The notes under the pieces: generated by a model | What the model was told of the DNA's origin: nothing | What the model saw: the letters and a program-made list of their open reading frames with translations, nothing else | The model's database searches: none | From: Nitrososphaerota archaeon | Lineage (GTDB): Archaea; Thermoproteota; Nitrososphaeria; Nitrososphaerales; Gagatemarchaeaceae | Assembly: GCA_016200045.1 (NCBI GenBank) | Contig: JACQFN010000016.1 | Span: 186,001 to 250,000, forward strand | Direction: 5' to 3' | Length of the DNA stretch: 64,000 nucleotides | Translations under genes and position numbers: made by a program | Part shown: piece by piece, positions 1-64,000 of the stretch | How the letters are laid out: each line of letters starts with the position of its first letter | Numbering within the stretch: the first letter of the stretch is position 1

Positions 1-806
1 GCGTGTCGGAGGCCTGCAGGAACGTGATCGCGCTCGGTGCGGAGCCGATTGCCATGGTCGACCACCTGCAATTCGGCGACCCGTCAGACCCCGATGTGTA
101 TTGGACCTTCAAGGAGTCGGTCGAGGGCATTGCGGACTACTGTAGAAAACTCCCGGTGCCTGTCGTCGGTGGCAAGGTGAGCTTCTACAACGAGGACGCA
201 TCTTCGAAGAGGGCGATCAAACCTTCCCCCATCGCGATGGTAGTCGGACTCATGCCAGCCACCGACAGGCCCGTTAGGTCGGCCTTACATGGCGCTGGCG
301 AACAAATCCTAATCTTGGGGGAAACTCGGCCGGAGCTCGGAGGCTCGGAGTTCGCCCGCAGGGTCCTCAAGAAGGCTGGCGGGGCCGTCCCGGTCCCTGA
401 CGCGTCGTCAGATTCACGGACCTTCAAAGTAGTCCGGAGGCTCGTTCGTTCCGGGGCGGCGAGCGCAGTCCACGACTCTTCGAGGGGGGGCCTCTCTGTG
501 GCTCTTGCAGAAATGGCGATTCAGGGAGGGACGGGTCTGAAGGTGGACATCGCGAAGGTCCCCGGGGAGAACCTGAGCACTATTGACGCGCTCTTTTCGG
601 AATCGCACGGCAGGTTCGCAGTCACCGTCGGCTCGCGGCCCAAGGCCGACGAGATTCTGGGGCGATCCAGAGTCCCCTACTCCTACGTGGGCAAGACGGG
701 AGGGCGCGCGATACAGTTCGCCGCAGGTAACAGAGCCGTCTCAAAGATCGGGTTGGACGAAGCGAAGGACGCGTGGGAGAATACGGTTCCGAGGCTGATG
801 CAATGA
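1..806 (+). CDS. purL: Phosphoribosylformylglycinamidine synthase PurL, C-terminal part
   Basis: The reading frame is open from the left edge of the window and ends in TGA at 804-806, so only about the last 267 residues of a protein usually over 700 residues long are visible. PurL is the synthetase subunit of FGAM synthase and converts FGAR to FGAM with ATP and ammonia. The visible part shows the family's second AIRS-like half: a Gly-Gly-Lys-Val-Ser-Phe-Tyr-Asn segment near residue 57 and a later HDSSRGGLSVALAEMA segment. The stop codon overlaps the purF start (ATGA), as expected for a translationally coupled purine operon. The small PurS and PurQ partners would lie outside the window. Confidence 0.93.
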   Translation, partial: VSEACRNVIALGAEPIAMVDHLQFGDPSDPDVYWTFKESVEGIADYCRKLPVPVVGGKVSFYNEDASSKRAIKPSPIAMVVGLMPATDRPVRSALHGAGEQILILGETRPELGGSEFARRVLKKAGGAVPVPDASSDSRTFKVVRRLVRSGAASAVHDSSRGGLSVALAEMAIQGGTGLKVDIAKVPGENLSTIDALFSESHGRFAVTVGSRPKADEILGRSRVPYSYVGKTGGRAIQFAAGNRAVSKIGLDEAKDAWENTVPRLMQ

Positions 807-2242
807 CGGAAGCAAAAGAGAAGTGCGGCATCGTCGGCGCCTTTTCTGCGAAGTCCTCCGACGTCGTCCCGAGGATACTCCAAGGCTTGGAAGCCCTCCA
901 GCACAGAGGTCAGGAGTCTTGGGGGCTCGCCGTCCCGGACAGACCAGTGTTCCGAAGGATGGGGCTGGTCGCCAACTGGCACCTTCACGCGCGCGACCTG
1001 GTCGATTACAAGGGGAGTTCAGGGATGGGCCACGTGCGCTATTCCACCAGGGGCCGGTCGGTAATCGACAACGCCCAGCCAGTTCAGATAGAGTCTGAAT
1101 TCTCCATCGCCCACAATGGGACGATAGTAAACGCCGACCAGCTAATCCCCCCAATCACGGCCGAGTTCGGGAAGTCGTGCGAAACGGACACAAGGGCCGC
1201 CGGCTATCGTCTCCTTCACTTTCTCAGAGAGACGGGGAGCATGTTCGAGGCCCTCCAACGCCTATCATCTGAAATCTTCGGGGCTTACTGCTTCATGATA
1301 CTCACTAAGACCGGGGAGGTCTATGCGGTCCGAGACCCGAGAGGCTACCGGCCGCTCTCTCTCGGCTGGCACGAATCATCGAAGACGTTCATAGCCGCAT
1401 CCGAATCGTGCGCGCTGGAGTCCGTGGGGGCTGACTTCGTAAGGGACATCGAGCCTGGTGAGGCCGTCAGGTTCGGAGGCAAGGCAGGCGACCTCGAATC
1501 GTACCGCTTTTCTCCCAAAGTCCCTGCTGCGCACTGCTCGTTCGAGTACACCTACTTCGCCCACCCATCTTCCCGGGTAAACGGGGTCAGCGTCTACCAG
1601 GCCAGGAAGAGGGTCGGCAGGATACTCGCCAGAAAGTTCAAGACCGAGGCAGACGTCGTCATTCCTGTCCCAGACTCCGCCAGGCCCGCTGCCCTCGGGT
1701 ACGCCCTTGAGAGCGGAATCCCGATGGACGAGGGACTCATGAAGGACAGGTACACGAAGAAAGGGAGCATCCGAAGCTTCATCGAACCAGGGCAGGGAGG
1801 GAGGGAGCAGGTCGTCAAGAGAATCATCCCGATCAGGGACGCGATAAACGGCAAAGACATACTGGTGATCGACGACAGTCTCGTCAGAGGGACGAGCTCC
1901 AAGATCATCGTGAAGTCCCTGAAGAAGGCCGGCGCAAAGAGCGTGAAGATGGCGGTCACCTTTCCTCCGATAAGACACCCGTGTTTCATGGGGATTGACT
2001 TCCCGAGCAGGCAGGAGCTGCTCGCCCACCGGGAAGCAAAGGACTCGGACGGACAGGAAGAGACCGCGAATAAGGTCGCGAAGGCAATCGGGGTGGACGA
2101 ATTCTTCTACAACGACGTGGACGGTCTTACCGAGGCGATCGGCCTCCCGAAGGACACCCTGTGTTTCGCTTGCGTCACGGGAGACTATTCGAAGCTGGGC
2201 GTCCGACCCCCGCTCCTCTCCGAGGAGGAAGTGAAGGCGTGA
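803..2242 (+). CDS. purF: Amidophosphoribosyltransferase PurF
   Basis: This enzyme makes 5-phosphoribosylamine from PRPP and glutamine, the first committed step of purine synthesis. The start is ATG at 803, overlapping the purL stop; it places the nucleophilic Cys at position 8 (KCGIVG) after a very short propeptide that would be removed. The N-terminal half is the Ntn glutaminase (HRGQESWG, HNGTIVN); the C-terminal half is the phosphoribosyltransferase with a PRPP loop VIDDSLVRGTSS near residue 354. Cysteines in AHCSFEY, RHPCFMG and LCFAC resemble the 4Fe-4S ligands of Bacillus-type PurF, so an iron-sulfur enzyme is likely (inference). Length 479 aa is normal. Confidence 0.96.
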   Translation: MTEAKEKCGIVGAFSAKSSDVVPRILQGLEALQHRGQESWGLAVPDRPVFRRMGLVANWHLHARDLVDYKGSSGMGHVRYSTRGRSVIDNAQPVQIESEFSIAHNGTIVNADQLIPPITAEFGKSCETDTRAAGYRLLHFLRETGSMFEALQRLSSEIFGAYCFMILTKTGEVYAVRDPRGYRPLSLGWHESSKTFIAASESCALESVGADFVRDIEPGEAVRFGGKAGDLESYRFSPKVPAAHCSFEYTYFAHPSSRVNGVSVYQARKRVGRILARKFKTEADVVIPVPDSARPAALGYALESGIPMDEGLMKDRYTKKGSIRSFIEPGQGGREQVVKRIIPIRDAINGKDILVIDDSLVRGTSSKIIVKSLKKAGAKSVKMAVTFPPIRHPCFMGIDFPSRQELLAHREAKDSDGQEETANKVAKAIGVDEFFYNDVDGLTEAIGLPKDTLCFACVTGDYSKLGVRPPLLSEEEVKA

Positions 2243-2243
2243 G

Positions 2244-2861
2244 ATGCTGAACATCGGGGTTCTCGTCTCAGGGAGGGGTTCGAACCTAGAATCGATTCTG
2301 GATTCAATCGAAAGCGGTGCGATCAAGGGCGCCAGGGTTAGCGTGGTCGTAAGCAACGACCCAGATGCCAGGGCGCTCCGCATAGCTCGGAAGCATCGGA
2401 TCCCCGCTGTCGCGATTCAGGATAAAGGAGGCTCGAGGGAAGACTACGACATGAGGATCAACGCCGCACTGGAGAGGAACGGAGTGGTCGCGGGGAAAGG
2501 GCTCGTCCTTCTCGCCGGCTACATGAAGGTGCTCTCCAAGAGGTTCGTCGAGCTTCACCTCGGCAGGCTCATGAACATCCATCCTTCTCTGCTTCCGTCG
2601 TTCCCCGGACTGAAGGCGCAGGAGCAGGCTCTGAGCTACGGGGCCAAGGTAGCGGGGTGCACCGTTCACTTTGTCGTCCCCGAAGTCGACGCAGGGCCGA
2701 TCATTGCCCAGACGGCGGTGCAGGTGAAAGAGGATGACAACGAGGAGACCCTGTCCGCCCGCATCCTCCGCCAGGAGCACCGCCTGTACCCCCACGCAGT
2801 CAGACTCTTCGCCGAGGGGAGGCTGTCGGTCGAGGGCCGCAGGGTGAGGGTCTCAAGTTGA
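2244..2861 (+). CDS. purN: Phosphoribosylglycinamide formyltransferase PurN
   Basis: PurN transfers a formyl group from 10-formyl-tetrahydrofolate to GAR. The 205-residue protein starts at ATG 2244, one base after the purF stop. The catalytic set is visible: Asn and His in MNIHPSLLPSFPG and Asp in EVDAGPI, with the phosphate-binding GVLVSGRGSNLESI at the N terminus. Its presence, rather than the formate-dependent PurT alone, together with folD and the cyclo-ligase downstream, shows a folate-dependent route in this archaeon. Confidence 0.96.
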   Translation: MLNIGVLVSGRGSNLESILDSIESGAIKGARVSVVVSNDPDARALRIARKHRIPAVAIQDKGGSREDYDMRINAALERNGVVAGKGLVLLAGYMKVLSKRFVELHLGRLMNIHPSLLPSFPGLKAQEQALSYGAKVAGCTVHFVVPEVDAGPIIAQTAVQVKEDDNEETLSARILRQEHRLYPHAVRLFAEGRLSVEGRRVRVSS

Positions 2862-3733
2862 CTGCGGTCATAATGGACGGAAGGGGGGTCGCTTCGGCCA
2901 TCGAGTCAACACTGAAAACACGGGTGCAGGGTCTCGAAGCCTCGGGGGTGAAGCCCACCCTGGCAACAATCCTGGTGGGGAACGACCCTGCCTCGAGGGT
3001 CTACGTGGCGAGCAAGCACAAGGCTGCCGAACGAGTGGGAATCGCTTCCAAGGGCCATCGTCTGGAAGAACGGGCGACAGAGGCGGAACTCGTCTCCCTG
3101 ATCAATAGCCTCAACGCAGACCACGACGTCAACGGGATTCTGCTGCAGCTCCCACTCCCACCGCACTTCGACGAGAGGAAGGTCCTGGAACAGATCGACC
3201 CCGAAAAGGACGTCGACGGCCTCACTCCGACAAACGCGGGCCGCCTGGTGTACGGCCAGACCGACCTGATTCCGTGCACTCCGAGGGGGGTGATGGAGCT
3301 CCTCCACCACTATCAGATTCCGATAGGGTCCTCACGCGCGGTCATAATCAACAGGAGCAGTCTCGTGGGGAAGCCACTGCACCATCTCCTCCTGAACGAG
3401 GACGCGACCGTGACAGTTTGCCATTCGAAGTCAATCGAGCTAGAGTCAATGACGCGCAGAGCCGATATCCTCGTGACTGCGGTGGGAAGGCGCCCCCAGT
3501 TCGTTGTGACAGAAGACATGGTGAAGGAAGGAGGGACCGTGATCGACGTAGCAATGAACCGGGTCGACGGGAAGCTCATGGGAGACGTCGACTTCGAAGC
3601 CGTTTCAAGGAAGGCGTCACACATAACTCCGGTCCCGGGCGGAGTCGGGCCTATGACCGTGATCATGCTGATCCAGAACACCCTGATCGCGACGGAAAGG
3701 CAGAACCACCTCCTTGTTTCCCCGGCGAGATGA
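2858..3733 (+). CDS. folD: Bifunctional methylene-THF dehydrogenase / methenyl-THF cyclohydrolase FolD
   Basis: FolD interconverts 5,10-methylene-, methenyl- and 10-formyl-THF and so supplies the formyl donor for PurN. It appears to start at TTG 2858, overlapping the purN stop (TTGA). Family marks are the YVASKHKAAE segment holding the catalytic Tyr and Lys, GILLQLPLPPHFDE, DVDGLTPTNAGRL, INRSSLVGKPL for NADP binding and the C-terminal PVPGGVGPMTV. Length 291 aa is standard. The stop overlaps the next start (ATGATGATGA). Confidence 0.95.
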   Translation: MTAVIMDGRGVASAIESTLKTRVQGLEASGVKPTLATILVGNDPASRVYVASKHKAAERVGIASKGHRLEERATEAELVSLINSLNADHDVNGILLQLPLPPHFDERKVLEQIDPEKDVDGLTPTNAGRLVYGQTDLIPCTPRGVMELLHHYQIPIGSSRAVIINRSSLVGKPLHHLLLNEDATVTVCHSKSIELESMTRRADILVTAVGRRPQFVVTEDMVKEGGTVIDVAMNRVDGKLMGDVDFEAVSRKASHITPVPGGVGPMTVIMLIQNTLIATERQNHLLVSPAR

Positions 3734-4320
3734 TGATGACAGGCAAACGGGAAGTAAGGGAAGGCGCCCTCCGGCAGAGGCGGGCCATCCCCCAAGAAAA
3801 AGTGAAGATGCTGAGCAGAGCGGTGGAGGTAAACGTCACTTCGCTCCTCGAGTTCTCTGACGCGTCCACCATCGCAGCATACGTGGCGAAACCGGACGAG
3901 GTGCAGACCGCGGGGATCCTCATGGAGGCAATTTCCCGGGGGAAGCGGGTCATAGTGCCCCGCGCAGACCCGTCATCGAGGAAGATGACCTTCCACCAGG
4001 TGGACTCGCTCGGCGACCTTCGACGAGGAACCTTCGGGGTCCTCGAACCGCCGCCTCAGGCAGACGCTGTTCCACTTTCAGAAAGCCAGCTTGTCCTGGT
4101 TCCTGTCGTCGCGTGGGACGAGGGTGGTCAGAGGCTGGGGTACGGAAAGGGCTACTTCGACCGGGAGCTGAAGTCGCGAGGCATGGCGGTGTCAACGGGC
4201 CTTGCCTTCGAGTCTCAGCGGCGCGGCAGGCTTCCCTCTTCGCCTTACGACGTGCGTCTGGACATGCTCGTGACCGAGAGGGGTGTCAGGAGATTCCGGA
4301 GGGTCACGCGTGCAGGCTGA
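3730..4320 (+). CDS. 5-formyltetrahydrofolate cyclo-ligase
   Basis: This 196-residue protein resembles 5-formyl-THF cyclo-ligase (MTHFS), which uses ATP to turn 5-formyl-THF into methenyl-THF and returns folate to the active pool. Three consecutive in-frame ATGs at 3730, 3733 and 3736 overlap the folD stop; any could be used. Visible family features are the N-terminal [13 protein letters not shown] helix, [11 protein letters not shown] and the signature [15 protein letters not shown] near residue 140. The end overlaps purE by about 11 bp. Confidence 0.9.
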
Positions 4321-4753
4321 CGCGAAAGTGGCAGTGGTGGCCGGGAGCAAGAGCGACCAGGTGGTGGCGGATGAAGCCGTCAAGGTGCTCCAGGAACTCG
4401 GCGTGCCATGCGACCTGCAGTTCATCTCGGCGCACCGGAGCCCAGAGAAGCTCAGACAGTACGTCGCCCTGTCCCATGCGAAGGTTTTCATCGCGGTAGC
4501 AGGCCTCTCCGCCCACCTCCCCGGAGTGATCGCCTCCGTGACGACAAGGCCGGTGGTCGGGGTCCCGGTGAACGTGAAGCTGGACGGCCTCGACTCGTTG
4601 CTCTCCATCGTGCAGATGCCTCCAGGGGTCCCGGTAGCCAGCGTGGGCGTCGACAACGCGAGGAACGCGGGAATCCTGGCCGCAGAGATTCTCGCGCTGA
4701 GCGACCCTGCCGTTGCTGCGAGTCTCGAGAAGATGAGGGAAGCGTGGCGATGA
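4310..4753 (+). CDS. purE: 5-(carboxyamino)imidazole ribonucleotide mutase PurE
   Basis: PurE shifts the carboxyl group of N5-CAIR to give CAIR, or carboxylates AIR directly in class II enzymes; I cannot tell the class by eye. GTG 4310 is chosen because the conserved part starts almost at once ([10 protein letters not shown]). The substrate motifs SAHRSPEKL and [13 protein letters not shown] are intact. The protein is 147 aa. It overlaps the cyclo-ligase end and its own stop overlaps the purC ATG (ATGA). A purK was not seen here. Confidence 0.92.
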
Positions 4754-5586
4754 CCCCCCCCGGGAAGTTCCTCCGCTCGGGCAAGGTCAAGGACATCTAC
4801 GAGCTCGACGACCGTCATCTCCTGTTCCACTTCACCGACCGGGTCTCCGCCTACGACGTCATACTCCCGTCGAAGATCCCCCGCAAGGGGGAGGTGCTCT
4901 GCAGGCTGGGGGCGTACCTGTTCGAGACGCTAGGCGTCCCCCACCACATGGTAAGGCTCGAGGGGGAGGACATGATGGTCGTCAAGAAGATGGACATGAT
5001 AATGGTCGAGTGCGTGGTCAGGGGGTACCTCTACGGGAGCCTCATGGAGAGGTTTGCGAAGGGGGAGGTCACACTCCCGGTCGAGAAGGTCATGGCCGCA
5101 CGTCTCCCCCAGCCCTACTTCGACCCGACCACGAAGTCTGACGTGAAGGACGAGCCGGTCACGGAGTCGGACATCCTCACGCAGGGAAGAGCCACGCCCG
5201 AAGAACTGAAGGCAATCAAGGACACTTCCCTCGTCGTCTACAAGCTCCTCGGCGACAGAGCCGCCAGGCAGGGGTTCGTCCTAGCCGACATCAAGTTGGA
5301 ATTCGGGAGGAACGGCGGCGACATCCTCCTTGGTGATTCGATCGGGCCTGACGAGTTCAGGATGTGGCCTGAGTCGAGTTACGCCCCCGGGAAGACCCAG
5401 GAGAGCTTCGACAAGCAGCCCATCAGGGACTGGCTGTCGTCTCAGGGCTACAAGGCCAAGCTCGACCAGGCACTAAAGAGCGGGGGAGCCGTCCCCTCCC
5501 CTCCGGAACTCCCCGAATGGCTGGTAGAAGAGACGAGCCGAAGATACGCCACGGTCTATCAGAGCCTTTCTGGGAAGACCCTCTAG
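4750..5586 (+). CDS. purC: SAICAR synthetase PurC
   Basis: PurC ligates aspartate to CAIR using ATP. ATG 4750 overlaps the purE stop. The 278-residue protein shows the nucleotide-binding [10 protein letters not shown] at residue 8, the [11 protein letters not shown] segment, the [14 protein letters not shown] region and [13 protein letters not shown], the equivalent of the family's Thr-Pro-Asp-Ser-Ser-Arg-Phe-Trp motif. The TAG stop sits inside a strong GGAGG site that serves the following purM. Confidence 0.95.
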
Positions 5587-5597
5587 GAGGGCTTCTT

Positions 5598-6644
5598 CTG
5601 CCAGGAGAATCGTACGCCAAAGCGGGGGTCAACCTGAGCAAGCTGAAAAAGATGCAGCGTTCGCTCGCCGAGACGTTCGGAGCCACTTTCAGAAACCGCG
5701 ACGGCAAAGGCGGGGCCCCCCTGAAGCCGATCGGGCATTACTCTGGGGTGATCGACCTCGGAGGCGAAGACTGCCTCACCCTGCACACCGACGGCGTGGG
5801 GTCGAAGGTCCTCGTCGCACAGGAGATGGACAAGTTCGATACCGTCGGGATTGACTGCGTCGCCGTGACGGTCAACGACCTCGTCTGCATGGGGTCTGAA
5901 CCCGTAGCTCTGCTCGACTACATCGCGCTGGAAAGACAGGACGACACCCTTATCGAGCAGCTGGCGAAAGGAATCGTGGAAGGCGCCCGACTTTCCTCAA
6001 CGGCGATCGTAGGCGGTGAGACCGCGGTCCTCGGAGACATGGTGAAAGGGGCGAAGGGCAAAGGGTTCGACCTTGTTTCGATGGGGGTGGGACTCGTCAA
6101 GAAGAATGCGATTGTCGACGGTTCCGACATAGCCGAAGGCGACAGCATCATCGGGGTCGCCAGCTCGGGTCTCCATTCGAACGGTTACACGCTGGCCAGA
6201 AGGATTGTCAAAGGCCGGTCGCTGAGGGAAAGGGTCGACTCCCTAAGTTCCACCATCGGAGATGCTCTCCTGACCCCGACCGCAATCTACGTGAAGCCGA
6301 CGCTTGAAGCGACGAGGCGGTGCGAGCTCCACGGAATCGGGCACATCACAGGAGGCTCCTTCTCGAAACTGTCTCGCCTCGTGGGCGAACGAAGGCTCAT
6401 GTTTGACATCGTCCTCCCCCCGCCTCCCCCGATATTCAATTTCCTCAAAGAAGAAGGGGACGTCTCCGAGAGGGAGATGTACCGGACCTTCAACATGGGG
6501 GTCGGGCTGTGCCTCTGCCTCCCGGAAGCGGAGTCGGTCAGGGCCTCGCGGGTCTTCAGGTCGCACGGCTTCGCGACGTTCCCCCTAGGCTCCGTTTCGA
6601 GGGGAAGAGGCGTGAAGGTGAACGGACTCCCGATTTCCGCCTGA
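5598..6644 (+). CDS. purM: AIR synthetase PurM, probable CTG start
   Basis: PurM closes FGAM to AIR with ATP. The body is typical: YAKAGV at the N terminus, HTDGVGSKVLVA, a D-VAVTVNDLVCMGSEPVALLDY stretch and VGGETAVLGDM, then ASSGLHSNGYTLAR. The only canonical in-frame start, ATG 5517, would add 27 unrelated residues and overlap purC by 70 bp. CTG 5598 lies 7 nt after GGAGG (5586-5590) and gives the usual family N terminus (about ten residues before AGV). I therefore favour CUG initiation. See the finding on unusual starts. Confidence 0.93.
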   Translation: MPGESYAKAGVNLSKLKKMQRSLAETFGATFRNRDGKGGAPLKPIGHYSGVIDLGGEDCLTLHTDGVGSKVLVAQEMDKFDTVGIDCVAVTVNDLVCMGSEPVALLDYIALERQDDTLIEQLAKGIVEGARLSSTAIVGGETAVLGDMVKGAKGKGFDLVSMGVGLVKKNAIVDGSDIAEGDSIIGVASSGLHSNGYTLARRIVKGRSLRERVDSLSSTIGDALLTPTAIYVKPTLEATRRCELHGIGHITGGSFSKLSRLVGERRLMFDIVLPPPPPIFNFLKEEGDVSEREMYRTFNMGVGLCLCLPEAESVRASRVFRSHGFATFPLGSVSRGRGVKVNGLPISA

Positions 6645-6650
6645 AAGTGG

Positions 6651-8102
6651 CTAGAAACGACGCTGTCTCCCTTTGGCTGCGGCGTACTTTGCGAGGATGG
6701 GCTCCACTCTTTCCTTGACGAAAGCATCGCACCTTTCGGGCGCGTCGCCGATGTGTTTCTTCGCGTCCATGAGGAGATGGATCTCCCTCTTGTCGAGCCT
6801 TGAGGTGATCGCCCTGTCGCCGGCAAGGAGGTGTTCCAATGGGTTCGGCCTTCCCTTCATCACTTCGTCCCACGCCTCGAAGGACTTCACCCTGATTGTT
6901 TCATGAGCTCTCTGCCGGTCCCCTCCCCTATCGACCAGCTTCATCAAGACCGCCTCCGTCCCGGCGAAGGGTCCGTACATCTCCAGGTTCTTCTTGATCA
7001 TTTCAGGGTAGACCACGATATTCCTCATCAGGTCTTCGTAGATCGTCAGGCATTCGTCGACCGCCAGGAATGCCTCGGGGACTGCGACCCTCCTGCCAGC
7101 AGAGTCGTCCAGGGTCCTCTCCAGAATGCTGTTCGCCGCGTTCATGAACCCGACGACGGGGAACGAGGCGACGAGCCTCGCAAGGGAACACATCCTTTCC
7201 GCGGACACGGGGTTGCGCTTGAAGGGCATGGCGCTCGACCCGACCTGCTTGCTCCCCATGGGTTCCGACAATTCTCCGAAGGCGGGGGACTGCATAATCC
7301 TTAGGTCAAGCCCGAACTTGTGGCAGCTCTGGGCGACCGACGCGAGCGCGGACAGAATCAGGAAGTCGACCTTCCGAGGATAGGTCTGCGTCGAGACATC
7401 GAAGGATTCGAGCCCGAGCTTCCGCATCACCCCCTTCTCAAGGCGCTTCGGCTTTCCTTTGCCTCCAAGCAGAGCCTGGAAACTCGCGGAGGTCCCGACC
7501 GCGCCCTTCACCCCCTTCCCCTTGAGAATGTCCAGGGTCAACGCCTCGAGGAGCTGAACGTCGATGACTAGGTCCTGAGCGTAGTTAGCGAACCTGTACC
7601 CGAGGGTAGTCGGTTCGGCAGGCTGGAGGTGGGTCCACGCCATGCAGACCGTGCCTTTGTGGCGGAGAATCATCGCCCTGGCGGCGGCGAGACATCCGGC
7701 CATCCTCCGCAGCAACAGACCGAAAGCTGCGAAGTAGGTCAGCACGTCGGCGTTGTCCTCGACGTCCATCGACGTCGCTCCCAGGTGTAGCTTCCCTCCG
7801 CCCTTCTTCGCCTGCCCAGCGAACACCCTGAGCTCAGCCATCAGGTCGTGTTTGATCTGGCGTTCCAGTGCGTGCGCCTTCCCGATGTTGACGAACCTGC
7901 CTGAGCTGAACGAGGAGATGTCATCGACCTCCTCCTTCGAAAGGAGCCCCATTTCCCCCTGGGCCTCTGCGAGCGCGAGCCAGACCTTCCTCCAGGTCGC
8001 TCTCTTTCTCCTCTCGGAGAACAGCCTCCTCATCTCAGGGCTTCCATACCTCCAAGTAAATGGCGAGAGATAGTCGTCGTACCCGTAGGTGTCGCCTTTC
8101 AT
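6651..8102 (-). CDS. purB: Adenylosuccinate lyase PurB
   Basis: PurB removes fumarate from SAICAR and from adenylosuccinate. The 483-residue protein is transcribed towards purM with 6 bp between the two stops. It has the fumarase/aspartase-superfamily signature GSSAMPFKRNPVSAERM near residue 290, the GATSMDVEDN and TWMQPAEPTT-like THLQPAEPTTLGYR segments. The frame is open 20 codons further upstream, but ATG 8102 (MKGDTYGYDDYLSPF) matches the family start better. Confidence 0.94.
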   Translation of the reverse strand: MKGDTYGYDDYLSPFTWRYGSPEMRRLFSERRKRATWRKVWLALAEAQGEMGLLSKEEVDDISSFSSGRFVNIGKAHALERQIKHDLMAELRVFAGQAKKGGGKLHLGATSMDVEDNADVLTYFAAFGLLLRRMAGCLAAARAMILRHKGTVCMAWTHLQPAEPTTLGYRFANYAQDLVIDVQLLEALTLDILKGKGVKGAVGTSASFQALLGGKGKPKRLEKGVMRKLGLESFDVSTQTYPRKVDFLILSALASVAQSCHKFGLDLRIMQSPAFGELSEPMGSKQVGSSAMPFKRNPVSAERMCSLARLVASFPVVGFMNAANSILERTLDDSAGRRVAVPEAFLAVDECLTIYEDLMRNIVVYPEMIKKNLEMYGPFAGTEAVLMKLVDRGGDRQRAHETIRVKSFEAWDEVMKGRPNPLEHLLAGDRAITSRLDKREIHLLMDAKKHIGDAPERCDAFVKERVEPILAKYAAAKGRQRRF

Positions 8103-8165
8103 CCGTTCTTCACGTGGGCCAATTGTCGTGCCCTTTTGGCCGTTTCTGATGCGCCCGTGCACACC

Positions 8166-9503
8166 TCAGCGCGAAGCTCCGCCCTGAGATGCCGATTCGC
8201 GCCATCCGTACGACCCGTTGAGGTGCCTGAGCCGTTCGTCCGGGTTGAGGGCCTGGTCGATCATGTACGTCGACCCGGTGAAAATAATCGTCTCCTTGCC
8301 GGTAGCGAGGTCCTTCGCGATGTTGAGCGTGTCACGAGGGTCGATCACCAGTCTCACAGGGATGTCGGGATATTTCCTACCAATCGCGGATGCGACCCTC
8401 CTCGGGTCCTGACCCTTGTAGCCCGCGGCCGTGACCACGAACGCCTTTGCCTGGCTCGCAAGGGGCCCGAGCACCTCTATCGCGTCCCGGTTTCCAGAGA
8501 TGCCGACGACGAACACCTTTCTTTCGTTCGGGAACCTGCGCCCAATCTCCTCCGAAAGGGCCCCTGTCTTGCTGGGGTTGTGAGCCACATCCGCATAGAC
8601 CCCTGGCCCAATCTTCCAGAACCTCCCCACATATCGAGTGGTAAGGAACCTCCTGCAAAGGGCCCGAAGATTAGTTCCCTTTACGAGGACTCCGATCGTC
8701 CTTGCCGCCACGGCCGCGTTCTGCAGCTGATGGCGGGACTCGATGGGGCTCTCGACCATTTTCCCTTTCGTTCCGAGGGCCGCACTCGTCTTCTCAAGGT
8801 CCCCCGGCGTAACCGTGATCAACGGTGCCCCGAAGTCCCTGCAGACGGCAGATACAACCTCCAACGTCCGCTTGTCATCGTCACCCACTATCAGGGGGAC
8901 CCCCGGCCTGCACATCCCCGCCTTGTCGAGGGCCCGCTGCCAGTGCTCGCTCCCGAGGACGTCTTCGTGGTCCCTTCCCACATTCGTGAGGACGGTGGCA
9001 ACGACGTCGAGCGAGCTTACCGGGTCGTATCTGCCGCCTATCCCGGTCTCCACCGCAGCCCACTCGACCTTGCGCTTCTGGAAGAGCCGCAGCGCGATGA
9101 GGAGGCTGGTCTGGGGGTGGTCGAGCAGCTGGGTTTCGCCCCTCACAGCGCTGGACGCGCAATATGGCCTGACGTCCTTCTCCCAGACCTCCAGAATCTC
9201 GGAGTGGTCTACTTGCTCGTTGTTGACTATGAACCTCTCGGAATAGTCGAACACATGAGGTTTCACGTAGCACCCCGCGCGACCGAAGAGCGAAAGGCCA
9301 GCCTGAAGGAACTGGCAAGTCGAACCCTTCCCGCTCGTTCCTGCGACCTGAATCATCTTGGTGGGATGTCCTTTCGGGTGCGGCCAGAAGTGCTCCAGAG
9401 CATCACGGAACACCGACTTGGAAAGCTCGGTCCGCGCTGTCCACTTCGCATGATAGATTTCATCGACCGCAGAATAGTACGACCATTCGGACCGACGACT
9501 CAT
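8166..9503 (-). CDS. FolC-like Mur-family ligase (folylpolyglutamate / dihydrofolate synthase type)
   Basis: About 445 residues from ATG 9503 (MSRRSEWSYYSAVDEIYHAKW). The P-loop GTSGKGSTC near residue 52, an ETGIGGRYDPVS segment, TNVGRDHEDVLG and a VAHNPSK motif identify the Mur-ligase/FolC superfamily, which adds glutamate to folates or related pterins with ATP. Its place beside folate-dependent purine genes supports a folate or tetrahydromethanopterin-tailing role, but the exact acceptor is not readable from sequence. The frame remains open further upstream to 9689 only because it runs into the tRNA region. Confidence 0.85.
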   Translation of the reverse strand: MSRRSEWSYYSAVDEIYHAKWTARTELSKSVFRDALEHFWPHPKGHPTKMIQVAGTSGKGSTCQFLQAGLSLFGRAGCYVKPHVFDYSERFIVNNEQVDHSEILEVWEKDVRPYCASSAVRGETQLLDHPQTSLLIALRLFQKRKVEWAAVETGIGGRYDPVSSLDVVATVLTNVGRDHEDVLGSEHWQRALDKAGMCRPGVPLIVGDDDKRTLEVVSAVCRDFGAPLITVTPGDLEKTSAALGTKGKMVESPIESRHQLQNAAVAARTIGVLVKGTNLRALCRRFLTTRYVGRFWKIGPGVYADVAHNPSKTGALSEEIGRRFPNERKVFVVGISGNRDAIEVLGPLASQAKAFVVTAAGYKGQDPRRVASAIGRKYPDIPVRLVIDPRDTLNIAKDLATGKETIIFTGSTYMIDQALNPDERLRHLNGSYGWRESASQGGASR

Positions 9504-9616
9504 TCGTCGGTTCTTGCCCTTGGATGGTCTCGTGATGCCAGCCCAGCTCTCTCTGACAGCTCTCCCCGAATTGACATAAGGGTTTCGAGGCTTACGTCCT
9601 GAATACATTGATTGAG

Positions 9617-9708
9617 TGGACCGGCGGGGATTTGAACCCCGGACCATGGGGAGCCGTCGCTCTCTCCCGCGTGCAAGGCGGGCGTTCATACCGCTGAACT
9701 ACCGGCCC
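9617..9708 (-). tRNA. tRNA-Ala(TGC) with a non-canonical intron in the variable region
   Basis: The minus strand folds as a tRNA: acceptor GGGCCGG/CCGGTCC, D arm with TTCAGCGGTATGAA, anticodon arm CCCGC-CTTGCAC-GCGGG with anticodon TGC, and T arm CGGGG-TTCAAAT-CCCCG. Between the anticodon stem and the T stem there are about 19 extra bases; removing GAGAGCGACGGCTCCCCAT leaves an ordinary AGGTC variable loop. The insert can form the hairpin GAGC-GACG-GCTC. This fits an archaeal intron at a non-canonical site. No CCA is encoded. Confidence 0.9.
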
Positions 9709-9760
9709 ACTGTGTGTCCCACTGCTACATCGCTTCTTATCCTCTTCCGGGCTGAAAAGG

Positions 9761-9770
9761 AATTATAGCC
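9761..9770 (+). promoter_or_regulatory. TATA-like box before tRNA-Ile
   Basis: AATTATAGCC preceded by GAAAAGG lies about 28-30 bp upstream of the tRNA-Ile 5' end, the normal distance for an archaeal TATA/BRE promoter. Confidence 0.5.
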
Positions 9771-9793
9771 AAAATCAAGGCGTGTGAAGACTG

Positions 9794-9889
9794 GGGCCGG
9801 TAGCTCAGATCCTCGAAGGAGGAGGGCAGCTTGGCTAGAGCACCCGACTGATAATCGGGAGGCCAAGGGTTCGAATCCCTTCCGGCCCA
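9794..9889 (+). tRNA. tRNA-Ile(GAT) with a non-canonical intron in the D loop
   Basis: Acceptor GGGCCGG/CCGGCCC, anticodon arm CCCGA-CTGATAA-TCGGG (anticodon GAT) and T arm AAGGG-TTCGAAT-CCCTT are all perfect. The D arm is split: GCTCAG is followed by 21 extra bases (ATCCTCGAAGGAGGAGGGCAG) before CTTGGCTAGAGC. Removing them restores a standard D arm. The insert has a CCTC-GAAG-GAGG hairpin, and a CAG repeat at both edges leaves a 3-nt ambiguity in the cut site. The 3' half is the presumed attachment site for the integrase gene that follows. Confidence 0.92.
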
Positions 9890-9890
9890 T
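9877..9890 (+). other. Presumed left attachment site (tRNA-Ile 3' end)
   Basis: CCCTTCCGGCCCAT closes the tRNA-Ile gene and lies 46 bp before a tyrosine integrase gene, the usual arrangement for a tRNA-targeting element. The same 14 bases recur at 50756-50769 and 51725-51738, and a 12-base version at 53443-53454. Degraded forms occur near 41465 and 42935. Which copy is the true partner is not resolved. Confidence 0.55.
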
Positions 9891-9935
9891 TAACTACCTA
9901 TCCTTATTATCCCAGCCCAAACTATTAGTCTGAGA

Positions 9936-11354
9936 ATGAAAGTAGCGCGATGGTTCTATGTCAAAGATCCGGTGTTTCCCTCGCATGACAACGCTGGCAG
10001 ACCTTTCCATCATCCAGCATTGTACAAGGAAATCATGAGTGTCATCAAGGAGAACCCCGGTCTCACTGGAAGCGAAATCGCGGCGAAGCTCGGAAAGTCG
10101 AAGGAGTACGTGGTCCCGCGGCTCTGGATTCTCAAGAGGTACACTCAATCGGTCAGGATAGAGAAATCCGGCTTCGTGAGGACTCCGGGTCTTGACGAGT
10201 TCAGAAAGGTTCCGAGCGTCCAGAGGATGCTGGGCAAACTCGGCAGCGAGAAGACGAAGGGACCCTGGACGCGCAGGCTCTTCCGTTATGAACAGTGGCT
10301 GAAGCAGAGAGGCTACTTCAATTCGATAACCGAAGCGCTCGAGGCCTACAAGAAGGCGGACACGGAAGACAAGAAGTATTTCCATGTCAACCTGATTCAG
10401 GAATTTCTGAATTCTTGGAAAGCAGACAAGGACACGAAGGACTCGATTGTGACCGTGCTTCGTGGATTCTACAGGAAGAACCGCGCGGAACTCCCTCGGG
10501 AGAAAATTGTCTACAGCAAGGACATGCTCCTGAACACCCCGAGTGGAAGCGAGGACTACGTCAAACCAGAGGAAATCTGGCGCATCATCAACGACGGCAG
10601 AGTTCCCGTTCGCGACAAGGCGATAATCTCCGTACTTCTCTACATGGGCCTCGACGAGAGCACTCTTGCCACGCAGTTCAACTACTACGCATACCCGCAG
10701 CTCGTCAAGGCGCTTGGAGAAAGCTTCGCCGACTGGGAAGTGAGCCGGGCTCCGATTCGCATAAACCTCATCAGGCCCAAGACCTCGACAAAGTACTACA
10801 ACTTCCTGCCGCAGAAAGGCTTGCAGTTCTTGAAGGACTGGCTAAACGTGAGGAAGCAGATCATGGGTTCGGACATCAAAATACGCAGGGAGGCGGGGGG
10901 AGATGTCTCGGACCCGATCTTCATCAGCAGCAAGAGGCGGCCGATCTACGAGGCGCTCGTGGCCAGCGTTGTGAGAGATTCATCCTTCAAGGCCGGGGTG
11001 CAAAGGCAGACTCTTGGCACCAAGAGGTACAGGATACACGGGCACGAGTTCCGGGACACCTTCAAGACAACCTGCAAGTTTGCGGGAATGGACGGCGCGG
11101 TCGCGGAGTTTTTCATCGGCCATTCGATCGACAAGCTGGGCTACGACAAGTCTCCGTGGGCGTATCCAGACCACTTCAGGGAGCAGTATTCGCTAGTGGA
11201 GCCGTATCTTTCCGGGGAGGGTCGGCAATACCGCGTTCAGGAGGAGAAGCGGCGGGAGCTTGAGGACCGAATAAAGTCTCTTGAATCTGCCTTGTCTCGA
11301 CTAGTAGCTGAGAAAGGAGAGCAAGTTCTCGCGATGGATCGGACCCGCAGGTAG
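9936..11354 (+). CDS. Tyrosine recombinase / integrase
   Basis: A 472-residue protein starting 46 bp after tRNA-Ile. The N-terminal third contains a winged-helix-like segment (GLTGSEIAAKLGKSKEYVVPRLW) followed by a core-binding region; the C-terminal catalytic part shows HGHEFRDTFKTT (His-x-x-Arg), FIGHSID and candidate nucleophile tyrosines in LGYDKSP and EQYSLVEPYL. At the place where the first catalytic Arg is normally found (Gly-Leu-Arg) the sequence reads MGLDESTL, so that Arg is absent or displaced. The C terminus is a short coiled coil. It probably integrates the island into tRNA-Ile. Confidence 0.85.
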   Translation: MKVARWFYVKDPVFPSHDNAGRPFHHPALYKEIMSVIKENPGLTGSEIAAKLGKSKEYVVPRLWILKRYTQSVRIEKSGFVRTPGLDEFRKVPSVQRMLGKLGSEKTKGPWTRRLFRYEQWLKQRGYFNSITEALEAYKKADTEDKKYFHVNLIQEFLNSWKADKDTKDSIVTVLRGFYRKNRAELPREKIVYSKDMLLNTPSGSEDYVKPEEIWRIINDGRVPVRDKAIISVLLYMGLDESTLATQFNYYAYPQLVKALGESFADWEVSRAPIRINLIRPKTSTKYYNFLPQKGLQFLKDWLNVRKQIMGSDIKIRREAGGDVSDPIFISSKRRPIYEALVASVVRDSSFKAGVQRQTLGTKRYRIHGHEFRDTFKTTCKFAGMDGAVAEFFIGHSIDKLGYDKSPWAYPDHFREQYSLVEPYLSGEGRQYRVQEEKRRELEDRIKSLESALSRLVAEKGEQVLAMDRTRR

Positions 11355-11364
11355 GACAGCGCAA

Positions 11365-14058
11365 CTAACTGACACCTTCCCTCTTCCCCACGATGACCGC
11401 GTACTGGCCACTGATTAGAGAAACAACGCCAGTAAACGCCACACGCGGGTCGTCAATTCCCCTCTTTCTCGCCTCGAGCTTGAATTCGCCGACTCGGTGA
11501 GTGTGGTTGCACACCACAACTACCTTCTTGAATCCAGCGTCGAGGTTCTTCCTGATGTTCTCCTCGGAGAAGTCACGCATCTCTAATTCAACTGCAATCT
11601 CCCCGTCAACAAGTAGGTCAGTGCGCTGGCCGTGGGAGAGAGGACGCTCGACCTCGACCCGGTGTCCCAACGACCTGATTTGCTTGGCCATCGCCTGAAT
11701 CAAGTATTGGTGGTGTGCTCCTCCGAACCTCCACGTATCAGGTTTCGTCACTCTCAGAACCTTGCCCTCCCTTCCTCTTCCCGACAGGCGGTGCATTTCG
11801 ACAGCTTCGATCATCGAGCTCTCTAGAAGCTCCTGCAAAGCCTTGTTTCCCTGGTAGGCGTTCAGGTTCAACAAGCTGTAGTACTCTGTCGTCTTCAGCC
11901 CCGGCTTGGAATCAATCAGCTTCACCATCGCTTTCGCGTTATCCGACAATACATTATCGGGGAACGAGAAGTCCCGAAGATTCCCCTGATGTTGCGAAAC
12001 AATTGCGTTCGGGCTCTTTTCAGTCGAAGGAACCGGATTCTCGGTTGGAAAAGTCCAGGCGAACTGATTGACTTCGTTTCGTATCTCCCTCTTGTGTTCG
12101 ACAATGACCTTCTCGTCAGGAATCTCCATCTCAATTCTAGTGAAGAACGGCCTGGGGTCGTCGCCAATCTTGATCAGTGCTTCCCCCACTGGAAGGTTCT
12201 GCACCCGTTCGACCTCGTGATCAGTGAGGCCGTAGGATAGTTTGAGGAAGCGGAGATACTTTGGATATTCAGTATGGTGAACAATTACGGTACCGGCGTT
12301 TGCAAGTATCGATTCGGCAAAGTCGGCGGTCGCATCTTGGCTGGAGACGATCAGAGAGTAGCCATACTTGCGGCCCTCTTTGATGAGAGTGACTGGAAGG
12401 CTGTCTTCGTCGCGGCAGAGCTTCCAAGCCTCGTCGAGCACAATATGCAACCTGATTCCATCCTGAACCCCGTCAAGACGCATCTTCGAGTCGACGTATT
12501 GGAGCACGGTCCACGCAACCATGTCTTTCATCGAGTTGCTCGTGACTCGCGACAAATCGATGCAGGTGAACCCCTGGGTCAGTTCCTCGATCGAGAGCGT
12601 CGATTCTCCGAAGACGCCGAAGGGTCCCGAAGCGAGAGGCCTGAGCCTGTCAAGCAGTGCCATGACCGTCATCTGTTTGGTGACGTGCAGCTTTTCGAAG
12701 TCAACCTCCATCAGTTTGATTACTTCTCCGAGAGTGGGCGGGGGATTCTTCCAAGTCCCCGGACGGTTGGCGTGGAATCCTTTGTTGTAGTATGCTCGCA
12801 TGACGTAGTACGTGAAGGCATTGCGTTGGTTGATCGTCTTGAAGTCGCAGATTTCCTGGAAGGCATCAACTAACTGCCTCATCCTGTCATTCAGAGTAGC
12901 GGGTCCTAGCTCGAACGGATTGATCGTGTTCTTCCGCATGTCAATGATCTGACCCTTCCTTCCCTCCACCCACTTTCCGTACTCGCCCGTGTAATCTATG
13001 ATTAGAGTGGCGATCGCGTCCAGGTCGTAGGATCGAGAGATGAACGACTGGACCGTCGTTGATTTCCCATATCCGCTCTTACCGAGAACGAGCATGTGCG
13101 GATTGGGGTACCTCGCCAGGTCGAGAGAGACGATTGTCCCGTCGCCGGTACGCCCCAGATAGGTCCCGGTGAGCAGCTTCTCAAGTGGTGGAAGCTTGGG
13201 TCCGGTCAGAGGGGCGATGTATGCCAGGTCCCAGGTGAACATCCTGACCTGATGGGCGGGAACGGTCTTCACCGTAGCAGGAAAAAACTCGGTCAGCACC
13301 CGGATCATATCCTCGTTGGTCAGTCGCTTTGCCCGAACGTTCAAACCAGACTCGAGCGCTGATGATAGCGACTTCGCATTGTTTTCTAATTGGCTCAACA
13401 CCGCGGTTTCGTTCTTTCCCTCAACGAAAATGTGGGCGAGGAAGCTTACGTCGCGGACGCCCTCCCCCTCGAGGAGCCTTGTGGACTGCCTCTCCAACTG
13501 CTTCAACCTGGCCTGCCTCCCAGGATTCGCCACTGAGCCCTCCGCGTTTAGCGTGAGCCTGAGGTCGTCGATCTTCTTCTGAATGTTCTTGAGGTAGACC
13601 TCGGCTGCCACCGGGAAAACCCTTGGTATGAGTTCGAACCCGAAGTTGAGATTGGAAAGAATGCGAACGAAGTTCCCGACCATGTAGAGCCGCTTCTCCC
13701 GGTCAAGGTCATCGAAGGTGTAGGGAATGTCCCTAATCGAGTAGAAGGCGTGTGCGACAATCCTGTTCTTGAAGTCCTTAACTATTATTGTTGTGCCGTT
13801 GGGTTTGAGAGAGTTGATGCCCAGGAGCTTGGCAAAAGATTCATTGTCGCCGATTGGCTTGTTGTGTTGATGTCGCCGGTAGGCGATTAGTCCTCTCTTC
13901 TTGACAAGAATGACGGCAACCAGACACCCGATCAGTGCGACGGCCCCCAAAGCGAAATCATAGACCGAAGGCACAAGTCCTAGGTTCTGCCCGAAGAGAG
14001 CTAGGGACGACGCCACTGAAAGGAGCAACACGGCCAAGATGATCTTCGTGTCCATCAC
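11365..14058 (-). CDS. VirB4/HerA-type conjugation ATPase with C-terminal winged-helix and nuclease-like domains
   Basis: 897 residues. Two N-terminal hydrophobic segments (residues about 5-50) suggest membrane attachment. Walker A GKSGYGKST lies near residue 324 and Walker B LHIVLDEAWKL near 536, followed by a SSQDATADF sensor-like segment, as in VirB4/TraC/HerA motors that energise DNA transfer. After residue 690 comes a winged-helix-like part (GLKTTEYYSLLNLN) and then a segment with TDLLVDGEIAVELEM near 811-826, whose Asp and Glu pattern resembles PD-(D/E)XK nucleases. It heads a leftward-reading group of membrane proteins; the next gene overlaps its start by 4 bp. Confidence 0.8.
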   Translation of the reverse strand: MMDTKIILAVLLLSVASSLALFGQNLGLVPSVYDFALGAVALIGCLVAVILVKKRGLIAYRRHQHNKPIGDNESFAKLLGINSLKPNGTTIIVKDFKNRIVAHAFYSIRDIPYTFDDLDREKRLYMVGNFVRILSNLNFGFELIPRVFPVAAEVYLKNIQKKIDDLRLTLNAEGSVANPGRQARLKQLERQSTRLLEGEGVRDVSFLAHIFVEGKNETAVLSQLENNAKSLSSALESGLNVRAKRLTNEDMIRVLTEFFPATVKTVPAHQVRMFTWDLAYIAPLTGPKLPPLEKLLTGTYLGRTGDGTIVSLDLARYPNPHMLVLGKSGYGKSTTVQSFISRSYDLDAIATLIIDYTGEYGKWVEGRKGQIIDMRKNTINPFELGPATLNDRMRQLVDAFQEICDFKTINQRNAFTYYVMRAYYNKGFHANRPGTWKNPPPTLGEVIKLMEVDFEKLHVTKQMTVMALLDRLRPLASGPFGVFGESTLSIEELTQGFTCIDLSRVTSNSMKDMVAWTVLQYVDSKMRLDGVQDGIRLHIVLDEAWKLCRDEDSLPVTLIKEGRKYGYSLIVSSQDATADFAESILANAGTVIVHHTEYPKYLRFLKLSYGLTDHEVERVQNLPVGEALIKIGDDPRPFFTRIEMEIPDEKVIVEHKREIRNEVNQFAWTFPTENPVPSTEKSPNAIVSQHQGNLRDFSFPDNVLSDNAKAMVKLIDSKPGLKTTEYYSLLNLNAYQGNKALQELLESSMIEAVEMHRLSGRGREGKVLRVTKPDTWRFGGAHHQYLIQAMAKQIRSLGHRVEVERPLSHGQRTDLLVDGEIAVELEMRDFSEENIRKNLDAGFKKVVVVCNHTHRVGEFKLEARKRGIDDPRVAFTGVVSLISGQYAVIVGKREGVS

Positions 14059-14246
14059 TCATTCACTGTTCTCCAACCTCTCCAGTGCTTGCGCGTCACG
14101 AACAGGACCACGACCACGGAGACGAGCACAGGAGCTAGGATGCTTAGCATCGAAACGAGTTCGTCTGCGTGGCCCGAGAAATAGAGGTCAACCGTCGTCA
14201 GTACGAAGGACAGAGACGCGACGAGAACGAATCGTTCATGCGTCAT
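14055..14246 (-). CDS. Small two-helix membrane protein of the transfer module
   Basis: 63 residues with two hydrophobic segments (about 5-24 and 31-49) followed by a basic tail with two Trp. It overlaps both the ATPase gene downstream (ATGA) and the larger membrane protein gene upstream. Size, topology and position beside a VirB4-like ATPase recall VirB3-type subunits, but there is no diagnostic motif, so the role is inference. Confidence 0.65.
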   Translation of the reverse strand: MTHERFVLVASLSFVLTTVDLYFSGHADELVSMLSILAPVLVSVVVVLFVTRKHWRGWRTVNE

Positions 14247-15138
14247 GTTGAACCTCCCTCGCCGCCGCTCCAGCGAGACCGCTCGATACGCTCACGATCT
14301 GGTTTGTCAAGACTGGGCCCCCTGACGATCCTCCAAGAAGGTTTGCCAGACTCCGTATGAAGAGTGAAAGGATGAAGAGGTAAGCAAAAGGGAAAACGAT
14401 GAGGGCGATTACCACCGCAGCCAGGATTCCACCGATTGCCTGAGGAATCGTGGCGAGCAGATTCCCAATTAGCAAAGGATTAGTTGCAATCTGGGAAAGG
14501 ATGTTTTGGAGGGGTAGAATCGCGGTCTGGTACCCCAGGTACCCTTCAAGCCAGATAGCCATCGAGGGCATGAGAGGAAGGCCGATCGCGAGTATGATTG
14601 AGCTTGACATCAGAAGAATGCCGAATCTCCTGCCAAGCTGGAACGGTATGGCGAGGAAAACAATGCCCAGGATGTAGGCCGAGAGCCAGATCTGGGTGAT
14701 GAGCCCGGCGGCAATCTGAGTAATGACCCAAATGACGATTGCGATGGTCGTCCAAGTCAGGGCGGGGCCGAGGACGCTTGAGAGAGCGTTGGCAACGGGA
14801 GCTAGAATCACTGACGCACTCATTGCTGAGATGAGGAGCAGAAACGAGGCGTCGAGCGCGCTGAGTTGTGCGAGAATCGTAGCAATTGCAAGGGGTTGAT
14901 AGTTGAACGGACTCCCGATGGATTGCTGAATTATCCGTGAGATCCATAGCTCAAGCAGCCGAACGATGTTGACCGACAGCAGGGCGAACTCTGCAACGAT
15001 TCCATCCCACATGAGAGAGGGTCCATGGGCTCGGATGCTCTTCACTGGAATAGGCAGGGTCTGGAACAGGACGCCCAGAACGTAGGTGAGCAGCGCCAGA
15101 CTCTGTCCAAGGCCAAGAAGCGAACCTGTGTCGACCAA
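14236..15138 (-). CDS. Polytopic membrane protein (VirB6/TrbL-like)
   Basis: 300 residues with roughly six to seven hydrophobic helices and a Gly/Ser-rich C-terminal region (LLGGSSGGPV). It lies between two small membrane proteins and next to the VirB4-like ATPase. VirB6/TrbL proteins form the inner-membrane channel in type IV secretion systems and have this size and topology; sequence identity to them cannot be judged by eye. Confidence 0.65.
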   Translation of the reverse strand: MVDTGSLLGLGQSLALLTYVLGVLFQTLPIPVKSIRAHGPSLMWDGIVAEFALLSVNIVRLLELWISRIIQQSIGSPFNYQPLAIATILAQLSALDASFLLLISAMSASVILAPVANALSSVLGPALTWTTIAIVIWVITQIAAGLITQIWLSAYILGIVFLAIPFQLGRRFGILLMSSSIILAIGLPLMPSMAIWLEGYLGYQTAILPLQNILSQIATNPLLIGNLLATIPQAIGGILAAVVIALIVFPFAYLFILSLFIRSLANLLGGSSGGPVLTNQIVSVSSGLAGAAAREVQHDA

Positions 15139-15142
15139 CTTC

Positions 15143-15397
15143 TCACCTTGCCGACGCGATCAGCGAGACAACAAAGGTTGCTAGAGCAACTAGACTTGTC
15201 CAGAGGCTGAGCATTACGAGAGAACGGATGGCTGAAGTCATGAGTTCGTTTCCGGCTTCTTTGATGTCGCGAAACGGAATCGGGGCACCCTTCAGCAGTG
15301 AACCGATGGTCCAAGAGAGTGCGGCGACACCAGCAACGAGGAGAGAAATCTGCGCAGTCAAAGTCGCGATCTGATTGATTAGAGTGCTGATTGGCAC
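15143..15397 (-). CDS. Small membrane protein, possible pilin-like subunit
   Basis: 84 residues with two long hydrophobic helices (about 8-35 and 57-82) separated by a short charged loop. Five bases separate its stop from the start of the polytopic protein downstream. Two-helix proteins of this size are typical for VirB2-type pilins, but no processing site is evident. Confidence 0.6.
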   Translation of the reverse strand: MPISTLINQIATLTAQISLLVAGVAALSWTIGSLLKGAPIPFRDIKEAGNELMTSAIRSLVMLSLWTSLVALATFVVSLIASAR

Positions 15398-15399
15398 TT

Positions 15400-15783
15400 C
15401 TAGATCTCCATGGTCTGACTGGATGACTTCGTCACAAGAATGCCTTCTTGGTCCAGCTTTCGTTTGAGAATCCGTACTTTCGACTGTAACCAGTTTGTGT
15501 CAAACTCGTCACCCGAAAACACTGTTAGGTGTACGCTGTCTTCCAACGTTCCTCTGAAGAGGCCCTTTCCTTGCTGAATGTGGCAATTTGGAAAGGTGCC
15601 CTTCGACCACGAAACTATCTCGTTTAGATAATTATCGTCGATATGATGCGTGTGATTGTCTGCGCCGATATGTAGTTCATACCTAAAGTTGAAAGCATAC
15701 AGCTCTGCCCGATTTCTGAATGCATCGCCCTCGCTTAGCTTGCGAAACACCAAGTCTGCCGGCTGTTCCAGTTTGGACGACAT
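15400..15783 (-). CDS. Hypothetical soluble protein, first gene of the transfer group
   Basis: 127 residues, no membrane segment and no family that I recognise. It starts the leftward group that runs to the VirB4-like ATPase, two bases before the pilin-like gene, and so is probably cotranscribed with it. The sequence is rich in Asp and His in the middle (HIGADNHTHHIDDNY), which could bind metal, but this is only an observation. Confidence 0.6.
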   Translation of the reverse strand: MSSKLEQPADLVFRKLSEGDAFRNRAELYAFNFRYELHIGADNHTHHIDDNYLNEIVSWSKGTFPNCHIQQGKGLFRGTLEDSVHLTVFSGDEFDTNWLQSKVRILKRKLDQEGILVTKSSSQTMEI

Positions 15784-15889
15784 GGGAACAAGTGGCTTAG
15801 CTTATCATCTTAGACTGTTCTTCGATTTCGATGAAAGCTATTTTCGGGAAAGCTGAAAACGAACTTAACTACGTTATCACTGCAATACC

Positions 15890-16591
15890 ATGGCAATGGA
15901 TGCTGAAGAGAAGTCGTTTCTCGCCCTTGCGAGAGGAGGTGAAAAGGCTCGTGGGAGAAAGCGCAAGATTATCGATGTCTTGTCTTCGCATGGATATCTA
16001 ACCCTGAGCAACTTGTCAAGACTAACCGGAATCCCGATTGCAACCCTACATGGGTATGTCGGGCATCTCACCGATGCGGGGGTTGTCCGTAGTGAGCGAG
16101 TAGGTGTGAAACGCTTCCTATCACTGGGAGTTCATAGTGTAGGCGGAAGATCTCCTGAAGCTACGACCTCAGTTCAAATCAGTCCCCAGAACATTTCCAA
16201 TATAGTCCTCTACCTGGAGTCAATGAGGAAAGACTGGCGAGAAATCGCCGTGAGAGTCGGGAACCAACAATACAGCTTCAGCGAATACCTTCCGTTCTTT
16301 GTAACCACAAGGCTGTATCCGCTGGTCATCGGACCCATAGACACCCTAGAGGTGGTCACTCGAATCGCGAAGAGACTCCAGAAGGAGAACACAGGCTACG
16401 AAGTTGATCGGATGGCGGGAGTCGAACTTTCAATGATTGACCCTGCTCTAGGAGAGAAGTTCAAAGACCTAGTCACTAACGAAAAAGCACTGAAGGCCGT
16501 TAAGAACGTAGCGAGGGAATTCGTGTCTAAGCGTAGGTTCACTGGTCCATCCCTGAATTCTCTCAAACGGATTCTTGACGAAGAGAACTAA
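15890..16591 (+). CDS. Winged-helix transcriptional regulator
   Basis: 233 residues. Residues about 20-70 form a helix-turn-helix with wing (YLTLSNLSRLTGIPIATLHGYV, then DAGVVRSERVGVKRFLSL). The rest is an alpha-rich domain without a known signature. It is divergent from the transfer genes, 107 bp apart, so it is a candidate regulator of that module. ATG 15890 is followed by a second ATG at 15896. Confidence 0.65.
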   Translation: MAMDAEEKSFLALARGGEKARGRKRKIIDVLSSHGYLTLSNLSRLTGIPIATLHGYVGHLTDAGVVRSERVGVKRFLSLGVHSVGGRSPEATTSVQISPQNISNIVLYLESMRKDWREIAVRVGNQQYSFSEYLPFFVTTRLYPLVIGPIDTLEVVTRIAKRLQKENTGYEVDRMAGVELSMIDPALGEKFKDLVTNEKALKAVKNVAREFVSKRRFTGPSLNSLKRILDEEN

Positions 16592-16600
16592 GCCCTTGCA

Positions 16601-16837
16601 TCAGCGATTCTTTCCAATCATGGTTACCCACCTTACTTCTTCATCATTGTAAATGCCTCCAAGAACCCAAGCCAATTTGGAACGGATAACCTCGGGTGCA
16701 GGTCTAAGGGATTTCATCATTGTTCTCTCCAAACAGTAGATGGTCTTGTCAAGTGTCTCGACAGTCACTCTTCCCTGAGCATACTCTAAGTACAGGGCCC
16801 TGAGCTTTAGACGATAAAGTCTGAGCAAGGGCGACAT
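16601..16837 (-). CDS. Small hypothetical protein
   Basis: 78 residues, basic, helix-rich (LRLYRLKLRALYLEY), convergent with the regulator gene with 9 bp between the two stops. No domain recognised. It could be a small DNA-binding or structural protein of the element. Confidence 0.45.
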   Translation of the reverse strand: MSPLLRLYRLKLRALYLEYAQGRVTVETLDKTIYCLERTMMKSLRPAPEVIRSKLAWVLGGIYNDEEVRWVTMIGKNR

Positions 16838-16952
16838 CAGTACCCAGAAATCGTCATCAAGTAGTTCATCGTAATGATTATGTGAACAAACGATAGCAAT
16901 CTCTCACTCCTTTCGCATCGTTTCATCGCGACGGAATGTATATTGTTTTCAG

Positions 16953-16965
16953 TGCTTATATCTGA
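16953..16965 (+). promoter_or_regulatory. TATA-like promoter upstream of a decayed gene
   Basis: GTGCTTATATCTG lies about 24 bp before ATG 16981, the distance of a leaderless archaeal promoter. Confidence 0.4.
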
Positions 16966-16980
16966 ATTGTAACTTTGGTA

Positions 16981-17301
16981 TGAAGACTATACGAGAGCGA
17001 ATCGAGGCCTTACACGAGGCTACCGGGTCCCCACGGGTGAAGAACATATTGCATCTTGGGAGCCTGTCACTAATTTCATCTACATAGATCTGGACCTAAT
17101 CTTCTCCAAAGCTGGTCTGCATGACACTGAAGTCATTCTGCCGTATCTCAGAGCTCATGAGCTCTGCCACCGGTTGCTCCTCCTCCCAGCTGAGGCTGGG
17201 ACTTTCTTGAACCTATTCAAAAGCGAGAATACAATCAGGCAAATTGTCTTTCAAGATCTCATAAGAAAACCACCAAGAGCGAAATCCTGCGGTGGTCCAT
17301 G
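16981..17301 (+). pseudogene. Probable frameshifted gene remnant
   Basis: An ATG at a leaderless-promoter distance opens a frame of 35 codons (MKTIRERIEALHEATG...) that stops at a TAG near 17088. A second frame, open through GEEHIASWEPVTNFIYIDLD to a TGA at 17299-17301, overlaps it and reads like ordinary coding sequence. A single frameshift would join them into a protein of about 105 residues. The family is unknown. The remaining stretch to 17536 shows no gene that I can support. Confidence 0.35.
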
Positions 17302-17536
17302 AGCACGGATCGTCTCTTCCCTTCGAGCCAATTGTAGGGACAGTCCGAACTGATCTGCCTGGTAATACGAATCTTTCACTCTGTCCTCATGATATCATCG
17401 GGGACTTGATTACTTGACTTGAAAGGTTAAACCTTTGGCGTTTGTGAAGGAGGGAGAGCCTGCTTCGGACGAAAGAGTGGATTCGTAGATTGACTGTCGA
17501 GAACGACCCTGTGCCTGTCTACCAGTAACAACCGAA

Positions 17537-18946
17537 TCACCACCCGGAGGCAAACTCTGCCATCCCCGTCTCCACGCGTGTCTCCCCCAAAGCTGACTCT
17601 AACTCGGAAGTAAGCGTAAAGGTCCCTGCGAGCATGTTCGCCCTCTCAACCTCCCTCCGAAAGGTTTCAGTGCTGACGCCTGCGTTAGCGAATTGCGATT
17701 TCCGAAATTCGTCTTCAATCGAAGCATCAGGCTTGTCCAGGATCTTAGTAATCATTATGTCTTTGATTCTGGTGTAGTTGTAGTGAGAGAGCCATGCCTC
17801 CAAAGGAACTTTCGGGACCATTTCGTTTACAATCAGAACGTACTTCCCTTCAATAGTGGCGCCCACGATTGGAAAGTGAAACTTCAGTAATTTGTCCAGA
17901 GTGTCTATAGACCCCACTTGTGGAGGTTCAAGAAGAGATGTGCTTCCCTCCATGGCGTGCATGTAAGGTGATTTGTGCTTAGGTAACGTCTCATATAGAA
18001 GTTCTAGCAGGCTCCAACCTGTTGAAGTGCCCAAGCGAGTCCAGTACCCGGATTCCAATGAGGTTAGACTCTTCAGAAAAGTCTGGGAATAATGATAAAT
18101 TTCCTGCATATCCGTGTCTGGTGTCACTAGCAATCTGGTGAGTTTCTGTAATGGCTCAAAATCCTTCACTGGCCTTCTTTTGTCGAGATTAGCAATCGCG
18201 CCAATTATTATGTGAAATCTCTTGAAAGGATTCACAAACTCATCTTTGCAGGCATAAACGGCGCTCTCATCCAAGGGGGTGGGAAAATCGAGAGCTAGGC
18301 CAGAGACCATGAAAGGGAGCCAGAGCGAATTTGACACAGTTTTAAGCCAAAGCATCTTGTCGTAAATTGCCTGCGTCAAGGGATGACCTGTGAGTGTGAG
18401 ATTCTTCAGTTTTCCAATCATTCTTGTAATCTGTTCGATTTCGGCATTTCCACCAACTTCGTCTCCTGCTGCTTGCTCGCCAAGTTTCTTTTTTTGTTTA
18501 CTCCAATAGGCACTGAAGAAGTCAAGCCAGAATTCATCACCGGCCTCATGCCTTCCTTGAAGCAGAGCTTCCATAGTGTCGAACCAATATGCGGCCATTG
18601 CTTCTACGATTGGCTCCGAGGATCGTTCGATGACGGTTAGAACAATCTCCCTCCTGATGACGTTGGGGAGGTTGTTGTATGCCCAGGATTGATTTGAGAC
18701 AAATAGGTCCCTTATGGTCCTCACCGCCTGTACGACGGAATTCAAACACGAACCTGTACGCCCAACTAGATGCTGGTGATTATCTTCATGGGAAGCATAG
18801 AGGGTTAGAGCCGTCCCAACCGTCTCTCTTTTCATACTACCCCAGAATTGGTCTATGTCGAAATATGGCAGGTTGACTTCGTAGATCCACTCGACGGAAT
18901 CACCGAACTTGAAGGAATGCCTGAACGCCGAGTTCATGAGTTCCAC
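17537..18946 (-). CDS. Hypothetical 469-residue protein
   Basis: A long, helix-rich soluble protein rich in Trp and Tyr, with no signal peptide, membrane helix or P-loop. I do not recognise the family. Codon use is AT-richer than in the flanking chromosome, as in the neighbouring cluster. It lies alone between the decayed gene and the start of the biosynthetic-looking cluster, and reads away from it. A surveillance or defence role would be guesswork. Confidence 0.7.
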   Translation of the reverse strand: MELMNSAFRHSFKFGDSVEWIYEVNLPYFDIDQFWGSMKRETVGTALTLYASHEDNHQHLVGRTGSCLNSVVQAVRTIRDLFVSNQSWAYNNLPNVIRREIVLTVIERSSEPIVEAMAAYWFDTMEALLQGRHEAGDEFWLDFFSAYWSKQKKKLGEQAAGDEVGGNAEIEQITRMIGKLKNLTLTGHPLTQAIYDKMLWLKTVSNSLWLPFMVSGLALDFPTPLDESAVYACKDEFVNPFKRFHIIIGAIANLDKRRPVKDFEPLQKLTRLLVTPDTDMQEIYHYSQTFLKSLTSLESGYWTRLGTSTGWSLLELLYETLPKHKSPYMHAMEGSTSLLEPPQVGSIDTLDKLLKFHFPIVGATIEGKYVLIVNEMVPKVPLEAWLSHYNYTRIKDIMITKILDKPDASIEDEFRKSQFANAGVSTETFRREVERANMLAGTFTLTSELESALGETRVETGMAEFASGW

Positions 18947-19134
18947 AGCTCACTTGAACTTCCTTTGTGGGTATTTTTACTATCTTGATCTTGCAAGGCA
19001 CGGCGTTGTGTGGGCAGGTGATTACCCTCGACCAGGCCACCAGTGCAAGCGTAAGGTCAAGCCGATTCGATGATCTCTGAGTTTTTTCAGGAGGCAATAA
19101 ATAATGCCGACAGGCAGAATTCCATGTAACATAG

Positions 19135-19791
19135 ATGGCTCCAGTGAAACTCATTTCCTTGGACGTTGGTGGAACCCTCGGATTCTTGCGTGGACAATCC
19201 ATTGCGACGATGCTCTCCAAAGCTTCAAAGCTTCCTCATGAAGACAAAGTGAAGATTCTTCGCAACACATTGCTAGTGGCGCCGAGAATCGACAAGTCAC
19301 TAATCGATGCATTATGCAAGTCTCTCGAACTCCAGCCCATCAGTTTTCCAAGAACCTACTCTGGACCCACCCTTCAATTGTTCCCATGGGCCCTTTCAAC
19401 TTTACAGACATTACGTAGATTTGCTCCCTTAGTTACCCTATCAAACGCATGCTGTCTTGATTCGGACCTCGATGTCCTGAAGAAGAACCTTGGAAATCAT
19501 CTTAGAGCTTACTATGTATCATGTCAGATTGGTTATGCGAAGCCTGACCCCCGAGCATTCGAGACAGTTGCTTCGAAGGAACATGTGGCTGTTGAATCGA
19601 TCTTGCATATCGGAGACAGTTGGGAATGCGACGCTCTGGGGGCACTAGGCGCAGGGGCACAAGCCGTTTGGGTGTCTCACGGTCGCCCTATTCCAACCAA
19701 GGTGGCTTTCCCGGCATCGCAACGGCTCAGGGTCACAAGAAACATCGTGGGAGTCAAAAAGTACTTATCTTTAAGGGCTAAAAGTAAATGA
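19135..19791 (+). CDS. HAD-superfamily hydrolase
   Basis: 218 residues with the four HAD motifs: motif I SLDVGGTLG, where the second Asp of the usual DxD is Gly; motif II TLSNA; motif III Lys in YAKPDPRAF; motif IV HIGDSWECDALGA. Such proteins are phosphatases or phosphonatases for small molecules. Loss of the second motif-I Asp, which normally acts as general acid, may weaken or alter phosphatase action. It is the first gene of the rightward cluster and may dephosphorylate an intermediate of it. Confidence 0.85.
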   Translation: MAPVKLISLDVGGTLGFLRGQSIATMLSKASKLPHEDKVKILRNTLLVAPRIDKSLIDALCKSLELQPISFPRTYSGPTLQLFPWALSTLQTLRRFAPLVTLSNACCLDSDLDVLKKNLGNHLRAYYVSCQIGYAKPDPRAFETVASKEHVAVESILHIGDSWECDALGALGAGAQAVWVSHGRPIPTKVAFPASQRLRVTRNIVGVKKYLSLRAKSK

Positions 19792-19822
19792 AACAGATGA
19801 TCCATTATGAAACAGATGACCC
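19788..19822 (+). repeat. Tandem 16-bp direct repeat before the methyltransferase gene
   Basis: ATGAAACAGATGATCC (19788-19803) is repeated as ATGAAACAGATGACCC (19807-19822), spaced 19 bp start to start. It spans the HAD gene stop and the region 25-60 bp before the methyltransferase start, where an operator or an upstream element could sit. Confidence 0.4.
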
Positions 19823-19846
19823 TTCCCAGACAGTGAGGCGTAATCC

Positions 19847-20635
19847 ATGAGTGAATTCGCTGGCACGGCATACTACTACGATCAGTATCGACCTGGAATT
19901 CCTCAGGACGTGGCGGAGTTACTGCTGGCCAAAGCAAATGCTCGCGCTCCTGCGACGACCCTGCTTGATCTCGGCACAGGCACAGGTCAGGTCATACGGG
20001 CGTTGCATCAGCACTTCGCGCACATTATCGCTGTTGACCCGGATGCGGAGATGCTTGGGTTGGCAAGTGAGAAACTTAGAACCGAAGTCTCTCGACAAAC
20101 CAGATTAGAGTTCTTCAACGGCCGCGCAGAAGACTTCGTCCCTCCTAACGGTTGGACCGCCTCTCTTGTTACTATCTGTCGTGCATTCCATTGGATGGAT
20201 CAGCAGAGGGTGCTTCAAAGGCTGGCCGATTTCGTACCGACGACCGGCCTTGTTGCAGTATTCGGAGACAGCAGCTTTTGGGAGGCTACGTCTGAATGGA
20301 AAGAAGCGACGCGTGAAGTAATCAAGAGCTTCCTCGGAGAGCAACGTCGGGCAGGCTCGGGTGTTTTCTCACATCATGACCGACCGTACGACGAAATCAT
20401 GAGGGAATCTCCTTTCTCCAACGTGGTGGAATTCTCAATCCCCGTGCACCGAACCTGGGACATCACAAGCATTATTGGCTATCTATATTCAACCTCTTTC
20501 GCGGCGCGCCCCTTATTCGGTGGAAGAGCCGCTGAGTTCGAACAAGCCTTGAAGAATACGCTCGCAGATTACTCCGAAGGAGATACTTTTGAAGAAGACA
20601 ACACTTTCGTGATTCGGCTCGGGAGGAATGAGTAG
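19847..20635 (+). CDS. SAM-dependent methyltransferase (class I)
   Basis: 262 residues. The SAM-binding motif LLDLGTGTGQVI is near residue 41, followed by the acidic AVDPDAEML and a motif IV-like region with CRAFHWMD. This is the UbiE/Methyltransf_11 type fold used for many small-molecule methylations. It is 55 bp after the HAD gene and 2 bp before the creatininase-like gene, so it belongs to the same transcription unit. Confidence 0.87.
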   Translation: MSEFAGTAYYYDQYRPGIPQDVAELLLAKANARAPATTLLDLGTGTGQVIRALHQHFAHIIAVDPDAEMLGLASEKLRTEVSRQTRLEFFNGRAEDFVPPNGWTASLVTICRAFHWMDQQRVLQRLADFVPTTGLVAVFGDSSFWEATSEWKEATREVIKSFLGEQRRAGSGVFSHHDRPYDEIMRESPFSNVVEFSIPVHRTWDITSIIGYLYSTSFAARPLFGGRAAEFEQALKNTLADYSEGDTFEEDNTFVIRLGRNE

Positions 20636-20637
20636 TC

Positions 20638-21450
20638 ATGAAAGCTGGCTCAAGTCAGAAAGGAGAGAACAAGGCCACGAATCGACACCTAGGTGGACTT
20701 GCCGCTCCGCAAATCGGTTCAATGCTGACAGCCGACTCGATATTGTGCCTCCCGATTGGCTCGTTCGAACAACATGGCCCTCATCTTCCCCTTAACACTG
20801 ATACAATAATTGCCGAAGGCTTCACCCGTGAAATTATCTCCAAATGGGGAGACTCAGATGATATTTGGGTAGTTCCGACTGTCCCCTTTGGCCTTTCCAA
20901 CGAACACGCATGGTCCAAGGGAACCATGACACTAACCATGCAGATCTTTGCCGACTTCGTATTGACCTTGTGCAAGAACATGAAAAGCGCGGTTCCCGCG
21001 AGGAATCTTCTCGTAATCAACGGTCACGGTGGGAACCGGGGAATACTGGAGGGGTTGGTTTATGAAATAAAGAAGGAAACTTCGCTGAATGTTTGCGTGG
21101 TACATCCCTCTGCTTTGTCGAGTGTAAAGTCAACTTCGTCGCTGCCGGAAGTTCACGGCGGATTGAGTGAGACCTCGGTGATGCTGGCACTATCACCAAG
21201 TGAAGTCTACATGAATCGCCTCCCTCGATCATATGCTCCAAGTTTGCAATCACGTGACAACATACATCGTACGATTCTTCACAGGGGAACAACTTGGCCC
21301 TGGACCTCCGATGATCCATCGATATCTTCGTTGGGCATCATTGGCGATCCCAGAGGAGCAAACTCGGATTTGGGACGTCGAATAGTCGATAGTGCTGTTG
21401 AGGAGTGCGGCAGGGTAATCTCCAATCTGAAGAAGAGAAGGGGAGGATGA
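20638..21450 (+). CDS. Creatininase-family amidohydrolase / peptidase-like protein
   Basis: 270 residues. Metal-binding motifs of the creatininase family are present: a Glu/His in IGSFEQHGPHLPLNTDT, Asp in the same segment, His in NGHGGNRG and Glu in HGGLSETSVM. Family members hydrolyse cyclic amides and formamides (creatininase, ArfB) or cleave the C terminus of a peptide (MftE of mycofactocin). In a cluster with a radical-SAM protein and a short peptide gene, the MftE-like use is an attractive guess, not shown. The stop overlaps the phosphoketolase start. Confidence 0.88.
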   Translation: MKAGSSQKGENKATNRHLGGLAAPQIGSMLTADSILCLPIGSFEQHGPHLPLNTDTIIAEGFTREIISKWGDSDDIWVVPTVPFGLSNEHAWSKGTMTLTMQIFADFVLTLCKNMKSAVPARNLLVINGHGGNRGILEGLVYEIKKETSLNVCVVHPSALSSVKSTSSLPEVHGGLSETSVMLALSPSEVYMNRLPRSYAPSLQSRDNIHRTILHRGTTWPWTSDDPSISSLGIIGDPRGANSDLGRRIVDSAVEECGRVISNLKKRRGG

Positions 21451-23690
21451 AGAACCTCCCCAGTGCGGAGTCCAATTCAATTAAGGCCATCAATTCATTT
21501 TGGAAAGCTGCGAATTACGTAAGCGTGTGCTTACTGTACTTAAGGTCCAATCCTATGCTACTCAGAGATCTCGATCTAACCGACTTCAAACCTAGGGCGC
21601 TCGGGCATTGGGGTTGCGTTCCCTCAATCAATTTCATTTGGGCTAATCTACTCTCCACCATCCGTTCCACCAGTTCCGACGTGAGGCTATTCCTCGGAAC
21701 TGGTCATGCCGGAGCTTCGTGGCTGGCCTGTTCCTACCTAGAAGGCTCGCTTCAGAATTACTATGGCACAGGCATAGATGAGAAGAGCCTCGCAGAACTT
21801 TCGGCCAGCTTTGGGCGAACTGACGGTTATCCTACGGAGTTAAGCGCGCTTTTCCCAGGCGTCCTGTGGCCGAGCGGCGAGATTGGATATGCGCTTGGAG
21901 TTGCCCATGGTCATGCTCTGAACACCAAGAGCGCCATATCGGTCGCAGTAGTGGGCGATGGCGAGTTGGAGACAGCGCCGACGAATGCCGCCCTTCTTGG
22001 AATACGAAAGTTCGTCGCTAGCCCTTCCAGACTTGTTATAATCGTCAACCTAAATGGTCTTCGGATGGGGGGTCCAAGCGAAATATCCAATTGGACTGAC
22101 TCGCAGATCAGAGACTATTTCGTCGGTCTGGGTCTTGATCCCTGGTTCGTAGAAGGCTTCAATGCCTCGATGTTGTCGGAGAAACTTGACGCTGCTTTTA
22201 GAGCTTCATCACGACCAGGAGGTCCAAAGGTTATTCTGTTTAGAACCCCAAAGGGGGCAACGATTCCGTCCTCACCAGAAGGGCAAGAAATAGCTGGAAC
22301 GAGTCTCTCTCACAAGGTGCCGGTCAAGAGCATCATAGACCGAGATGACATCGACTGGGTTGAGGCATGGTTGCGTTCGTACGGACCTGACAAAATCTTC
22401 AAGGGCGCGAAGCTTGATAGATCTAGATACGCATCCATTCTCCCACCGAAGAGGCTGTTGATTGGAACCGTCAGAGATCGCCTCAAGACCGAACACCCTA
22501 CCTTAGACATTCAATCAGAGAAGAGAAAAGCATTGAAGGCCACAATGCCGGAAGCATTTTGCGAAGCTATCGAAATCATTGCCGCGAAGTACTCGCAAGG
22601 ACTGCTGCTTACATCTCCTGATGAACTCGCCTCGAACAGACTTCACATTCGACCAGACCACATAGACATCATTGAGTATCTCTCAGAGCATGAGTGTCTG
22701 TCGTGGTCAATCGGGGCCATTATCGCTGGCAAACCTACATGGTTTACCAGCTATGATGCGTTTGCATCCATAGTAGTTTCTATGGTGACTCAATACCTCA
22801 AATTCCTTGACAGCGCCTCGAAGTCTCCAGTCAATACTCAAAACCAGCCGTTGAATGTTTTTCTGACTAGCCTTGCCTGGAGAAACGTTCCTTCCCACCA
22901 GGACCCAGGTTTTGCGTCCACGCTCCTAGAGAAGCATTCCGATTACTTTCGCTGCTATCTTCCAGCAACCCCCCAAAGCATGACCGAGATTGTTGCAAAG
23001 TGCCATCGAAGAGCAAACTTGGTGAATTGTGTCGTGGCAGACAAGTATCCAAGTGCTTGGAAAGTCCCTCGGGCGGGCCCTTACAACGGTTCCCCATTCT
23101 CTAGACTGGGAAAGTGGGGGGCAAGAAATCACAAGTCGAAAGTCAGCTTCGTTGTGGCAGGAGACTATCTCATACGAGAAGCGATGTACGCATCAGAAGT
23201 CATTGGGAACGCGGGATTAGAAATGGCATCAGAAGTAATCGTTCTCGAAGAGCTAAGCTGGCTTTACCGGTCTTCAGTTGGGTGCAACGCGCTAAGAGAG
23301 CAATTTCGTCGCGTAATCGCTGGGTCAGACACCGTTGTTCTATTGACAAGCTTGTATGAAGATTGCCTATCTAGTCTAATGCGGGTTCTGGTCGACGAGA
23401 CAACTCATTTGCTAGTCCACGGATTCCAACCCTCTGGAAAGCAGCGACCCCCCCTTGGCGTATTGACGGACAGTAGGAGTTCGTGGGTTCAACTCACCAA
23501 AGAAGTGCTCTACCTCGCTCAGTCGGAGTCAGTCAGGTCTTCTAAGTACAACTCAATCCTAGGTTCATTAGAGAAAATCGCGCACAGAATCACAAACGAC
23601 TTAGACGAGTCTTATGATGATCCAGCCTGGTATTGGGAATCTGAGCCCCTTAAGTTGCTGTCCCTCGACACTAAGGCCAGAATCGATTAG
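21447..23690 (+). CDS. Divergent phosphoketolase-family ThDP enzyme
   Basis: 747 residues, slightly shorter than usual phosphoketolases, which split xylulose-5-P or fructose-6-P into acetyl-P and an aldose phosphate. Clear marks: RALGHWGCVPSINFI, GTGHAGASWLACSYLEG, the ThDP motif GDGELET followed by an Asn about 25 residues later (VNLNG), FRTPKGATIP, DELASNRL and SHQDPGF. The segment Pro-Ser-His of canonical enzymes reads PTEL, and the conserved His-Glu-Gly-Gly-Glu-Leu-Gly reads PSGEIGY, so at least one active-site His is missing and the substrate may differ. ATG 21447 overlaps the previous stop (ATGA). Confidence 0.9.
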   Translation: MKNLPSAESNSIKAINSFWKAANYVSVCLLYLRSNPMLLRDLDLTDFKPRALGHWGCVPSINFIWANLLSTIRSTSSDVRLFLGTGHAGASWLACSYLEGSLQNYYGTGIDEKSLAELSASFGRTDGYPTELSALFPGVLWPSGEIGYALGVAHGHALNTKSAISVAVVGDGELETAPTNAALLGIRKFVASPSRLVIIVNLNGLRMGGPSEISNWTDSQIRDYFVGLGLDPWFVEGFNASMLSEKLDAAFRASSRPGGPKVILFRTPKGATIPSSPEGQEIAGTSLSHKVPVKSIIDRDDIDWVEAWLRSYGPDKIFKGAKLDRSRYASILPPKRLLIGTVRDRLKTEHPTLDIQSEKRKALKATMPEAFCEAIEIIAAKYSQGLLLTSPDELASNRLHIRPDHIDIIEYLSEHECLSWSIGAIIAGKPTWFTSYDAFASIVVSMVTQYLKFLDSASKSPVNTQNQPLNVFLTSLAWRNVPSHQDPGFASTLLEKHSDYFRCYLPATPQSMTEIVAKCHRRANLVNCVVADKYPSAWKVPRAGPYNGSPFSRLGKWGARNHKSKVSFVVAGDYLIREAMYASEVIGNAGLEMASEVIVLEELSWLYRSSVGCNALREQFRRVIAGSDTVVLLTSLYEDCLSSLMRVLVDETTHLLVHGFQPSGKQRPPLGVLTDSRSSWVQLTKEVLYLAQSESVRSSKYNSILGSLEKIAHRITNDLDESYDDPAWYWESEPLKLLSLDTKARID

Positions 23691-23811
23691 ACTCAGGCTG
23701 ATGTGTTCCCCTGACTGCGGCCATTTCGTAGGATCCGGGGCGCGTCGGTTATCAGCATCATAGGCTCCTTGCCTGCCGAAAAGAGTTCACAAGGCCAAAG
23801 AGAGGCTTATC

Positions 23812-23943
23812 ATGTCCGAACTCTGTTCACCCAATACATTCGTCCCCGATGTCAGATGGAAGCTGAGAATTAACAGCGGGACGAAATATACCAAGATGTC
23901 GTTAGATTACCAGAGCCGGCTGATAGAGCCAAAAGGATATTAG
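23812..23943 (+). CDS. Small peptide gene (43 residues) between phosphoketolase and radical-SAM genes
   Basis: An ATG preceded by AGAGAGG at 7 nt spacing opens a 43-codon frame ending in TAG, 9 bp before the radical-SAM start. The peptide begins MSELCSPNTFVPDVRWKLRI and ends in IEPKGY. One Cys, three Tyr and a C-terminal Gly-Tyr are visible; there is no hydrophobic segment. Position directly before a radical-SAM gene, and in a cluster with a creatininase homologue and an ATP-grasp protein, would suit a modified-peptide precursor. It could also be an unimportant short frame. Confidence 0.45.
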   Translation: MSELCSPNTFVPDVRWKLRINSGTKYTKMSLDYQSRLIEPKGY

Positions 23944-23952
23944 GTCGTCGAC

Positions 23953-25035
23953 GTGAATTATCACTCCACTTTGTCCCAGACTCAAGGAGCAATCAGGCTC
24001 GATGAACTGGCGTCCCAATACCGAGTTCCAGGATTAGATTTAAAATTGATGGCTCTCAACCTGTACGGGATCTATTCAAACACCGCTGATGGAAGAGCGA
24101 GAATCGAGGTTCGCCCTGTTGACCATTCCGAGTCAGAGTGGCACGTGATAGTGCCGACTGGGAGAGACAATAGTCCATATCGACTTGCAGGCGATAGCTT
24201 GCTCCTCTCTGACACGGAGTTTGCCAAAGTGCGTTTCGTCGAACACGATGACGCTCGTCTAGGGTACCTACGTGACAAAGGCAGAGTCTTAACGCTGAAC
24301 ACCAATCGTCGCTCGAACTGTACTGGATGCCTCTTTTGTCCGAATACCCTCGCAGACGCGAACGATCCTCGGATCACCAAGTCAGAAATTGATGAATGGC
24401 TGGCCGCGTTCTTGCGAGAAAAAGCTTGGGCAGACTTGTCGTCTGTGAGAGAGATAAATCTGTCAACTGGATGCTTTGGCGAGGAAACGCGTGCCTTGGA
24501 ACACCTGGTTGACTTGCGGGCATCGCTGACCAAGTTTGGATTCAAGGGAAGACTCGGGATACTGTCTTCTGTGATACGAAGTGAAGGCGCAATGAGAACC
24601 CTATCAACTTTACGTCCCTTTGCCCTCTTTCTGACCTTGGAGTGCATCACAAGACGGGACTTGTTGTTGAAAGAGAGCAAGGCAAGCCTCTCGCCAGAGG
24701 AGGCCATTCGAGTTTTGTCGCGCGCCAGAAGAGAAGGCATTGATACGGGGGTGATGATTGTTGTGGGCCTTGACGACATTGTTGATGTCACAAGGTGGCT
24801 GAAGGAGGCAGTACTCCACCTGACAGACTTTCCCAATCTCCAAATCTTCCAATCCCATTCCCCGTACATGGACTTCTTCAGAACAAAGGGGGCTGACAAT
24901 TTGGAGTTTTTCTTGCGAGCACGCACCGAATTCGAGGCCATTCTTTCGCTAACCCCGCTGAGGCCTCACAACTGGCAGAATTACCGTCCCCTTTGGTACA
25001 CCAGTTTCGGGTCAGAAAAACTTCAATGTCCTTAA
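23953..25035 (+). CDS. Radical-SAM-like protein with CX2CX2C motif
   Basis: 360 residues from GTG 23953. The cluster-binding motif sits at residue 123: Asn-Cys-Thr-Gly-Cys-Leu-Phe-Cys-Pro, giving CX2CX2C instead of the usual CX3CX2C. Downstream are REINLSTGCFGEE (a GGEP-like SAM segment), LTLECITRRDLL and GIDTGVMIVVGLDD, all fitting the partial TIM barrel. No SPASM-type cysteine cluster follows. The N-terminal 110 residues form a separate, beta-rich domain. Radical-SAM enzymes make C-C, C-S or C-H modifications; the substrate here is unknown. Confidence 0.82.
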   Translation: MNYHSTLSQTQGAIRLDELASQYRVPGLDLKLMALNLYGIYSNTADGRARIEVRPVDHSESEWHVIVPTGRDNSPYRLAGDSLLLSDTEFAKVRFVEHDDARLGYLRDKGRVLTLNTNRRSNCTGCLFCPNTLADANDPRITKSEIDEWLAAFLREKAWADLSSVREINLSTGCFGEETRALEHLVDLRASLTKFGFKGRLGILSSVIRSEGAMRTLSTLRPFALFLTLECITRRDLLLKESKASLSPEEAIRVLSRARREGIDTGVMIVVGLDDIVDVTRWLKEAVLHLTDFPNLQIFQSHSPYMDFFRTKGADNLEFFLRARTEFEAILSLTPLRPHNWQNYRPLWYTSFGSEKLQCP

Positions 25036-25487
25036 CAAGAAACGCTGTAGTGGGTAGGGATGTAACTGTCGTCTCAGCAGGAGAACATTTGTCTCTTCTA
25101 TCTACTATTCCTCTCCTGGCCGACAAGAAGGCCAGCCGCATTCGCCTGGCCGTAAAGAACTGGACGTGCGTCGGCTTGGGAATCCAGCTGGAAACGACAA
25201 CTCTCCTGGTCGTGATGAATGCCCCGAGAGAGCTGGCGAAACTCCCAGTCGGGTCTTCCATCCTGATTGATCACATTGACCTGCTCGGATCGAGCATTGA
25301 GTTTGAACGTGCGCGTGAACGGTTGATCTCCCTCTTGAAGCCCGATCCTCGGCTCAATGTTGACTCCCTCTCAAGCAGGGCTTCTCATCATGCACTATTG
25401 TTCATACTTGAGGCCCGTGATCCTGAAGTCAGGCGAAGCAGGACCGAGGCATTAAGAACGAGTTTGAGCCTAGGAAAGGGGGTGTAG
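25026..25487 (+). CDS. Unknown cluster protein
   Basis: 153 residues from ATG 25026, overlapping the radical-SAM end by 10 bp, so cotranslated with it. No cysteine motif and no membrane helix. Predicted by eye as an alpha/beta domain (GRDVTVVSAGEHLSLLSTIP) followed by helices containing ASHHALLFILEARDPEV. The close coupling suggests a partner or recognition subunit of the radical-SAM enzyme; this is inference only. Confidence 0.65.
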   Translation: MSLTRNAVVGRDVTVVSAGEHLSLLSTIPLLADKKASRIRLAVKNWTCVGLGIQLETTTLLVVMNAPRELAKLPVGSSILIDHIDLLGSSIEFERARERLISLLKPDPRLNVDSLSSRASHHALLFILEARDPEVRRSRTEALRTSLSLGKGV

Positions 25488-25494
25488 AGTCGAA

Positions 25495-26274
25495 ATGATT
25501 CAGGGCATGGAGGTATCCAACGACGAGAAGAGACAGTTTGTACGGGAAGGGTTCGTCATTCGTAGAGGCTTCGTGTCACAAGCCTTGACAGAACCGGCGA
25601 AGCGATTGGTGGAACAATGGTACCGAAACTCTTACGACGCTTCCAACATAGAGAAATACACCCAAAAGACGTTTGCCCCCGATCTTGGTAGCCATCCTGA
25701 TCTCCTGAATGTCTACAGGAGTTCGGGGCTGGCCGAAGCAACTGCTTCACTGGTTTCACCTGATCATATCCAAGCAGTCTCCACCGTCCAAGTTCAGATT
25801 CGAGTACCTGACTCTGCACTTTCAAAGGCCCAACCTGAGAAAACAATGCATGTTGATGGAGTCTCATGTCCTCATCTGGATCCTAGGGAACTTCGCACCT
25901 TCACATTGATTGCGGGTGTGCTCTTGTCCGATGTGAAGGACGCAAACGGAGGTGCCCTTAGATTTGTCCCAGGCGGGCACGTTGACATGGCTGAGTGGTT
26001 CCGCAACGAATGGGCATTGGGAGCGTCTGATCAAGTTCCAGACAGGGTTAGCAGGAAACCGAGCGTTCCTTTTGTTGGCAAAACTGGTGACTTGATTATC
26101 ATGCACCATCTCGTCCCACACGCAGTCGGCTCTAATAGTAGCGGCACACCGCGCATCATGCTGTATTTCCGAGTCAAACACGTGGAACACGAAAAGCTTG
26201 TGCTGGATGCGCTTCGCGATCCCTGGGTAGAGTATCCGGAGTTGAGGAAGCTGGCTCTTCAAACTCAAAACTAG
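25495..26274 (+). CDS. Phytanoyl-CoA dioxygenase (PhyH) family Fe(II)/2-oxoglutarate oxygenase
   Basis: 259 residues. The iron-binding facial triad is visible as His-x-Asp in MHVDGVSCPH (near residue 121) and a distal His in HHLVPHAVGSNSSG, followed by an Arg (PRIMLYF) for 2-oxoglutarate. The N-terminal FVREGFVIRRGFV helix-strand is typical. Such enzymes hydroxylate, halogenate or epimerise small molecules and are frequent in natural-product clusters but rarely seen in archaea. It begins 7 bp after the preceding gene. Confidence 0.87.
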   Translation: MIQGMEVSNDEKRQFVREGFVIRRGFVSQALTEPAKRLVEQWYRNSYDASNIEKYTQKTFAPDLGSHPDLLNVYRSSGLAEATASLVSPDHIQAVSTVQVQIRVPDSALSKAQPEKTMHVDGVSCPHLDPRELRTFTLIAGVLLSDVKDANGGALRFVPGGHVDMAEWFRNEWALGASDQVPDRVSRKPSVPFVGKTGDLIIMHHLVPHAVGSNSSGTPRIMLYFRVKHVEHEKLVLDALRDPWVEYPELRKLALQTQN

Positions 26275-27549
26275 ATGGCGAGTTGGTCTCACTCTGGGGA
26301 AACAATGGACATTTTTCTGAATAATACTTGTGTTGAGCGACTCAGGACCAGTCTGAAGGATGTCGTCCGACCGTTTGTATACCGCAAGCTCGTCATTCTT
26401 ACTGGAAGTGCGTCAAACAATAGCGCCCTTTCAGTTTTCTTCCTGGAGGCTGGCTCGAATTGCGTTCGCACGGTAGAACTACCGTCTAGACTTGGGTCAA
26501 CATACTTGCGGTTCTCCAACATGGAAAGACTTCTCAGTAATCCCCCCCGACGCGTAAGGGAGGTTGTAGAAGGAATCGATCCGGAGCGTCGGGCTGTCGT
26601 GTACGCTGGATCGTTTACAGGTCGAACCTCATTTTGTGGGCGACGAATCCTGGGTTATAGACGTCGTCCGCACTTTGAAGCTGAACGGAAAGATCGGCAA
26701 CTCGAATTTCTAGCTGATGAAGCCTCAGGGAACAAGATCGTTGTGAGTCTAAAGGATGAAGACGCACTCCTGAGAAATGTACTTCTTAGGATACGACGAG
26801 CTCCTGTAGTAATATCTGGCGTCCCGGATGGTTACTTGGCAATGGGAAGTAGTCATACCTTCTTGATAAGGAATGGAGCCAACAGCTCGGAGACTAATGG
26901 AATCAGGAGAGTCATCAGGTTTCTCGCCTCCGACTGTAGGAGTGTAGTCCTCTCGGATTTGGTCGAGGGCACTCCCTGCACATATTATGGTTTCGTTTCG
27001 AGCGACTGGGCGATTGACTTTGGCGCTTTCGAAGCGTTGGTATACTGGAACACTAGGAAGCTGCACCTTTGGGCGCCTGGAATAATGCGTCCATTGACAA
27101 TGGACGGTTCGACGGCCAGAAAAGTGAGTAAGGAGGTGTGCCGCACAGCCATTCGTCTTAATCAGAGGACGGGATATACGGGAGCCTTTTGCGTGGATGG
27201 TGTGCTTAAGGCTGACAAGTATACGATTAATGAAATCAATCCCCGCATTTGCGCAGGCTTCTCTCTGCTCTCCGAGTTGCTCGGAGACAGTCTGCCTCTA
27301 ACCATAGTAGATCTATCTCTTAGAATCAGTCCGTCCGAATCAAGTTCGTCCTTATACGAGCCTCTCAGTGACCTAGCATGTCAACTTGCGAGACAGGATC
27401 GCATGGTAAAGCTATGGGATGCCAAGTTCAAGCCTCTTGAGAGCAAAATGAGAAGACGTGCCCTCAGAGAGAAGAGTGTATCCAAATGGCTTTTGGGTAA
27501 TCGACATGCCTTGGCCGACGGCCTTCATATACCACTAGTGGAACTCTAG
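26275..27549 (+). CDS. ATP-grasp family ligase
   Basis: 424 residues starting directly after the PhyH stop. The ATP-grasp catalytic region is recognisable at the C-terminal side: FCVDGVLKADKYTINEINPRICAG carries the Asp/Glu-x-Asn-Pro-Arg metal-binding motif near residue 325. A DLVEGTPCTYYGFV segment earlier fits the domain. These enzymes join a carboxylate, activated as acyl phosphate, to an amine or thiol. In this setting it may form an amide bond on the product or modify a peptide. Substrate unknown. Confidence 0.8.
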   Translation: MASWSHSGETMDIFLNNTCVERLRTSLKDVVRPFVYRKLVILTGSASNNSALSVFFLEAGSNCVRTVELPSRLGSTYLRFSNMERLLSNPPRRVREVVEGIDPERRAVVYAGSFTGRTSFCGRRILGYRRRPHFEAERKDRQLEFLADEASGNKIVVSLKDEDALLRNVLLRIRRAPVVISGVPDGYLAMGSSHTFLIRNGANSSETNGIRRVIRFLASDCRSVVLSDLVEGTPCTYYGFVSSDWAIDFGAFEALVYWNTRKLHLWAPGIMRPLTMDGSTARKVSKEVCRTAIRLNQRTGYTGAFCVDGVLKADKYTINEINPRICAGFSLLSELLGDSLPLTIVDLSLRISPSESSSSLYEPLSDLACQLARQDRMVKLWDAKFKPLESKMRRRALREKSVSKWLLGNRHALADGLHIPLVEL

Positions 27550-27563
27550 ACAAGCTTGGATTG

Positions 27564-28697
27564 ATGGACACCTTCAACGACCTGATCAATCAGCCAATTA
27601 CCTTGCAAAAAGCCGAAGTCTGCACCTACGTTAACTCCGAAGTCAACGTTGCTGACCGCCTAACTCGACTTGTCCGGGCGAGGCGGGGTCTACCCTACCA
27701 ATTGAAAGTCGCGCACAGATACTTGCACTTGTGGACGGCTGAGGGGATTGAGTGCTGGTATGGGCCCTTTGATGATAGGGCGAACATTTCACTCCCTGCT
27801 CTTCTCGAAAAGGTTAGACTCATAGGGAGAAGGACTTCGATCGCGAAAGCCGCCGAGAAACTGAGTCGGTTCTGGGACAGTGATCCCTTTGGTTGTTCAG
27901 CCATAGACTGTGTTCTCTGGGATGCCATTTGTCGGGACAAACAATTTCCGCTTTGGCGAGCACAATCTGAGGGACTCCGGAGAATTGACAGAAACCTTCC
28001 TTTCTACGGCAGCGTTTTGGGCCTCCCAACCGAGAACGTTGACCTCCTGTCGACCGTCTTGGAGGAAGGCTATCCGGTAGCAAAATGGTCGTTGAATCGT
28101 CAAGGGTCCGTTCTAGAGCAAATTCGTGAAATCGGTCGGACCAATATCCGGTTCGACCGCATCGCACTCGATGGCCATGGTAGTATGGCCATTTCCGAGG
28201 TCATTCAGGTCCAAGACTCGGCACCCGAGGTTGCATGGCTCGAGGACCCCTTTCCCCTGCAAAGCTGTATCATGGCACAACTTGCAAAAGAGTCGAGGAA
28301 GGTCATGCCGCCTTTGGTCATAGGTGAAAATCAGAGCTCAACTGAGCTGCTCCTGGATATGGCGCGCAACCCAGCAATAGGAGCTGTCAATCTCGAGGTG
28401 GAGATACTTGGCATAACGAGAACCATCTTGTTGATTAGATATCTTGAAAAGATGGGCAAACCATGTCACCTACACGGTAGAGCTCTTGTGACTTCGTCAC
28501 ATCTGGCAGCAATGCATCCGAAGGCTGTACGATGGGTTGAGATTCACCTAGCCTTCGCACTTGAGAGACTAGCAACGTTAAGAGATACCCCGACAGATGA
28601 CCCTCGAACAATTGTGGAATACTGCCTGGAGAGGGAAGGAGTCGGAGTGCAACCGAGCGCTACTAGTACAGTTCGTGAACGAACCGTAATACTCTGA
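27564..28697 (+). CDS. Enolase-superfamily enzyme (mandelate racemase / muconate cycloisomerase type)
   Basis: 377 residues from ATG 27564 (a TTG three bases earlier is also possible). The metal-ligand carboxylates are seen as Asp in RIALDGHGS, Glu in VAWLEDPF and Glu in VIGENQSS. The usual catalytic Lys-x-Lys reads KWS in PVAKWSLN, so only one Lys is kept; a His in CHLHGRAL could be the base on the other face. The family abstracts alpha-protons of carboxylates (racemases, epimerases, dehydratases, including dipeptide epimerases). Confidence 0.83.
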   Translation: MDTFNDLINQPITLQKAEVCTYVNSEVNVADRLTRLVRARRGLPYQLKVAHRYLHLWTAEGIECWYGPFDDRANISLPALLEKVRLIGRRTSIAKAAEKLSRFWDSDPFGCSAIDCVLWDAICRDKQFPLWRAQSEGLRRIDRNLPFYGSVLGLPTENVDLLSTVLEEGYPVAKWSLNRQGSVLEQIREIGRTNIRFDRIALDGHGSMAISEVIQVQDSAPEVAWLEDPFPLQSCIMAQLAKESRKVMPPLVIGENQSSTELLLDMARNPAIGAVNLEVEILGITRTILLIRYLEKMGKPCHLHGRALVTSSHLAAMHPKAVRWVEIHLAFALERLATLRDTPTDDPRTIVEYCLEREGVGVQPSATSTVRERTVIL

Positions 28698-28722
28698 AAC
28701 CCCATGCCGGATTGCGATTCCT

Positions 28723-29415
28723 ATGAAAGTGATATTACCCAGCAATATAGGCTTGGCAGCTCGTGCGTTAGAAGCTGGCGGATTGGTAGTAGTCCCGACT
28801 GAAAGATGGTACATGCTTTGTTGCGACGCCTCCAATGTAAGTGCATGTGAGCGGGTGTTCCAAGGAAAGCGCAGATCAACGAATAACCCCCTCCTTTTAG
28901 TGCTTCGCTCAAGAAGTGAGGCTTACAAGTACTTCCAAGTCAATCGAAGCGCCGGGCGCTTAATTGAATCGTTGTGGCCGGGGGACCTTGCACTTATACT
29001 TAGATGGGCCGATCGGAAGATGGGTCTCGAATACCAAGCGGTGGGTTCAGAGAAAGCTTTGGTTGGTTGCCCAGGTGGAACGCTAGGTGCCCTCGCAGGG
29101 GAGACTGGGGTGATGATCGCAGCAACCTCTGCGAACATATCGGGAGTCCCATCCGACGATAACGTCGGACCCGCAATAAGCGTAGTCGAAGTCATGACCT
29201 TCCTCAAGAAAACGGACACGCATGTGTCGTTCATAATCGATGGAGGTATCTGTCCTCAGTTTACGCATATGACGATTGTCGACTGCACCGACCAGAAAAC
29301 TCAGCCTGTCGTTATTAGAAAGGGAACCGTGCATAAACGTGCGGTTGAATTATCTTTAGGAAAGGAGTCAGACCTTGACTCATTGTCATCCAGTGGAGAC
29401 TCCGAGGCGAAGTGA
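28723..29415 (+). CDS. YrdC/Sua5-domain protein
   Basis: 230 residues of the YrdC fold: an N-terminal AARALEAGGLVVVPTERWYMLCCDA, KRRSTNNPLLLVL, SLWPGDLALIL and ATSANISGVPS. Sua5/YrdC makes threonylcarbamoyl-AMP for t6A tRNA; YrdC domains are also used in carbamoylation of natural products (HypF, TobZ). The KRxxxxP-like substrate segment is KRRSTNNP. Lacking the C-terminal Sua5 domain and placed in a biosynthetic-looking cluster, it may carbamoylate a cluster intermediate rather than serve tRNA. Confidence 0.83.
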   Translation: MKVILPSNIGLAARALEAGGLVVVPTERWYMLCCDASNVSACERVFQGKRRSTNNPLLLVLRSRSEAYKYFQVNRSAGRLIESLWPGDLALILRWADRKMGLEYQAVGSEKALVGCPGGTLGALAGETGVMIAATSANISGVPSDDNVGPAISVVEVMTFLKKTDTHVSFIIDGGICPQFTHMTIVDCTDQKTQPVVIRKGTVHKRAVELSLGKESDLDSLSSSGDSEAK

Positions 29416-30311
29416 GAAGATCGGCAATGGCTATTGTAGCGATTTTGGACGCCCCGAAACCTCACGGTAAGACTCCGGCAACGCGAAGACTGCGAAGGGA
29501 TGGTCACAAGGTGATATTCCTACACCGGAAAGGCTTGAAACTCTCGTCAATACTCCAAGTTGCTCCTGACGCAATGGTCCTTGCTGTGGGAGATGAGCGA
29601 GACATCCAGTTGATTGAGGAGACCAGAGAGTGCGCAGGGATCGCTCATCTGACAATAATTGCCTTGGTTTCGAGATCGGACCAGATAATTCATGCATATG
29701 ATGCCGGTGCTGACAATGTCCTTCTCGACTCCCAATTTCACCTGGTTCCCGCCATTATCCGCCAGCTCTCGAATAGACTCCACAAGTTCACCGTGTCTCC
29801 TCTTACTGGCCTTCCAAGCGGTGTTCAGGTCGAATATGCTATGGGGAAATTGCCGAGTAAACAGGGCTGGAGCATTCTCTATGTAGACATTGATGATTTC
29901 AAGTCGCTTAACGACACTAATGGCGTTTTGTTTGGAAACATGATAATTGAACTGTTAGCTTCGGTCTGTCGGGAAACCGTTCGCGAAAGAGGGAACATCG
30001 GTGACTTTGTGGGACACATTGGTGGCGACGACTTCCTTATCATCTCATCTTCTAATCGAGCATCCGACCTCAGCGACCTGATTAGGAATCGATTCCACAG
30101 AAGGAGTCGCTTGCTCCAATCCAGTTTGGTTTCGAGTTTAAGCGTGACAAATCGGGGAGACAGTCATGTTAACGCCAAGCTGAATCAGCTGTCAGTGTCC
30201 ATCGGAATCGTCCATTACCAGAGGGGATTACCTAAAGCAACGGTTGAGATTGCCCGTCTTGCAGCCCAGGCGAAGGCAAACGCCAAACGGCTTTCCGTTC
30301 GACAAGCATGA
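29412..30311 (+). CDS. Receiver-like + GGDEF-like domain protein
   Basis: 299 residues from GTG 29412, overlapping the YrdC stop (GTGA); ATG 29427 is an alternative. The first 120 residues have an alternating beta/alpha pattern like a receiver domain (VLAVGDERDI, IIALVSRSDQIIHAYDAGADNVL) without an obvious phospho-acceptor Asp. The second part contains SPLTGLPSG, ILYVDIDDFKSLND, FGNMIIELLA and the signature GGDDF, the hallmark of diguanylate cyclases, with Asp replacing Glu. GGDEF proteins are rare in archaea, which points to transfer from bacteria. Confidence 0.82.
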   Translation: MRRSAMAIVAILDAPKPHGKTPATRRLRRDGHKVIFLHRKGLKLSSILQVAPDAMVLAVGDERDIQLIEETRECAGIAHLTIIALVSRSDQIIHAYDAGADNVLLDSQFHLVPAIIRQLSNRLHKFTVSPLTGLPSGVQVEYAMGKLPSKQGWSILYVDIDDFKSLNDTNGVLFGNMIIELLASVCRETVRERGNIGDFVGHIGGDDFLIISSSNRASDLSDLIRNRFHRRSRLLQSSLVSSLSVTNRGDSHVNAKLNQLSVSIGIVHYQRGLPKATVEIARLAAQAKANAKRLSVRQA

Positions 30312-30404
30312 CATCCGCCTGACTTGCCTGCCCGACTTGCGCACGGTTGTCTGTAGGATTCTTTCTCTCCCGTAACGCCATCTCATGCAGCAACGTATCT
30401 AGGT

Positions 30405-30845
30405 TTAGCTAGAAGTTCTTGCTAGCAATGATAGCGACGACAATATGCCCTCGAACAACAGCCAGCCAACGACCGTCACCGGCGTGTTCAGGAAGGTCCA
30501 GATGTCGGTGCCAACGAAGGAGAAGGTTTGCATCAAGTAGATCGAAACATTCGCCACGCCAAACAACGTGCTTGTGACTAGAAGGCTCTTAGGCACAGAC
30601 GACCAGACTATCTCGGACACGCTTGCGCCCATTCTGGATGAGTAGGGGCTGCTCCTGACCTTCAGAAATGAGGAGAACAGGAAGAACGCACCGAAGAGAG
30701 ATGTTGCGACAGAGACGGCGTTCAATATCAGATTATGGCTGGCTGACTGAAGGAAGGTCCCTGAGGCCATCAGGAAGAAGCCAAGGAAAGCGATGTCATT
30801 TGGTAAATTCCTCGAGACTGGCCATGAACTGTGATTGTCGTACAC
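30405..30845 (-). CDS. Four-helix membrane protein
   Basis: 146 residues with about four hydrophobic helices (roughly 17-35, 40-62, 85-108, 118-140) and no recognised motif. It reads against the cluster and may belong to either side. Between it and the GGDEF gene lie 93 bp with no evident feature. Confidence 0.55.
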   Translation of the reverse strand: MYDNHSSWPVSRNLPNDIAFLGFFLMASGTFLQSASHNLILNAVSVATSLFGAFFLFSSFLKVRSSPYSSRMGASVSEIVWSSVPKSLLVTSTLFGVANVSIYLMQTFSFVGTDIWTFLNTPVTVVGWLLFEGILSSLSLLARTSS

Positions 30846-30937
30846 AGGAGGAGTTGTTGCACCCCTTCCCTAAATCCATTCCGTGGTCGTGCACTGAGAG
30901 CATGTATCCAGCCGCAATATCACCTACAGCCTTAGCG

Positions 30938-31465
30938 TCAAAGGTTCACCGCTTCGTCCGCTATGCTGGCCGCCTTCTCCCAGACCTCGACTGGGACATA
31001 GAATTCATGCATCTCAAACTGGTTCTTGCTTCCATCCATCTCGACCTTCTCTTCAAACACGATTTTCGCTTCCTCTAAAGCTCGCCTGACCTTAATTGCA
31101 TCGAAGTCGAGCACTCGGCTAATCTCCGTCCAGTCCTTGGAAGGTCCGCGCGGTTCTGATAATGGCGCTCCCCCGTACCTCTCCTCTGCGATCTTTTCTC
31201 TGGCTTCCCTGTACGAGCAGGGCCTCCACCCTCGGTCCAATTCTGCGTTATTGTCAAGCAGTTCTTGAATGCTGATGTAGCCCCACTCGGCGAACGTATC
31301 GTCATTGAGGTTGGCGTAGCCGAATGCGAGATTCTTTTCCCTGTCCATCTCAGCGATCAACCAGTAGAACTTGACCTTCTTCGCTTCATACCGTTGATAG
31401 ATTATCTTTTCCTCGATTGCGACGTTCTCGGTCGCGTAGAGTTCTGGAACTTTTTCATTTGTGAT
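30938..31465 (-). CDS. Hypothetical protein of the second mobile module, probable ATC start
   Basis: The conserved-looking frame runs without stop from 31465 to 30938 (175 residues). The first canonical in-frame start is TTG 31360, which would cut off 35 codons that look coding (VPELYATENVAIEEKIIYQ). An ATC at 31465 lies 7 nt after a GGAGG site and is the best-placed start. The gene begins 13 bp after the HerA stop in the same operon. The family is unknown; the central part is charged and helix-rich. Confidence 0.6.
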   Translation of the reverse strand: MTNEKVPELYATENVAIEEKIIYQRYEAKKVKFYWLIAEMDREKNLAFGYANLNDDTFAEWGYISIQELLDNNAELDRGWRPCSYREAREKIAEERYGGAPLSEPRGPSKDWTEISRVLDFDAIKVRRALEEAKIVFEEKVEMDGSKNQFEMHEFYVPVEVWEKAASIADEAVNL

Positions 31466-31478
31466 GTCTTTCCCTCCT

Positions 31479-33317
31479 TCACGAAGTCAACTCGCCAGCA
31501 TAAACTCGATTCCGCTCGATCAAGGAAGGAACCTCCCAGCACAAACAAAACAAAACGTTCCGATTCGTATTCTCCCTTGAAAGGCTCTGAATCAGCTTCT
31601 CATCATCTGAACAGACGATGACGCTATGGAAATTGTTCAGGGCAATCCCAATGTTACCTCGAAGGTCGGAGTTTCCCGTCTCGACATTGATCGCGGTTTG
31701 CATGGGCTGAATCTGTATGTCCGGCCCCGTACGCGAGGCCACACCGTCCACTCCCTTCTCACGCAGTTTTCCAATTATCCAATTGACGTAGAATTCGTGC
31801 TTGACTCCTGGATTCGTGCCGGGAGCTTGATAGAGGATCCTGGGCGCACCCTTACCATTTCTCACTCTGATTCGCTCAATTTTGCCCTTCTGAATCAACT
31901 GCTTGACCGCTTTCGAATACGATTTGTCGGTCAGATGCAGAAGGTGTCGTCTCTCACGAGTTGGGATGAACGGTCGAGATTCCACGCTATTGAGAAACGC
32001 CTTTTCCTCGTCGGACAATTCATCGCGCAAGGTCTTGACTGGCATGAACTCCGTACCTTCTGGAATCTTCGGCATGTGTCGTACTAAGTCATCTTTCGTG
32101 ACCGCGGAAATCGAAACCTCCGGAGCTGAAACGATGAACGGCTCATCAATCAGAGGCGTCTTCACGATCGCCTGCTTCTGCTTCAGGTTTGTCAGCGCTT
32201 GTGCAAAGTGCTCGAGCGCCGCGCTCCAAGTGTAACCGAGACTCTTGCCTGCGAGCTCGATGTCCTTGCCGTCTTGAAGTCTGAAGTAGAACACGTTCTG
32301 ACAGTTTTTCCTGATGTCGTCTTCGATGTTCGACGGGCTCTGGGTGATGATTGCAATGCTCTGGCCCCTCTTTCTCAATCGGCTGCTGAACTCGGTCGTG
32401 AGATGCGTATCCGTCGCAACGACCTTTCGTAGAATCTTTGGAACGAGCAATTGCGCCTCGTCTGCGATGAAGAGATTCGTGACTTCGTCCGTAATTGCCC
32501 TTCCGAGCGCGAGTTTGAGATAGGCTACAGCTATGGCGTTGTAAATCAGTCTCATCTCAGTTCGGTACGCGACCTGAGCCTCCAGGGAGTGAAGGTCAAT
32601 CAGGATGTTCTTCTTGTCTAGGGTTTCGAAGTCTATGCTCGATGCTTCAGTGTAGAAGATTTCGTTCAGCACAGGGTTGCTCCGGTAAGGTTCGAGCCTT
32701 ACGAGAAGCGCCGTCTTGGACTTCTCGAGACTGTTCAGTCTGAACGGGAGCTCCTGGTCCTCAAAACTGATGACGTTATCGATGAGAGATGGGATTGTGT
32801 TGCTCATCTGGATGCACTTCTCAAGCACGTAGTTCATCTGGGGGCTGAGATCCTGGTACTCAGCCTCGACGCCTTTGAATGTCGTCTCCTTGAGGAGTGC
32901 TCTGACGAGTCCGTAGTCGTTCAGGTCGTACGGATTGATTCGTAGATTCTCGTAAGGAGCGTAGTATTCGACTTCACCGTTCAACTTTGGAATGATGTTC
33001 TTCCACTCCCCCTCCACGTCAAGAATGAGAAGCCTGATGTCCCGGTGCTCAGCCTCAATCGCAAGTTTCATCGCCGCCCTAGTCTTTCCTCCGCCGGTCG
33101 CCCCGTAAAACGCGAAGTGGAACCCGAATTGACTCGGAGGAATTCTGAACTCGGCACCGTCAGAGAGAAGTCCGAGATGTGCTCCATTCACAGATTGATT
33201 CGAGCCAGTTGAATGTAGAAAGTTCGGAAGTGGCGAGGAGCAAAACGTGCAAAGTCCTCGTTTCTTTTCCGTTAGACTTCCGCAACTGAGACACACCCAA
33301 TATTCAATCCGAATCAC
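31479..33317 (-). CDS. HerA-type ATPase with N-terminal zinc ribbon and C-terminal winged-helix / nuclease-like part
   Basis: 612 residues. An N-terminal ribbon (CLSCGSLTEKKRGLCTFC) precedes a HerA/FtsK-like motor: Walker A FYGATGGGKTRAA near residue 72, Walker B NLFIADEAQLL near 285, and a SIAIITQSPSNI sensor. The C-terminal third has a winged-helix segment (RERRHLLHLTDKSYSKAVKQLI) and then GPDIQIQPMQTAINVETG, whose acidic pattern resembles a PD-(D/E)XK core. This layout mirrors the larger ATPase at 11-14 kb. GTG start overlaps the preceding ribbon gene. Likely a DNA pump for transfer or segregation of the element. Confidence 0.82.
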   Translation of the reverse strand: MIRIEYWVCLSCGSLTEKKRGLCTFCSSPLPNFLHSTGSNQSVNGAHLGLLSDGAEFRIPPSQFGFHFAFYGATGGGKTRAAMKLAIEAEHRDIRLLILDVEGEWKNIIPKLNGEVEYYAPYENLRINPYDLNDYGLVRALLKETTFKGVEAEYQDLSPQMNYVLEKCIQMSNTIPSLIDNVISFEDQELPFRLNSLEKSKTALLVRLEPYRSNPVLNEIFYTEASSIDFETLDKKNILIDLHSLEAQVAYRTEMRLIYNAIAVAYLKLALGRAITDEVTNLFIADEAQLLVPKILRKVVATDTHLTTEFSSRLRKRGQSIAIITQSPSNIEDDIRKNCQNVFYFRLQDGKDIELAGKSLGYTWSAALEHFAQALTNLKQKQAIVKTPLIDEPFIVSAPEVSISAVTKDDLVRHMPKIPEGTEFMPVKTLRDELSDEEKAFLNSVESRPFIPTRERRHLLHLTDKSYSKAVKQLIQKGKIERIRVRNGKGAPRILYQAPGTNPGVKHEFYVNWIIGKLREKGVDGVASRTGPDIQIQPMQTAINVETGNSDLRGNIGIALNNFHSVIVCSDDEKLIQSLSRENTNRNVLFCLCWEVPSLIERNRVYAGELTS

Positions 33318-33529
33318 TTACACCACTCGCACAACTTCATTCTTCTCGCAACTCCGCCAATCCACTTGTCTTTCACCCACACATCGTTCATGCAGAAGAT
33401 TCTCGTGCAACCGTCGCAGATTCTCTGACATTGAGAGCAAACAGGGCGTGAACAGGTTCCGCAAATTCCGAATATTCTGTCTCTGTCTGTGGTCGATCCG
33501 CACACCTCGCACTTCAGCAGTTCAGTCAT
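33314..33529 (-). CDS. Zinc-ribbon / B-box-like small protein
   Basis: 71 residues with ten Cys arranged as successive CxxC pairs (CEVCG, CGTCSRPVCSQCQRICDGC, then CEWCK at the C terminus). Probably binds two or three zinc ions. The ATG overlaps the stop of the previous zinc-ribbon gene and its own stop overlaps the HerA start. Such small ribbons are common in archaeal mobile elements; the partner is unknown. Confidence 0.7.
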   Translation of the reverse strand: MTELLKCEVCGSTTDRDRIFGICGTCSRPVCSQCQRICDGCTRIFCMNDVWVKDKWIGGVARRMKLCEWCK

Positions 33530-33701
33530 ACAACCTTCCTCTCACGAACTTCGCATAACAGTCTGGGCAGAATACGTGGCCGTTGATCACTTGCAGGCAG
33601 TTGGCGCAACAAGGCTTCTTGCAGTTCGTGCACTTGCCGGCGCCGACATTCTTCACAAACGTGTGGCCGCAGTCGAGAGTAGGGAAGTCTATCTCGTTGA
33701 T
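33522..33701 (-). CDS. Small zinc-finger protein, probable ATC start
   Basis: 59 residues if started at ATC 33701, which stands 7 nt after GGAGG inside the end of the TFB gene. It contains CGHTFVKNVGAGKCTNCKKP, CCANC and CPDC, enough for two zinc sites. The only canonical start, GTG 33656, would remove the first Cys-Gly-His. The stop overlaps the next ATG. Too short to be noticed by length-based gene calling. Confidence 0.6.
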   Translation of the reverse strand: MNEIDFPTLDCGHTFVKNVGAGKCTNCKKPCCANCLQVINGHVFCPDCYAKFVRGRLYD

Positions 33702-34504
33702 GGACTCGCCTCCAGCGCGGACCTCATCTTCGCGGAAACTTCCCGGACCGTGTACTCGGCTATCCCGAACGTGTTTGCTATTTCGCGTTGAGTGTAGTGG
33801 GTGCCGTTACTCTTTGAGGCCAGGTAAAGCGCACTCGCCGCGATGGTTCTGGGGGAAGATGACCCGAAGGATTTCAGATGATATTCGTGCGCATACTCCA
33901 TTCCCTTCCCCACGACTGCAGGGTCAAGGTTCAGCTTTAGTCCGAAGACGGAGACGTAGTGCTCCGGAGGCTTGTACTCGGGCTTGAGACCGCTCTCGAA
34001 TCCAAGCAGCATCACATAACGCCTCGCGAACCGCGCATCGGCCCCGGTCGCGGCAGCAAGTTCCTTGATCGATCTGAGGGCGTTCGAATAATTCCTTGAA
34101 TAATCGAAGATTAAGGCTACAGCGAGCTCTCGCCTCCTCAGACGACTGAGCTTTGACCGATTGGCCTTGTGATATTGAATCACCGACTCCCTGACCTGCT
34201 GCGGCATTCCCGTTCGGTTCGACAACTCCTCGACGAGCTCACGCCACTTGAGTTCAGCATGGTTTGGCGCTATGTGATTCTTGACCCTCCTCAACGCTGA
34301 GACAAATTCACCGTTCGAGCCTTCGCTGAAATTGGGGTCAATGATTGAGCCGAGTTCGTTCTCTGCCTGGGTCCTGGGCATGGGCTCGCCAGGCAGGATC
34401 TTGCCCACCCTCCCGCAGCCCCTGCAAACGAGTTCCCCTTCTACGGAGTCCTCCAGGAACTTACTTGAATCAGAGTTGCCACACTCGCAGGCATACTCAT
34501 TGAT
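33689..34504 (-). CDS. TFIIB-like initiation factor TFB, probable ATC start
   Basis: The C-terminal two thirds form the cyclin repeats (AVALIFDYSRNYSNALRSIK, GSSSPRTIAASALYLASK, TQREIANTFGIAEYTVREV) of archaeal TFB, which recruits RNA polymerase to TATA promoters. An N-terminal zinc ribbon (YACECGNSD ... LVCRGCGRV) is in frame upstream of the first canonical start (GTG near 34408). The frame opens directly after the TGA of the preceding small gene, with ATC at 34504, 6 nt behind GAGGTG. From there the protein has 271 residues. A TFB on a mobile element could redirect host transcription. Confidence 0.78.
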   Translation of the reverse strand: MNEYACECGNSDSSKFLEDSVEGELVCRGCGRVGKILPGEPMPRTQAENELGSIIDPNFSEGSNGEFVSALRRVKNHIAPNHAELKWRELVEELSNRTGMPQQVRESVIQYHKANRSKLSRLRRRELAVALIFDYSRNYSNALRSIKELAAATGADARFARRYVMLLGFESGLKPEYKPPEHYVSVFGLKLNLDPAVVGKGMEYAHEYHLKSFGSSSPRTIAASALYLASKSNGTHYTQREIANTFGIAEYTVREVSAKMRSALEASPSTR

Positions 34505-34633
34505 TCAGACCACCTCAATGACATCAAGAATCGCTCCACACCTGCCGCACGTCGCGCCGAACTTCGATTTCTTGATCCCCCACGCGTCTCCCCGGTTCCT
34601 GTATTCCCTGCAATCTGGACAGTACCCTCTCAT
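34505..34633 (-). CDS. Zinc-ribbon micro-protein fused in frame ahead of TFB except for one TGA
   Basis: 42 residues starting MRGYCPDCREYRNRGDAWGI with a second pair CGRC, so a complete small zinc ribbon. The ATG overlaps the stop of the preceding gene (ATGA). Its TGA is followed without any gap by the TFB frame in the same phase, so read-through would give a TFB with two ribbons. The more economical view is two coupled genes. Confidence 0.6.
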   Translation of the reverse strand: MRGYCPDCREYRNRGDAWGIKKSKFGATCGRCGAILDVIEVV

Positions 34634-34992
34634 CTCGCCAGCTCCCGTAGGTAGTCGGACAGGCTGACGGCCTCATTCGTGAACCTCAGCGCGCGGTAAA
34701 GGGTGGAAATCTCCCGGGCGTGTTCGTCCTGCTGCGCTAGCTTCGTCAATCGATCCGATAGCCGGCGGTAGCCTCCTGAGAGTGCGGTGTAAACCTGGAT
34801 GTCAAGCTGGCCCGTCAGCCGAAGTTTGCGAGCATCTTCTTCGACTTTGTACACTTCCTTGTCCAATGCGATCAACCCCTTCGCGACATCGAGTAGGTCA
34901 TCTGTCTCAAGCGAGTTGGTCAGCCTCTCAGCCAGCACCGCTTCCAGCCCGCTCAGTTCCAGATTCACGCTGTCAACATTGTATTTCTGCAT
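34630..34992 (-). CDS. Hypothetical helical protein
   Basis: 120 residues, almost entirely amphipathic helix (GLEAVLAERLTNSLETDDLL ... RRLSDRLTKLAQQ), acidic-basic balanced, no cysteine. It is coupled to the downstream zinc-ribbon gene by an ATGA overlap. Function unknown; a coiled-coil or DNA-organising protein is possible. Confidence 0.6.
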   Translation of the reverse strand: MQKYNVDSVNLELSGLEAVLAERLTNSLETDDLLDVAKGLIALDKEVYKVEEDARKLRLTGQLDIQVYTALSGGYRRLSDRLTKLAQQDEHAREISTLYRALRFTNEAVSLSDYLRELAR

Positions 34993-35058
34993 CAGTTCAC
35001 CTCGGAGAAGAAATTAAATCGAACAGGTGAACTAGGTTACGAGCGCGCGATGCCGCTA

Positions 35059-35694
35059 CTAAGAGAAGCTCTTTCGCGCGTCTTCCACAAGCTTCCTGAT
35101 CATGCCCAGTGACTTCTCGCAAACGGTCGGGATATCCTCAGAGGTGTAGTCACTGAAGTACCATGATATCTCGCTTTCAGCTGGCTTTGACGTCGGCGGT
35201 GGAGAAGGCTGGCTGCCGCCAACTCCTATTACTTGCCCTTTCTCATCATAAACAGTTACTGTGACCGATTCGGTTATGGTCAGATATTCATGAAGGGTGA
35301 TTTTTGCATGCAGAGGGCCCTGGGCTCTGTGTATGTTGAGGTTCCTTCTAGTGAATACTAATCGTCCGATTGGATTGTTTCCAATTCTGCCAATTTCGGC
35401 TTCATACCACCTGATGAATTTTGACGCGTGTGAGTTCCCAGACCTTGTTGCCTCGGCTTTGAATGTTGGAATTGTTAGCTTGTCCGTAATTGTAATCCCC
35501 AGCTTGCATTTCTGATTGTACTCTTCGAGCAGATAGTCAGCGATGCTACGTACTGAGCTCAGGAATGCGCTCAGTTCAAATTTGAAGTCGTCATTTGGAT
35601 AGGTCGTCCTCAGCCTTTGTAAGAAGTACTCGGCCTCAGCAACTTTTTCATCGACGCCCATGCGACCTCGCCTCGCCGTCGTCAATGCTACCAT
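35059..35694 (-). CDS. Hypothetical protein
   Basis: 211 residues. The N-terminal part is helical (EKVAEAEYFLQRLRTTYPND), the middle has FTRRNLNIHRAQGP and an ITLHEYLTITESVTVTVYDE strand-rich segment, followed by a Pro-Ser linker and a C-terminal helix. No known domain recognised. It lies 8 bp after the recombinase gene on the same strand. Confidence 0.6.
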   Translation of the reverse strand: MVALTTARRGRMGVDEKVAEAEYFLQRLRTTYPNDDFKFELSAFLSSVRSIADYLLEEYNQKCKLGITITDKLTIPTFKAEATRSGNSHASKFIRWYEAEIGRIGNNPIGRLVFTRRNLNIHRAQGPLHAKITLHEYLTITESVTVTVYDEKGQVIGVGGSQPSPPPTSKPAESEISWYFSDYTSEDIPTVCEKSLGMIRKLVEDARKSFS

Positions 35695-35702
35695 TCAAAA
35701 GA

Positions 35703-36896
35703 CTATTCTTCAATCAAAGCAAGAAGCTTCTCAACTTTCTTCGGGTCTTCAGTGAGCTTCATCATCAACGATTCTACCTTCTGGATGGCTACTGCTCTAT
35801 TGCTCTCCAGAATCGGATCCAACGCGAACCCGCATCGGTTGCAACACGTTGAATCCCTTGGATTCTCAAACCTGCACTTCATGCATTGACTCACAACCTC
35901 GGTCTTAGTCTGTGCAATGGCTTGTCCTTTGTCAGGTTTGACACCTACGCCGAAATTCCTCCAAGCTTCCTGTTGTATTTTCGGAATTATCGATTGTGAG
36001 AGGTGTTCATACACCGCAGGCATCTTCGAGCTCTGCGTCCAATGGTGCTTATATCTCCTGAAGGAGTCAGGCATGCCGTTCATTGCGTCCTCGGTGGATG
36101 AGACGTGCTTGAACAGATGCAGCCAGACCCTCTTCTTAATGCCTGCACGCGATGCGCTTTCCTTGAGCGCCTTCTTTGCTCCCCAGTATTGAAGCACCCT
36201 CGGAGTCCTTCGGCCAAGTCCAGGGAAGAGGGGGGCGTTGGCAATCTCCCTGAAAGGATGATTGTTCAACCATGTTGCCAAAACAGGCGTTGACCAAGTA
36301 AGGATGAGCGGTTGGCGTCCTGTCTTTCCGTCCGAATTGATTATGGCACCTGTCTCTGTGATTCTCACGTCATTCAAACGGGCAGGGAGTATCTCTCCGA
36401 TTCTACATCCGGCATCGAGTAGGCAAGAGAACAGCGTCCTGTCTCTCAAGTTGCGGGTCGAGTCGCAGATTCTCAATGCCTCATCGTAGGAGATGAGGTC
36501 GTCGGTGGTCACTGACACCAAGGGAACTCTTTCGGTCTTTATCCACTTGACAAGTTCTGGATATTCTCCTTCATTGCACCCCTTCAGCCACTGGTAGAAT
36601 TTCTTCAGCAACTTTCTGTGCTTGTTACGAGTGTTCGGGTTCTTCCATCGTTGACACATGTTGTAATGAAGTTCTTCGATGTCCTTGATGGTCGCATGTT
36701 CGAATTTCTTGTTGAGCATCTTTGAGAGTGCCCTTAGTTTGTAACTTGTGTAGAGGAGCGTGGCCTGGGCGACCTGCGTGCTGATCACTTTGAAATAACG
36801 GGACAGCGATTCTGCATTGCACCGGTCCTTCCCGATGAGGAGTTCCTCCCGCTTCAACAGCTTATCCAACGGATAGATCTCGTTTGCCCTACTCAT
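35703..36896 (-). CDS. Second tyrosine recombinase with C-terminal zinc ribbon
   Basis: 397 residues. Catalytic residues of tyrosine recombinases are visible: Arg in DAGCRIGEILPARL, His/Lys in LHLFKHVSST, His in KHHWTQSS and Tyr in MPAVYEHLS. An unusual C-terminal CMKCRFENPRDSTCCNRCGF ribbon follows the catalytic domain, a layout known from XerA-like proteins of archaeal mobile elements. It heads the leftward operon containing TFB and HerA and suggests that 30.9-36.9 kb is, or was, an independent element nested in the island. Confidence 0.85.
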   Translation of the reverse strand: MSRANEIYPLDKLLKREELLIGKDRCNAESLSRYFKVISTQVAQATLLYTSYKLRALSKMLNKKFEHATIKDIEELHYNMCQRWKNPNTRNKHRKLLKKFYQWLKGCNEGEYPELVKWIKTERVPLVSVTTDDLISYDEALRICDSTRNLRDRTLFSCLLDAGCRIGEILPARLNDVRITETGAIINSDGKTGRQPLILTWSTPVLATWLNNHPFREIANAPLFPGLGRRTPRVLQYWGAKKALKESASRAGIKKRVWLHLFKHVSSTEDAMNGMPDSFRRYKHHWTQSSKMPAVYEHLSQSIIPKIQQEAWRNFGVGVKPDKGQAIAQTKTEVVSQCMKCRFENPRDSTCCNRCGFALDPILESNRAVAIQKVESLMMKLTEDPKKVEKLLALIEE

Positions 36897-36970
36897 GATA
36901 TCACCTTCTCCTTTGTTTGATTGTCTGTTTCGCGCGTGAGATTCCGTTACGGATTTTCGTGACTGGAGAC

Positions 36971-38143
36971 ATGACTTGGACTGGAGAATTCATTGACGTC
37001 CGGTCCATACGACTCCCATTCAAGAGTCCGTCTCGAATTTCACGCGTTCTACGTGAATTATCTTTCGATACAGAAATTGATTTCTATTCTGGAGGAACTA
37101 GGTTAGCGGAACCGCACCCACGAAAGATACTTGATACGAGGATTCGATTTCCTAACATGAAAGATTCCATAATTCTTCTAAATGAAGAACCACTGGCGGA
37201 AGTGTTCATACCAACGCGGTTACTTCACAGGGATGGTCAGCTCCGCGAGATTCTTTCCTACCTCAGACCGGCGTTGCACGGAAGAGATGCTCGCAACGTT
37301 CTAGTTGTTGGAGGACCTGGTATCGGCAAGACCACGTTGGTAAGGTGGTTGTTACACGAATATTTCGATGGGAAATTTGCCTACGTGAATTGTCTCAACG
37401 CAAGGAGCGAACACAAAATACTGGAGAGCATTCTTATTCAGTTGGGAAATGCAGTGCCAGAAAACAAACCCACGGATTCCCTGATTCAGACTTTTTCAAA
37501 AAAGGTCAACAAGAGAGTAGTCGTTTGCTTAGATGAAGTCGATCAGGTGAAGGGTGACCGTGTACTGCAAACACTTTCTGCCCAGGAATGTGGATTGATA
37601 CTGATATCAAACAGATTGTATTTTCTCGACAGCGTTGAGGATAGACTTCGATCAAGGCTTTTCCTCACGGAAGTCGAGTTTCCTCGCTACAGAAGATCAG
37701 AGTTGATTGACATCATCCAAGACAGGATTGACTACGCTTTGTCGCCGGGAGCAATCACAAAGCACCTCGTAGAAATCGTTGCCATATGGGCGAATGGTGA
37801 CGCAAGAATAGCTCTTCAAACTCTGAAGTCTGCCGCGATGAATGCCGAGAGTGGAAAACGCGATTCAATCTCAATTGAAGACTTGAAAAATGGGATAAAG
37901 GGTGCGAAGAGATCCAAATTCGAATACGTCAGGTCAAAGCTGAACGAACACCAGGCCTTTCTGTTGAGACAGATACAAGCAGATATGAAAATTGAATCTG
38001 CCGAACTATTCAGAAGATACCAGGAGTCATTTGACAATCCTGTAGGCGAGCGTGCGTACAGGAATCAGATGAATCAGTTGGTTCAGACTGGATTGGTGCG
38101 AGGGGAGGGGGAAGGTCGATGGAGAAAGTTTGAAGTGGTCTAG
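36971..38143 (+). CDS. Orc1/Cdc6-like AAA+ ATPase
   Basis: 390 residues from ATG 36971; a TTG at 36917 is in frame but adds an unconvincing extension. Walker A VGGPGIGKTTLVRW near residue 118, Walker B VVCLDEVDQV near 185, sensor 1 LILISNRLYFLD, sensor 2-like GDARIALQTLKSA and a C-terminal winged helix are in the order expected for Orc1/Cdc6. The first 80 residues (IDVRSIRLPFKSPSRISRVL) are an extra beta-rich domain. It is divergent from the second recombinase; the 75 bp between could hold the element's origin, but I see no clear repeat there. Confidence 0.82.
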   Translation: MTWTGEFIDVRSIRLPFKSPSRISRVLRELSFDTEIDFYSGGTRLAEPHPRKILDTRIRFPNMKDSIILLNEEPLAEVFIPTRLLHRDGQLREILSYLRPALHGRDARNVLVVGGPGIGKTTLVRWLLHEYFDGKFAYVNCLNARSEHKILESILIQLGNAVPENKPTDSLIQTFSKKVNKRVVVCLDEVDQVKGDRVLQTLSAQECGLILISNRLYFLDSVEDRLRSRLFLTEVEFPRYRRSELIDIIQDRIDYALSPGAITKHLVEIVAIWANGDARIALQTLKSAAMNAESGKRDSISIEDLKNGIKGAKRSKFEYVRSKLNEHQAFLLRQIQADMKIESAELFRRYQESFDNPVGERAYRNQMNQLVQTGLVRGEGEGRWRKFEVV

Positions 38144-38145
38144 CC

Positions 38146-38595
38146 CTATGTGCGAGTTTTCTGAATAACAGGACTTCGCATCGCCAATACTGAATTTCTC
38201 ACTCCGATAGGATCCTCCCTGAGTTCGTGTTCCCATACCTCCACGACTCTCCAACCCATTGACTCCAACCTTTGCTTCACACTTCGGTCTCTCTCCTTGT
38301 TGCTTTCAAACTTCGCAGCCCAATACGGCCGATTGCTTTTTGGAAGGGAGAAGTCGCAGACTGGACATCGATGCCAGAAGCATCCATGCATGAATACCAC
38401 CACCTTCTTCCGGGGGAAGACGAAGTCGGGGTGCCCGGGCAGGTCACTCCTTACTATCTCCTTCCCTATGAGTCTTGAAAGGAGCAGTTCGGGCAGCGTC
38501 CGCGAAGATTTGTTGGACTGCATTGACCTCCTGACGCCAATTGAAATTGACTTTGGCGCCTTCAACCTGTCAGGTCGCCTCGGCTCGGTCATCAA
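38146..38595 (-). CDS. Vsr-type very short patch repair endonuclease
   Basis: 149 residues. The Vsr core is clear: HPDFVFPRKKVVVFMHGCFWHRCPVC, the PYWAAKFESNKERDRSV segment and GWRVVEVWEHEL. Vsr nicks at T:G mismatches that arise by deamination of 5-methylcytosine and usually accompanies a cytosine methyltransferase, as it does here with the divergent gene. It could also be the cleavage subunit of the restriction locus. It converges with the Cdc6-like gene, 2 bp between stops. Confidence 0.9.
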   Translation of the reverse strand: MMTEPRRPDRLKAPKSISIGVRRSMQSNKSSRTLPELLLSRLIGKEIVRSDLPGHPDFVFPRKKVVVFMHGCFWHRCPVCDFSLPKSNRPYWAAKFESNKERDRSVKQRLESMGWRVVEVWEHELREDPIGVRNSVLAMRSPVIQKTRT

Positions 38596-38620
38596 ATCAC
38601 AATGAGAAATTGCACGAAAC

Positions 38621-38632
38621 TATTTAAAAAGA
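38621..38632 (+). promoter_or_regulatory. Promoter of the methyltransferase gene
   Basis: TATTTAAAAAGA preceded by CGAAAC forms a strong BRE/TATA pair; its centre is about 24 bp before GTG 38651, so the message is predicted to be leaderless. Confidence 0.6.
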
Positions 38633-38650
38633 CCATACCAATCTGAAAGA

Positions 38651-39700
38651 GTGAGGACCGCCGCTAACACTCCTGCTGTAGTGGATGTATTCTGCGGGGT
38701 AGGCGGCCTGTCTCACGGATTTCGAAAGGAGGGCTTCAAAATTCTCGGTGGTATTGACGTTGACCCTTCGTGCAAGTATGCTTTCGAAACGAACAACGAC
38801 GCTCCGTTCATAGAACGGTCGGTCGAAGACCTCCAGACAGATGAAGTATCCGAATTGTTTGGAAAGCACAAGCTAAGAATCCTCATTGGGTGCGCACCTT
38901 GCCAGCCGTTCTCGCCGTACAACAGAAAAAAAAACGAGACAGACAATTGGAAGTTGCTCAGGAATTTCTCGCAACTTGTTTCAGAAATCCAGCCCGATAT
39001 CATATCGATGGAGAACGTTCCTCAACTCGTCCATCATCCCGTCTTCGCCGAGTTCATCAGGGATTTGGAGTCCGCAGATTACGAAGTCACAAAGTACATT
39101 GTCTTCTGTCCCGACTACGGAATCCCACAAAGGAGAAGGCGGCTCGTACTTTTCGCCTCGAAGTTCGGAAGGGTCGAGTTGCTGCCCAAAACGCACACTC
39201 CTGAGAATTACAGGCTCGTCAGAGATGCGATTTCAAAATTGAGTCCTCTGAAGTCTGGAGGAGTTGATCCAAAGGACCCTCTTCACAGATGCAGAAATCT
39301 GAGCCCTTTGAACCTAGAACGCATTAGAAATACGCCTGAAGGTGGGGCATGGCAAACCTGGGACGATTCATTGAAATTGGATTGCCACAAGAAGAGAGGA
39401 GGAGTTTCGTTTAGGGCGGTCTATGGAAGAATGCGTTGGGATGGCCTTGGTTCCACGATAACCACAGAGTTCTGCAACCTCGGCACCGGGAGGTTCGGCC
39501 ATCCTGATCAAGACCGAACGATATCCATTCGAGAAGCTGCAATGTTCCAGACCTTTCCCAAGTACTTTAGATTCGTCAGGAGGAAGTCAGACATCACTTT
39601 CAACCAGCTTACGAGGCACATCGGCAACGCAGTGCCCGTCAAACTAGGCAGAGTCATAGCGAAAAGCATCAAGTTGCACTTGGAGCAGAGTGAAAGATGA
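38651..39700 (+). CDS. C5-cytosine DNA methyltransferase
   Basis: 349 residues from a leaderless GTG. Motif I DVFCGVGGLSHGF, motif IV GCAPCQPFSPYNRKK with the catalytic Pro-Cys, motif VI SMENVPQL, motif VIII QRRRRLVLFASK and motif X NQLTRHIGNAVPV are intact, so the enzyme should be active. The target recognition region (about 210-290) is moderate in size and the target is not predictable. Together with Vsr and the ATPase next door it forms a restriction-type locus. Confidence 0.94.
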   Translation: MRTAANTPAVVDVFCGVGGLSHGFRKEGFKILGGIDVDPSCKYAFETNNDAPFIERSVEDLQTDEVSELFGKHKLRILIGCAPCQPFSPYNRKKNETDNWKLLRNFSQLVSEIQPDIISMENVPQLVHHPVFAEFIRDLESADYEVTKYIVFCPDYGIPQRRRRLVLFASKFGRVELLPKTHTPENYRLVRDAISKLSPLKSGGVDPKDPLHRCRNLSPLNLERIRNTPEGGAWQTWDDSLKLDCHKKRGGVSFRAVYGRMRWDGLGSTITTEFCNLGTGRFGHPDQDRTISIREAAMFQTFPKYFRFVRRKSDITFNQLTRHIGNAVPVKLGRVIAKSIKLHLEQSER

Positions 39701-41382
39701 AGAACAAGAAACCTTTCACGTTTAACATTTCTCTGAGCGTTCTAGACTCCTTGGGAAGGTACCTTTACCGCAGCTTTGCAACCGTTCTTGGCGAGGCCAT
39801 CTCCAATTCATGGGATGCTGACGCCGATAACGTGTGGATCTACATCGATAAGGAACGGAACAGCTTTGTCATAAAAGATGATGGAGATGGGATGACATCG
39901 AAGGATTTCCAAAACAAATTCTTGAAAATCGGTTATTCAAAGAGAAGGGATGGGAAAACACGCTCTGCAAAGAACAGACCATATATCGGCCGAAAGGGGA
40001 TAGGAAAACTGGCGCTGTTGTCATGCGCCGAGAAGATTTCAATTATTTCAAAAACTTCGGGAGGGGAATATGTAGGAGGAGTAATTGACAACCCAACTTT
40101 GGACGACGCCATTACCAGCGACCTGGTCCCACAGAAGTATCCTCTTGGAAAAGTGAAGTTGGATGATTTTACGAAATACATGAAGGGGCATGAGAAGGGT
40201 ACAATCATCTACTTCGAGAACATAAAGGACGGAATCAAAAGCAGTCTCGCCTACATTAGGAAAACTGTAGCTCTATACTTCCGATTTTCGCTCATTGACG
40301 AGTCTTTCAAGATTTTTCTCGATGATAAGCCAATCACTCTCGACGATCTTGACGACTTGGCCGATCGCACGGAATTCTTATGGATCATTAACGGCCTCAA
40401 AGACCCGTACATCACCAAAAAACTGAAGTACGACAAGAAAAACCAAAAAGAAGATTCCAACCTCCTAGAACCCGGAAGACCAATTGAAATGAACGGTGAC
40501 GTCAAAGGCTTTGTCGCATCAGTACGATTGCCTAGATATCTCAAGATCATCGGTGACGGTGAAAGAATAGGAGTTGATCTCTTTGTGAACGGAAGACTTC
40601 GTGAAAGAAACATTCTGGAAAAGATCACAACTGTAAAGGTTCCTGAGGACTATCTGTATGGGCAAGTTCACTTTAACGGTTTGGAAGGTGACAAAGATAG
40701 ATTCGCTACCGCTAGGGAGGGGATTGTCGCCAACGATGAGAAGTACACAGAATTCCTAGAGAAGATGAGGAAAGTCCTGTCAACAATCATAACGGACTGG
40801 GATACCTTGAGGCGAAAATACCACAAGGAGGGCGATTCTGACAATGCCAGCATTCCAAGGAGAGAGAGGAAAGCCGAGGAACTATTCAACGCCGTTTCCG
40901 AGGAATACGAAGTCCCAGAGGACTCACAAAAGCCTGAAAAGAGAAAGGAGGTCGAAGGGTGGATCTGGGACCTTACAGAAGACGCAAAGTACAGCTTCCC
41001 GTCCTACGCCGACTGCTTCATCTCTGAAAACTTGGTCAGGAGGTACATCGGGGAAAACAAAGTCGCTTTGACCAAGGAAGCAAGGGCCGAAATAAAGGAA
41101 TTCAAGAAAAGAGAAAAAGAAAACAAGAACAAGGGGAATGTAAGCATCCAACTGAGAAAGGCACCGGCTGACACGAGCTACCTTTCAATGGACGGTTTGG
41201 CAACCCTCGTGGACAAGAGAGATCGCATCAAGGAAGCTTCACTCTCGAGGGACGCATATGAATACAAACCGATTAGGGATGCACTCATGCATACTGCTCT
41301 CTTGACAGACGACGCGAAAAAGAAATTGAAAGTAGTTTTCCTGAACATCAAGGGAAGGGTAGTAACTTTGTTGTCCGACTGA
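39697..41382 (+). CDS. GHKL ATPase of the MutL/MORC type in a restriction locus
   Basis: 561 residues, start overlapping the methyltransferase stop (ATGA). The Bergerat ATP-binding fold is clear: LGEAISNSWDADADNV (Asn/Asp box), IKDDGDGMT (G1 box) and IGRKGIGKLALLS (G2). An S5-like second domain follows (RLPRYLKIIGDGERIGVDLF), then a Lys-rich region (residues about 390-490) and a C-terminal helical part. MutL/MORC-like ATPases were described in bacterial operons with Dcm and Vsr genes (Iyer, Abhiman and Aravind). It may couple DNA recognition to cleavage. No separate nuclease gene follows. Confidence 0.83.
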   Translation: MKNKKPFTFNISLSVLDSLGRYLYRSFATVLGEAISNSWDADADNVWIYIDKERNSFVIKDDGDGMTSKDFQNKFLKIGYSKRRDGKTRSAKNRPYIGRKGIGKLALLSCAEKISIISKTSGGEYVGGVIDNPTLDDAITSDLVPQKYPLGKVKLDDFTKYMKGHEKGTIIYFENIKDGIKSSLAYIRKTVALYFRFSLIDESFKIFLDDKPITLDDLDDLADRTEFLWIINGLKDPYITKKLKYDKKNQKEDSNLLEPGRPIEMNGDVKGFVASVRLPRYLKIIGDGERIGVDLFVNGRLRERNILEKITTVKVPEDYLYGQVHFNGLEGDKDRFATAREGIVANDEKYTEFLEKMRKVLSTIITDWDTLRRKYHKEGDSDNASIPRRERKAEELFNAVSEEYEVPEDSQKPEKRKEVEGWIWDLTEDAKYSFPSYADCFISENLVRRYIGENKVALTKEARAEIKEFKKREKENKNKGNVSIQLRKAPADTSYLSMDGLATLVDKRDRIKEASLSRDAYEYKPIRDALMHTALLTDDAKKKLKVVFLNIKGRVVTLLSD

Positions 41383-41392
41383 CGATGCTATC

Positions 41393-41478
41393 CTCAATCA
41401 AGAGTTTGAGTCATGCGCAGCCCGAGCCTTTGATTACGGGTCAGATTTGAGCTACGTTCTCGGTGCAGACCCTTTCCG
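41393..41478 (+). repeat. Diverged dispersed repeat, copy 1
   Basis: The stretch with CCTTTGATTACGGGTCAGAT, TTGAGCTACG and GGTGCAGACCCTTTCC matches, with substitutions, the repeat at 42857-42955 and part of the repeat at 51755-51970. It ends in CCGAACCATTCTGAATCCC, a degraded form of CCGGCCCATTCTGCGTCCC. Confidence 0.6.
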
Positions 41479-41534
41479 AACCATTCTGAATCCCTGACAA
41501 GGCTTATTAGTCGAAGCACGCCCTTGCCATTTCA

Positions 41535-41738
41535 ATGACTTCACAAAGGTCAGAAAGAACATCCAACGACCAGAAATCAGACGTGCATAACCCAACTTCA
41601 ACAGAGCACAAAACATCAATGGACCACAACGCAAACATCCACAATCCCACGTCGCCCGAGAGTCAGGCGGCCACGAACAACCGCGCCAACACGATGAATC
41701 CTAACAATCCCGCCTATCGCGGGGGACGCAAGAAGTAA
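41535..41738 (+). CDS. Asn-rich, hyper-hydrophilic small protein
   Basis: 67 residues without hydrophobic core: Asn, Ser, Thr, His and Gln dominate, with the motif HNPTS twice (once more as VHNPTST) and NPNNPAYRGGRKK at the C terminus. A TATA-like TTATTAG about 30 bp before the ATG supports expression. It is likely disordered, like some stress or DNA-protecting proteins, but no function can be assigned. A hairpin with T-tract lies 50 bp downstream. Confidence 0.6.
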   Translation: MTSQRSERTSNDQKSDVHNPTSTEHKTSMDHNANIHNPTSPESQAATNNRANTMNPNNPAYRGGRKK

Positions 41739-41787
41739 CCACGCTAAACGATATCACAATAGAATATCCTGAAAGAATAGAAAAAGT

Positions 41788-41821
41788 AGGAGTGGGGTGG
41801 GAGCTCCACTCCTCCCCTTTT
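41788..41821 (+). terminator. Stem-loop followed by T-tract
   Basis: AGGAGTGG (41788-41795) pairs perfectly with CCACTCCT (41806-41813), then CCC and TTTT. It is placed after the small Asn-rich gene and probably ends its transcript. Confidence 0.5.
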
Positions 41822-41995
41822 GTCCCTTGCACGTTGGATTCCTTCACGAGTTACAGGTTCGATTCCATTGGGGCACGAACCCGCTCTACGTAACCAAATC
41901 CAGCACCAAAAACGCTCCGGGTCCCGTCGGGCCCGCATAGAATTCTAAGCGAATCCTTAGTTGCCGAAGGCACCCCACAACATCGTGTCCAACGT
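41822..41995 (+). repeat. Diverged dispersed repeat, copy 2
   Basis: Contains GCACGAACCCGCTCTACGTA, ACCAAATCCAGCACCAAAAA and GTTGCCGAAGGCACCC followed by CAACATCGTGTCCAAC. The same blocks, in the same order, occur at 50526-50920. No gene is visible between 41738 and 42050 apart from this repeat and the hairpin. Confidence 0.55.
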
Positions 41996-42049
41996 CGCGA
42001 AGTACGGCCACCCCCTTGCGGACGCGGATGGAGACCCGGGTGGCTGCCT

Positions 42050-42478
42050 CTACGAGCGGCTTCTCATAGCTGCTATTCTTGATTGAGCTTTTGCAACAGA
42101 TGCATCAAGACTCATGAGCAGTTTCGTATCACGACCTGACAGTGCATCTTCAATCAGTCGAACTGCATCATCACAAGATATCGTTGTCACGTTCGGACCG
42201 AGTTCTTTGGGAACGAATGTGTGGATAAGAGACCACGCGTATTTTACCATGTCGACATCAGTATTTGGACCAGTTTTTGGAAAGACCTGATAACAGGAAT
42301 GTATTATCTGCTTTCCGACGTAGATTGAGGCAGATGGAGGATTCACAAGCCAGAGATAAACTCGCTTACCGAAATCGACTTCATCTCCTGGCATGATGGC
42401 AAACATAGAAGAATAGCGAAATCGCAGTGCGTCTTTAACTTTCGAGGCACGAAGCTGGACGGCGTCGAGTTGGGACAA
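42050..42478 (-). CDS. Hypothetical protein
   Basis: 142 residues, soluble, no recognised domain. A hydrophobic centre (KRVYLWLVNPPSASIYVGK) and an acidic-basic helical C terminus suggest a compact globular protein. It lies between two diverged repeats at the right margin of the island, together with a further small gene on the same strand. Confidence 0.5.
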   Translation of the reverse strand: MSQLDAVQLRASKVKDALRFRYSSMFAIMPGDEVDFGKRVYLWLVNPPSASIYVGKQIIHSCYQVFPKTGPNTDVDMVKYAWSLIHTFVPKELGPNVTTISCDDAVRLIEDALSGRDTKLLMSLDASVAKAQSRIAAMRSRS

Positions 42479-42523
42479 TTATCTCACCAAGAAAGGTAAG
42501 GGGTTGGGAATTTTCGCACAACC

Positions 42524-42718
42524 CTAATAGTCGGTACCACGGTTGAAGTGAGTTCTGAATCTATTGCCAGCCTTGTCATAGATGTCGGGAGTGAAACCTA
42601 TCTTGCCTGGCTCAGTTTTGTGTGGATGCTCGTTGTGAAATATTATGTCGAAGTCGGGGTTGCTGAGTCTGACCTCTCGTTTGAACCTGTCGCCGTTCTC
42701 GTCGTCATCGATGCACAT
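42524..42718 (-). CDS. Small hypothetical protein
   Basis: 64 residues, very rich in Asp, His, Asn and Arg (IDDDENGDRFKREVRL, FHNEHPHKTEPGK). Codon pattern looks coding. It may be a fragment of a larger metal-binding protein such as an HNH-like or Vsr-like nuclease, but no complete motif is present. Confidence 0.4.
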   Translation of the reverse strand: MCIDDDENGDRFKREVRLSNPDFDIIFHNEHPHKTEPGKIGFTPDIYDKAGNRFRTHFNRGTDY

Positions 42719-42742
42719 GGCATGAAAAATTAGCGGGACAAA

Positions 42743-42748
42743 CTTATA
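42743..42748 (+). promoter_or_regulatory. TATA box before a short frame
   Basis: CTTATA within AAACTTATACTTTT is 24 bp before ATG 42769. Confidence 0.4.
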
Positions 42749-42768
42749 CTTTTCCTAATGCTGTCAGC

Positions 42769-42861
42769 ATGCGTGAATCGCGAGAAAATGAGGATCCTGA
42801 TTCTGTGACGCCGTCTGCTTTGTACGAACATTTCTTAGATCGAACTCGATTCCATAATTGA
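42769..42861 (+). CDS. Very short frame (30 residues), possibly a truncated gene
   Basis: Reads MRESRENEDPDSVTPSALYE and ends in TGA exactly where a diverged repeat begins. A TATA box at leaderless distance supports transcription. It may be the 5' end of a gene cut off by arrival of the repeat. Confidence 0.3.
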   Translation: MRESRENEDPDSVTPSALYEHFLDRTRFHN

Positions 42862-42955
42862 CTCAAGAGTCCGAATCACCCGCAGTCCGGACCTTTGATT
42901 TCGAATCTGATTTGAGCTACGTTTTCGCTGCGAGCCCCTTCCTTTTGACGCGATT
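42857..42955 (+). repeat. Diverged dispersed repeat, copy 3
   Basis: Contains CTTTGATTTCGAATCTGATT, TTGAGCTACG and GAGCCCCTTCC; matches copy 1 over about 90 bp and the block at 51755-51812. It breaks off after CCCCTTCC, inside the tRNA-tail-like motif, and chromosomal-type sequence follows. This is a candidate right margin of the island. Confidence 0.55.
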
Positions 42956-42989
42956 TCTGATACGACTTCCAGCGCCGCGGATACCGTGG

Positions 42990-43610
42990 CTAAAGAAGTG
43001 TCAGGGCGGCCGAGAGTGCCCCGAGTCTGGCGACTGTTTCCTCCTCGGAACCGCAGACTATGACCGAGTCTCCATCCTCGGGTACTAGCTCCCTCCTCAG
43101 AGTCGCCCAGGATCGGTTGGGAAAGTCCTTCTCACAGTCGGGCGAACCGCCGGGGATGGTGAACCTTCCCGACTTGATTACGTAAGTGGTCGCACCCTTA
43201 GCGCCGACCTTTATCGCTGAATCTCTTTGTTCAATGCCACTCTTCACCGACCTACCTCCTCCCCTTACGGCCAGAGATGCTTGCGAGGTGCCCATCGTCA
43301 ACTGAGATTTGTGGATGGTTATCACCTTAGAGAGCTTCTTGGTGAGGTCTGCATATACCCTTTCTCCAGCCCGTGTAAGGTAACAGCCGGATGCGTTGGC
43401 TTCGACGTACCTTTCCTCCCTAAGCCTCTTGAGGACAGTCCTGATTGCTCCCTCTCCCAGGCCCGAACGCCCCGCGAGCGCCTGCCTTCCAATTGTGCCG
43501 CTCTGACCGATTGTAAGGAACGCCAGTAGCAAGTGGGCCCTGTCAAAGGTAGGAGAAGGTCCCTGCGGCCGCCTGTCAGTGATTTGGAGGAGGCCTGTCA
43601 CGGACTGCAT
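42990..43610 (-). CDS. DUF4443-type archaeal transcriptional regulator
   Basis: 206 residues. The N-terminal winged helix (SGTIGRQALAGRSGLGEGAIRTVLKRLREE) and a C-terminal alpha/beta domain fit the archaeal DUF4443 family. Its ATG is only 3 bp from the start of the ECF-type membrane protein on the other strand, so it probably controls that gene or both promoters lie inside the opposite coding region. Confidence 0.72.
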   Translation of the reverse strand: MQSVTGLLQITDRRPQGPSPTFDRAHLLLAFLTIGQSGTIGRQALAGRSGLGEGAIRTVLKRLREERYVEANASGCYLTRAGERVYADLTKKLSKVITIHKSQLTMGTSQASLAVRGGGRSVKSGIEQRDSAIKVGAKGATTYVIKSGRFTIPGGSPDCEKDFPNRSWATLRRELVPEDGDSVIVCGSEEETVARLGALSAALTLL

Positions 43611-43613
43611 CGG

Positions 43614-44318
43614 ATGGGCCAGAGGGTGTTGGCCTATAACTTGTTTCTTGTCGCTTGCGATGTCGGGAGTATCGCCTATATACTGGCTGGATTATCCACC
43701 CAAGGCATGAAGTCTTCAGGGGTGGCCCTGGTCGCGATTTTCACCGCCCTGATAGTGGGTTCCGACTTCGCCCTGGCACCGTTCGCCAACGTAAAACTCC
43801 TCGACACAATTGTCTTCGTCGCCGCGTTCGCGTTCGGATTCAGGATGGGCGCTGTTGTCGCAGTACTCTCGGAAACGATCTGGAGCTTCGTGACCCCCTG
43901 GGGCGCTGGGGGCGCGATTATCCCTTTCCTGGTCGGCGGGGAGTTGCTGTTCGCATTTGCAGGGTACGCGGCATCGAGAGTCTGGAGGAGCCCCAAGAAT
44001 CTCCCGGCCTTCTCCGCTCAGAATTCTTTCTTCGGTGCTCTGCTCGCGATTTGCGCGTTCCTTTGGGACTTCGAAACTAACATAGCGACTGGGCTCATCG
44101 CTGGGGCGAACAGCATCACCGCCTTGCTTGCGTATGAGTTCTTTGGAATTCCGTTCATGATTCCCCACGAGCTGAGCGATTTCGTGCTGGGGGCGGCTCT
44201 CGCGCCTGCCATCATCGCTTACTTCTCTCGCGTCTATGCGAGAGGCGGGTTCGGGATTAGAGCAGGAAACGCGGGGCAGGTCCCAGATTTGGGGACAAGG
44301 ATGAGCCAACCGGAATGA
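43614..44318 (+). CDS. ECF-type transporter S component (membrane protein)
   Basis: 234 residues from ATG 43614 with six hydrophobic helices. The segment SDFALAPFANVKLLDTIVFV and FGFRMGAVVAVLSETIWSF resembles the substrate-binding subunits of energy-coupling-factor vitamin transporters. It is followed, with a 4-bp overlap, by a DUF4430-like secreted protein, and 1.6 kb further by a BtuF-like protein; cobalamin or a precursor is therefore a reasonable substrate guess. The ATPase and T subunits are not in this window. Confidence 0.7.
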   Translation: MGQRVLAYNLFLVACDVGSIAYILAGLSTQGMKSSGVALVAIFTALIVGSDFALAPFANVKLLDTIVFVAAFAFGFRMGAVVAVLSETIWSFVTPWGAGGAIIPFLVGGELLFAFAGYAASRVWRSPKNLPAFSAQNSFFGALLAICAFLWDFETNIATGLIAGANSITALLAYEFFGIPFMIPHELSDFVLGAALAPAIIAYFSRVYARGGFGIRAGNAGQVPDLGTRMSQPE

Positions 44319-44800
44319 CCCTCCAAAACAAGATCCTTTACGGGATAATAGCGCTGCTAGTCGCGGTCACGGTGGTTGTGTCAAGCGTGGCAGGTTTCTA
44401 TTTTTATCAGTACAACCAAGCGGAATCTGCGAATCAGGCGTACGTGCGTCAGCTTCGGCAGCTCAACGTGCACTACTCCTCGGCGCTGTTTATCGACTAT
44501 GGTAACGGGACCAAGATTTGGTACAACAACACGAAGATCGAGCCAGGATGGAATCTGTATGTTCTCACTCAAATCATCACCAATGGGCACATGAATGCGA
44601 CCTATTATCCTCAGTACGGCTCCCACTTCGTTACCGCCATTTACAACATCGCCAACACCAGGAACGAGTATTGGCTCCTCTGGACCTACAACAGCACATC
44701 TTCGTGGCGGATGGCGCAGGTCGGACCAGACCAACTCCAGATCTATAATGGTTCGGTCTACGCCTGGTCCTTCTGTGGTTCCAACTGCCCTCCGCCTTGA
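44315..44800 (+). CDS. Membrane-anchored DUF4430 (transcobalamin-like C-terminal) domain protein
   Basis: 161 residues: an N-terminal membrane helix (ILYGIIALLVAVTVVVSSVA) then an extracellular domain with FIDYGNGTKIWYNNTKIEPG, WLLWTYNSTSSW and LQIYNGSVYAWSF, the pattern of DUF4430 / transcobalamin-like domains. Several Asn-x-Ser/Thr sites suggest glycosylation outside the cell. The start overlaps the S component stop (ATGA). It likely captures a ligand for the membrane protein. Confidence 0.72.
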   Translation: MTLQNKILYGIIALLVAVTVVVSSVAGFYFYQYNQAESANQAYVRQLRQLNVHYSSALFIDYGNGTKIWYNNTKIEPGWNLYVLTQIITNGHMNATYYPQYGSHFVTAIYNIANTRNEYWLLWTYNSTSSWRMAQVGPDQLQIYNGSVYAWSFCGSNCPPP

Positions 44801-44923
44801 ATAATGAAGAGGCCGGGGTGATTCGGCAAGAAATGAAGGGGATCAAGGTCGGTAACTCCCGCTAGCAGCGTCTACCCGGCCGGCGTTCACCTAAGCTTCG
44901 AATCGGCCGTCTCGGAACTCAGA

Positions 44924-45877
44924 GTGTTGATCTTTGAGGCGGTGCGTGAAACTCTCGGTGACTCCATCCTTCTGTCGGGCGGGCTGGACACGAGCATCAT
45001 CACCGCAGTCGTCTCTTCGATTCTTGGCGCGGACGAAAAGGAGAACTTCAGAGCGTTTACCGTAGTCTTGGAAGACGCGCCTTCCCCTGACCTAGGTTAC
45101 TCTGAGCTCGTGTCGAAGCATTTCCAAATCCGGCAGAAGGTCCATGCGATGAATTTCCAAGAGCTCGAAGAGGCGCTCCCCGACGTCATCAGGGTGCTCA
45201 GAACATTCGACCCGATGGAAATCAGGAACAGCGTGGCGGTGTACGTCGGGATGAAGCAGGCAAAGTTCGACGGGCGCTCGAAAATAATGACCGGCGACGC
45301 CTCAGATGAGCTCTTCGCCGGCTACAGCTTTGTCTTCAGGCAGACGGAAGAAAAGGCTCGGGAGAGCCTTTTGCACCTCTGGGAAGTGATGCACTTCTCT
45401 TCTATCCCCCTTGCGGCCTCGCTCGGGATGGAAGCCCGGCTCCCGTTCCTGCACCCGGGCGTTAAGGAGCTGGCCTCATCTTCTATCGACTACGCTTTCC
45501 TCACCGGGAAGAGGAAAGACTCGGATGAACTGTTTGGGAAGTACATCCTGAGGAGGGCCTTCGAGGACATGCTCCCACCAGAGATTACCTGGAGGACGAA
45601 GACCCCCATAGAACACGGCTCGGGCACAACGGTTCTTCCGAAGTGGTATTCCGAGTCCATCAGAGACTCGGAGTTCGTTGCAAAGAAGGAGATGTACCTC
45701 GAGAACGACGGTGTCAGACTGCGCGACAAGGAACAACTGAAGTACTATGAAATCTATAGGAGCATACTGGGACCACCTGTCACCAAGGACAAGAACCGAA
45801 GGGCATGTCCAGCGTGCACCAGCAACGTCCCTGACTCGTCTACTTTTTGTACCACTTGCGGTGAATACCCAATTTGA
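44924..45877 (+). CDS. Asparagine-synthetase-like ATP-pyrophosphatase with C-terminal zinc ribbon
   Basis: 317 residues. The PP-loop ILLSGGLDTSIITAVVSSI near the N terminus and MTGDASDELFAGYSF, EARLPFLHPGV and RRAFEDMLPPEITWRTKTP are those of the synthetase domain of asparagine synthetase; the glutaminase domain is absent. A C-terminal CPACTSNVPDSSTFCTTCG ribbon is added. Coding-like sequence continues upstream of GTG 44924 in frame (GVHLSFESAVSEL) to about 44850, but no standard start is found there. Ammonia-dependent amide formation on Asp or on another carboxylate is likely. Confidence 0.82.
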   Translation: MLIFEAVRETLGDSILLSGGLDTSIITAVVSSILGADEKENFRAFTVVLEDAPSPDLGYSELVSKHFQIRQKVHAMNFQELEEALPDVIRVLRTFDPMEIRNSVAVYVGMKQAKFDGRSKIMTGDASDELFAGYSFVFRQTEEKARESLLHLWEVMHFSSIPLAASLGMEARLPFLHPGVKELASSSIDYAFLTGKRKDSDELFGKYILRRAFEDMLPPEITWRTKTPIEHGSGTTVLPKWYSESIRDSEFVAKKEMYLENDGVRLRDKEQLKYYEIYRSILGPPVTKDKNRRACPACTSNVPDSSTFCTTCGEYPI

Positions 45878-46974
45878 TGTCTGACAGAGATTCGTCGCAC
45901 GCAGGGCTTAGAGGGATCACGACCATTGAGGCCAATACGAGCGGGTCGGGAAGGCATCCTCACTCACAGCTCGGATATCGTCGCAAAGAAACCCCTTCCA
46001 AGCACGGGTTGTCCGTGGACAGAATAGTCACGACCCTTCCGAGTGCAACAGAAATTGTGAGCCTATTGGGCCTTGAGGACAAGCTTGTCGGAATAACTCA
46101 CGAATGCGATTTCCCGCCGTCGGTCAGTGAGAAGCCTGTCATCATCAAACCAGTATTCGATGCCAAAGGAATGACGAGCAGAGAGATTGACGATTCGATC
46201 TTGGCCCATTTGAGTAAGGGGCGCTCGATTTACGAAATCGACGAAGAGCTCCTTGCGTTCTTGAGACCCGATCTGATAATCACGCAGGAGCTCTGCGAGG
46301 TCTGTGCGACGCCCCTCCAGGTGGTCGCCAAAGCAATCGCCCGTCTGGAACCAAAGCCAACGGTCATTTCTCTCAGTCCCCATGACTTGGAAGACGTCTT
46401 GAAGAACGTAATAGAAGTTGGGCTCGCGACTGGGCGGGTTGATGAGGCCAGAAGGGTGGTGACTTCGCTTCGAAGAAGGATTGAGGGCGTAAAGGAGAAA
46501 TGCTTTGGTAACCCGAATATTGCGAAGCCATCTGTCTTCTGTCTTGAATGGCTCGACCCCATCTATTGCTCTGGACACTGGATGCCCGAACTTGTCGACT
46601 ATGCAGGGGGTGTCGAGCTCCTCGGACGGCTGGGAGAGCCGTCAACCGTGGTTCCGTGGCGGAGCGTGGTTGCGGCTGACCCTGAAGTAATCTTCGTAAC
46701 CGTGTGTGGATACAGCGTCGAAAGAACTCTCGGTGAGATATCTGCGCTGACGGAGAAGAAGGGGTGGAGCAAACTGCGAGCGGTCAGAAACGGGAATGTC
46801 TTCGTTCTGGACAGCCCCTCCTATTACAGCCGGTCGGGTCCAAGACTCGTGGACGGACTGGAGATAATGGCTTCGCTCCTGCATCCTGAGCTCTTCCCAG
46901 ATTACAGAGTCGCCGCAGGTGCGGCCTACTCCCTTGCAACTGGGAAATATCTAACACGCATCGACAGAGCGTAG
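45877..46974 (+). CDS. BtuF-like cobalamin-binding protein
   Basis: The conserved body begins VDRIVTTLPSATEIVSLLGL and contains GITHECDFPPSV, PDLIITQELCEVC and a late SYYSRSGPRLVDGLEIM. This group of BtuF homologues has no signal peptide. The ATG at 45877 overlaps the previous stop but adds about 45 poorly structured residues; GTG 46015 or TTG 46009 may be the real start. The protein may bind corrinoids in the cytosol or at the membrane; the S component and DUF4430 genes upstream support a vitamin B12 link. Confidence 0.78.
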   Translation: MSDRDSSHAGLRGITTIEANTSGSGRHPHSQLGYRRKETPSKHGLSVDRIVTTLPSATEIVSLLGLEDKLVGITHECDFPPSVSEKPVIIKPVFDAKGMTSREIDDSILAHLSKGRSIYEIDEELLAFLRPDLIITQELCEVCATPLQVVAKAIARLEPKPTVISLSPHDLEDVLKNVIEVGLATGRVDEARRVVTSLRRRIEGVKEKCFGNPNIAKPSVFCLEWLDPIYCSGHWMPELVDYAGGVELLGRLGEPSTVVPWRSVVAADPEVIFVTVCGYSVERTLGEISALTEKKGWSKLRAVRNGNVFVLDSPSYYSRSGPRLVDGLEIMASLLHPELFPDYRVAAGAAYSLATGKYLTRIDRA

Positions 46975-47003
46975 CCCGACTCAGCCGCACTCGTCCGGGA
47001 GAC

Positions 47004-47678
47004 TTAGGCTGGTATCAGGTCGGCGAAGACGAACCCGTCCCTGTTCACAACCTCTCCGATGGTCATTTCGATCACATCTTTGAAAATCGGTCCTGCGTAG
47101 ACAAAGGTGTGGAACTCCCCGTTCTCCCCGCATGGATCCACGTTCTCTGGGATTTCCGACAAGAGGGACCGGTCAAATTCCCTCCCACAGAACTTCGGAT
47201 CGAGCTTGCTCGGGTCGACCGTACAGAGTTTCGCCTTGAAGCCTTCGGCCAGGAACTGTTCGGCGAGGGCCCGCGTGTCTCTCATCCACAACGGGAACGC
47301 GCCCCGCATGCCTACTGCAGACAGCATCTCCTCACGGTATTTCCTGATGTCCGCGAGGAAGAGGTCACCGAAGACCACATGGCGGACCCCTTGGCCGTAG
47401 TACCTCCTCAGAGATTTCTTCATCTCGGTCTCGTATTCCACATTGGCCGCTCCTTTCGTTATCCAGACTTTCTCCAGCGGAAGCTGTAGGAGTTGAGCCT
47501 GCTTCTCGAGAAGGCTCCGGCTCACCCCATGCATGCTAATCCTGTCGAAGTCCTTGGTGAGAGTAGTGACAAGAGCTGCAACTTCGAATTCCCCAGACTT
47601 CTGAACCTCCTGCAGTGCGAGGGAGCTGTCCTTCCCGCCGCTCCATGATACTAATACCTTCGGGCGTGAACTGTCCAA
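47004..47678 (-). CDS. Diphthine-ammonia ligase-like protein (Dph6 family)
   Basis: 224 residues. The PP-loop VSWSGGKDSSLALQEV at residue 10 and the family signature DPCGENGEFHTFVYAGP near 185 identify the Dph6/MJ0570 ATP-binding family, which performs the last amidation of diphthamide on EF-2 in archaea and eukaryotes. The shorter form here has no extra domain. It converges with the BtuF-like gene. Confidence 0.85.
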   Translation of the reverse strand: MDSSRPKVLVSWSGGKDSSLALQEVQKSGEFEVAALVTTLTKDFDRISMHGVSRSLLEKQAQLLQLPLEKVWITKGAANVEYETEMKKSLRRYYGQGVRHVVFGDLFLADIRKYREEMLSAVGMRGAFPLWMRDTRALAEQFLAEGFKAKLCTVDPSKLDPKFCGREFDRSLLSEIPENVDPCGENGEFHTFVYAGPIFKDVIEMTIGEVVNRDGFVFADLIPA

Positions 47679-47715
47679 CTTGCTCAGAGGTCTTCAGCGC
47701 GTATATCAAAGATGT

Positions 47716-48612
47716 CTACTTTGTCGTAGTTACTGATAGGAGGACGCCGTTGGGTTGTGTAACACCATCTGTCTCAAGTGTCATTTTGCCGTGCACAGCT
47801 GTCTCGAGGATTCTTACGTGGGCCTGCTTCAACCGCCCTTCTGTTGGAAGGTCGATGTTATGCTTCGGGTCGGGTCCACCGCTCGGGAGCCTATAAGTTG
47901 AGGCGATGGCTACCAGCGGTTGAACCACGCTCAAGAAAACCTTGCTTGTACCGCCCGAACTCCCGTGATGAGTGACCTTCAGAACTCGTGCCTTTAGAGC
48001 AGCACCCTTGTCTTTTACGAGTTTCTTCTCGTAGTCCATGTACACATCTCCCGTAAGGAGGAAGTTCGCATCTCCGTAAGTTACGCGAGCCCACACTGAT
48101 CTGTACGCAGCCCCATGTCCGGTGCTACCATCCATGAATACCTCGACGACGGCCTTTGGTCCCAGGGCTGTCACGAGGCCTTTGGCAGGCACGACTGGTT
48201 TCAATCCCAGACTTTTCACCAAAGACAGCAGGTTTCTCGCGAAGACGGAAGGTTGTTCGCCGTTGTGATAGAAGGGAGTTCCGCCCTTAAGCTTCCCAGC
48301 GGTCTTCAAGAGTCGTAAAAATGCCGGAAGGGCATTGAGATGGTCTTCATGGGGATGAGAAGGAATGAGGAACTTGAGCGACAGAGAGTTTGTCTCGATC
48401 CAGTCGAACAGGGTATTTGCCACCTTATTATTCACGGGCACGTCCTCAGCTCCTCCGTCCACAAGTGCTGCTTCTTTCCCCTCTACAAGGAGAATCGCCT
48501 CACCCGGACCTACATCGAACATGACCAGGCGGAAGGTCGGGCCTGTGAAAGCAGCGCCTGCAGGTGCGACTTTCAGGATATTCTTTAGCCAATAGCGTAG
48601 AACTCTAGCCAA
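47716..48612 (-). CDS. Metallo-beta-lactamase-fold protein, ComEC C-terminal type
   Basis: 298 residues. FDVGPGEAILLVEGKEAALVDGG and the zinc-binding SHPHEDHLNAL, followed by FLLTGDVYMDYEKKL and KVTHHGSSGGT, match the soluble nuclease-like domain found at the end of ComEC. The first 28 residues may be a signal-like or membrane-bound stretch (LRYWLKNILKVAPAGAAF). Stand-alone forms occur in archaea and may degrade nucleic acids or phosphodiesters. Confidence 0.83.
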   Translation of the reverse strand: MARVLRYWLKNILKVAPAGAAFTGPTFRLVMFDVGPGEAILLVEGKEAALVDGGAEDVPVNNKVANTLFDWIETNSLSLKFLIPSHPHEDHLNALPAFLRLLKTAGKLKGGTPFYHNGEQPSVFARNLLSLVKSLGLKPVVPAKGLVTALGPKAVVEVFMDGSTGHGAAYRSVWARVTYGDANFLLTGDVYMDYEKKLVKDKGAALKARVLKVTHHGSSGGTSKVFLSVVQPLVAIASTYRLPSGGPDPKHNIDLPTEGRLKQAHVRILETAVHGKMTLETDGVTQPNGVLLSVTTTK

Positions 48613-48636
48613 TCTGGGCTAGCGCGGAAGCTTATC

Positions 48637-49188
48637 GTGTTTCAAAAGGTTTCCGAAGGACGCAATGACGAGGCTGTAGTCCCGGTGATCCGCTCTCTAC
48701 ATTGGCTGGATCCCGGGCTGAATCACAGTGAACTGGCAGAAGTCAATAATAGCAAGTGCGGAATAGAATTCTCGTCATTGACAACCGTGGTAGGGGCATC
48801 ACCTGTCGCTACGAAGAATAGAGTCATGTTAAGATCGGGAGAGGCAAGCTTTGTTCGTTGCGGCGCGGACATTATTCTGACCGGACTATTCCGAGACGTA
48901 GAAGGAGAGGCCCGATGTCCCGTATGTGACGGAGTCATTCACCTGAATATCGAGAACAGGAGCATCAAGTCACTTGAGCCATCTAAGGCGCTACTTCACT
49001 ACGTACAATACTATGTCGGGAATGACCAGACAGAGTTCGGCGTTGTGTGCGAGAACACACTTCTTTTTGACCGAAGAGAATGTCTCGACGCATGGAGAGA
49101 AGCCTATACTGGACCACCTAGCAAGGTGGTGACACCAGGGGATTTCTTGGCCGAAGTGTCCCCAACTCGAAGGGGAGGTGGCGGCTAG
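48637..49188 (+). CDS. MerB-like (alkylmercury lyase family) protein
   Basis: 183 residues from GTG 48637. The segment FVRCGADIILTGLF gives the Cys-x-x-Asp pair, EARCPVCDGVIHL a further pair, and FGVVCENTLLFDRRECLDAW the second catalytic-type Cys of the MerB fold. MerB splits carbon-mercury bonds. There is no merA or merR near, and family members without mercury function exist, so the role is uncertain. The end overlaps the next gene by 11 bp. Confidence 0.6.
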   Translation: MFQKVSEGRNDEAVVPVIRSLHWLDPGLNHSELAEVNNSKCGIEFSSLTTVVGASPVATKNRVMLRSGEASFVRCGADIILTGLFRDVEGEARCPVCDGVIHLNIENRSIKSLEPSKALLHYVQYYVGNDQTEFGVVCENTLLFDRRECLDAWREAYTGPPSKVVTPGDFLAEVSPTRRGGGG

Positions 49189-49795
49189 AACGAACCCATC
49201 GGCGAATCAGCATGACCTGGACGACCTAGTCTTCTTCAAGATGGGGGCGATGTCCTTCCAAGAGAAGGAGATCCCACCGGAAGTCCTGAGGGACATCCTG
49301 CGGGCCTCCACCTCAAGTGCTTGGCTTGGCAGGTGGAGGCTGCTGTGCGTCACAGGCGAGGATCAACGCATCAAAGTGGTGCAGGTGTGGCAGGACGCTC
49401 TCAGAAAGATGGGACGGATCAAGGACGTAGAATTCATCGAGAGATGGAAGGTCGCTCCTCTGTTCGTAGCGTTTTGTCAGCCGAAGGATTTCCAGCCCTT
49501 CCAGTGGGTCTCCGCAGAGTACGCTAGAATCTACGGAATCCAGGAAGTGGGGGCTGCAGTCAGGAGCATCGAGCTCAAAGGACTTCAGCACGGCATCGGT
49601 CTGCACGGAATAATGGGCCTGGTCGTCCCCGAGGTCAACGGCGGCGTCAAAGCCATGCTGGACATTCCTGAGGATCATGACATCGTCTTCTTCGGAATCA
49701 TGGGCTACCCGAAGGAAGAAGTAGAAAACACATTCCCGAAGCTGCGAGACGTCTCGTTCAGTGAGAAGTGGGCCAACCCCCTCCAGCTAGATTAG
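49178..49795 (+). CDS. Nitroreductase-family protein 1
   Basis: 205 residues from GTG 49178. LRASTSSAWLGRWRLLCVTG, VAPLFVAFCQPKDF and HGIGLHGIMGLVVPEV follow the FMN-binding nitroreductase fold, although the usual Arg-Ser-x-Arg start is replaced (FFKMGAMSFQEKEI). A tandem partner follows 4 bp later; such pairs may form heterodimers. Substrate unknown. Confidence 0.72.
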   Translation: MAARTNPSANQHDLDDLVFFKMGAMSFQEKEIPPEVLRDILRASTSSAWLGRWRLLCVTGEDQRIKVVQVWQDALRKMGRIKDVEFIERWKVAPLFVAFCQPKDFQPFQWVSAEYARIYGIQEVGAAVRSIELKGLQHGIGLHGIMGLVVPEVNGGVKAMLDIPEDHDIVFFGIMGYPKEEVENTFPKLRDVSFSEKWANPLQLD

Positions 49796-49799
49796 AGGT

Positions 49800-50444
49800 A
49801 TGTCGACAAGAAATGTAGGCCGACAGCGTCATTCTCTAGACGCAAATCTTGGCGGCCTGCTGAGGAGACGAAGGAACGTCTACGGCTTCCTTCCGAAACC
49901 GATTCCTGAGGACATCCTGATGAAGGTGCTCGAGAACGCCACGCACGTGCCAAGCGCGGGGTTCACACAGGACTTCGACTTCGTAGTGGTCAGAGATGTA
50001 GCGACAAAGAAGAAGATAGCCGCGGCAGCGATGGAGGACGAATATGTCCGCCAGGGCGTAGCCATGAGAGGCTTCATCTCAGCCGCGCCGGTGGTAATCG
50101 TCCCCTGCGGCAACAAACCGAGGTTCGAAGCGAAGTATGGCAAGCCTGCGGAAAAGAACGCTCGCCTTCCATGGTGGCTGATAGACGCTGGGTTCGCCTC
50201 GCTAGCGCTGATACTCTCTGCGTTCGAGGAGGGTCTAGCTGCTTCATTCGTTGGAGCTGTCGATGATGACAGAATCGTGAGTGCGCTCGGACTTCCCAGA
50301 AATGGGTCGGTGATGCCCTTGGCTGTCATCCCGATTGGCTACAGGGACCCAAGCGAGAAGCCTGCATGGAAGTCGAAGAGGAGATCAAAGGGAAGGATCC
50401 CTAGAAGGCCACTTGCCGAAGTAGTGCACTGGGACAAATGGTGA
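49800..50444 (+). CDS. Nitroreductase-family protein 2
   Basis: 214 residues with the FMN-binding LLRRRRNVYGFLPKPI at the N terminus, ATHVPSAGFTQDFDFVVV, and GLAASFVGAVDDDRIVSALG / PLAVIPIGYRDPSEK near the C terminus, all standard for nitroreductases. It is the more canonical member of the tandem pair. Reduction of flavins, quinones or nitro compounds is possible. Confidence 0.82.
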   Translation: MSTRNVGRQRHSLDANLGGLLRRRRNVYGFLPKPIPEDILMKVLENATHVPSAGFTQDFDFVVVRDVATKKKIAAAAMEDEYVRQGVAMRGFISAAPVVIVPCGNKPRFEAKYGKPAEKNARLPWWLIDAGFASLALILSAFEEGLAASFVGAVDDDRIVSALGLPRNGSVMPLAVIPIGYRDPSEKPAWKSKRRSKGRIPRRPLAEVVHWDKW

Positions 50445-50469
50445 CATCTACCACTCCATCCAAGTCCAA

Positions 50470-50930
50470 TTTCGTCACAGATTTAGTTCGAGCCCGATTG
50501 GTGTCGCATCAGGTCCGATTCCAACAAGGAACGAACCCGGCATAACGTAACCACTTCCAGCACCAAAAGTGGTGCGACTCCCGTAGGTCCCAAATGCTCT
50601 ACCTGATTCTTGCTTCCCTCGACGCGGGCTTGTATGGAGTCCGACCAGCCCGCAACACGGATGATACCTGGACAAGAGTTCGAATCTAACCTGACCCGAA
50701 ACCAGAGCCGGCACTGGGTTTGAGCCTGAATTTCCGTCAAGGATAGTTGACGAGCCCCTTCCGGCCCATTCTGCGTCCCGAACCCTCACAGGGTTCGAAA
50801 CCTGGCTCTTATGGGACATCAGGCGCACACGGTTCTCACTTGATCAAATTGCGAGGTTGCGGTTGCCGAGACCCAACACAATCTATTGTGTTGAAAGGAC
50901 TCCAGAACCACACCATACGAGTCGCCGTAC
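50470..50930 (+). repeat. Non-coding repeat block containing the tRNA-tail motif
   Basis: No gene lies between 50445 and 51068. The first part (50526-50580) matches copy 2 at 41870. The middle carries CCCCTTCCGGCCCAT (50755-50769), identical over 14 bases to the tRNA-Ile 3' end. From 50755 to about 50925 it repeats 51803-51970 with high identity, including TCTGCGTCCCGAACCCTCAC and TTGCGAGGTTGCGGT. Confidence 0.7.
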
Positions 50931-51068
50931 AATCGACGGGACTTCCGACCAAAAAAATTGGTTGGAAATTCTTGCTTCTTGTTCGTCGAACACTTTCATC
51001 CAACGTGCTCGAGCGTCCTAATCCTAATCTTCCAAACGGTTTTAAGGCGGGGACCTAGTCAAAACTCA

Positions 51069-51257
51069 ATGACCTCCCTTGAGAGCAAAGTGGTCTCTAT
51101 CGAGAGACGCCTTGAGGAACTCGAGGAAACCGTAGAGTTGCTCGGCGACAAGAAGACCACTCAGAGCATCGCCAGAGGTCTTAAGGACCTAAAGAAGGGG
51201 CGATTCCACAGGTACACGGACGTTGGCGAACTCCTCAAGGGAATCAAGCACGTTTGA
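51069..51257 (+). CDS. Putative antitoxin
   Basis: 62 residues: a coiled-coil start (SLESKVVSIERRLEELEETV) and a C-terminal KKGRFHRYTDVGELLKGIKH typical of toxin-binding tails. The stop overlaps the TTG start of the RelE-like gene. Together they form a two-gene toxin-antitoxin unit, lying inside the repeat-rich zone. Confidence 0.75.
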   Translation: MTSLESKVVSIERRLEELEETVELLGDKKTTQSIARGLKDLKKGRFHRYTDVGELLKGIKHV

Positions 51258-51511
51258 GCTATGTCTTCGTTTCGACAGCTAACTTCGAACGAGGCATGAG
51301 ACGGCTATCCCCCGATGATTTCAATCGCAGCAGGCAGACGCTGAATGACATCGCCGAGGACCCTTACTCCTTCAAGGAGCTCAAGGGTAGGTTCAGGAAC
51401 CTGAGGAGCGCACGCTTCGGGAACCATCGAATCATTTACACGGTCATGGAATCGAAGGAGGAGATTGTCTTGTTGGCAGTAGAGCCCCGCAAGTCGGCAT
51501 ACGACAGATGA
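51254..51511 (+). CDS. RelE/ParE-family toxin
   Basis: 85 residues from TTG 51254, overlapping the antitoxin stop. FERGMRRLSPDDFNRSRQTL, KELKGRFRNLRSARFGNHRIIYTV and the C-terminal LLAVEPRKSAYDR are characteristic of the RelE fold; the Arg and Tyr residues used for ribosome-dependent mRNA cleavage are present. Confidence 0.85.
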   Translation: MSYVFVSTANFERGMRRLSPDDFNRSRQTLNDIAEDPYSFKELKGRFRNLRSARFGNHRIIYTVMESKEEIVLLAVEPRKSAYDR

Positions 51512-51535
51512 GTCCAGGAGGCCCAACTCAGAAAG

Positions 51536-51738
51536 ACTGTAGGGTCGCCGGGATTTCCGCCAGGTTCTCAAGTTGAATTCGGGAATTCTGTTTTCGGTCA
51601 GTCCGAAGCTATCAAGACCGTTAGGTTAGGCCCGACCGAACTCTCACAGGTGCAAAATCCCCGAGTCCGAAATCGTCAGGGTCCACAAAGAGGGCTGGTA
51701 TTCGAACCCTTCCAGGGTACGCACCCCTTCCGGCCCAT
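51536..51738 (+). repeat. Non-coding repeat ending in the tRNA-tail motif, copy A
   Basis: GGTCGCCGGGATTTCCGCC, GGTTCTCAAG, CGGTCAGTCC, CACAGGTGCA and CCAGGGTACGCA occur in the same order as at 53250-53454. The block ends in CCCCTTCCGGCCCAT (51724-51738), which has the final 14 bases of tRNA-Ile. Confidence 0.7.
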
Positions 51739-51754
51739 TTTGAATCTCACAGAT

Positions 51755-51970
51755 TCGAACCCTTGATTTCGAGTCTGATTTGGGCTACGAAATTGGTGCA
51801 GGCCCCTTCCGGCCCACTCTGCGTCCCGAACCCTCACAGGGTTCGAAACCGGGTTCGTCTGGCGGCATACGGCGCGCATGGCTATCGTTCAACTAAATTG
51901 CGAGGTTGCGGTCGTCGGGATTCCAACACAACATATCGTGCTGATAGACTCTCAAGCCCTCTCTCTAATC
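51755..51970 (+). repeat. Non-coding repeat with tRNA-tail motif, copy B
   Basis: Starts with CCCTTGATTTCGAGTCTGAT and TTGGGCTACG (as in copies 1 and 3), passes through CCCCTTCCGGCCCAC at 51803-51817 and then matches 50755-50925 over some 160 bp. No gene is visible from 51512 to 52159. Confidence 0.7.
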
Positions 51971-52159
51971 GGCCCATAAGCTGTTCTTGCAATTCGGAAG
52001 CGTCGATGACGGACCTCCCTCTCGCAAGGAGTTCACGAACTCTAGCACAAGAAGGCTATATTAGAGGAGACTCGTCCCTGCATAGGCACCACGAACGGTG
52101 AACCTCCGTTGAGGGGCCTAGGAGAAAGCGGACTACACCAGCCTACCTACACCGAAAAG

Positions 52160-53200
52160 ATGGTGACCCTCCTCCGACTACCATATGTTCTAGGCAGTCT
52201 GCTCTTCGCCTTCCTCTTCAGTCCCGTTGGGGCCCTTCCTTTCGTCCTTCTTGAAACTGGCGACCTCAACAGGGCAGGCAGCATTGTCCTTGCTGCATCG
52301 AGCCTCGAGTCGGTCGAGAACCCCTTGCCACTGGTCGTAACGTACTACGCACTTTTCTACGTCGTGGTCTTCTTCCTTGCATACATCGTCAGATACCTCA
52401 GACTCAGGATACTGCAAGCCGAGCCCGCGCTCGTGACTGTGCTGACCGAAGGGGAGGGCACCTTCCACAAGGCTTTCCACCGGACAACGTCGACCTGGCA
52501 GCCAGCGCTCTTGGGGCTGGTCTTCCTCGCCGGTTCCCTCTTCAGCCCCATCTTCACTAGCATCTATTCCGCTCTTGGCCCGGTATCACGCGCTGATTTC
52601 GTTGTTGTCTTCGCGGTCGTCTCGTTCATGCTCACGAACTTCGTGTGGGTCTACTTCAGTTCTATATGGGGCGTCCGCCAGATTGGAAGGAGCTCCTTGA
52701 GGCTGAAGACCTTTCGTGAGGACAGAACCTTAGGTGCCGGTCCGATGGGTTCGCTTTCATTATTCCTCGCGTTCGGGTACTTCGGAGGATTGGCCTTGTT
52801 GCTCCTCCTCTCGCTGATTTCGCCAGTCCCCGGTTTCAGAAGTTTGAATCTCTTGGGTGGGTTCGTGGGGGCACTCGCCCTCGGTATGGCTCTGTTCTTC
52901 GTGCCATTGAGCAGCGTGCACGGCAAGATGCTTGAGGAAAAGCAGCGCGAACAGAAGTTACACTTGGAGGAGTACAACAGGCTTCTCCAATCTTTCAAGG
53001 AGGGCGGCAACCCTCCCGAGCGGAGAGGGGAGGGCCGGCTGGACGCCCTTCTGCTGCATGAAATAACGGGGAGGCGAATCGCGGCGATTCCCACGTGGCC
53101 CTTCGACACAGGAATAATAGGGCGACTAGCTGCGATCCTTCTTTCGGTTTCGGCAATCCTGATTTCGAAGTTCGTCCAAATCGCCTTTCACATTGGATAA
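52160..53200 (+). CDS. Polytopic membrane protein of unknown function
   Basis: 346 residues from ATG 52160 (TTG 52109 possible). About six to eight hydrophobic helices, with a central FFLAYIVRYLRLRIL, a late cytoplasmic helix rich in Glu and Gln (GKMLEEKQREQKLHLEEYNR) and a last helix at the C terminus. No transporter signature. It is enclosed by two tRNA-tail repeats. Confidence 0.7.
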   Translation: MVTLLRLPYVLGSLLFAFLFSPVGALPFVLLETGDLNRAGSIVLAASSLESVENPLPLVVTYYALFYVVVFFLAYIVRYLRLRILQAEPALVTVLTEGEGTFHKAFHRTTSTWQPALLGLVFLAGSLFSPIFTSIYSALGPVSRADFVVVFAVVSFMLTNFVWVYFSSIWGVRQIGRSSLRLKTFREDRTLGAGPMGSLSLFLAFGYFGGLALLLLLSLISPVPGFRSLNLLGGFVGALALGMALFFVPLSSVHGKMLEEKQREQKLHLEEYNRLLQSFKEGGNPPERRGEGRLDALLLHEITGRRIAAIPTWPFDTGIIGRLAAILLSVSAILISKFVQIAFHIG

Positions 53201-53249
53201 GACATTAGGTTAGGATTTCTCCCGCTTCGGAAAGCAAGGACTTGTGGTC

Positions 53250-53454
53250 TCAATATGTGCGGTCGCCGGGACTACCGCCTGGGTTCTCAACTTAGCTCGG
53301 AATTCCGATTCCAGTCAGTCCAACACCATCAAAACTGCTAGGTCAGATTCGGCCAAACCCCCACAGGTGCATTATGTCAGGGTTCGCAATGGTTACCCCT
53401 CCACCAAATCGTCAGACTCGAACCCTGCCAGGGTACGCATATCTTCCGGCCCAT
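53250..53454 (+). repeat. Non-coding repeat ending in the tRNA-tail motif, copy C
   Basis: About 200 bp aligning with 51536-51738 through GGTCGCCGGGACTACCGCC, CAGTCAGTCCAACACCATCA, CACAGGTGCA and CCAGGGTACGCAT; ends in CTTCCGGCCCAT (53443-53454). Confidence 0.7.
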
Positions 53455-53459
53455 CCGCT

Positions 53460-53948
53460 TCAGCTCACAGCTTTCTTCACGAGCACGGCGATCCTTGCCT
53501 CTTCGGCGGCAGTCAACCCCTTCAGCGCGAAGGCGGACGGCCACATGGCGCCTTCGTCGAGGTTCGCCTTGTCGCTGAAGCCGAACGTCGCGTACCTCGT
53601 GTTGAACTTCTGCGCTGCTTGAAAGAAGCAGACGACCTTGCCGTCCTTGGCATACGCGGGCATCCCGTACCAGAGTCTCGGCGAGAGGGCTGGCGCGCTG
53701 TCTTTGATGATAGCATGCAGCCGCCTGCCCATGGTGCGATCCGGTTCCGGCATCTCGGCGATCTTCGCGAGCACGGCGCTCTCCCCGTCCGCCTTGTCCC
53801 TCCCTGGTCCGAGGCGCGCGGCCGCCTTCAGCTCTTGGATGCGCTCCTTCATCGCGACTCGCTCCTCGTCCGTGAATCCGTTGAACTTCTTGCTGATCGC
53901 GGTGGTGCTCTTGGCGGACTTCTGCGTGCCCTTCTGTGCGGGTTTCAT
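53460..53948 (-). CDS. DUF1801-family protein
   Basis: 162 residues. A Lys/Ala-rich N-terminal region is followed by the DUF1801 domain with [40 protein letters not shown] and a C-terminal [19 protein letters not shown]. The family (YdhG-like) is widespread and of uncertain function, possibly iron or nucleotide related. It reads towards the repeat zone. Confidence 0.78.
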
Positions 53949-54158
53949 GGGATTGTATTCGTCTTCAGGGCTTAAAAATGCCTTTCACGAGGTCGTTCAT
54001 TGCGTTTCAATAAGCTTCGTCGGGCCCCTGTTGTAGGGACCGCGCGCAACCGTCAGAGCCCGCATTCTCCATGTGATCGAATCCTTTCGCGTTCGACACG
54101 AAAGGGAATACTTGGTAACCTCGAACGACAGGCTATTGGTCTTAAAACCTCCGTTCAC

Positions 54159-54431
54159 GGCGGGGTGAATTCGTTTCCGGCTTTGGAAATCGGCCGGCCG
54201 AACTTAACGTCTACCGTCTTGACCGGTGGGGCGAGCGGTTTTGGCTCGAGTGACGGTGCGCCCAGCGGTCTGGGCTTCGATTCTGTCGGCAGCCTCTGGG
54301 TGGCCGACTCGTCCAATAACCGCGTTCTCGAATTTCTGGCCGGTCCCACTGCGAAAGCTCCTGTCCACGGACAATCACCGCTTGGTTTGGGATACACACT
54401 CAACCCCAGAGGGTTAAGAAGGCTTATCTAA
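54159..54431 (+). pseudogene. NHL-repeat gene fragment
   Basis: In frame are GRPNLTSTVLTGGASGFGSS, PSGLGFDSVGSLWVADSSNN and RVLEFLAGP, nearly one and a half NHL beta-propeller repeats of the kind seen in large secreted archaeal proteins. There is no start with a ribosome site, no signal peptide and the frame ends soon after. It is therefore a remnant of a longer gene. Confidence 0.55.
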
Positions 54432-54458
54432 TCAAGTCCGGCCTTGGCTTGCCGAAGC

Positions 54459-55334
54459 ATGGATCGGAGATTCGCAGTCGCAGCATGTCTCCTTGTGTTG
54501 TCGATGTTGATGCTGAACTCTCTCGCACTACCGGCGTCTGCGTCGAAGTCCCGCCAGCTCTTGATCTCCGTGCAGGCCTCCTCGCCAGTGTTCGCAGGAC
54601 AGACGGTCCAGATTTCGGCTACGCTGCAGTACAGCAACGGCACAGCCGAGGGAAACAAGGCCTCCTTCGCGGGGTCGCATGTCTACTATCCCAACGGGAC
54701 GGCCGTGGCCCTTTCTGCCACTCCCACGGTGACAGCGCCGGAGCTGGTCAGATGGGGCTACATTCTGCCGTCCAACGCACCGAACGGTCTCTACAGTGTC
54801 ACGATAAGGGCAACACTTGGTCCGAACGCCACGTGGGGACAGGCCTCGTTTACTGTCAACAACCAGATCGCCTCCGCTAACGGTCTGAACGCCATCTCAT
54901 CCCAGCTCAGTTCGGTCAGCTCCCAATTGGGCTTGCTTTCCTCGGATATGAAGGAGAACTTCACAGACACGCTGAACGCCGTGTCAAGCGACTTTGCAAG
55001 CATGCAAGGGCAGGTCGGAAGCCTGTCTGCAAGCATGGCAGAAAACTTCACAGCCCTGTCAGGGACTTTGGCGACAATCGGGGGCAGCATAGGCTCGCTC
55101 GCGACCTCTGCTTCAGTGTCCGACCTCAAGGCGACCGTTCAGAGCGACATCGGCGGAATCAACAGCATGATTGGCTCGATTGCAACTTCGGCACAGGTGA
55201 GCGCGATCAGCTCGGGGGTGCAGAGTCTCCAAACCCAGGCCTCGAACATTTCAAATGTGGAGAACTACGTGCTCTTGCCCGCGATGCTGGCCGCAATAGT
55301 GCTCATTCTGATCGTGCTCATAAGAAGAAGATAG
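54459..55334 (+). CDS. Secreted protein with C-terminal membrane anchor
   Basis: 291 residues from ATG 54459. Signal peptide at residues 3-25 (FAVAACLLVLSMLMLNSLAL), an Ig-like beta domain (SVQASSPVFAGQTVQISATL ... RATLGPNATW) to about 140, a long Ser/Leu coiled-coil-like region with heptad-like repeats (SSQLSSVSSQLGLLSSDM, and similar) and a final membrane helix followed by Arg-Arg-Arg. A surface adhesin or stalk that stands off the membrane is the likely picture. Confidence 0.72.
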   Translation: MDRRFAVAACLLVLSMLMLNSLALPASASKSRQLLISVQASSPVFAGQTVQISATLQYSNGTAEGNKASFAGSHVYYPNGTAVALSATPTVTAPELVRWGYILPSNAPNGLYSVTIRATLGPNATWGQASFTVNNQIASANGLNAISSQLSSVSSQLGLLSSDMKENFTDTLNAVSSDFASMQGQVGSLSASMAENFTALSGTLATIGGSIGSLATSASVSDLKATVQSDIGGINSMIGSIATSAQVSAISSGVQSLQTQASNISNVENYVLLPAMLAAIVLILIVLIRRR

Positions 55335-55392
55335 TCGTTCGGCCGTCCCGAGCGGGAGGTGCATCATGCTAGGATGTTATGTCCGGTCTTCG

Positions 55393-57222
55393 TCAACCGA
55401 CCAAAGTCCTCTTCAGGACTTTGACATCAAGTACGACGTTCGCCGCTAGGGCTGTCGAGGTAGCGAGGAGCCCCCAGACAAGGAGGGCGTTCGGCTCTGA
55501 CCCGAAGAGTTTCGTCAGGGAGTCAACGGGCCCGGACGTGTGGATGGCGTGCCTGAAGAGTCCCAGAGCAGCTACGCAGACGGTCCCGAAAGTCGAGAGG
55601 AACAGCTGCGCCCCGAGGCTCCCGAGCTCGAAGATGTCGAAGACAACGTACCCGAAGATGATCGCCACGGTGCCGAAGACCACGACGGAGGGGTCAATTT
55701 GATAGATCGCAGCACCGAGCACGAAACATGACGCGGCGACCACGAACGCGAGGACCTTGTTGCCGAACCCTCCCGTCCCCGCCCGTGACCGAAGGGAGGC
55801 TCCGGAAAACGTGATTATGCCAAGGCTGATGAGCACCATGAAGTCCGTTATCTTGACGAGGAAGTCCTGGCCCTGGATGGCGAGGAGCAGCACTGCGACG
55901 AGGGTGAAGATCCAAGAGAGCTTCGCCACCGATATAGGCATGTAGCCGTCCTCCCCCAAGGCCCCGAGGTGCCTCGCCGCAGCTAGGAATGCCGGGACGA
56001 ATGTCGTCACGGTGGCGATGAGAAATGCGACCCCAACCAGGAGCCCCTGGCCGGGTCCCAATACTGTCTGGGCCAGATAGACAGCCGGGACGTGCGCCGA
56101 ACCGAGCGCCGAGGCGTCCGGATGCGAGGCGAAGACAGCCAGACCGTAGACGATGTTCAGGGCGGACGCAATGATGACGCTCAAAACCATGGCGACCCCA
56201 AGGTAGGTGGCTCTGGCCACCGTGAACCCCCTCTTGAGCCATGATGCGATTGGAATCGGAGAGCGTTCGACCGAATCTTTTTCCAGAGCCTGAATCTCCT
56301 GGAAACCAAAGAAGAGCAAGTACAGATACCCGGTGTTCACCACGAGGGCCGTGACCCAGTCGCCCCCCGAAGGAAAGGTCAGCAGACCACCCAGGTTCCA
56401 TCCTGCTGCGCCTCCCAGCAGGTATGAGTGATACGCAAGAATGGAGACCAGCGCGGCGGTCAGTATCGCCTGGATCGAGCCTATCCCCTTCAGAAAGCGC
56501 TGCTCGAACAGGACGTTGATGATTGCCCACGCAAGGAACCCGGCGCCCAGGACATAGGTCGCGGAGGTCGCAGCGGATTCGCTCACCCCGTACCCCGTCA
56601 GTATCCCCGGCATGACCTCGAAGTCGAACAGCAGGAACACAATCTGAGCGTAGGCGGCCAGAGCCGTGTTTGCGATCCACATGGAGAGCCTGGCTACGAA
56701 GTACCTCACGCTCTTCCCACCCCAGGCGAGTTTCGTGAATGACGGGCCCCCTACCCCCTCGAGTCCCAGGCCCTTAGATTCGGCATACATGTTGGCATAG
56801 ACCTTGGCCATCGCGACGGAGAGCAGAGTGGCGATGAGGAGGGATAACACCGACACGAACTCATACTCCTCGATGTTCAGGGGTATCAGGATGAATAGGG
56901 GGGAGCCCAGCGTCGCACCCACTCCAATCGCCAGCACGGTCCCGAAACCATACACGGGCTTTCTGGGCAGGGTCGGCCGGAGTTTGACGAACCTCGCGGC
57001 CAAGGACTCAGGGAGCTGGAAGACGAGCGCGGTCCCGCACAGAGCCAGGCCCACCATCGCGAGGACGGCGACGACGTCTCCAGAATCGTATCTTCCCTGG
57101 ACGGCGAGGAAGCTCAGGTCGTCGAAGGCGTATCCGAGAGCGACAATCAGCGCTGACACGCCGATGCACAACCCCGCCGCCTTGACCGAAAGCGCGGCGA
57201 GCAACAGCCGGCCTCTGCGCAC
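55393..57222 (-). CDS. APC-superfamily amino acid / polyamine permease
   Basis: 609 residues with about 12-14 helices. The start of the transport domain, YGFGTVLAIGVGATLGSPLF, resembles the family's helix 1 glycine-rich motif, and LFFGFQEIQALEKDSVERSP its conserved helix 6-7 loop. An N-terminal pair of additional helices (residues 8-62) precedes it. Substrate not readable. It follows a small membrane protein gene 8 bp upstream, in the same orientation. Confidence 0.75.
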   Translation of the reverse strand: MRRGRLLLAALSVKAAGLCIGVSALIVALGYAFDDLSFLAVQGRYDSGDVVAVLAMVGLALCGTALVFQLPESLAARFVKLRPTLPRKPVYGFGTVLAIGVGATLGSPLFILIPLNIEEYEFVSVLSLLIATLLSVAMAKVYANMYAESKGLGLEGVGGPSFTKLAWGGKSVRYFVARLSMWIANTALAAYAQIVFLLFDFEVMPGILTGYGVSESAATSATYVLGAGFLAWAIINVLFEQRFLKGIGSIQAILTAALVSILAYHSYLLGGAAGWNLGGLLTFPSGGDWVTALVVNTGYLYLLFFGFQEIQALEKDSVERSPIPIASWLKRGFTVARATYLGVAMVLSVIIASALNIVYGLAVFASHPDASALGSAHVPAVYLAQTVLGPGQGLLVGVAFLIATVTTFVPAFLAAARHLGALGEDGYMPISVAKLSWIFTLVAVLLLAIQGQDFLVKITDFMVLISLGIITFSGASLRSRAGTGGFGNKVLAFVVAASCFVLGAAIYQIDPSVVVFGTVAIIFGYVVFDIFELGSLGAQLFLSTFGTVCVAALGLFRHAIHTSGPVDSLTKLFGSEPNALLVWGLLATSTALAANVVLDVKVLKRTLVG

Positions 57223-57230
57223 GGTCGTCC

Positions 57231-57710
57231 CTATTCACCGGTTCTGATCGAGAGTCCCATTTCTCTGAGGCTGGCGGCCGCCTGCCTGAGGGTGTGGAAC
57301 GCGCCAAGCATGAGCGAAGCTCCAAGCGCGAATTCAATGAAGCCCGCGTACTGGTACAACGGGGAGTTGGCGATCGAGCCGTAAAAACCCCCGGCAAAGA
57401 AGTTCAGGAGGTCCTGGGGGGAGGTAATCCCTGCCATGACAGGGAGCAGGGCGACCGTTCCCGCCACTATCAGCAGTGATGCCATTATGAGCTCCCCAAG
57501 CGCGATTGCCAACAGCCTCCTCGACTCCGGCTTCTGTTTTCCCTGAAGCGACCTGACAAAGCGCTGGAGGCTGTCGTCATGCGACTCGATGAGGGCGCCT
57601 CTCAAGGAATTCTTCAGCTCCTCTTCCGTCCCTCTTAGGAGCACGAAAGCCTTGATGTCAAGGATCAGCCTATCCAATAGGTCGTCTGCCTTCCCCTCTT
57701 CCCCGCCCAA
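57231..57710 (-). CDS. Membrane protein upstream of the permease
   Basis: 159 residues; a charged N-terminal part (EEGKADDLLDRLILDIKAFV), then three hydrophobic helices and a short tail. It reads into the permease gene and may be an accessory subunit. Its promoter region is now separated from older upstream sequence by the transposon at 57762. Confidence 0.55.
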   Translation of the reverse strand: MGGEEGKADDLLDRLILDIKAFVLLRGTEEELKNSLRGALIESHDDSLQRFVRSLQGKQKPESRRLLAIALGELIMASLLIVAGTVALLPVMAGITSPQDLLNFFAGGFYGSIANSPLYQYAGFIEFALGASLMLGAFHTLRQAAASLREMGLSIRTGE

Positions 57711-57753
57711 GCCTCTCTCCCAGAGGCTTCAGGACTATTTCTCCCTTGGCCCC

Positions 57754-57761
57754 CTCAGAGA
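57754..57761. repeat. Target-site duplication, left copy
   Basis: CTCAGAGA directly outside the left inverted repeat, identical to 59855-59862. Confidence 0.9.
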
Positions 57762-57810
57762 GGTTCTGTCTCGTCTCTGGGTGTTCCCTGAGGGTGTTTC
57801 AGGGTGGGTG
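57762..57810 (+). repeat. Left terminal inverted repeat
   Basis: 49 bp, exact reverse complement of 59806-59854. Confidence 0.95.
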
Positions 57811-57946
57811 GCGGAAAGACTTGTCAGAACAGCCCGCTACCGTGCAAAAGGCCTATTGACAACTCCACCCAGAACCCCAAGAAGAGCAAAGGAAACAAGT
57901 ATCCAAGCTTCCTCGTCTCTATCGTTGGATTCAGAGATACGTCCCA

Positions 57947-58555
57947 ATGGTCTCTGACTACGTGAACTCCCTCGCTCCCCATTTATCTGACACTTGGCAT
58001 GCTGACGAGGTGTTCGTTAAGACTCGGGGAGGTAGCACGGTCAGCGTGAGAGGTCGGGGAGAAGGAGAGATGACCATAGGCTACCTTTGGAATGTGATGG
58101 ACAGGAAGACCCGATTCTTGCTTGCCTCGGAACTTACCAAGTTCAGGGATGTCGGTGGAGCAGACCGAGTCTTCAGGAAGGTAGTTGCCAACGCCCACGA
58201 GAACAGACCCGTGAGAGTCTTTACAGATGGACTGAAGGCCTACAACGATGCGGTCAAGTTCTCCCTTCCGCACTCCCAACATGTCCCGAAAGCGGGGCTG
58301 AAGAAACCTCATGCATCGAACAATCGCATAGAACGACTGAACGGGACGGTAAGGGAACGGGTGAAAGTTCAACGCGGGTGGAAGAGTCTGAAGACCCCTC
58401 TCGCGGAAGGGCAAAGGATACACTGCAACTTCGTGAAGCCTCACAAGGCCTTGCAGGGGGAGACGCCTGCCCAAGCCGCAGGCATAGGAGTCGATGGCGA
58501 GAACAAGTGGATGGAACTCCTTAAGAAATCATTGGAAGTCAAGCGCGATTCTTGA
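57947..58555 (+). CDS. IS6/IS240-like DDE transposase, N terminus uncertain
   Basis: 202 residues from ATG 57947. The DDE triad is visible in TWHADEVFVK, VFTDGLKAYND and NNRIERLNGTVRER. In the same frame the upstream sequence QVSKLPRLYRWIQRY clearly continues the protein, but no start codon is found before a TGA at 57857-57859. A further 21 coding-like codons precede that TGA (from GTG 57794 inside the inverted repeat). Either the gene carries a nonsense codon, is read through, or starts internally without part of its DNA-binding domain. Confidence 0.85.
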   Translation: MVSDYVNSLAPHLSDTWHADEVFVKTRGGSTVSVRGRGEGEMTIGYLWNVMDRKTRFLLASELTKFRDVGGADRVFRKVVANAHENRPVRVFTDGLKAYNDAVKFSLPHSQHVPKAGLKKPHASNNRIERLNGTVRERVKVQRGWKSLKTPLAEGQRIHCNFVKPHKALQGETPAQAAGIGVDGENKWMELLKKSLEVKRDS

Positions 58556-58968
58556 GCAACCTCGGGGAAAGCCCGTTCATAGAGCATCTTCTTACTCTTG
58601 GGGGCCTACTTGCTGTATTCCTTGGTCTGTCTCTTCAATCCAACGTGATTAATCAGCCCCTAATCTTCATGGGAACTACCTTCGCGGTCTCGGCTCTCTT
58701 GACTTACACGACGTTTCTCTTCGGCGAGAAACCCACGAAATCCAAGGTGGCAGGCTATCTTCGCATAGCCATCTACTCAGTGCTTGGAGGCTCGTTCAGT
58801 GGGATTGTGTTCTTGGCATACAGCTACGCCTTTACTGGTGCTGGGGCGGGAAACATCTACGAGGCGGTAGGAATAATTGGCGTGCTGACGGCTTTGTTCT
58901 TTGTTCTTTACCGATTCATATTGAGGGTGTTGGAGAAGCAAGACTCGGTCAGAAACGAGGTGCGGTGA
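58552..58968 (+). CDS. Transposon cargo: four-helix membrane protein
   Basis: 138 residues starting in overlap with the transposase stop. Hydrophobic helices near 12-30, 36-58, 68-90 and 102-122, and a charged tail. No known family. Coupling to the transposase gene suggests that it is a regular part of the element. Confidence 0.65.
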   Translation: MSNLGESPFIEHLLTLGGLLAVFLGLSLQSNVINQPLIFMGTTFAVSALLTYTTFLFGEKPTKSKVAGYLRIAIYSVLGGSFSGIVFLAYSYAFTGAGAGNIYEAVGIIGVLTALFFVLYRFILRVLEKQDSVRNEVR

Positions 58969-58974
58969 GGAACC

Positions 58975-59349
58975 ATGACGACGCTCGAGAGCAAGTCGGA
59001 TGAGATTGAAGAATTGCGTCGCGAAGTAGCTCGTCTGACAAGCCTCAGGGATGGAAAGGAAGAGGAGGTGGAAGCTTGGCATGGGGGTTTGAGCAAAGCG
59101 AGGGCGGAGAGTAGGTTCGGGAATACACAAGCAACTCCGTCCCTCGAAGAAATCGACACCTACACTCAAAGAATCCAAGAATACACCGAGAAGATTGTAT
59201 CACTTGAGTTGGGCCTCCTGAACGAGAGCACAGACAGAATTTCTAAGTCCTCAATGCGACTCGAACTCCTGACAAGGGCTCTGATTGGGGCCACGGTCAT
59301 CTTGATTATCTTGGCAGGGTTCTCGGTCTGGAAGGCTTTCTTTCCATGA
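58975..59349 (+). CDS. Transposon cargo: coiled-coil protein with C-terminal membrane anchor
   Basis: 124 residues. Residues 5-30 and 50-90 are coiled coil (SKSDEIEELRREVARLTSL), and residues 100-122 form a single membrane helix (ALIGATVILIILAGFSVW). It follows the membrane protein by 6 bp and may interact with it. Confidence 0.65.
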   Translation: MTTLESKSDEIEELRREVARLTSLRDGKEEEVEAWHGGLSKARAESRFGNTQATPSLEEIDTYTQRIQEYTEKIVSLELGLLNESTDRISKSSMRLELLTRALIGATVILIILAGFSVWKAFFP

Positions 59350-59369
59350 AGGGACGGACACGCCAAACA

Positions 59370-59380
59370 GAAATAAATAC
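59370..59380 (+). promoter_or_regulatory. TATA-like promoter inside the transposon
   Basis: AAATAAATACC stands about 70 bp before the third cargo gene; the leader holds a G-rich site (GGTAGGGCGGGTGAG) before ATG 59444. Confidence 0.4.
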
Positions 59381-59443
59381 CTCCTCGACATCTAATCAAT
59401 CGCTCAAAGGCCTACAAAGGGTAGGGCGGGTGAGCAAAAGAGA

Positions 59444-59767
59444 ATGACCATAACGAAGGCATACGTCAAACTGGACGAAGCAGACAAAGATGGCAAAAAC
59501 ATCGGCCTCAACAAATTCTTCAATCTCGGCGAAGGAGCGAAGACGAAGATTTTCTCCGTCAGGACACCTCCTAACAGAGACGAACCAATTGTCCGAGTAG
59601 AGTCCCACGCAATCAGTCGAGCGCTGGAAGTCGTTGGCTCAGGAGTCCTCTACGAAGATGACCTCTTGGAAGAGATTCCTAACCCATACGATAGCCGCGA
59701 TTCGACTATGGCAAACATCTTCGAGAGAAATGGCTACGTCCAAGTCGAAGAGTTCGCAGAGAGTTAG
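59444..59767 (+). CDS. Transposon cargo: small soluble protein
   Basis: 107 residues, acidic, no recognised domain (YVKLDEADKDGKNIGLNKFF, then FSVRTPPNRDEPIVRVESHA). It has its own promoter-like sequence. A DNA-binding or immunity role is possible, but nothing specific can be seen. Confidence 0.6.
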   Translation: MTITKAYVKLDEADKDGKNIGLNKFFNLGEGAKTKIFSVRTPPNRDEPIVRVESHAISRALEVVGSGVLYEDDLLEEIPNPYDSRDSTMANIFERNGYVQVEEFAES

Positions 59768-59805
59768 CCCCTCTCTGCTCCCATTTTTTCTCAGGAGTCC
59801 TCGAA

Positions 59806-59854
59806 CACCCACCCTGAAACACCCTCAGGGAACACCCAGAGACGAGACAGAACC
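59806..59854 (-). repeat. Right terminal inverted repeat
   Basis: 49 bp, exact reverse complement of 57762-57810. Confidence 0.95.
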
Positions 59855-59862
59855 CTCAGAGA
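59855..59862. repeat. Target-site duplication, right copy
   Basis: CTCAGAGA directly outside the right inverted repeat. Confidence 0.9.
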
Positions 59863-59905
59863 CAGCGAAAATGGTTTATAGGAGTCAGCGACGCCTCAGT
59901 CCCCG

Positions 59906-61003
59906 TTGGATGATGATGTTTCGTTACGACAGACTCTCACTCACCTTTTCGACGCGGTGAGGTATTCACAGAACGCGAAAGAACTTGAGAAGGCCGCAGC
60001 AAGCGCGGAAGGGGACCTGGAGGCTGACCTGAACAAGATTGACAGCCAGGCGGAAGAGGTCGCGAACCTCCTCTCATCTCTGAAGGAAGACCCCAACGAG
60101 TCGATGAGAGAGCTCTCCGAACAGGTGGTCGACTTCCTCTCAACGGCGAAGGAGCAGGCAAGGACGAAGATGGCAAAGAGAGCACGCGAGGCCATCCAGA
60201 ACTCTCTCGTCGCAGCCTCCGTAGAAAGGGACAAGGCTGTGAAGAGCATCGAGGCCTACCTCGCATCGGACCCTCTTCCGGTCCTAGAGGACAGTGTCTC
60301 GGTACGGCTGGTTGAAGGCGTCTACCACGCCAGGGCCCGCTACGAGTGTGAAGGAGGGATGAAGTACGAATTCGGGCTAGCGGCCCAGAACTCGCCTATC
60401 TTCAGCGAGGAGGTCAACCTTGGACGCCTCGGGTACGAAGTAAAGGTTCCTGTCCGTTTCTCAAGGAGTGTCCTGAAAGGAAGGGTCCTCGGGTTCGAGA
60501 GGCTGGACCAGTACGCGCTGATCGACGCAGAGGCCTCCGGGGGCAAGATCCTGGCGAACTTTCAGAAGGAAGGGGACGGGGCGAGGTTCAAGGTCGTCTC
60601 TTCGGGGACCGAAGACCACGAGTTCATCAGCATGGAGTACAGCGACAAGGCCCACTCCGTGAACGTCATGAACGACCCCTCGCTCAGGGCTCATGTGGAG
60701 ATTGCGACCATCAAGAAGATGATGGGCGACCTGGTCCGCGAACTGACCGACCTAGCGAAGAAGAAGGTCGCGCTTCTCAGCTTGTCCCTGGGAGGCCAGC
60801 AGTCCGTGCGCGCAGTCAACTACTATGAAGTCCTCCAGCTTGTCTTCGGGGTCTTGGGGCCCAAGTTCAAGGCGATAGTCAAAGGACTTCCCGAAGACGC
60901 GTCTTCCCCCGGTGGGACCGAGCTCACCCTGAAATTCGTCAGGGGGAGGCTCAAGGTCCTGGGGACTCTCGCCGCGCCGGTGTCACAGTCGATGGGACTC
61001 TAG
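59906..61003 (+). CDS. Hypothetical coiled-coil protein
   Basis: 365 residues from TTG 59906, about 26 bp after a TTTATA box at 59875. The first 115 residues are helical and acidic (ELEKAAASAEGDLEADLNKI), followed by a beta-rich domain (VSVRLVEGVYHARARYECEG to about 230) and a helical end. No family recognised. The transposon lies just upstream of its promoter, so expression may have changed recently. Confidence 0.72.
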   Translation: MDDDVSLRQTLTHLFDAVRYSQNAKELEKAAASAEGDLEADLNKIDSQAEEVANLLSSLKEDPNESMRELSEQVVDFLSTAKEQARTKMAKRAREAIQNSLVAASVERDKAVKSIEAYLASDPLPVLEDSVSVRLVEGVYHARARYECEGGMKYEFGLAAQNSPIFSEEVNLGRLGYEVKVPVRFSRSVLKGRVLGFERLDQYALIDAEASGGKILANFQKEGDGARFKVVSSGTEDHEFISMEYSDKAHSVNVMNDPSLRAHVEIATIKKMMGDLVRELTDLAKKKVALLSLSLGGQQSVRAVNYYEVLQLVFGVLGPKFKAIVKGLPEDASSPGGTELTLKFVRGRLKVLGTLAAPVSQSMGL

Positions 61004-61077
61004 CCGGTTCGGCAAGAACAACGGAATTAGAAAAAAGGGGGACCCTTGAAGTGTGTGGAAGGAGGAATCCTCCCCTC

Positions 61078-61437
61078 CTACATCTGACCCTTCAGGGTGT
61101 GTCGAGAGATGATTGCCCAAACTCCGGCAATCGCCACCAAGACTCCACCGGCTCCGCCGACGATGAAGCCCAGCACGGCGATTACGATGTTGAGGGCTTC
61201 GTCCCTGACCCGCGTGGAAGCAACCAGAGCCACTACACCCACGATCATCGTGAGGAGCGGTCCTGGAAACGCGAGGAGGTCGGTGAATGCCCTTGCGCCG
61301 GTCAGGCTGACTCCGAGCGCTGTTGCTCCGAAGGCAAGTGCGACGATTCCTCCTATCAGAAGGAGGGCTCGCGCAATCTGATAGCCGTCTTCCTGGTTCA
61401 CTCTTTTCACCCCCGTTGAACCGCGGGTTCTAGGCAA
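61078..61437 (-). CDS. Four-helix membrane protein
   Basis: 119 residues with four hydrophobic helices, Gly- and Val-rich (LLIGGIVALAFGATALGVSL), no motif for transport or catalysis. Convergent with the preceding gene. Confidence 0.6.
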   Translation of the reverse strand: MPRTRGSTGVKRVNQEDGYQIARALLLIGGIVALAFGATALGVSLTGARAFTDLLAFPGPLLTMIVGVVALVASTRVRDEALNIVIAVLGFIVGGAGGVLVAIAGVWAIISRHTLKGQM

Positions 61438-61538
61438 TCGTCATAATAGAGCGGGTTTGAACACATTCTTGCAAAAGAGGATGCAAAAACTCTAGGTCGA
61501 GTCACTAGTCTCGCGGAATCGTTTCGGGAAGACTCGGC

Positions 61539-62000
61539 CTACATGTGGTGGGAGGCCATCCACTTCTTCTCCTCGGCGTTGGGGGTCAGCTTGTACCCGA
61601 CCGACCAGAGGAAGGTCCTTGCCGTGGAAGGGCCCACGTGCTCGAAGTGCTCTCGCAGAGCCTCCTGCAGCTTGTCCTCTTCCCTGCCGAAGGAATCGAT
61701 GTATTTCTTGAACGAACCGTGCTCCTTCCTGATTCTCAGGAACTGCTTGGCGTTGCTCACCGTCGCCCTGACCTTCTTCTCGTTCCGGACGATCCCCTCG
61801 TCCTCCATCAGCCTGTTGATGTCGCGCTCGACGAAGCCGGAGACCTTCTGTGGGTCGAACCCCAGGAACGCCTTCCGGAAGTTGGGCCACTTCTTTTCAA
61901 TCATTCCCCAGTTGAGCCCTGCCGTGAAGAGGGACCTAGAGAGCTGGTCGAAATACCCTGAATCGTCGGATGGCGGCTTCGTGTTCCACTTCGGAGACAT
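61539..62000 (-). CDS. DNA-3-methyladenine glycosylase I-like protein
   Basis: 153 residues. LSRSLFTAGLNWGMIEKKWP, FRKAFLGFDPQKVSGF, LMEDEGIVRNEKKVRATVSN and GPSTARTFLWSVGY follow the order of Tag, which removes 3-methyladenine from DNA. The usual N-terminal zinc-binding Cys is absent in this shorter form, so activity may differ. Confidence 0.72.
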   Translation of the reverse strand: MSPKWNTKPPSDDSGYFDQLSRSLFTAGLNWGMIEKKWPNFRKAFLGFDPQKVSGFVERDINRLMEDEGIVRNEKKVRATVSNAKQFLRIRKEHGSFKKYIDSFGREEDKLQEALREHFEHVGPSTARTFLWSVGYKLTPNAEEKKWMASHHM

Positions 62001-62085
62001 GCGCCTACGAGCAGCGCCCCCCGGTATTTATGCCCCCCAGACCCGGGTTCCATTGTCGTCACAGGCGTCGAACCGAAGGCATAGC

Positions 62086-62889
62086 CTACTGCCCCGTCTG
62101 CGACAAGAGCACCACTTTCGTCTTGCTCTTCCCGGCCACCACAGTGATCCGGTCCTTTCTCGTTACCCTGACCCCTCCCCTCCCCATCTCGGCCCCGTAC
62201 AGGCGGGCGTCCGCCGGCCTCGTTATCCACAGCTCTACCTTGCTCCCCCATGGGACGCTGTAGCGGAGCGGGCGTGCATCGGAGCCCGAGCGCTCGGTAA
62301 ACGTCGGCACGATGTGGCAGATCCCGATTCTGTCGGTCCCGAGCTCGGCGTGGGCGTCCGAGTTCAGGGACTCTCCCCTGATCCTGTCGGGATAGGAGTA
62401 GTAGCCAGTCGAGCCCGCCGCGGTCGTCACGACGACACCGTCGCCTATCGCTGACTCCTCCATTTCCCCCTCCGGACCCGTGACCCTGACCTTGTAGCGG
62501 AGGCTGTTGCTCTCATCCCCCCTCTGGAGGTAGACGTCGGTGAAGACCTCGCCGAGGCTCTTGCCGTCCTTGAAGACCTCGAGCCGCGAGTACTCTCTTA
62601 CCGAAAACTCTCCGCGCTTCAGCTTCCCAAGCGCCGAGGGGAGCTCGTCAAAGTACGCCTGTGCCATGTACGCCTTCGACCCGGTGACCCTGCTTGACCT
62701 GACGCCTACGAACAGAAGCGGCTCAGATTCTGCCCGCCCATACTTGGAGAAAATCCCGTCCCCCCCGACCACGATTCCGATGTCCGGCTTCCTTGAAACC
62801 ACCTTCATCCCGGAGGCCCTGAGGACCGCCTTCAGCTCTGCCGGACTGACCTTGGGCCTCTCCTCGTCCAGAAGGGCTTTGACCTTCAG
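62086..62889 (-). CDS. NAD kinase, probable CTG start
   Basis: 267 residues if started at CTG 62889. GIVVGGDGIFSKYG is the ATP-binding Gly-Gly-Asp motif and VVVTTAAGSTGYYSYP the second signature of NAD kinases, which phosphorylate NAD to NADP. ATG 62808 would leave only seven residues before that strand and remove a clearly coding helix (VSPAELKAVLRASG). The CTG follows the DUF72 stop directly and is 5 nt behind AAGGTGG. Confidence 0.85.
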   Translation of the reverse strand: MKVKALLDEERPKVSPAELKAVLRASGMKVVSRKPDIGIVVGGDGIFSKYGRAESEPLLFVGVRSSRVTGSKAYMAQAYFDELPSALGKLKRGEFSVREYSRLEVFKDGKSLGEVFTDVYLQRGDESNSLRYKVRVTGPEGEMEESAIGDGVVVTTAAGSTGYYSYPDRIRGESLNSDAHAELGTDRIGICHIVPTFTERSGSDARPLRYSVPWGSKVELWITRPADARLYGAEMGRGGVRVTRKDRITVVAGKSKTKVVLLSQTGQ

Positions 62890-63747
62890 CTAGACCACCT
62901 TGTTGTCGACGAACTCCAGCATGCTGCCGTCCCCGCTCTTCTTCCCCCCAGAGTCGATGAACCGCGATGCCTTCGCGCCCGCCTCGTCCTGCGTGGGGGA
63001 GGAAGTCCCGAGAAGCCCCATCATCTTCAACGAATTCTCCACGGCGAATCCTCTGAAGTGGTTGTTGAAGTAGCCGTAGGTCTCCTTGACCCTCGCCCTG
63101 ACCTCCTGAACCTTGGGGATCCAAGCCTTGAGCTCCGACTCTCGGTACCTGTAGTTGTACCACGGCCTCGTCCCCCTGCCGTGCCACCTGATGAAAGCGA
63201 AGTCTGCGGTGGTGACCGTGTCCGGAGGCAAGAGGGGCTCGTCAACGATGACGTTTGCCACGTTCTTCTCTTTCAGGAGCGACCAGACCTCGTCCCTCAG
63301 CCAGGAGGGGTGCCTGAACTCGACCGCGAACTTGATGTCTTCGGGAACGACCTCGAGAAACTTCTCGAGCGTGTTGTGGTCGGTCGCGTACGAGTAACTC
63401 GGCGGGAGCTGAATGAGCAGGGGCCCGAGCTTTCCTGCCGCTATCAGGGGTTTCAGGAGGCTCAGGAACCTTACCAGGTCTCCCTCGACCCCGCTGCCTA
63501 ATTCCAGCCGCTTGTCGTGGGTGATGAGCCTGGGGAGCTTCGCGGAGAATACGAAATCGTCGGGGGTGTGCTTCGCCCACCCGAACACCAGGCCCCTCGA
63601 GGGGTAGGCGTAGAACGTCGAGTCGATCTCAGCCGTCCCGTATATCTTGGAATAGAACGACAGCTTGTTGGTCGCCGAAGTGGGGTAAAAGACCCCCGTC
63701 CACTCTTTGTAGGACCAACCGGAGGTGCCGATTTGAAGGTCTGGCAT
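62890..63747 (-). CDS. DUF72 (YecE-like) protein
   Basis: 285 residues. IGTSGWSYKEWTGVFYPT at the N terminus, FSAKLPRLITHDKRL, FLEVVPEDIKFAVEFRHPSW and FNNHFRGFAVENSLKM are the family's conserved blocks. DUF72 proteins have a TIM-barrel fold and unknown biochemical role. It is coupled to the NAD kinase gene downstream without a gap. Confidence 0.87.
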   Translation of the reverse strand: MPDLQIGTSGWSYKEWTGVFYPTSATNKLSFYSKIYGTAEIDSTFYAYPSRGLVFGWAKHTPDDFVFSAKLPRLITHDKRLELGSGVEGDLVRFLSLLKPLIAAGKLGPLLIQLPPSYSYATDHNTLEKFLEVVPEDIKFAVEFRHPSWLRDEVWSLLKEKNVANVIVDEPLLPPDTVTTADFAFIRWHGRGTRPWYNYRYRESELKAWIPKVQEVRARVKETYGYFNNHFRGFAVENSLKMMGLLGTSSPTQDEAGAKASRFIDSGGKKSGDGSMLEFVDNKVV

Positions 63748-63776
63748 CCCTTTGAGCTCGGCGTCTCTGAGCGAAT

Positions 63777-64000
63777 TTAAGCTGATGGGTATCTGAATGG
63801 CCTATGGTGCCGCCCTGCGAAAAGCGGGTCCCGAATTCCGGCCGCCTTGAAAGCCTCTATCCGCGCCCTGCACCCGTCGCAGTTCCAGCAATGCCTGTCG
63901 CCCTCGCGGTGGCAGCTCCAGGTCAACCCGAACGGGACGTCAAGTGAAGCTGCGAGGCTAATCACCCTCTCCTTCGACCTGTACTGGAGGGGCCTTAGGA
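63777..64000 (-). CDS. queC: 7-cyano-7-deazaguanine synthase QueC, C-terminal part
   Basis: The last 74 or so residues of a protein that continues beyond the window. LDVPFGLTWSCHREGDRHCW and NCDGCRARIEAFKAAGIRDP carry the four zinc-binding cysteines of QueC, which makes preQ0, the precursor of archaeosine in archaeal tRNA. The 5' part is outside the window. Confidence 0.88.
   Translation of the reverse strand, partial: LRPLQYRSKERVISLAASLDVPFGLTWSCHREGDRHCWNCDGCRARIEAFKAAGIRDPLFAGRHHRPFRYPSA

Follow-up and report, generated by a model that had tools for sequence, protein, structure and literature searches.

A putative small-molecule biosynthetic cluster on an archaeal integrated element and its actinobacterial relatives

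Eleven genes carried on an archaeal integrated element form an operon-like locus that probably directs the synthesis of a small molecule and belongs to an orphan biosynthetic family otherwise present in Actinobacteria. They lie between positions 19135 and 30311 of the window, which is the whole 64,000-nucleotide stretch of a Nitrososphaerota contig analysed here. The genes belong together as a coherent cluster, and chance does not account for their assembly. As its genes co-occur elsewhere, the interpretation given in the original prediction is largely upheld. Of the features it described, the gene families, packing, composition and island stand, while a proposed 43-residue peptide does not. 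To our knowledge, archaea have so far yielded few natural-product pathways. The locus is linked to dozens of actinobacterial genomes, including those of laboratory-accessible Streptomyces, so its product can be sought at once.

The archaeal locus and its integrated element

Open reading frames and Pfam matches define eleven same-strand genes, representing the HAD, class I methyltransferase, creatininase, phosphoketolase (XFP), radical SAM, PhyH, ATP-grasp, MR_MLE, YrdC and GGDEF families, together with a protein here called U. These genes, like the tRNA and integrase genes described below, are on the plus strand. The gaps following the stop codons are, in gene order, 55, 2, -46, 262, -43, 7, 0, 11, 25 and -4 bp. 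The tight packing and reduced GC content claimed originally are borne out by these gaps and by the computed composition. GC is about 0.50 in the cluster and about 0.60 in the flanks; GC3 rises from 0.525 in the cluster through 0.61 elsewhere on the island to 0.78 in the flanks. Twelve genes had been counted before, one of them encoding the 43-residue peptide. The 262-bp gap preceding the radical SAM gene looks intergenic, which reduces the count to eleven.

The cluster had been placed on an archaeal integrated island, and the surroundings confirm this. The element extends from 9890 to 53430 (about 43 kb; right end approximate), as delimited by an empty site and by lower GC and GC3. It is inserted at the 3' end of a tRNA-Ile gene (9793..9889; 9824-9889 according to ARAGORN), immediately followed by the gene of a tyrosine-type integrase (9936..11354; Pfam Phage_integrase, E=6e-7). 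A 15-16 bp att-like repeat of the tRNA-Ile 3' end, CCCTTCCGGCCCATT, occurs at about 9877, 50756 and 51725, and 13 bp of it at 51804. In a genome of the same genus (G338), the flanks 5425-9890 and 53430 onwards lie near each other, joined at tRNA-Ile, and the island is missing. The radical SAM gene is present in only one of the 31 genomes of the genus and one of 398 in the phylum. The island also encodes a type II restriction-modification system.

Related loci in Actinobacteria

Searching plasmids by tblastn with the radical SAM sequence and scanning genomes with its alignment yielded 60 actinobacterial loci, in most of which the same genes stand side by side. The radical SAM gene is present in all 60, the enolase-superfamily gene in 58, the HAD and methyltransferase genes in 57 each, and the phosphoketolase-like gene in 54. 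Accessory genes are more variable (PhyH 35, YrdC 34, creatininase 23, ATP-grasp 4), and some bacteria possess the core without tailoring genes. Two sub-orders are kept across loci, HAD-methyltransferase-creatininase and PhyH-ATP-grasp-...-YrdC, and in the main actinobacterial type the radical SAM and phosphoketolase-like genes are directly adjacent. The archaeal locus fits the family defined here by a radical SAM protein with the motif RSxCxGCxxC, encoded beside phosphoketolase-like, enolase-superfamily, HAD and methyltransferase genes. The prediction would have fallen had its genes never co-occurred elsewhere, but in most of these 60 loci they do. It had also stated that no pathway with this set was known, which agrees with the open-access literature searched (subscription journals being largely outside the search), where neither the gene combination nor the motif was found described.

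The proposed import partly from bacteria is only half borne out. In the radical SAM tree, the window protein pairs as sister with a single actinobacterial clade (94/91). The branches are long, however, and the gene order differs from that of the actinobacterial loci. The phosphoketolase-like protein is neither nested in nor firmly grouped with the actinobacterial cluster proteins in its own tree. Because of these features and the GC content of about 50%, a recent actinobacterial donor seems unlikely. A viral or phage origin was considered and rejected, no match being found in the phage collection or viral contigs.

The encoded proteins

Two proteins stand out, one by its cysteine motif and the other by its active site. 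The first is the radical SAM enzyme (23953..25035), in which about 115 additional N-terminal residues form a domain ahead of the CX2CX2C motif (C123, C126, C129). At 25.3 bits its Pfam match is weak, the cut-off being 29.5, and no PDB relative was found by sequence. The AlphaFold model (pLDDT 91.6) matches radical SAM barrels in Foldseek, with E=2.5e-6 to lipoyl synthase 4u0p; lysine aminomutase 2a5h is another such relative. Judging by this model, the protein is a radical SAM superfamily barrel, for which [4Fe-4S] cluster binding and SAM cleavage are predicted. In place of the canonical CX3CX2C, the spacing CX2CX2C is found in all 76 relatives that have the motif region, and several Arg and Lys residues are invariant in the family. 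The non-canonical motifs given in PMC4389238 are those of ThiC (CX2CX4C), HmdB (CX5CX2C), QueE (CX14CX2C) and PhnJ; CX2CX2C does not appear there, and the present family would extend that set.

The phosphoketolase-like TPP enzyme (21405..23690) matches XFP_N (E=6e-57) and XFP above the Pfam cut-offs and XFP_C below it. An alternative in-frame ATG at 21447 would overlap the creatininase stop codon as ATGA. The enzyme shares the fold family and the TPP/Mg residues of phosphoketolases (3ahc, 3ai7, 8io6) and keeps the counterparts of His64, His97, Lys300, His320, Glu479, Tyr501, Asn549, His553 and Lys605. The roles assigned to these residues are in part those given in PMC10547157 and PMC6435721 and in part general background on phosphoketolases. 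His142, by contrast, which according to PMC6435721 accelerates DHEThDP dehydration, is replaced by Glu in 54 of 54 aligned proteins, the other catalytic residues being kept. The window protein also differs from the four plasmid phosphoketolases compared (about 27-33% identity), and in the loci found the cluster enzyme is always encoded beside the radical SAM protein. By alignment, one and the same active-site change runs through this phosphoketolase family.

The enolase-superfamily protein (27561..28697) was assigned by Pfam MR_MLE_C and conserved columns. Its residues K175, D204, E228, E256, E279, H305 and E327 correspond to the mandelate racemase subgroup, with the Lys, the metal-ligand trio Asp-Glu-Glu, the His and the Glu in the same order and spacing. 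It departs from this subgroup in that Glu (E279) takes the place of Asp in the Asp-His dyad. Its nearest solved relative, at very low identity, is the 3,6-anhydro-alpha-L-galactonate cycloisomerase 5xd7 (E=6e-4), and it is 26% identical at best to its cluster relatives.

Among the remaining core proteins, the HAD-family protein (19135..19791; Pfam; best identity 47%) carries D-V-G-G-T as motif I, and dephosphorylation by it is uncertain because the second catalytic Asp of the phosphatase motif DxDxT is absent. D10 and G12 belong to the positions that at least 95% of the 59 members in the alignment share. The class I SAM-dependent methyltransferase (19847..20635; Pfam) is up to 64% identical to Streptomyces cluster members. 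U (24993..25487; 164 aa, with a likely start ATG at 25026) had been described only as an unknown coupled protein and can now be placed, as a divergent member, in a cluster-specific family that combines a beta-barrel with three helices. It was recognised by hhalign at E=0.0013, a short match over 39 C-terminal columns, and weakly resembles OmdA/YdeI; no clear structural match was found in the PDB. Judged from sequence, U is fused to the HAD protein in one actinobacterial locus (L004) and, in another (L005), to GGDEF. These fusions suggest that U and either HAD or GGDEF act together as a complex.

Among the accessory proteins, the PhyH-type Fe(II)/2-oxoglutarate oxygenase (25495..26274; Pfam E=5e-13) keeps HxD...H and is up to 57% identical to cluster members. 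The divergent ATP-grasp ligase (26275..27549) has a weak Pfam match and is 38-39% identical to its counterpart in actinobacterial clusters, of which two of the three scanned gave weak ATP-grasp_3 matches. Creatininases hydrolyse amides; the creatininase-family amidohydrolase (20638..21450; Pfam E=1e-50) is the sole creatininase in the host genome. The YrdC/Sua5-family protein (28723..29415; Pfam E=6e-29) is an extra copy, the housekeeping one being on another contig (C12). The GGDEF-domain protein (29412..30311; Pfam E=4e-13) reads GGDDF, has an N-terminal region without Pfam assignment and is the only GGDEF protein in 61 genomes; it very distantly matches the GGDEF proteins of type-B clusters. 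The second YrdC copy and the unique GGDEF indicate that these two are not host housekeeping genes, and the housekeeping roles that would have told against the original prediction do not apply to them. GTP cyclohydrolase III and ArfB were considered and set aside as identities of GGDEF and creatininase, respectively, since the former keeps GGDEF-type features and the latter matches ArfB weakly (E=7e-7).

Proposed pathway and alternative readings

The product may be a small, polar metabolite derived from a phosphate or sugar compound. Of the modified metabolite or peptide envisaged at the outset, the peptide finds no backing. The core (radical SAM, phosphoketolase-like, mandelate-racemase-type, HAD, U and methyltransferase proteins) would build a scaffold, starting from a small precursor that is phosphorylated or resembles a sugar acid. 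Removal of a carboxylate alpha-proton, leading to dehydration or epimerisation, would be the task of the enolase-superfamily enzyme, and the TPP enzyme would cleave or transfer a two-carbon ketol unit. The replacement of His142 by Glu suggests a departure from the usual dehydration that gives acetyl phosphate. The radical SAM enzyme could carry out unusual chemistry at a C-H or C-C bond of a substrate that is charged and probably phosphorylated, and the HAD protein and methyltransferase might finish the core. PhyH could then hydroxylate it, ATP-grasp and YrdC could add an amide or carbamoyl group, and the creatininase could remove an amide; the order of these steps is a guess. The ATP-grasp gene (4 of 60 loci) and the GGDEF gene lie outside the common core, which counts against the pathway, as does the lack of a firm grouping of the window phosphoketolase-like protein with those of actinobacterial clusters. 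A more tentative proposal, which may well prove wrong, is that the CX2CX2C enzyme represents a new class and, in concert with a mandelate-racemase-type enzyme and a phosphoketolase that carries Glu for His142 and has been put to a new use, builds an undescribed natural-product scaffold in Actinobacteria and the archaeon.

The cross-domain spread, the GGDEF partners and the occurrence of a bare core in some bacteria would also suit a cofactor or signalling compound that is not secreted. This is unlikely in view of the very patchy distribution in genus and phylum, the plasmid and island locations and the variable tailoring genes. Degradation of a sugar acid or amide compound is less probable again. 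Sugar-acid catabolism often employs phosphoketolases and enzymes of the mandelate-racemase type, and creatininase would fit such a specialised operon. However, no conserved kinase, aldolase or uptake transporter was found with the cluster in the related loci, and the radical SAM, methyltransferase, PhyH and YrdC proteins are biosynthetic in character. Exporter genes, moreover, stand beside the cluster in L004 (MFS) and, from the look of the sequence, probably in L072.

An antiviral system that makes a modified nucleotide, like viperin, was weighed because distant radical SAM relatives lie beside DAC-like or GrpB proteins, some actinobacterial ones lie beside GGDEF, and the clusters are found on plasmids and on an island with a restriction-modification system. 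It is improbable: PADLOC gave no specific match for the cluster proteins, only a mads_2 methyltransferase domain and weak Cas10 palm matches, the phage and viral collections gave none, and creatininase, PhyH, ATP-grasp and enolase better suit metabolite tailoring.

In a ribosomal peptide (RiPP) reading, patterned on mycofactocin, the small open reading frame upstream of the radical SAM gene (23812-23943) would supply a peptide that the radical SAM protein modifies and the creatininase cuts. The pairing of these two enzymes recalls the mycofactocin cluster, and the creatininase does have MftE as its nearest NCBIfam match, although below the cut-off (128.6 against 172). None of the related loci, however, encodes anything corresponding to the 43-residue peptide (best tblastn E = 0.073), and the radical SAM and phosphoketolase-like genes abut in the main actinobacterial type. 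A precursor and equivalents of MftB, MftC and MftF are absent and the radical SAM motif is unrelated, so mycofactocin itself was rejected. The fold matches are headed by lipoyl synthase, with the peptide-modifying SkfB and SuiB lower down. As the peptide is unsupported, the cluster is probably not a RiPP locus, and we regard that reading as highly improbable. A chance neighbourhood of unrelated imported genes, for which the lack of a described pathway in the open-access literature searched might speak, is refuted, the genes having repeatedly turned up together across 60 loci, and retains almost no probability.

An integrated element at a tRNA-Ile gene

The archaeal genome carries an integrated element with a coherent, conserved and, in the open-access papers searched, undescribed predicted biosynthetic cluster, which, judging from its sequences, appears to include an unusual radical SAM enzyme (rSAM) and an altered phosphoketolase. 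The element begins at the 3' end of tRNA-Ile (9889), ends near 53430 and encodes an integrase at 9936. The 3'-end repeat of tRNA-Ile, 15-16 bp in length, is found at about 9877, 50756 and 51725, with a 13 bp copy at 51804. In G338, a genome of the same genus, a tRNA pair is followed directly by homologues of the genes from 53430 onwards and has the left flank on its other side; this site is therefore empty. The integrase, the repeats and the empty site corroborate the original prediction of an integrated island, and the low GC content noticed there is also borne out, with a GC3 of 0.525 for the cluster, 0.61 for the other island genes and 0.78 for the flank genes. The three serial repeat copies at 50755-51819 are perhaps traces of repeated integration.

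Two HerA-type ATPases (11368-14058 and 31482-33317), a TFB (33692-34408) and an Orc1/Cdc6-like protein (36917-38140) point to a possibly conjugative or plasmid-like element. The island also harbours a type II restriction-modification set (38149-41379), consisting of a C5 methyltransferase, a restriction enzyme with a HATPase domain and a Vsr endonuclease.

Gene content and recurrence of the cluster

The cluster (19135-30311) had been described as twelve same-strand genes. The shared strand holds, and Pfam recognises HAD, class I methyltransferase, creatininase, phosphoketolase (XFP), radical SAM, PhyH, ATP-grasp, MR_MLE (enolase superfamily), YrdC and GGDEF families, the radical SAM and ATP-grasp matches being under the curated cut-off. 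The number is reduced to eleven, since the 43-residue peptide (23812-23943) lacks a counterpart across related loci (best E 0.073) and was left uncounted. No Pfam family was assigned to the 164-aa product U (24993..25487, +). The ATP-grasp identity is backed by weak matches in two of three scanned relatives. Intergenic gaps are short throughout, except for 262 bp ahead of the rSAM gene.

A tblastn search against plasmids returned eight actinobacterial records at 39-45% identity to rSAM. Six were opened, five annotated and one (L006) without annotation and read as ORFs; related genes surround rSAM in all five annotated records. Scanning genomes with the rSAM alignment yielded 71 loci. HMM searches of 60 actinobacterial loci detected enolase in 58, HAD and methyltransferase in 57 each, XFP in 54, PhyH in 35, YrdC in 34, creatininase in 23 and ATP-grasp in 4, several genes being counted as missing where contigs are short or cut. 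In most of these loci the cluster genes thus recur side by side, and the concern that they never co-occur elsewhere can be set aside.

Most often the genes are arranged as rSAM-XFP-enolase-U-HAD-methyltransferase-creatininase-PhyH-(ATP-grasp)-YrdC; another arrangement is rSAM-enolase-HAD-GGDEF-U-XFP-methyltransferase. The archaeal order is unlike both, retaining HAD-methyltransferase-creatininase and PhyH-ATP-grasp-enolase-YrdC. A shorter version, rSAM-XFP-HAD, is present in Treponema lecithinolyticum. An aminoglycoside phosphotransferase-family gene, possibly for self-resistance, adjoins the cluster on two linear plasmids from Streptomyces (L002, 23204-24190; L097, 6090-7082).

Predicted properties of the enzymes

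All 76 rSAM relatives that cover the motif region carry CX2CX2C, usually in the form RSxCxGCxxC, and none has CX3CX2C; one further match, a fragment, lacks the motif. CX2CX2C is not among the listed exceptions to CX3CX2C (PMC4389238). A PDB search by sequence found no relative of rSAM. A model from 44 sequences (mean pLDDT 91.6) matches rSAM barrels in Foldseek, lipoyl synthase best. About 115 residues lie N-terminal to the motif. The invariant columns include R107, R235, K243, R324 and R345, suggesting that the substrate is anionic.

Relative to four phosphoketolases encoded in plasmid records, XFP retains the counterparts of His64, His97, Lys300, His320, Glu479, Tyr501, Asn549, His553 and Lys605. 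The His142 position is Glu in 54 of 54 XFP proteins, including those of the archaeon and Treponema. In the dehydration of DHEThDP, the proton comes from His97, and the step is sped by His142 and Gly155 (PMC6435721), so the replacement bears on dehydration.

PhyH retains HxD...H, and the enolase-superfamily protein the mandelate-racemase pattern. Motif I of HAD is D-V-G-G-T; similar motifs also occur in some dehalogenase-type members of the superfamily, so this protein need not be a phosphatase. The U family is present in most actinobacterial clusters, and archaeal U aligns with it across its C-terminal part (hhalign E=0.0013). The predicted structure of a U relative is a beta barrel with three helices, for which a PDB search gave no clear match. 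U is fused to GGDEF in L005, with a Pfam OmdA match under the curated cut-off (E=5e-4), and, by sequence, to HAD in L004.

Distribution and origin

The host is the sole match for rSAM among 31 genomes of the genus and 398 of a phylum sample, and for XFP among 300 genomes. The cluster YrdC is a second copy in the genome, the creatininase is the only one there, and the GGDEF protein is the only one across 61 genomes.

In the rSAM tree, the archaeal protein is sister to the clade of the commonest actinobacterial cluster type (94/91); its branch is long and lies inside an actinobacterial group (100/100). Archaeal XFP also forms a long branch, near the split between the four plasmid phosphoketolases and the actinobacterial cluster proteins, and its placement is therefore unsure. 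Actinobacteria have high GC contents, unlike the cluster with about 50%. From the rSAM tree, the XFP placement and this GC content, we conclude that the cluster arrived by transfer at some depth.

More distant rSAM relatives occur in Patescibacteria, Aenigmatarchaeota, Micrarchaeota, Nitrospinota and Bacillota, with neighbours that differ from the cluster genes; in a number of them these are two-subunit TPP enzymes, GrpB-like proteins or DAC-like proteins. Two-subunit TPP enzymes like phosphonopyruvate decarboxylase adjoin rSAM relatives in Patescibacteria and Calidifonticultor (L059, 2452-4405; L068, 8025-9984; L060, 2444-3528), the Pfam assignment being from L059 only. A GrpB-like gene, mostly directly downstream, lies near rSAM relatives in L064, L067, L069, L070, L073, L074 and L075, Pfam-confirmed in L069 and called by sequence inspection in the other six. 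Weakly matching DAC-like proteins (diadenylate cyclase fold) follow rSAM relatives in L058 (6250-7401) and L077 (11115-11657). L059 and L068 also contain a methyltransferase matching that of the cluster.
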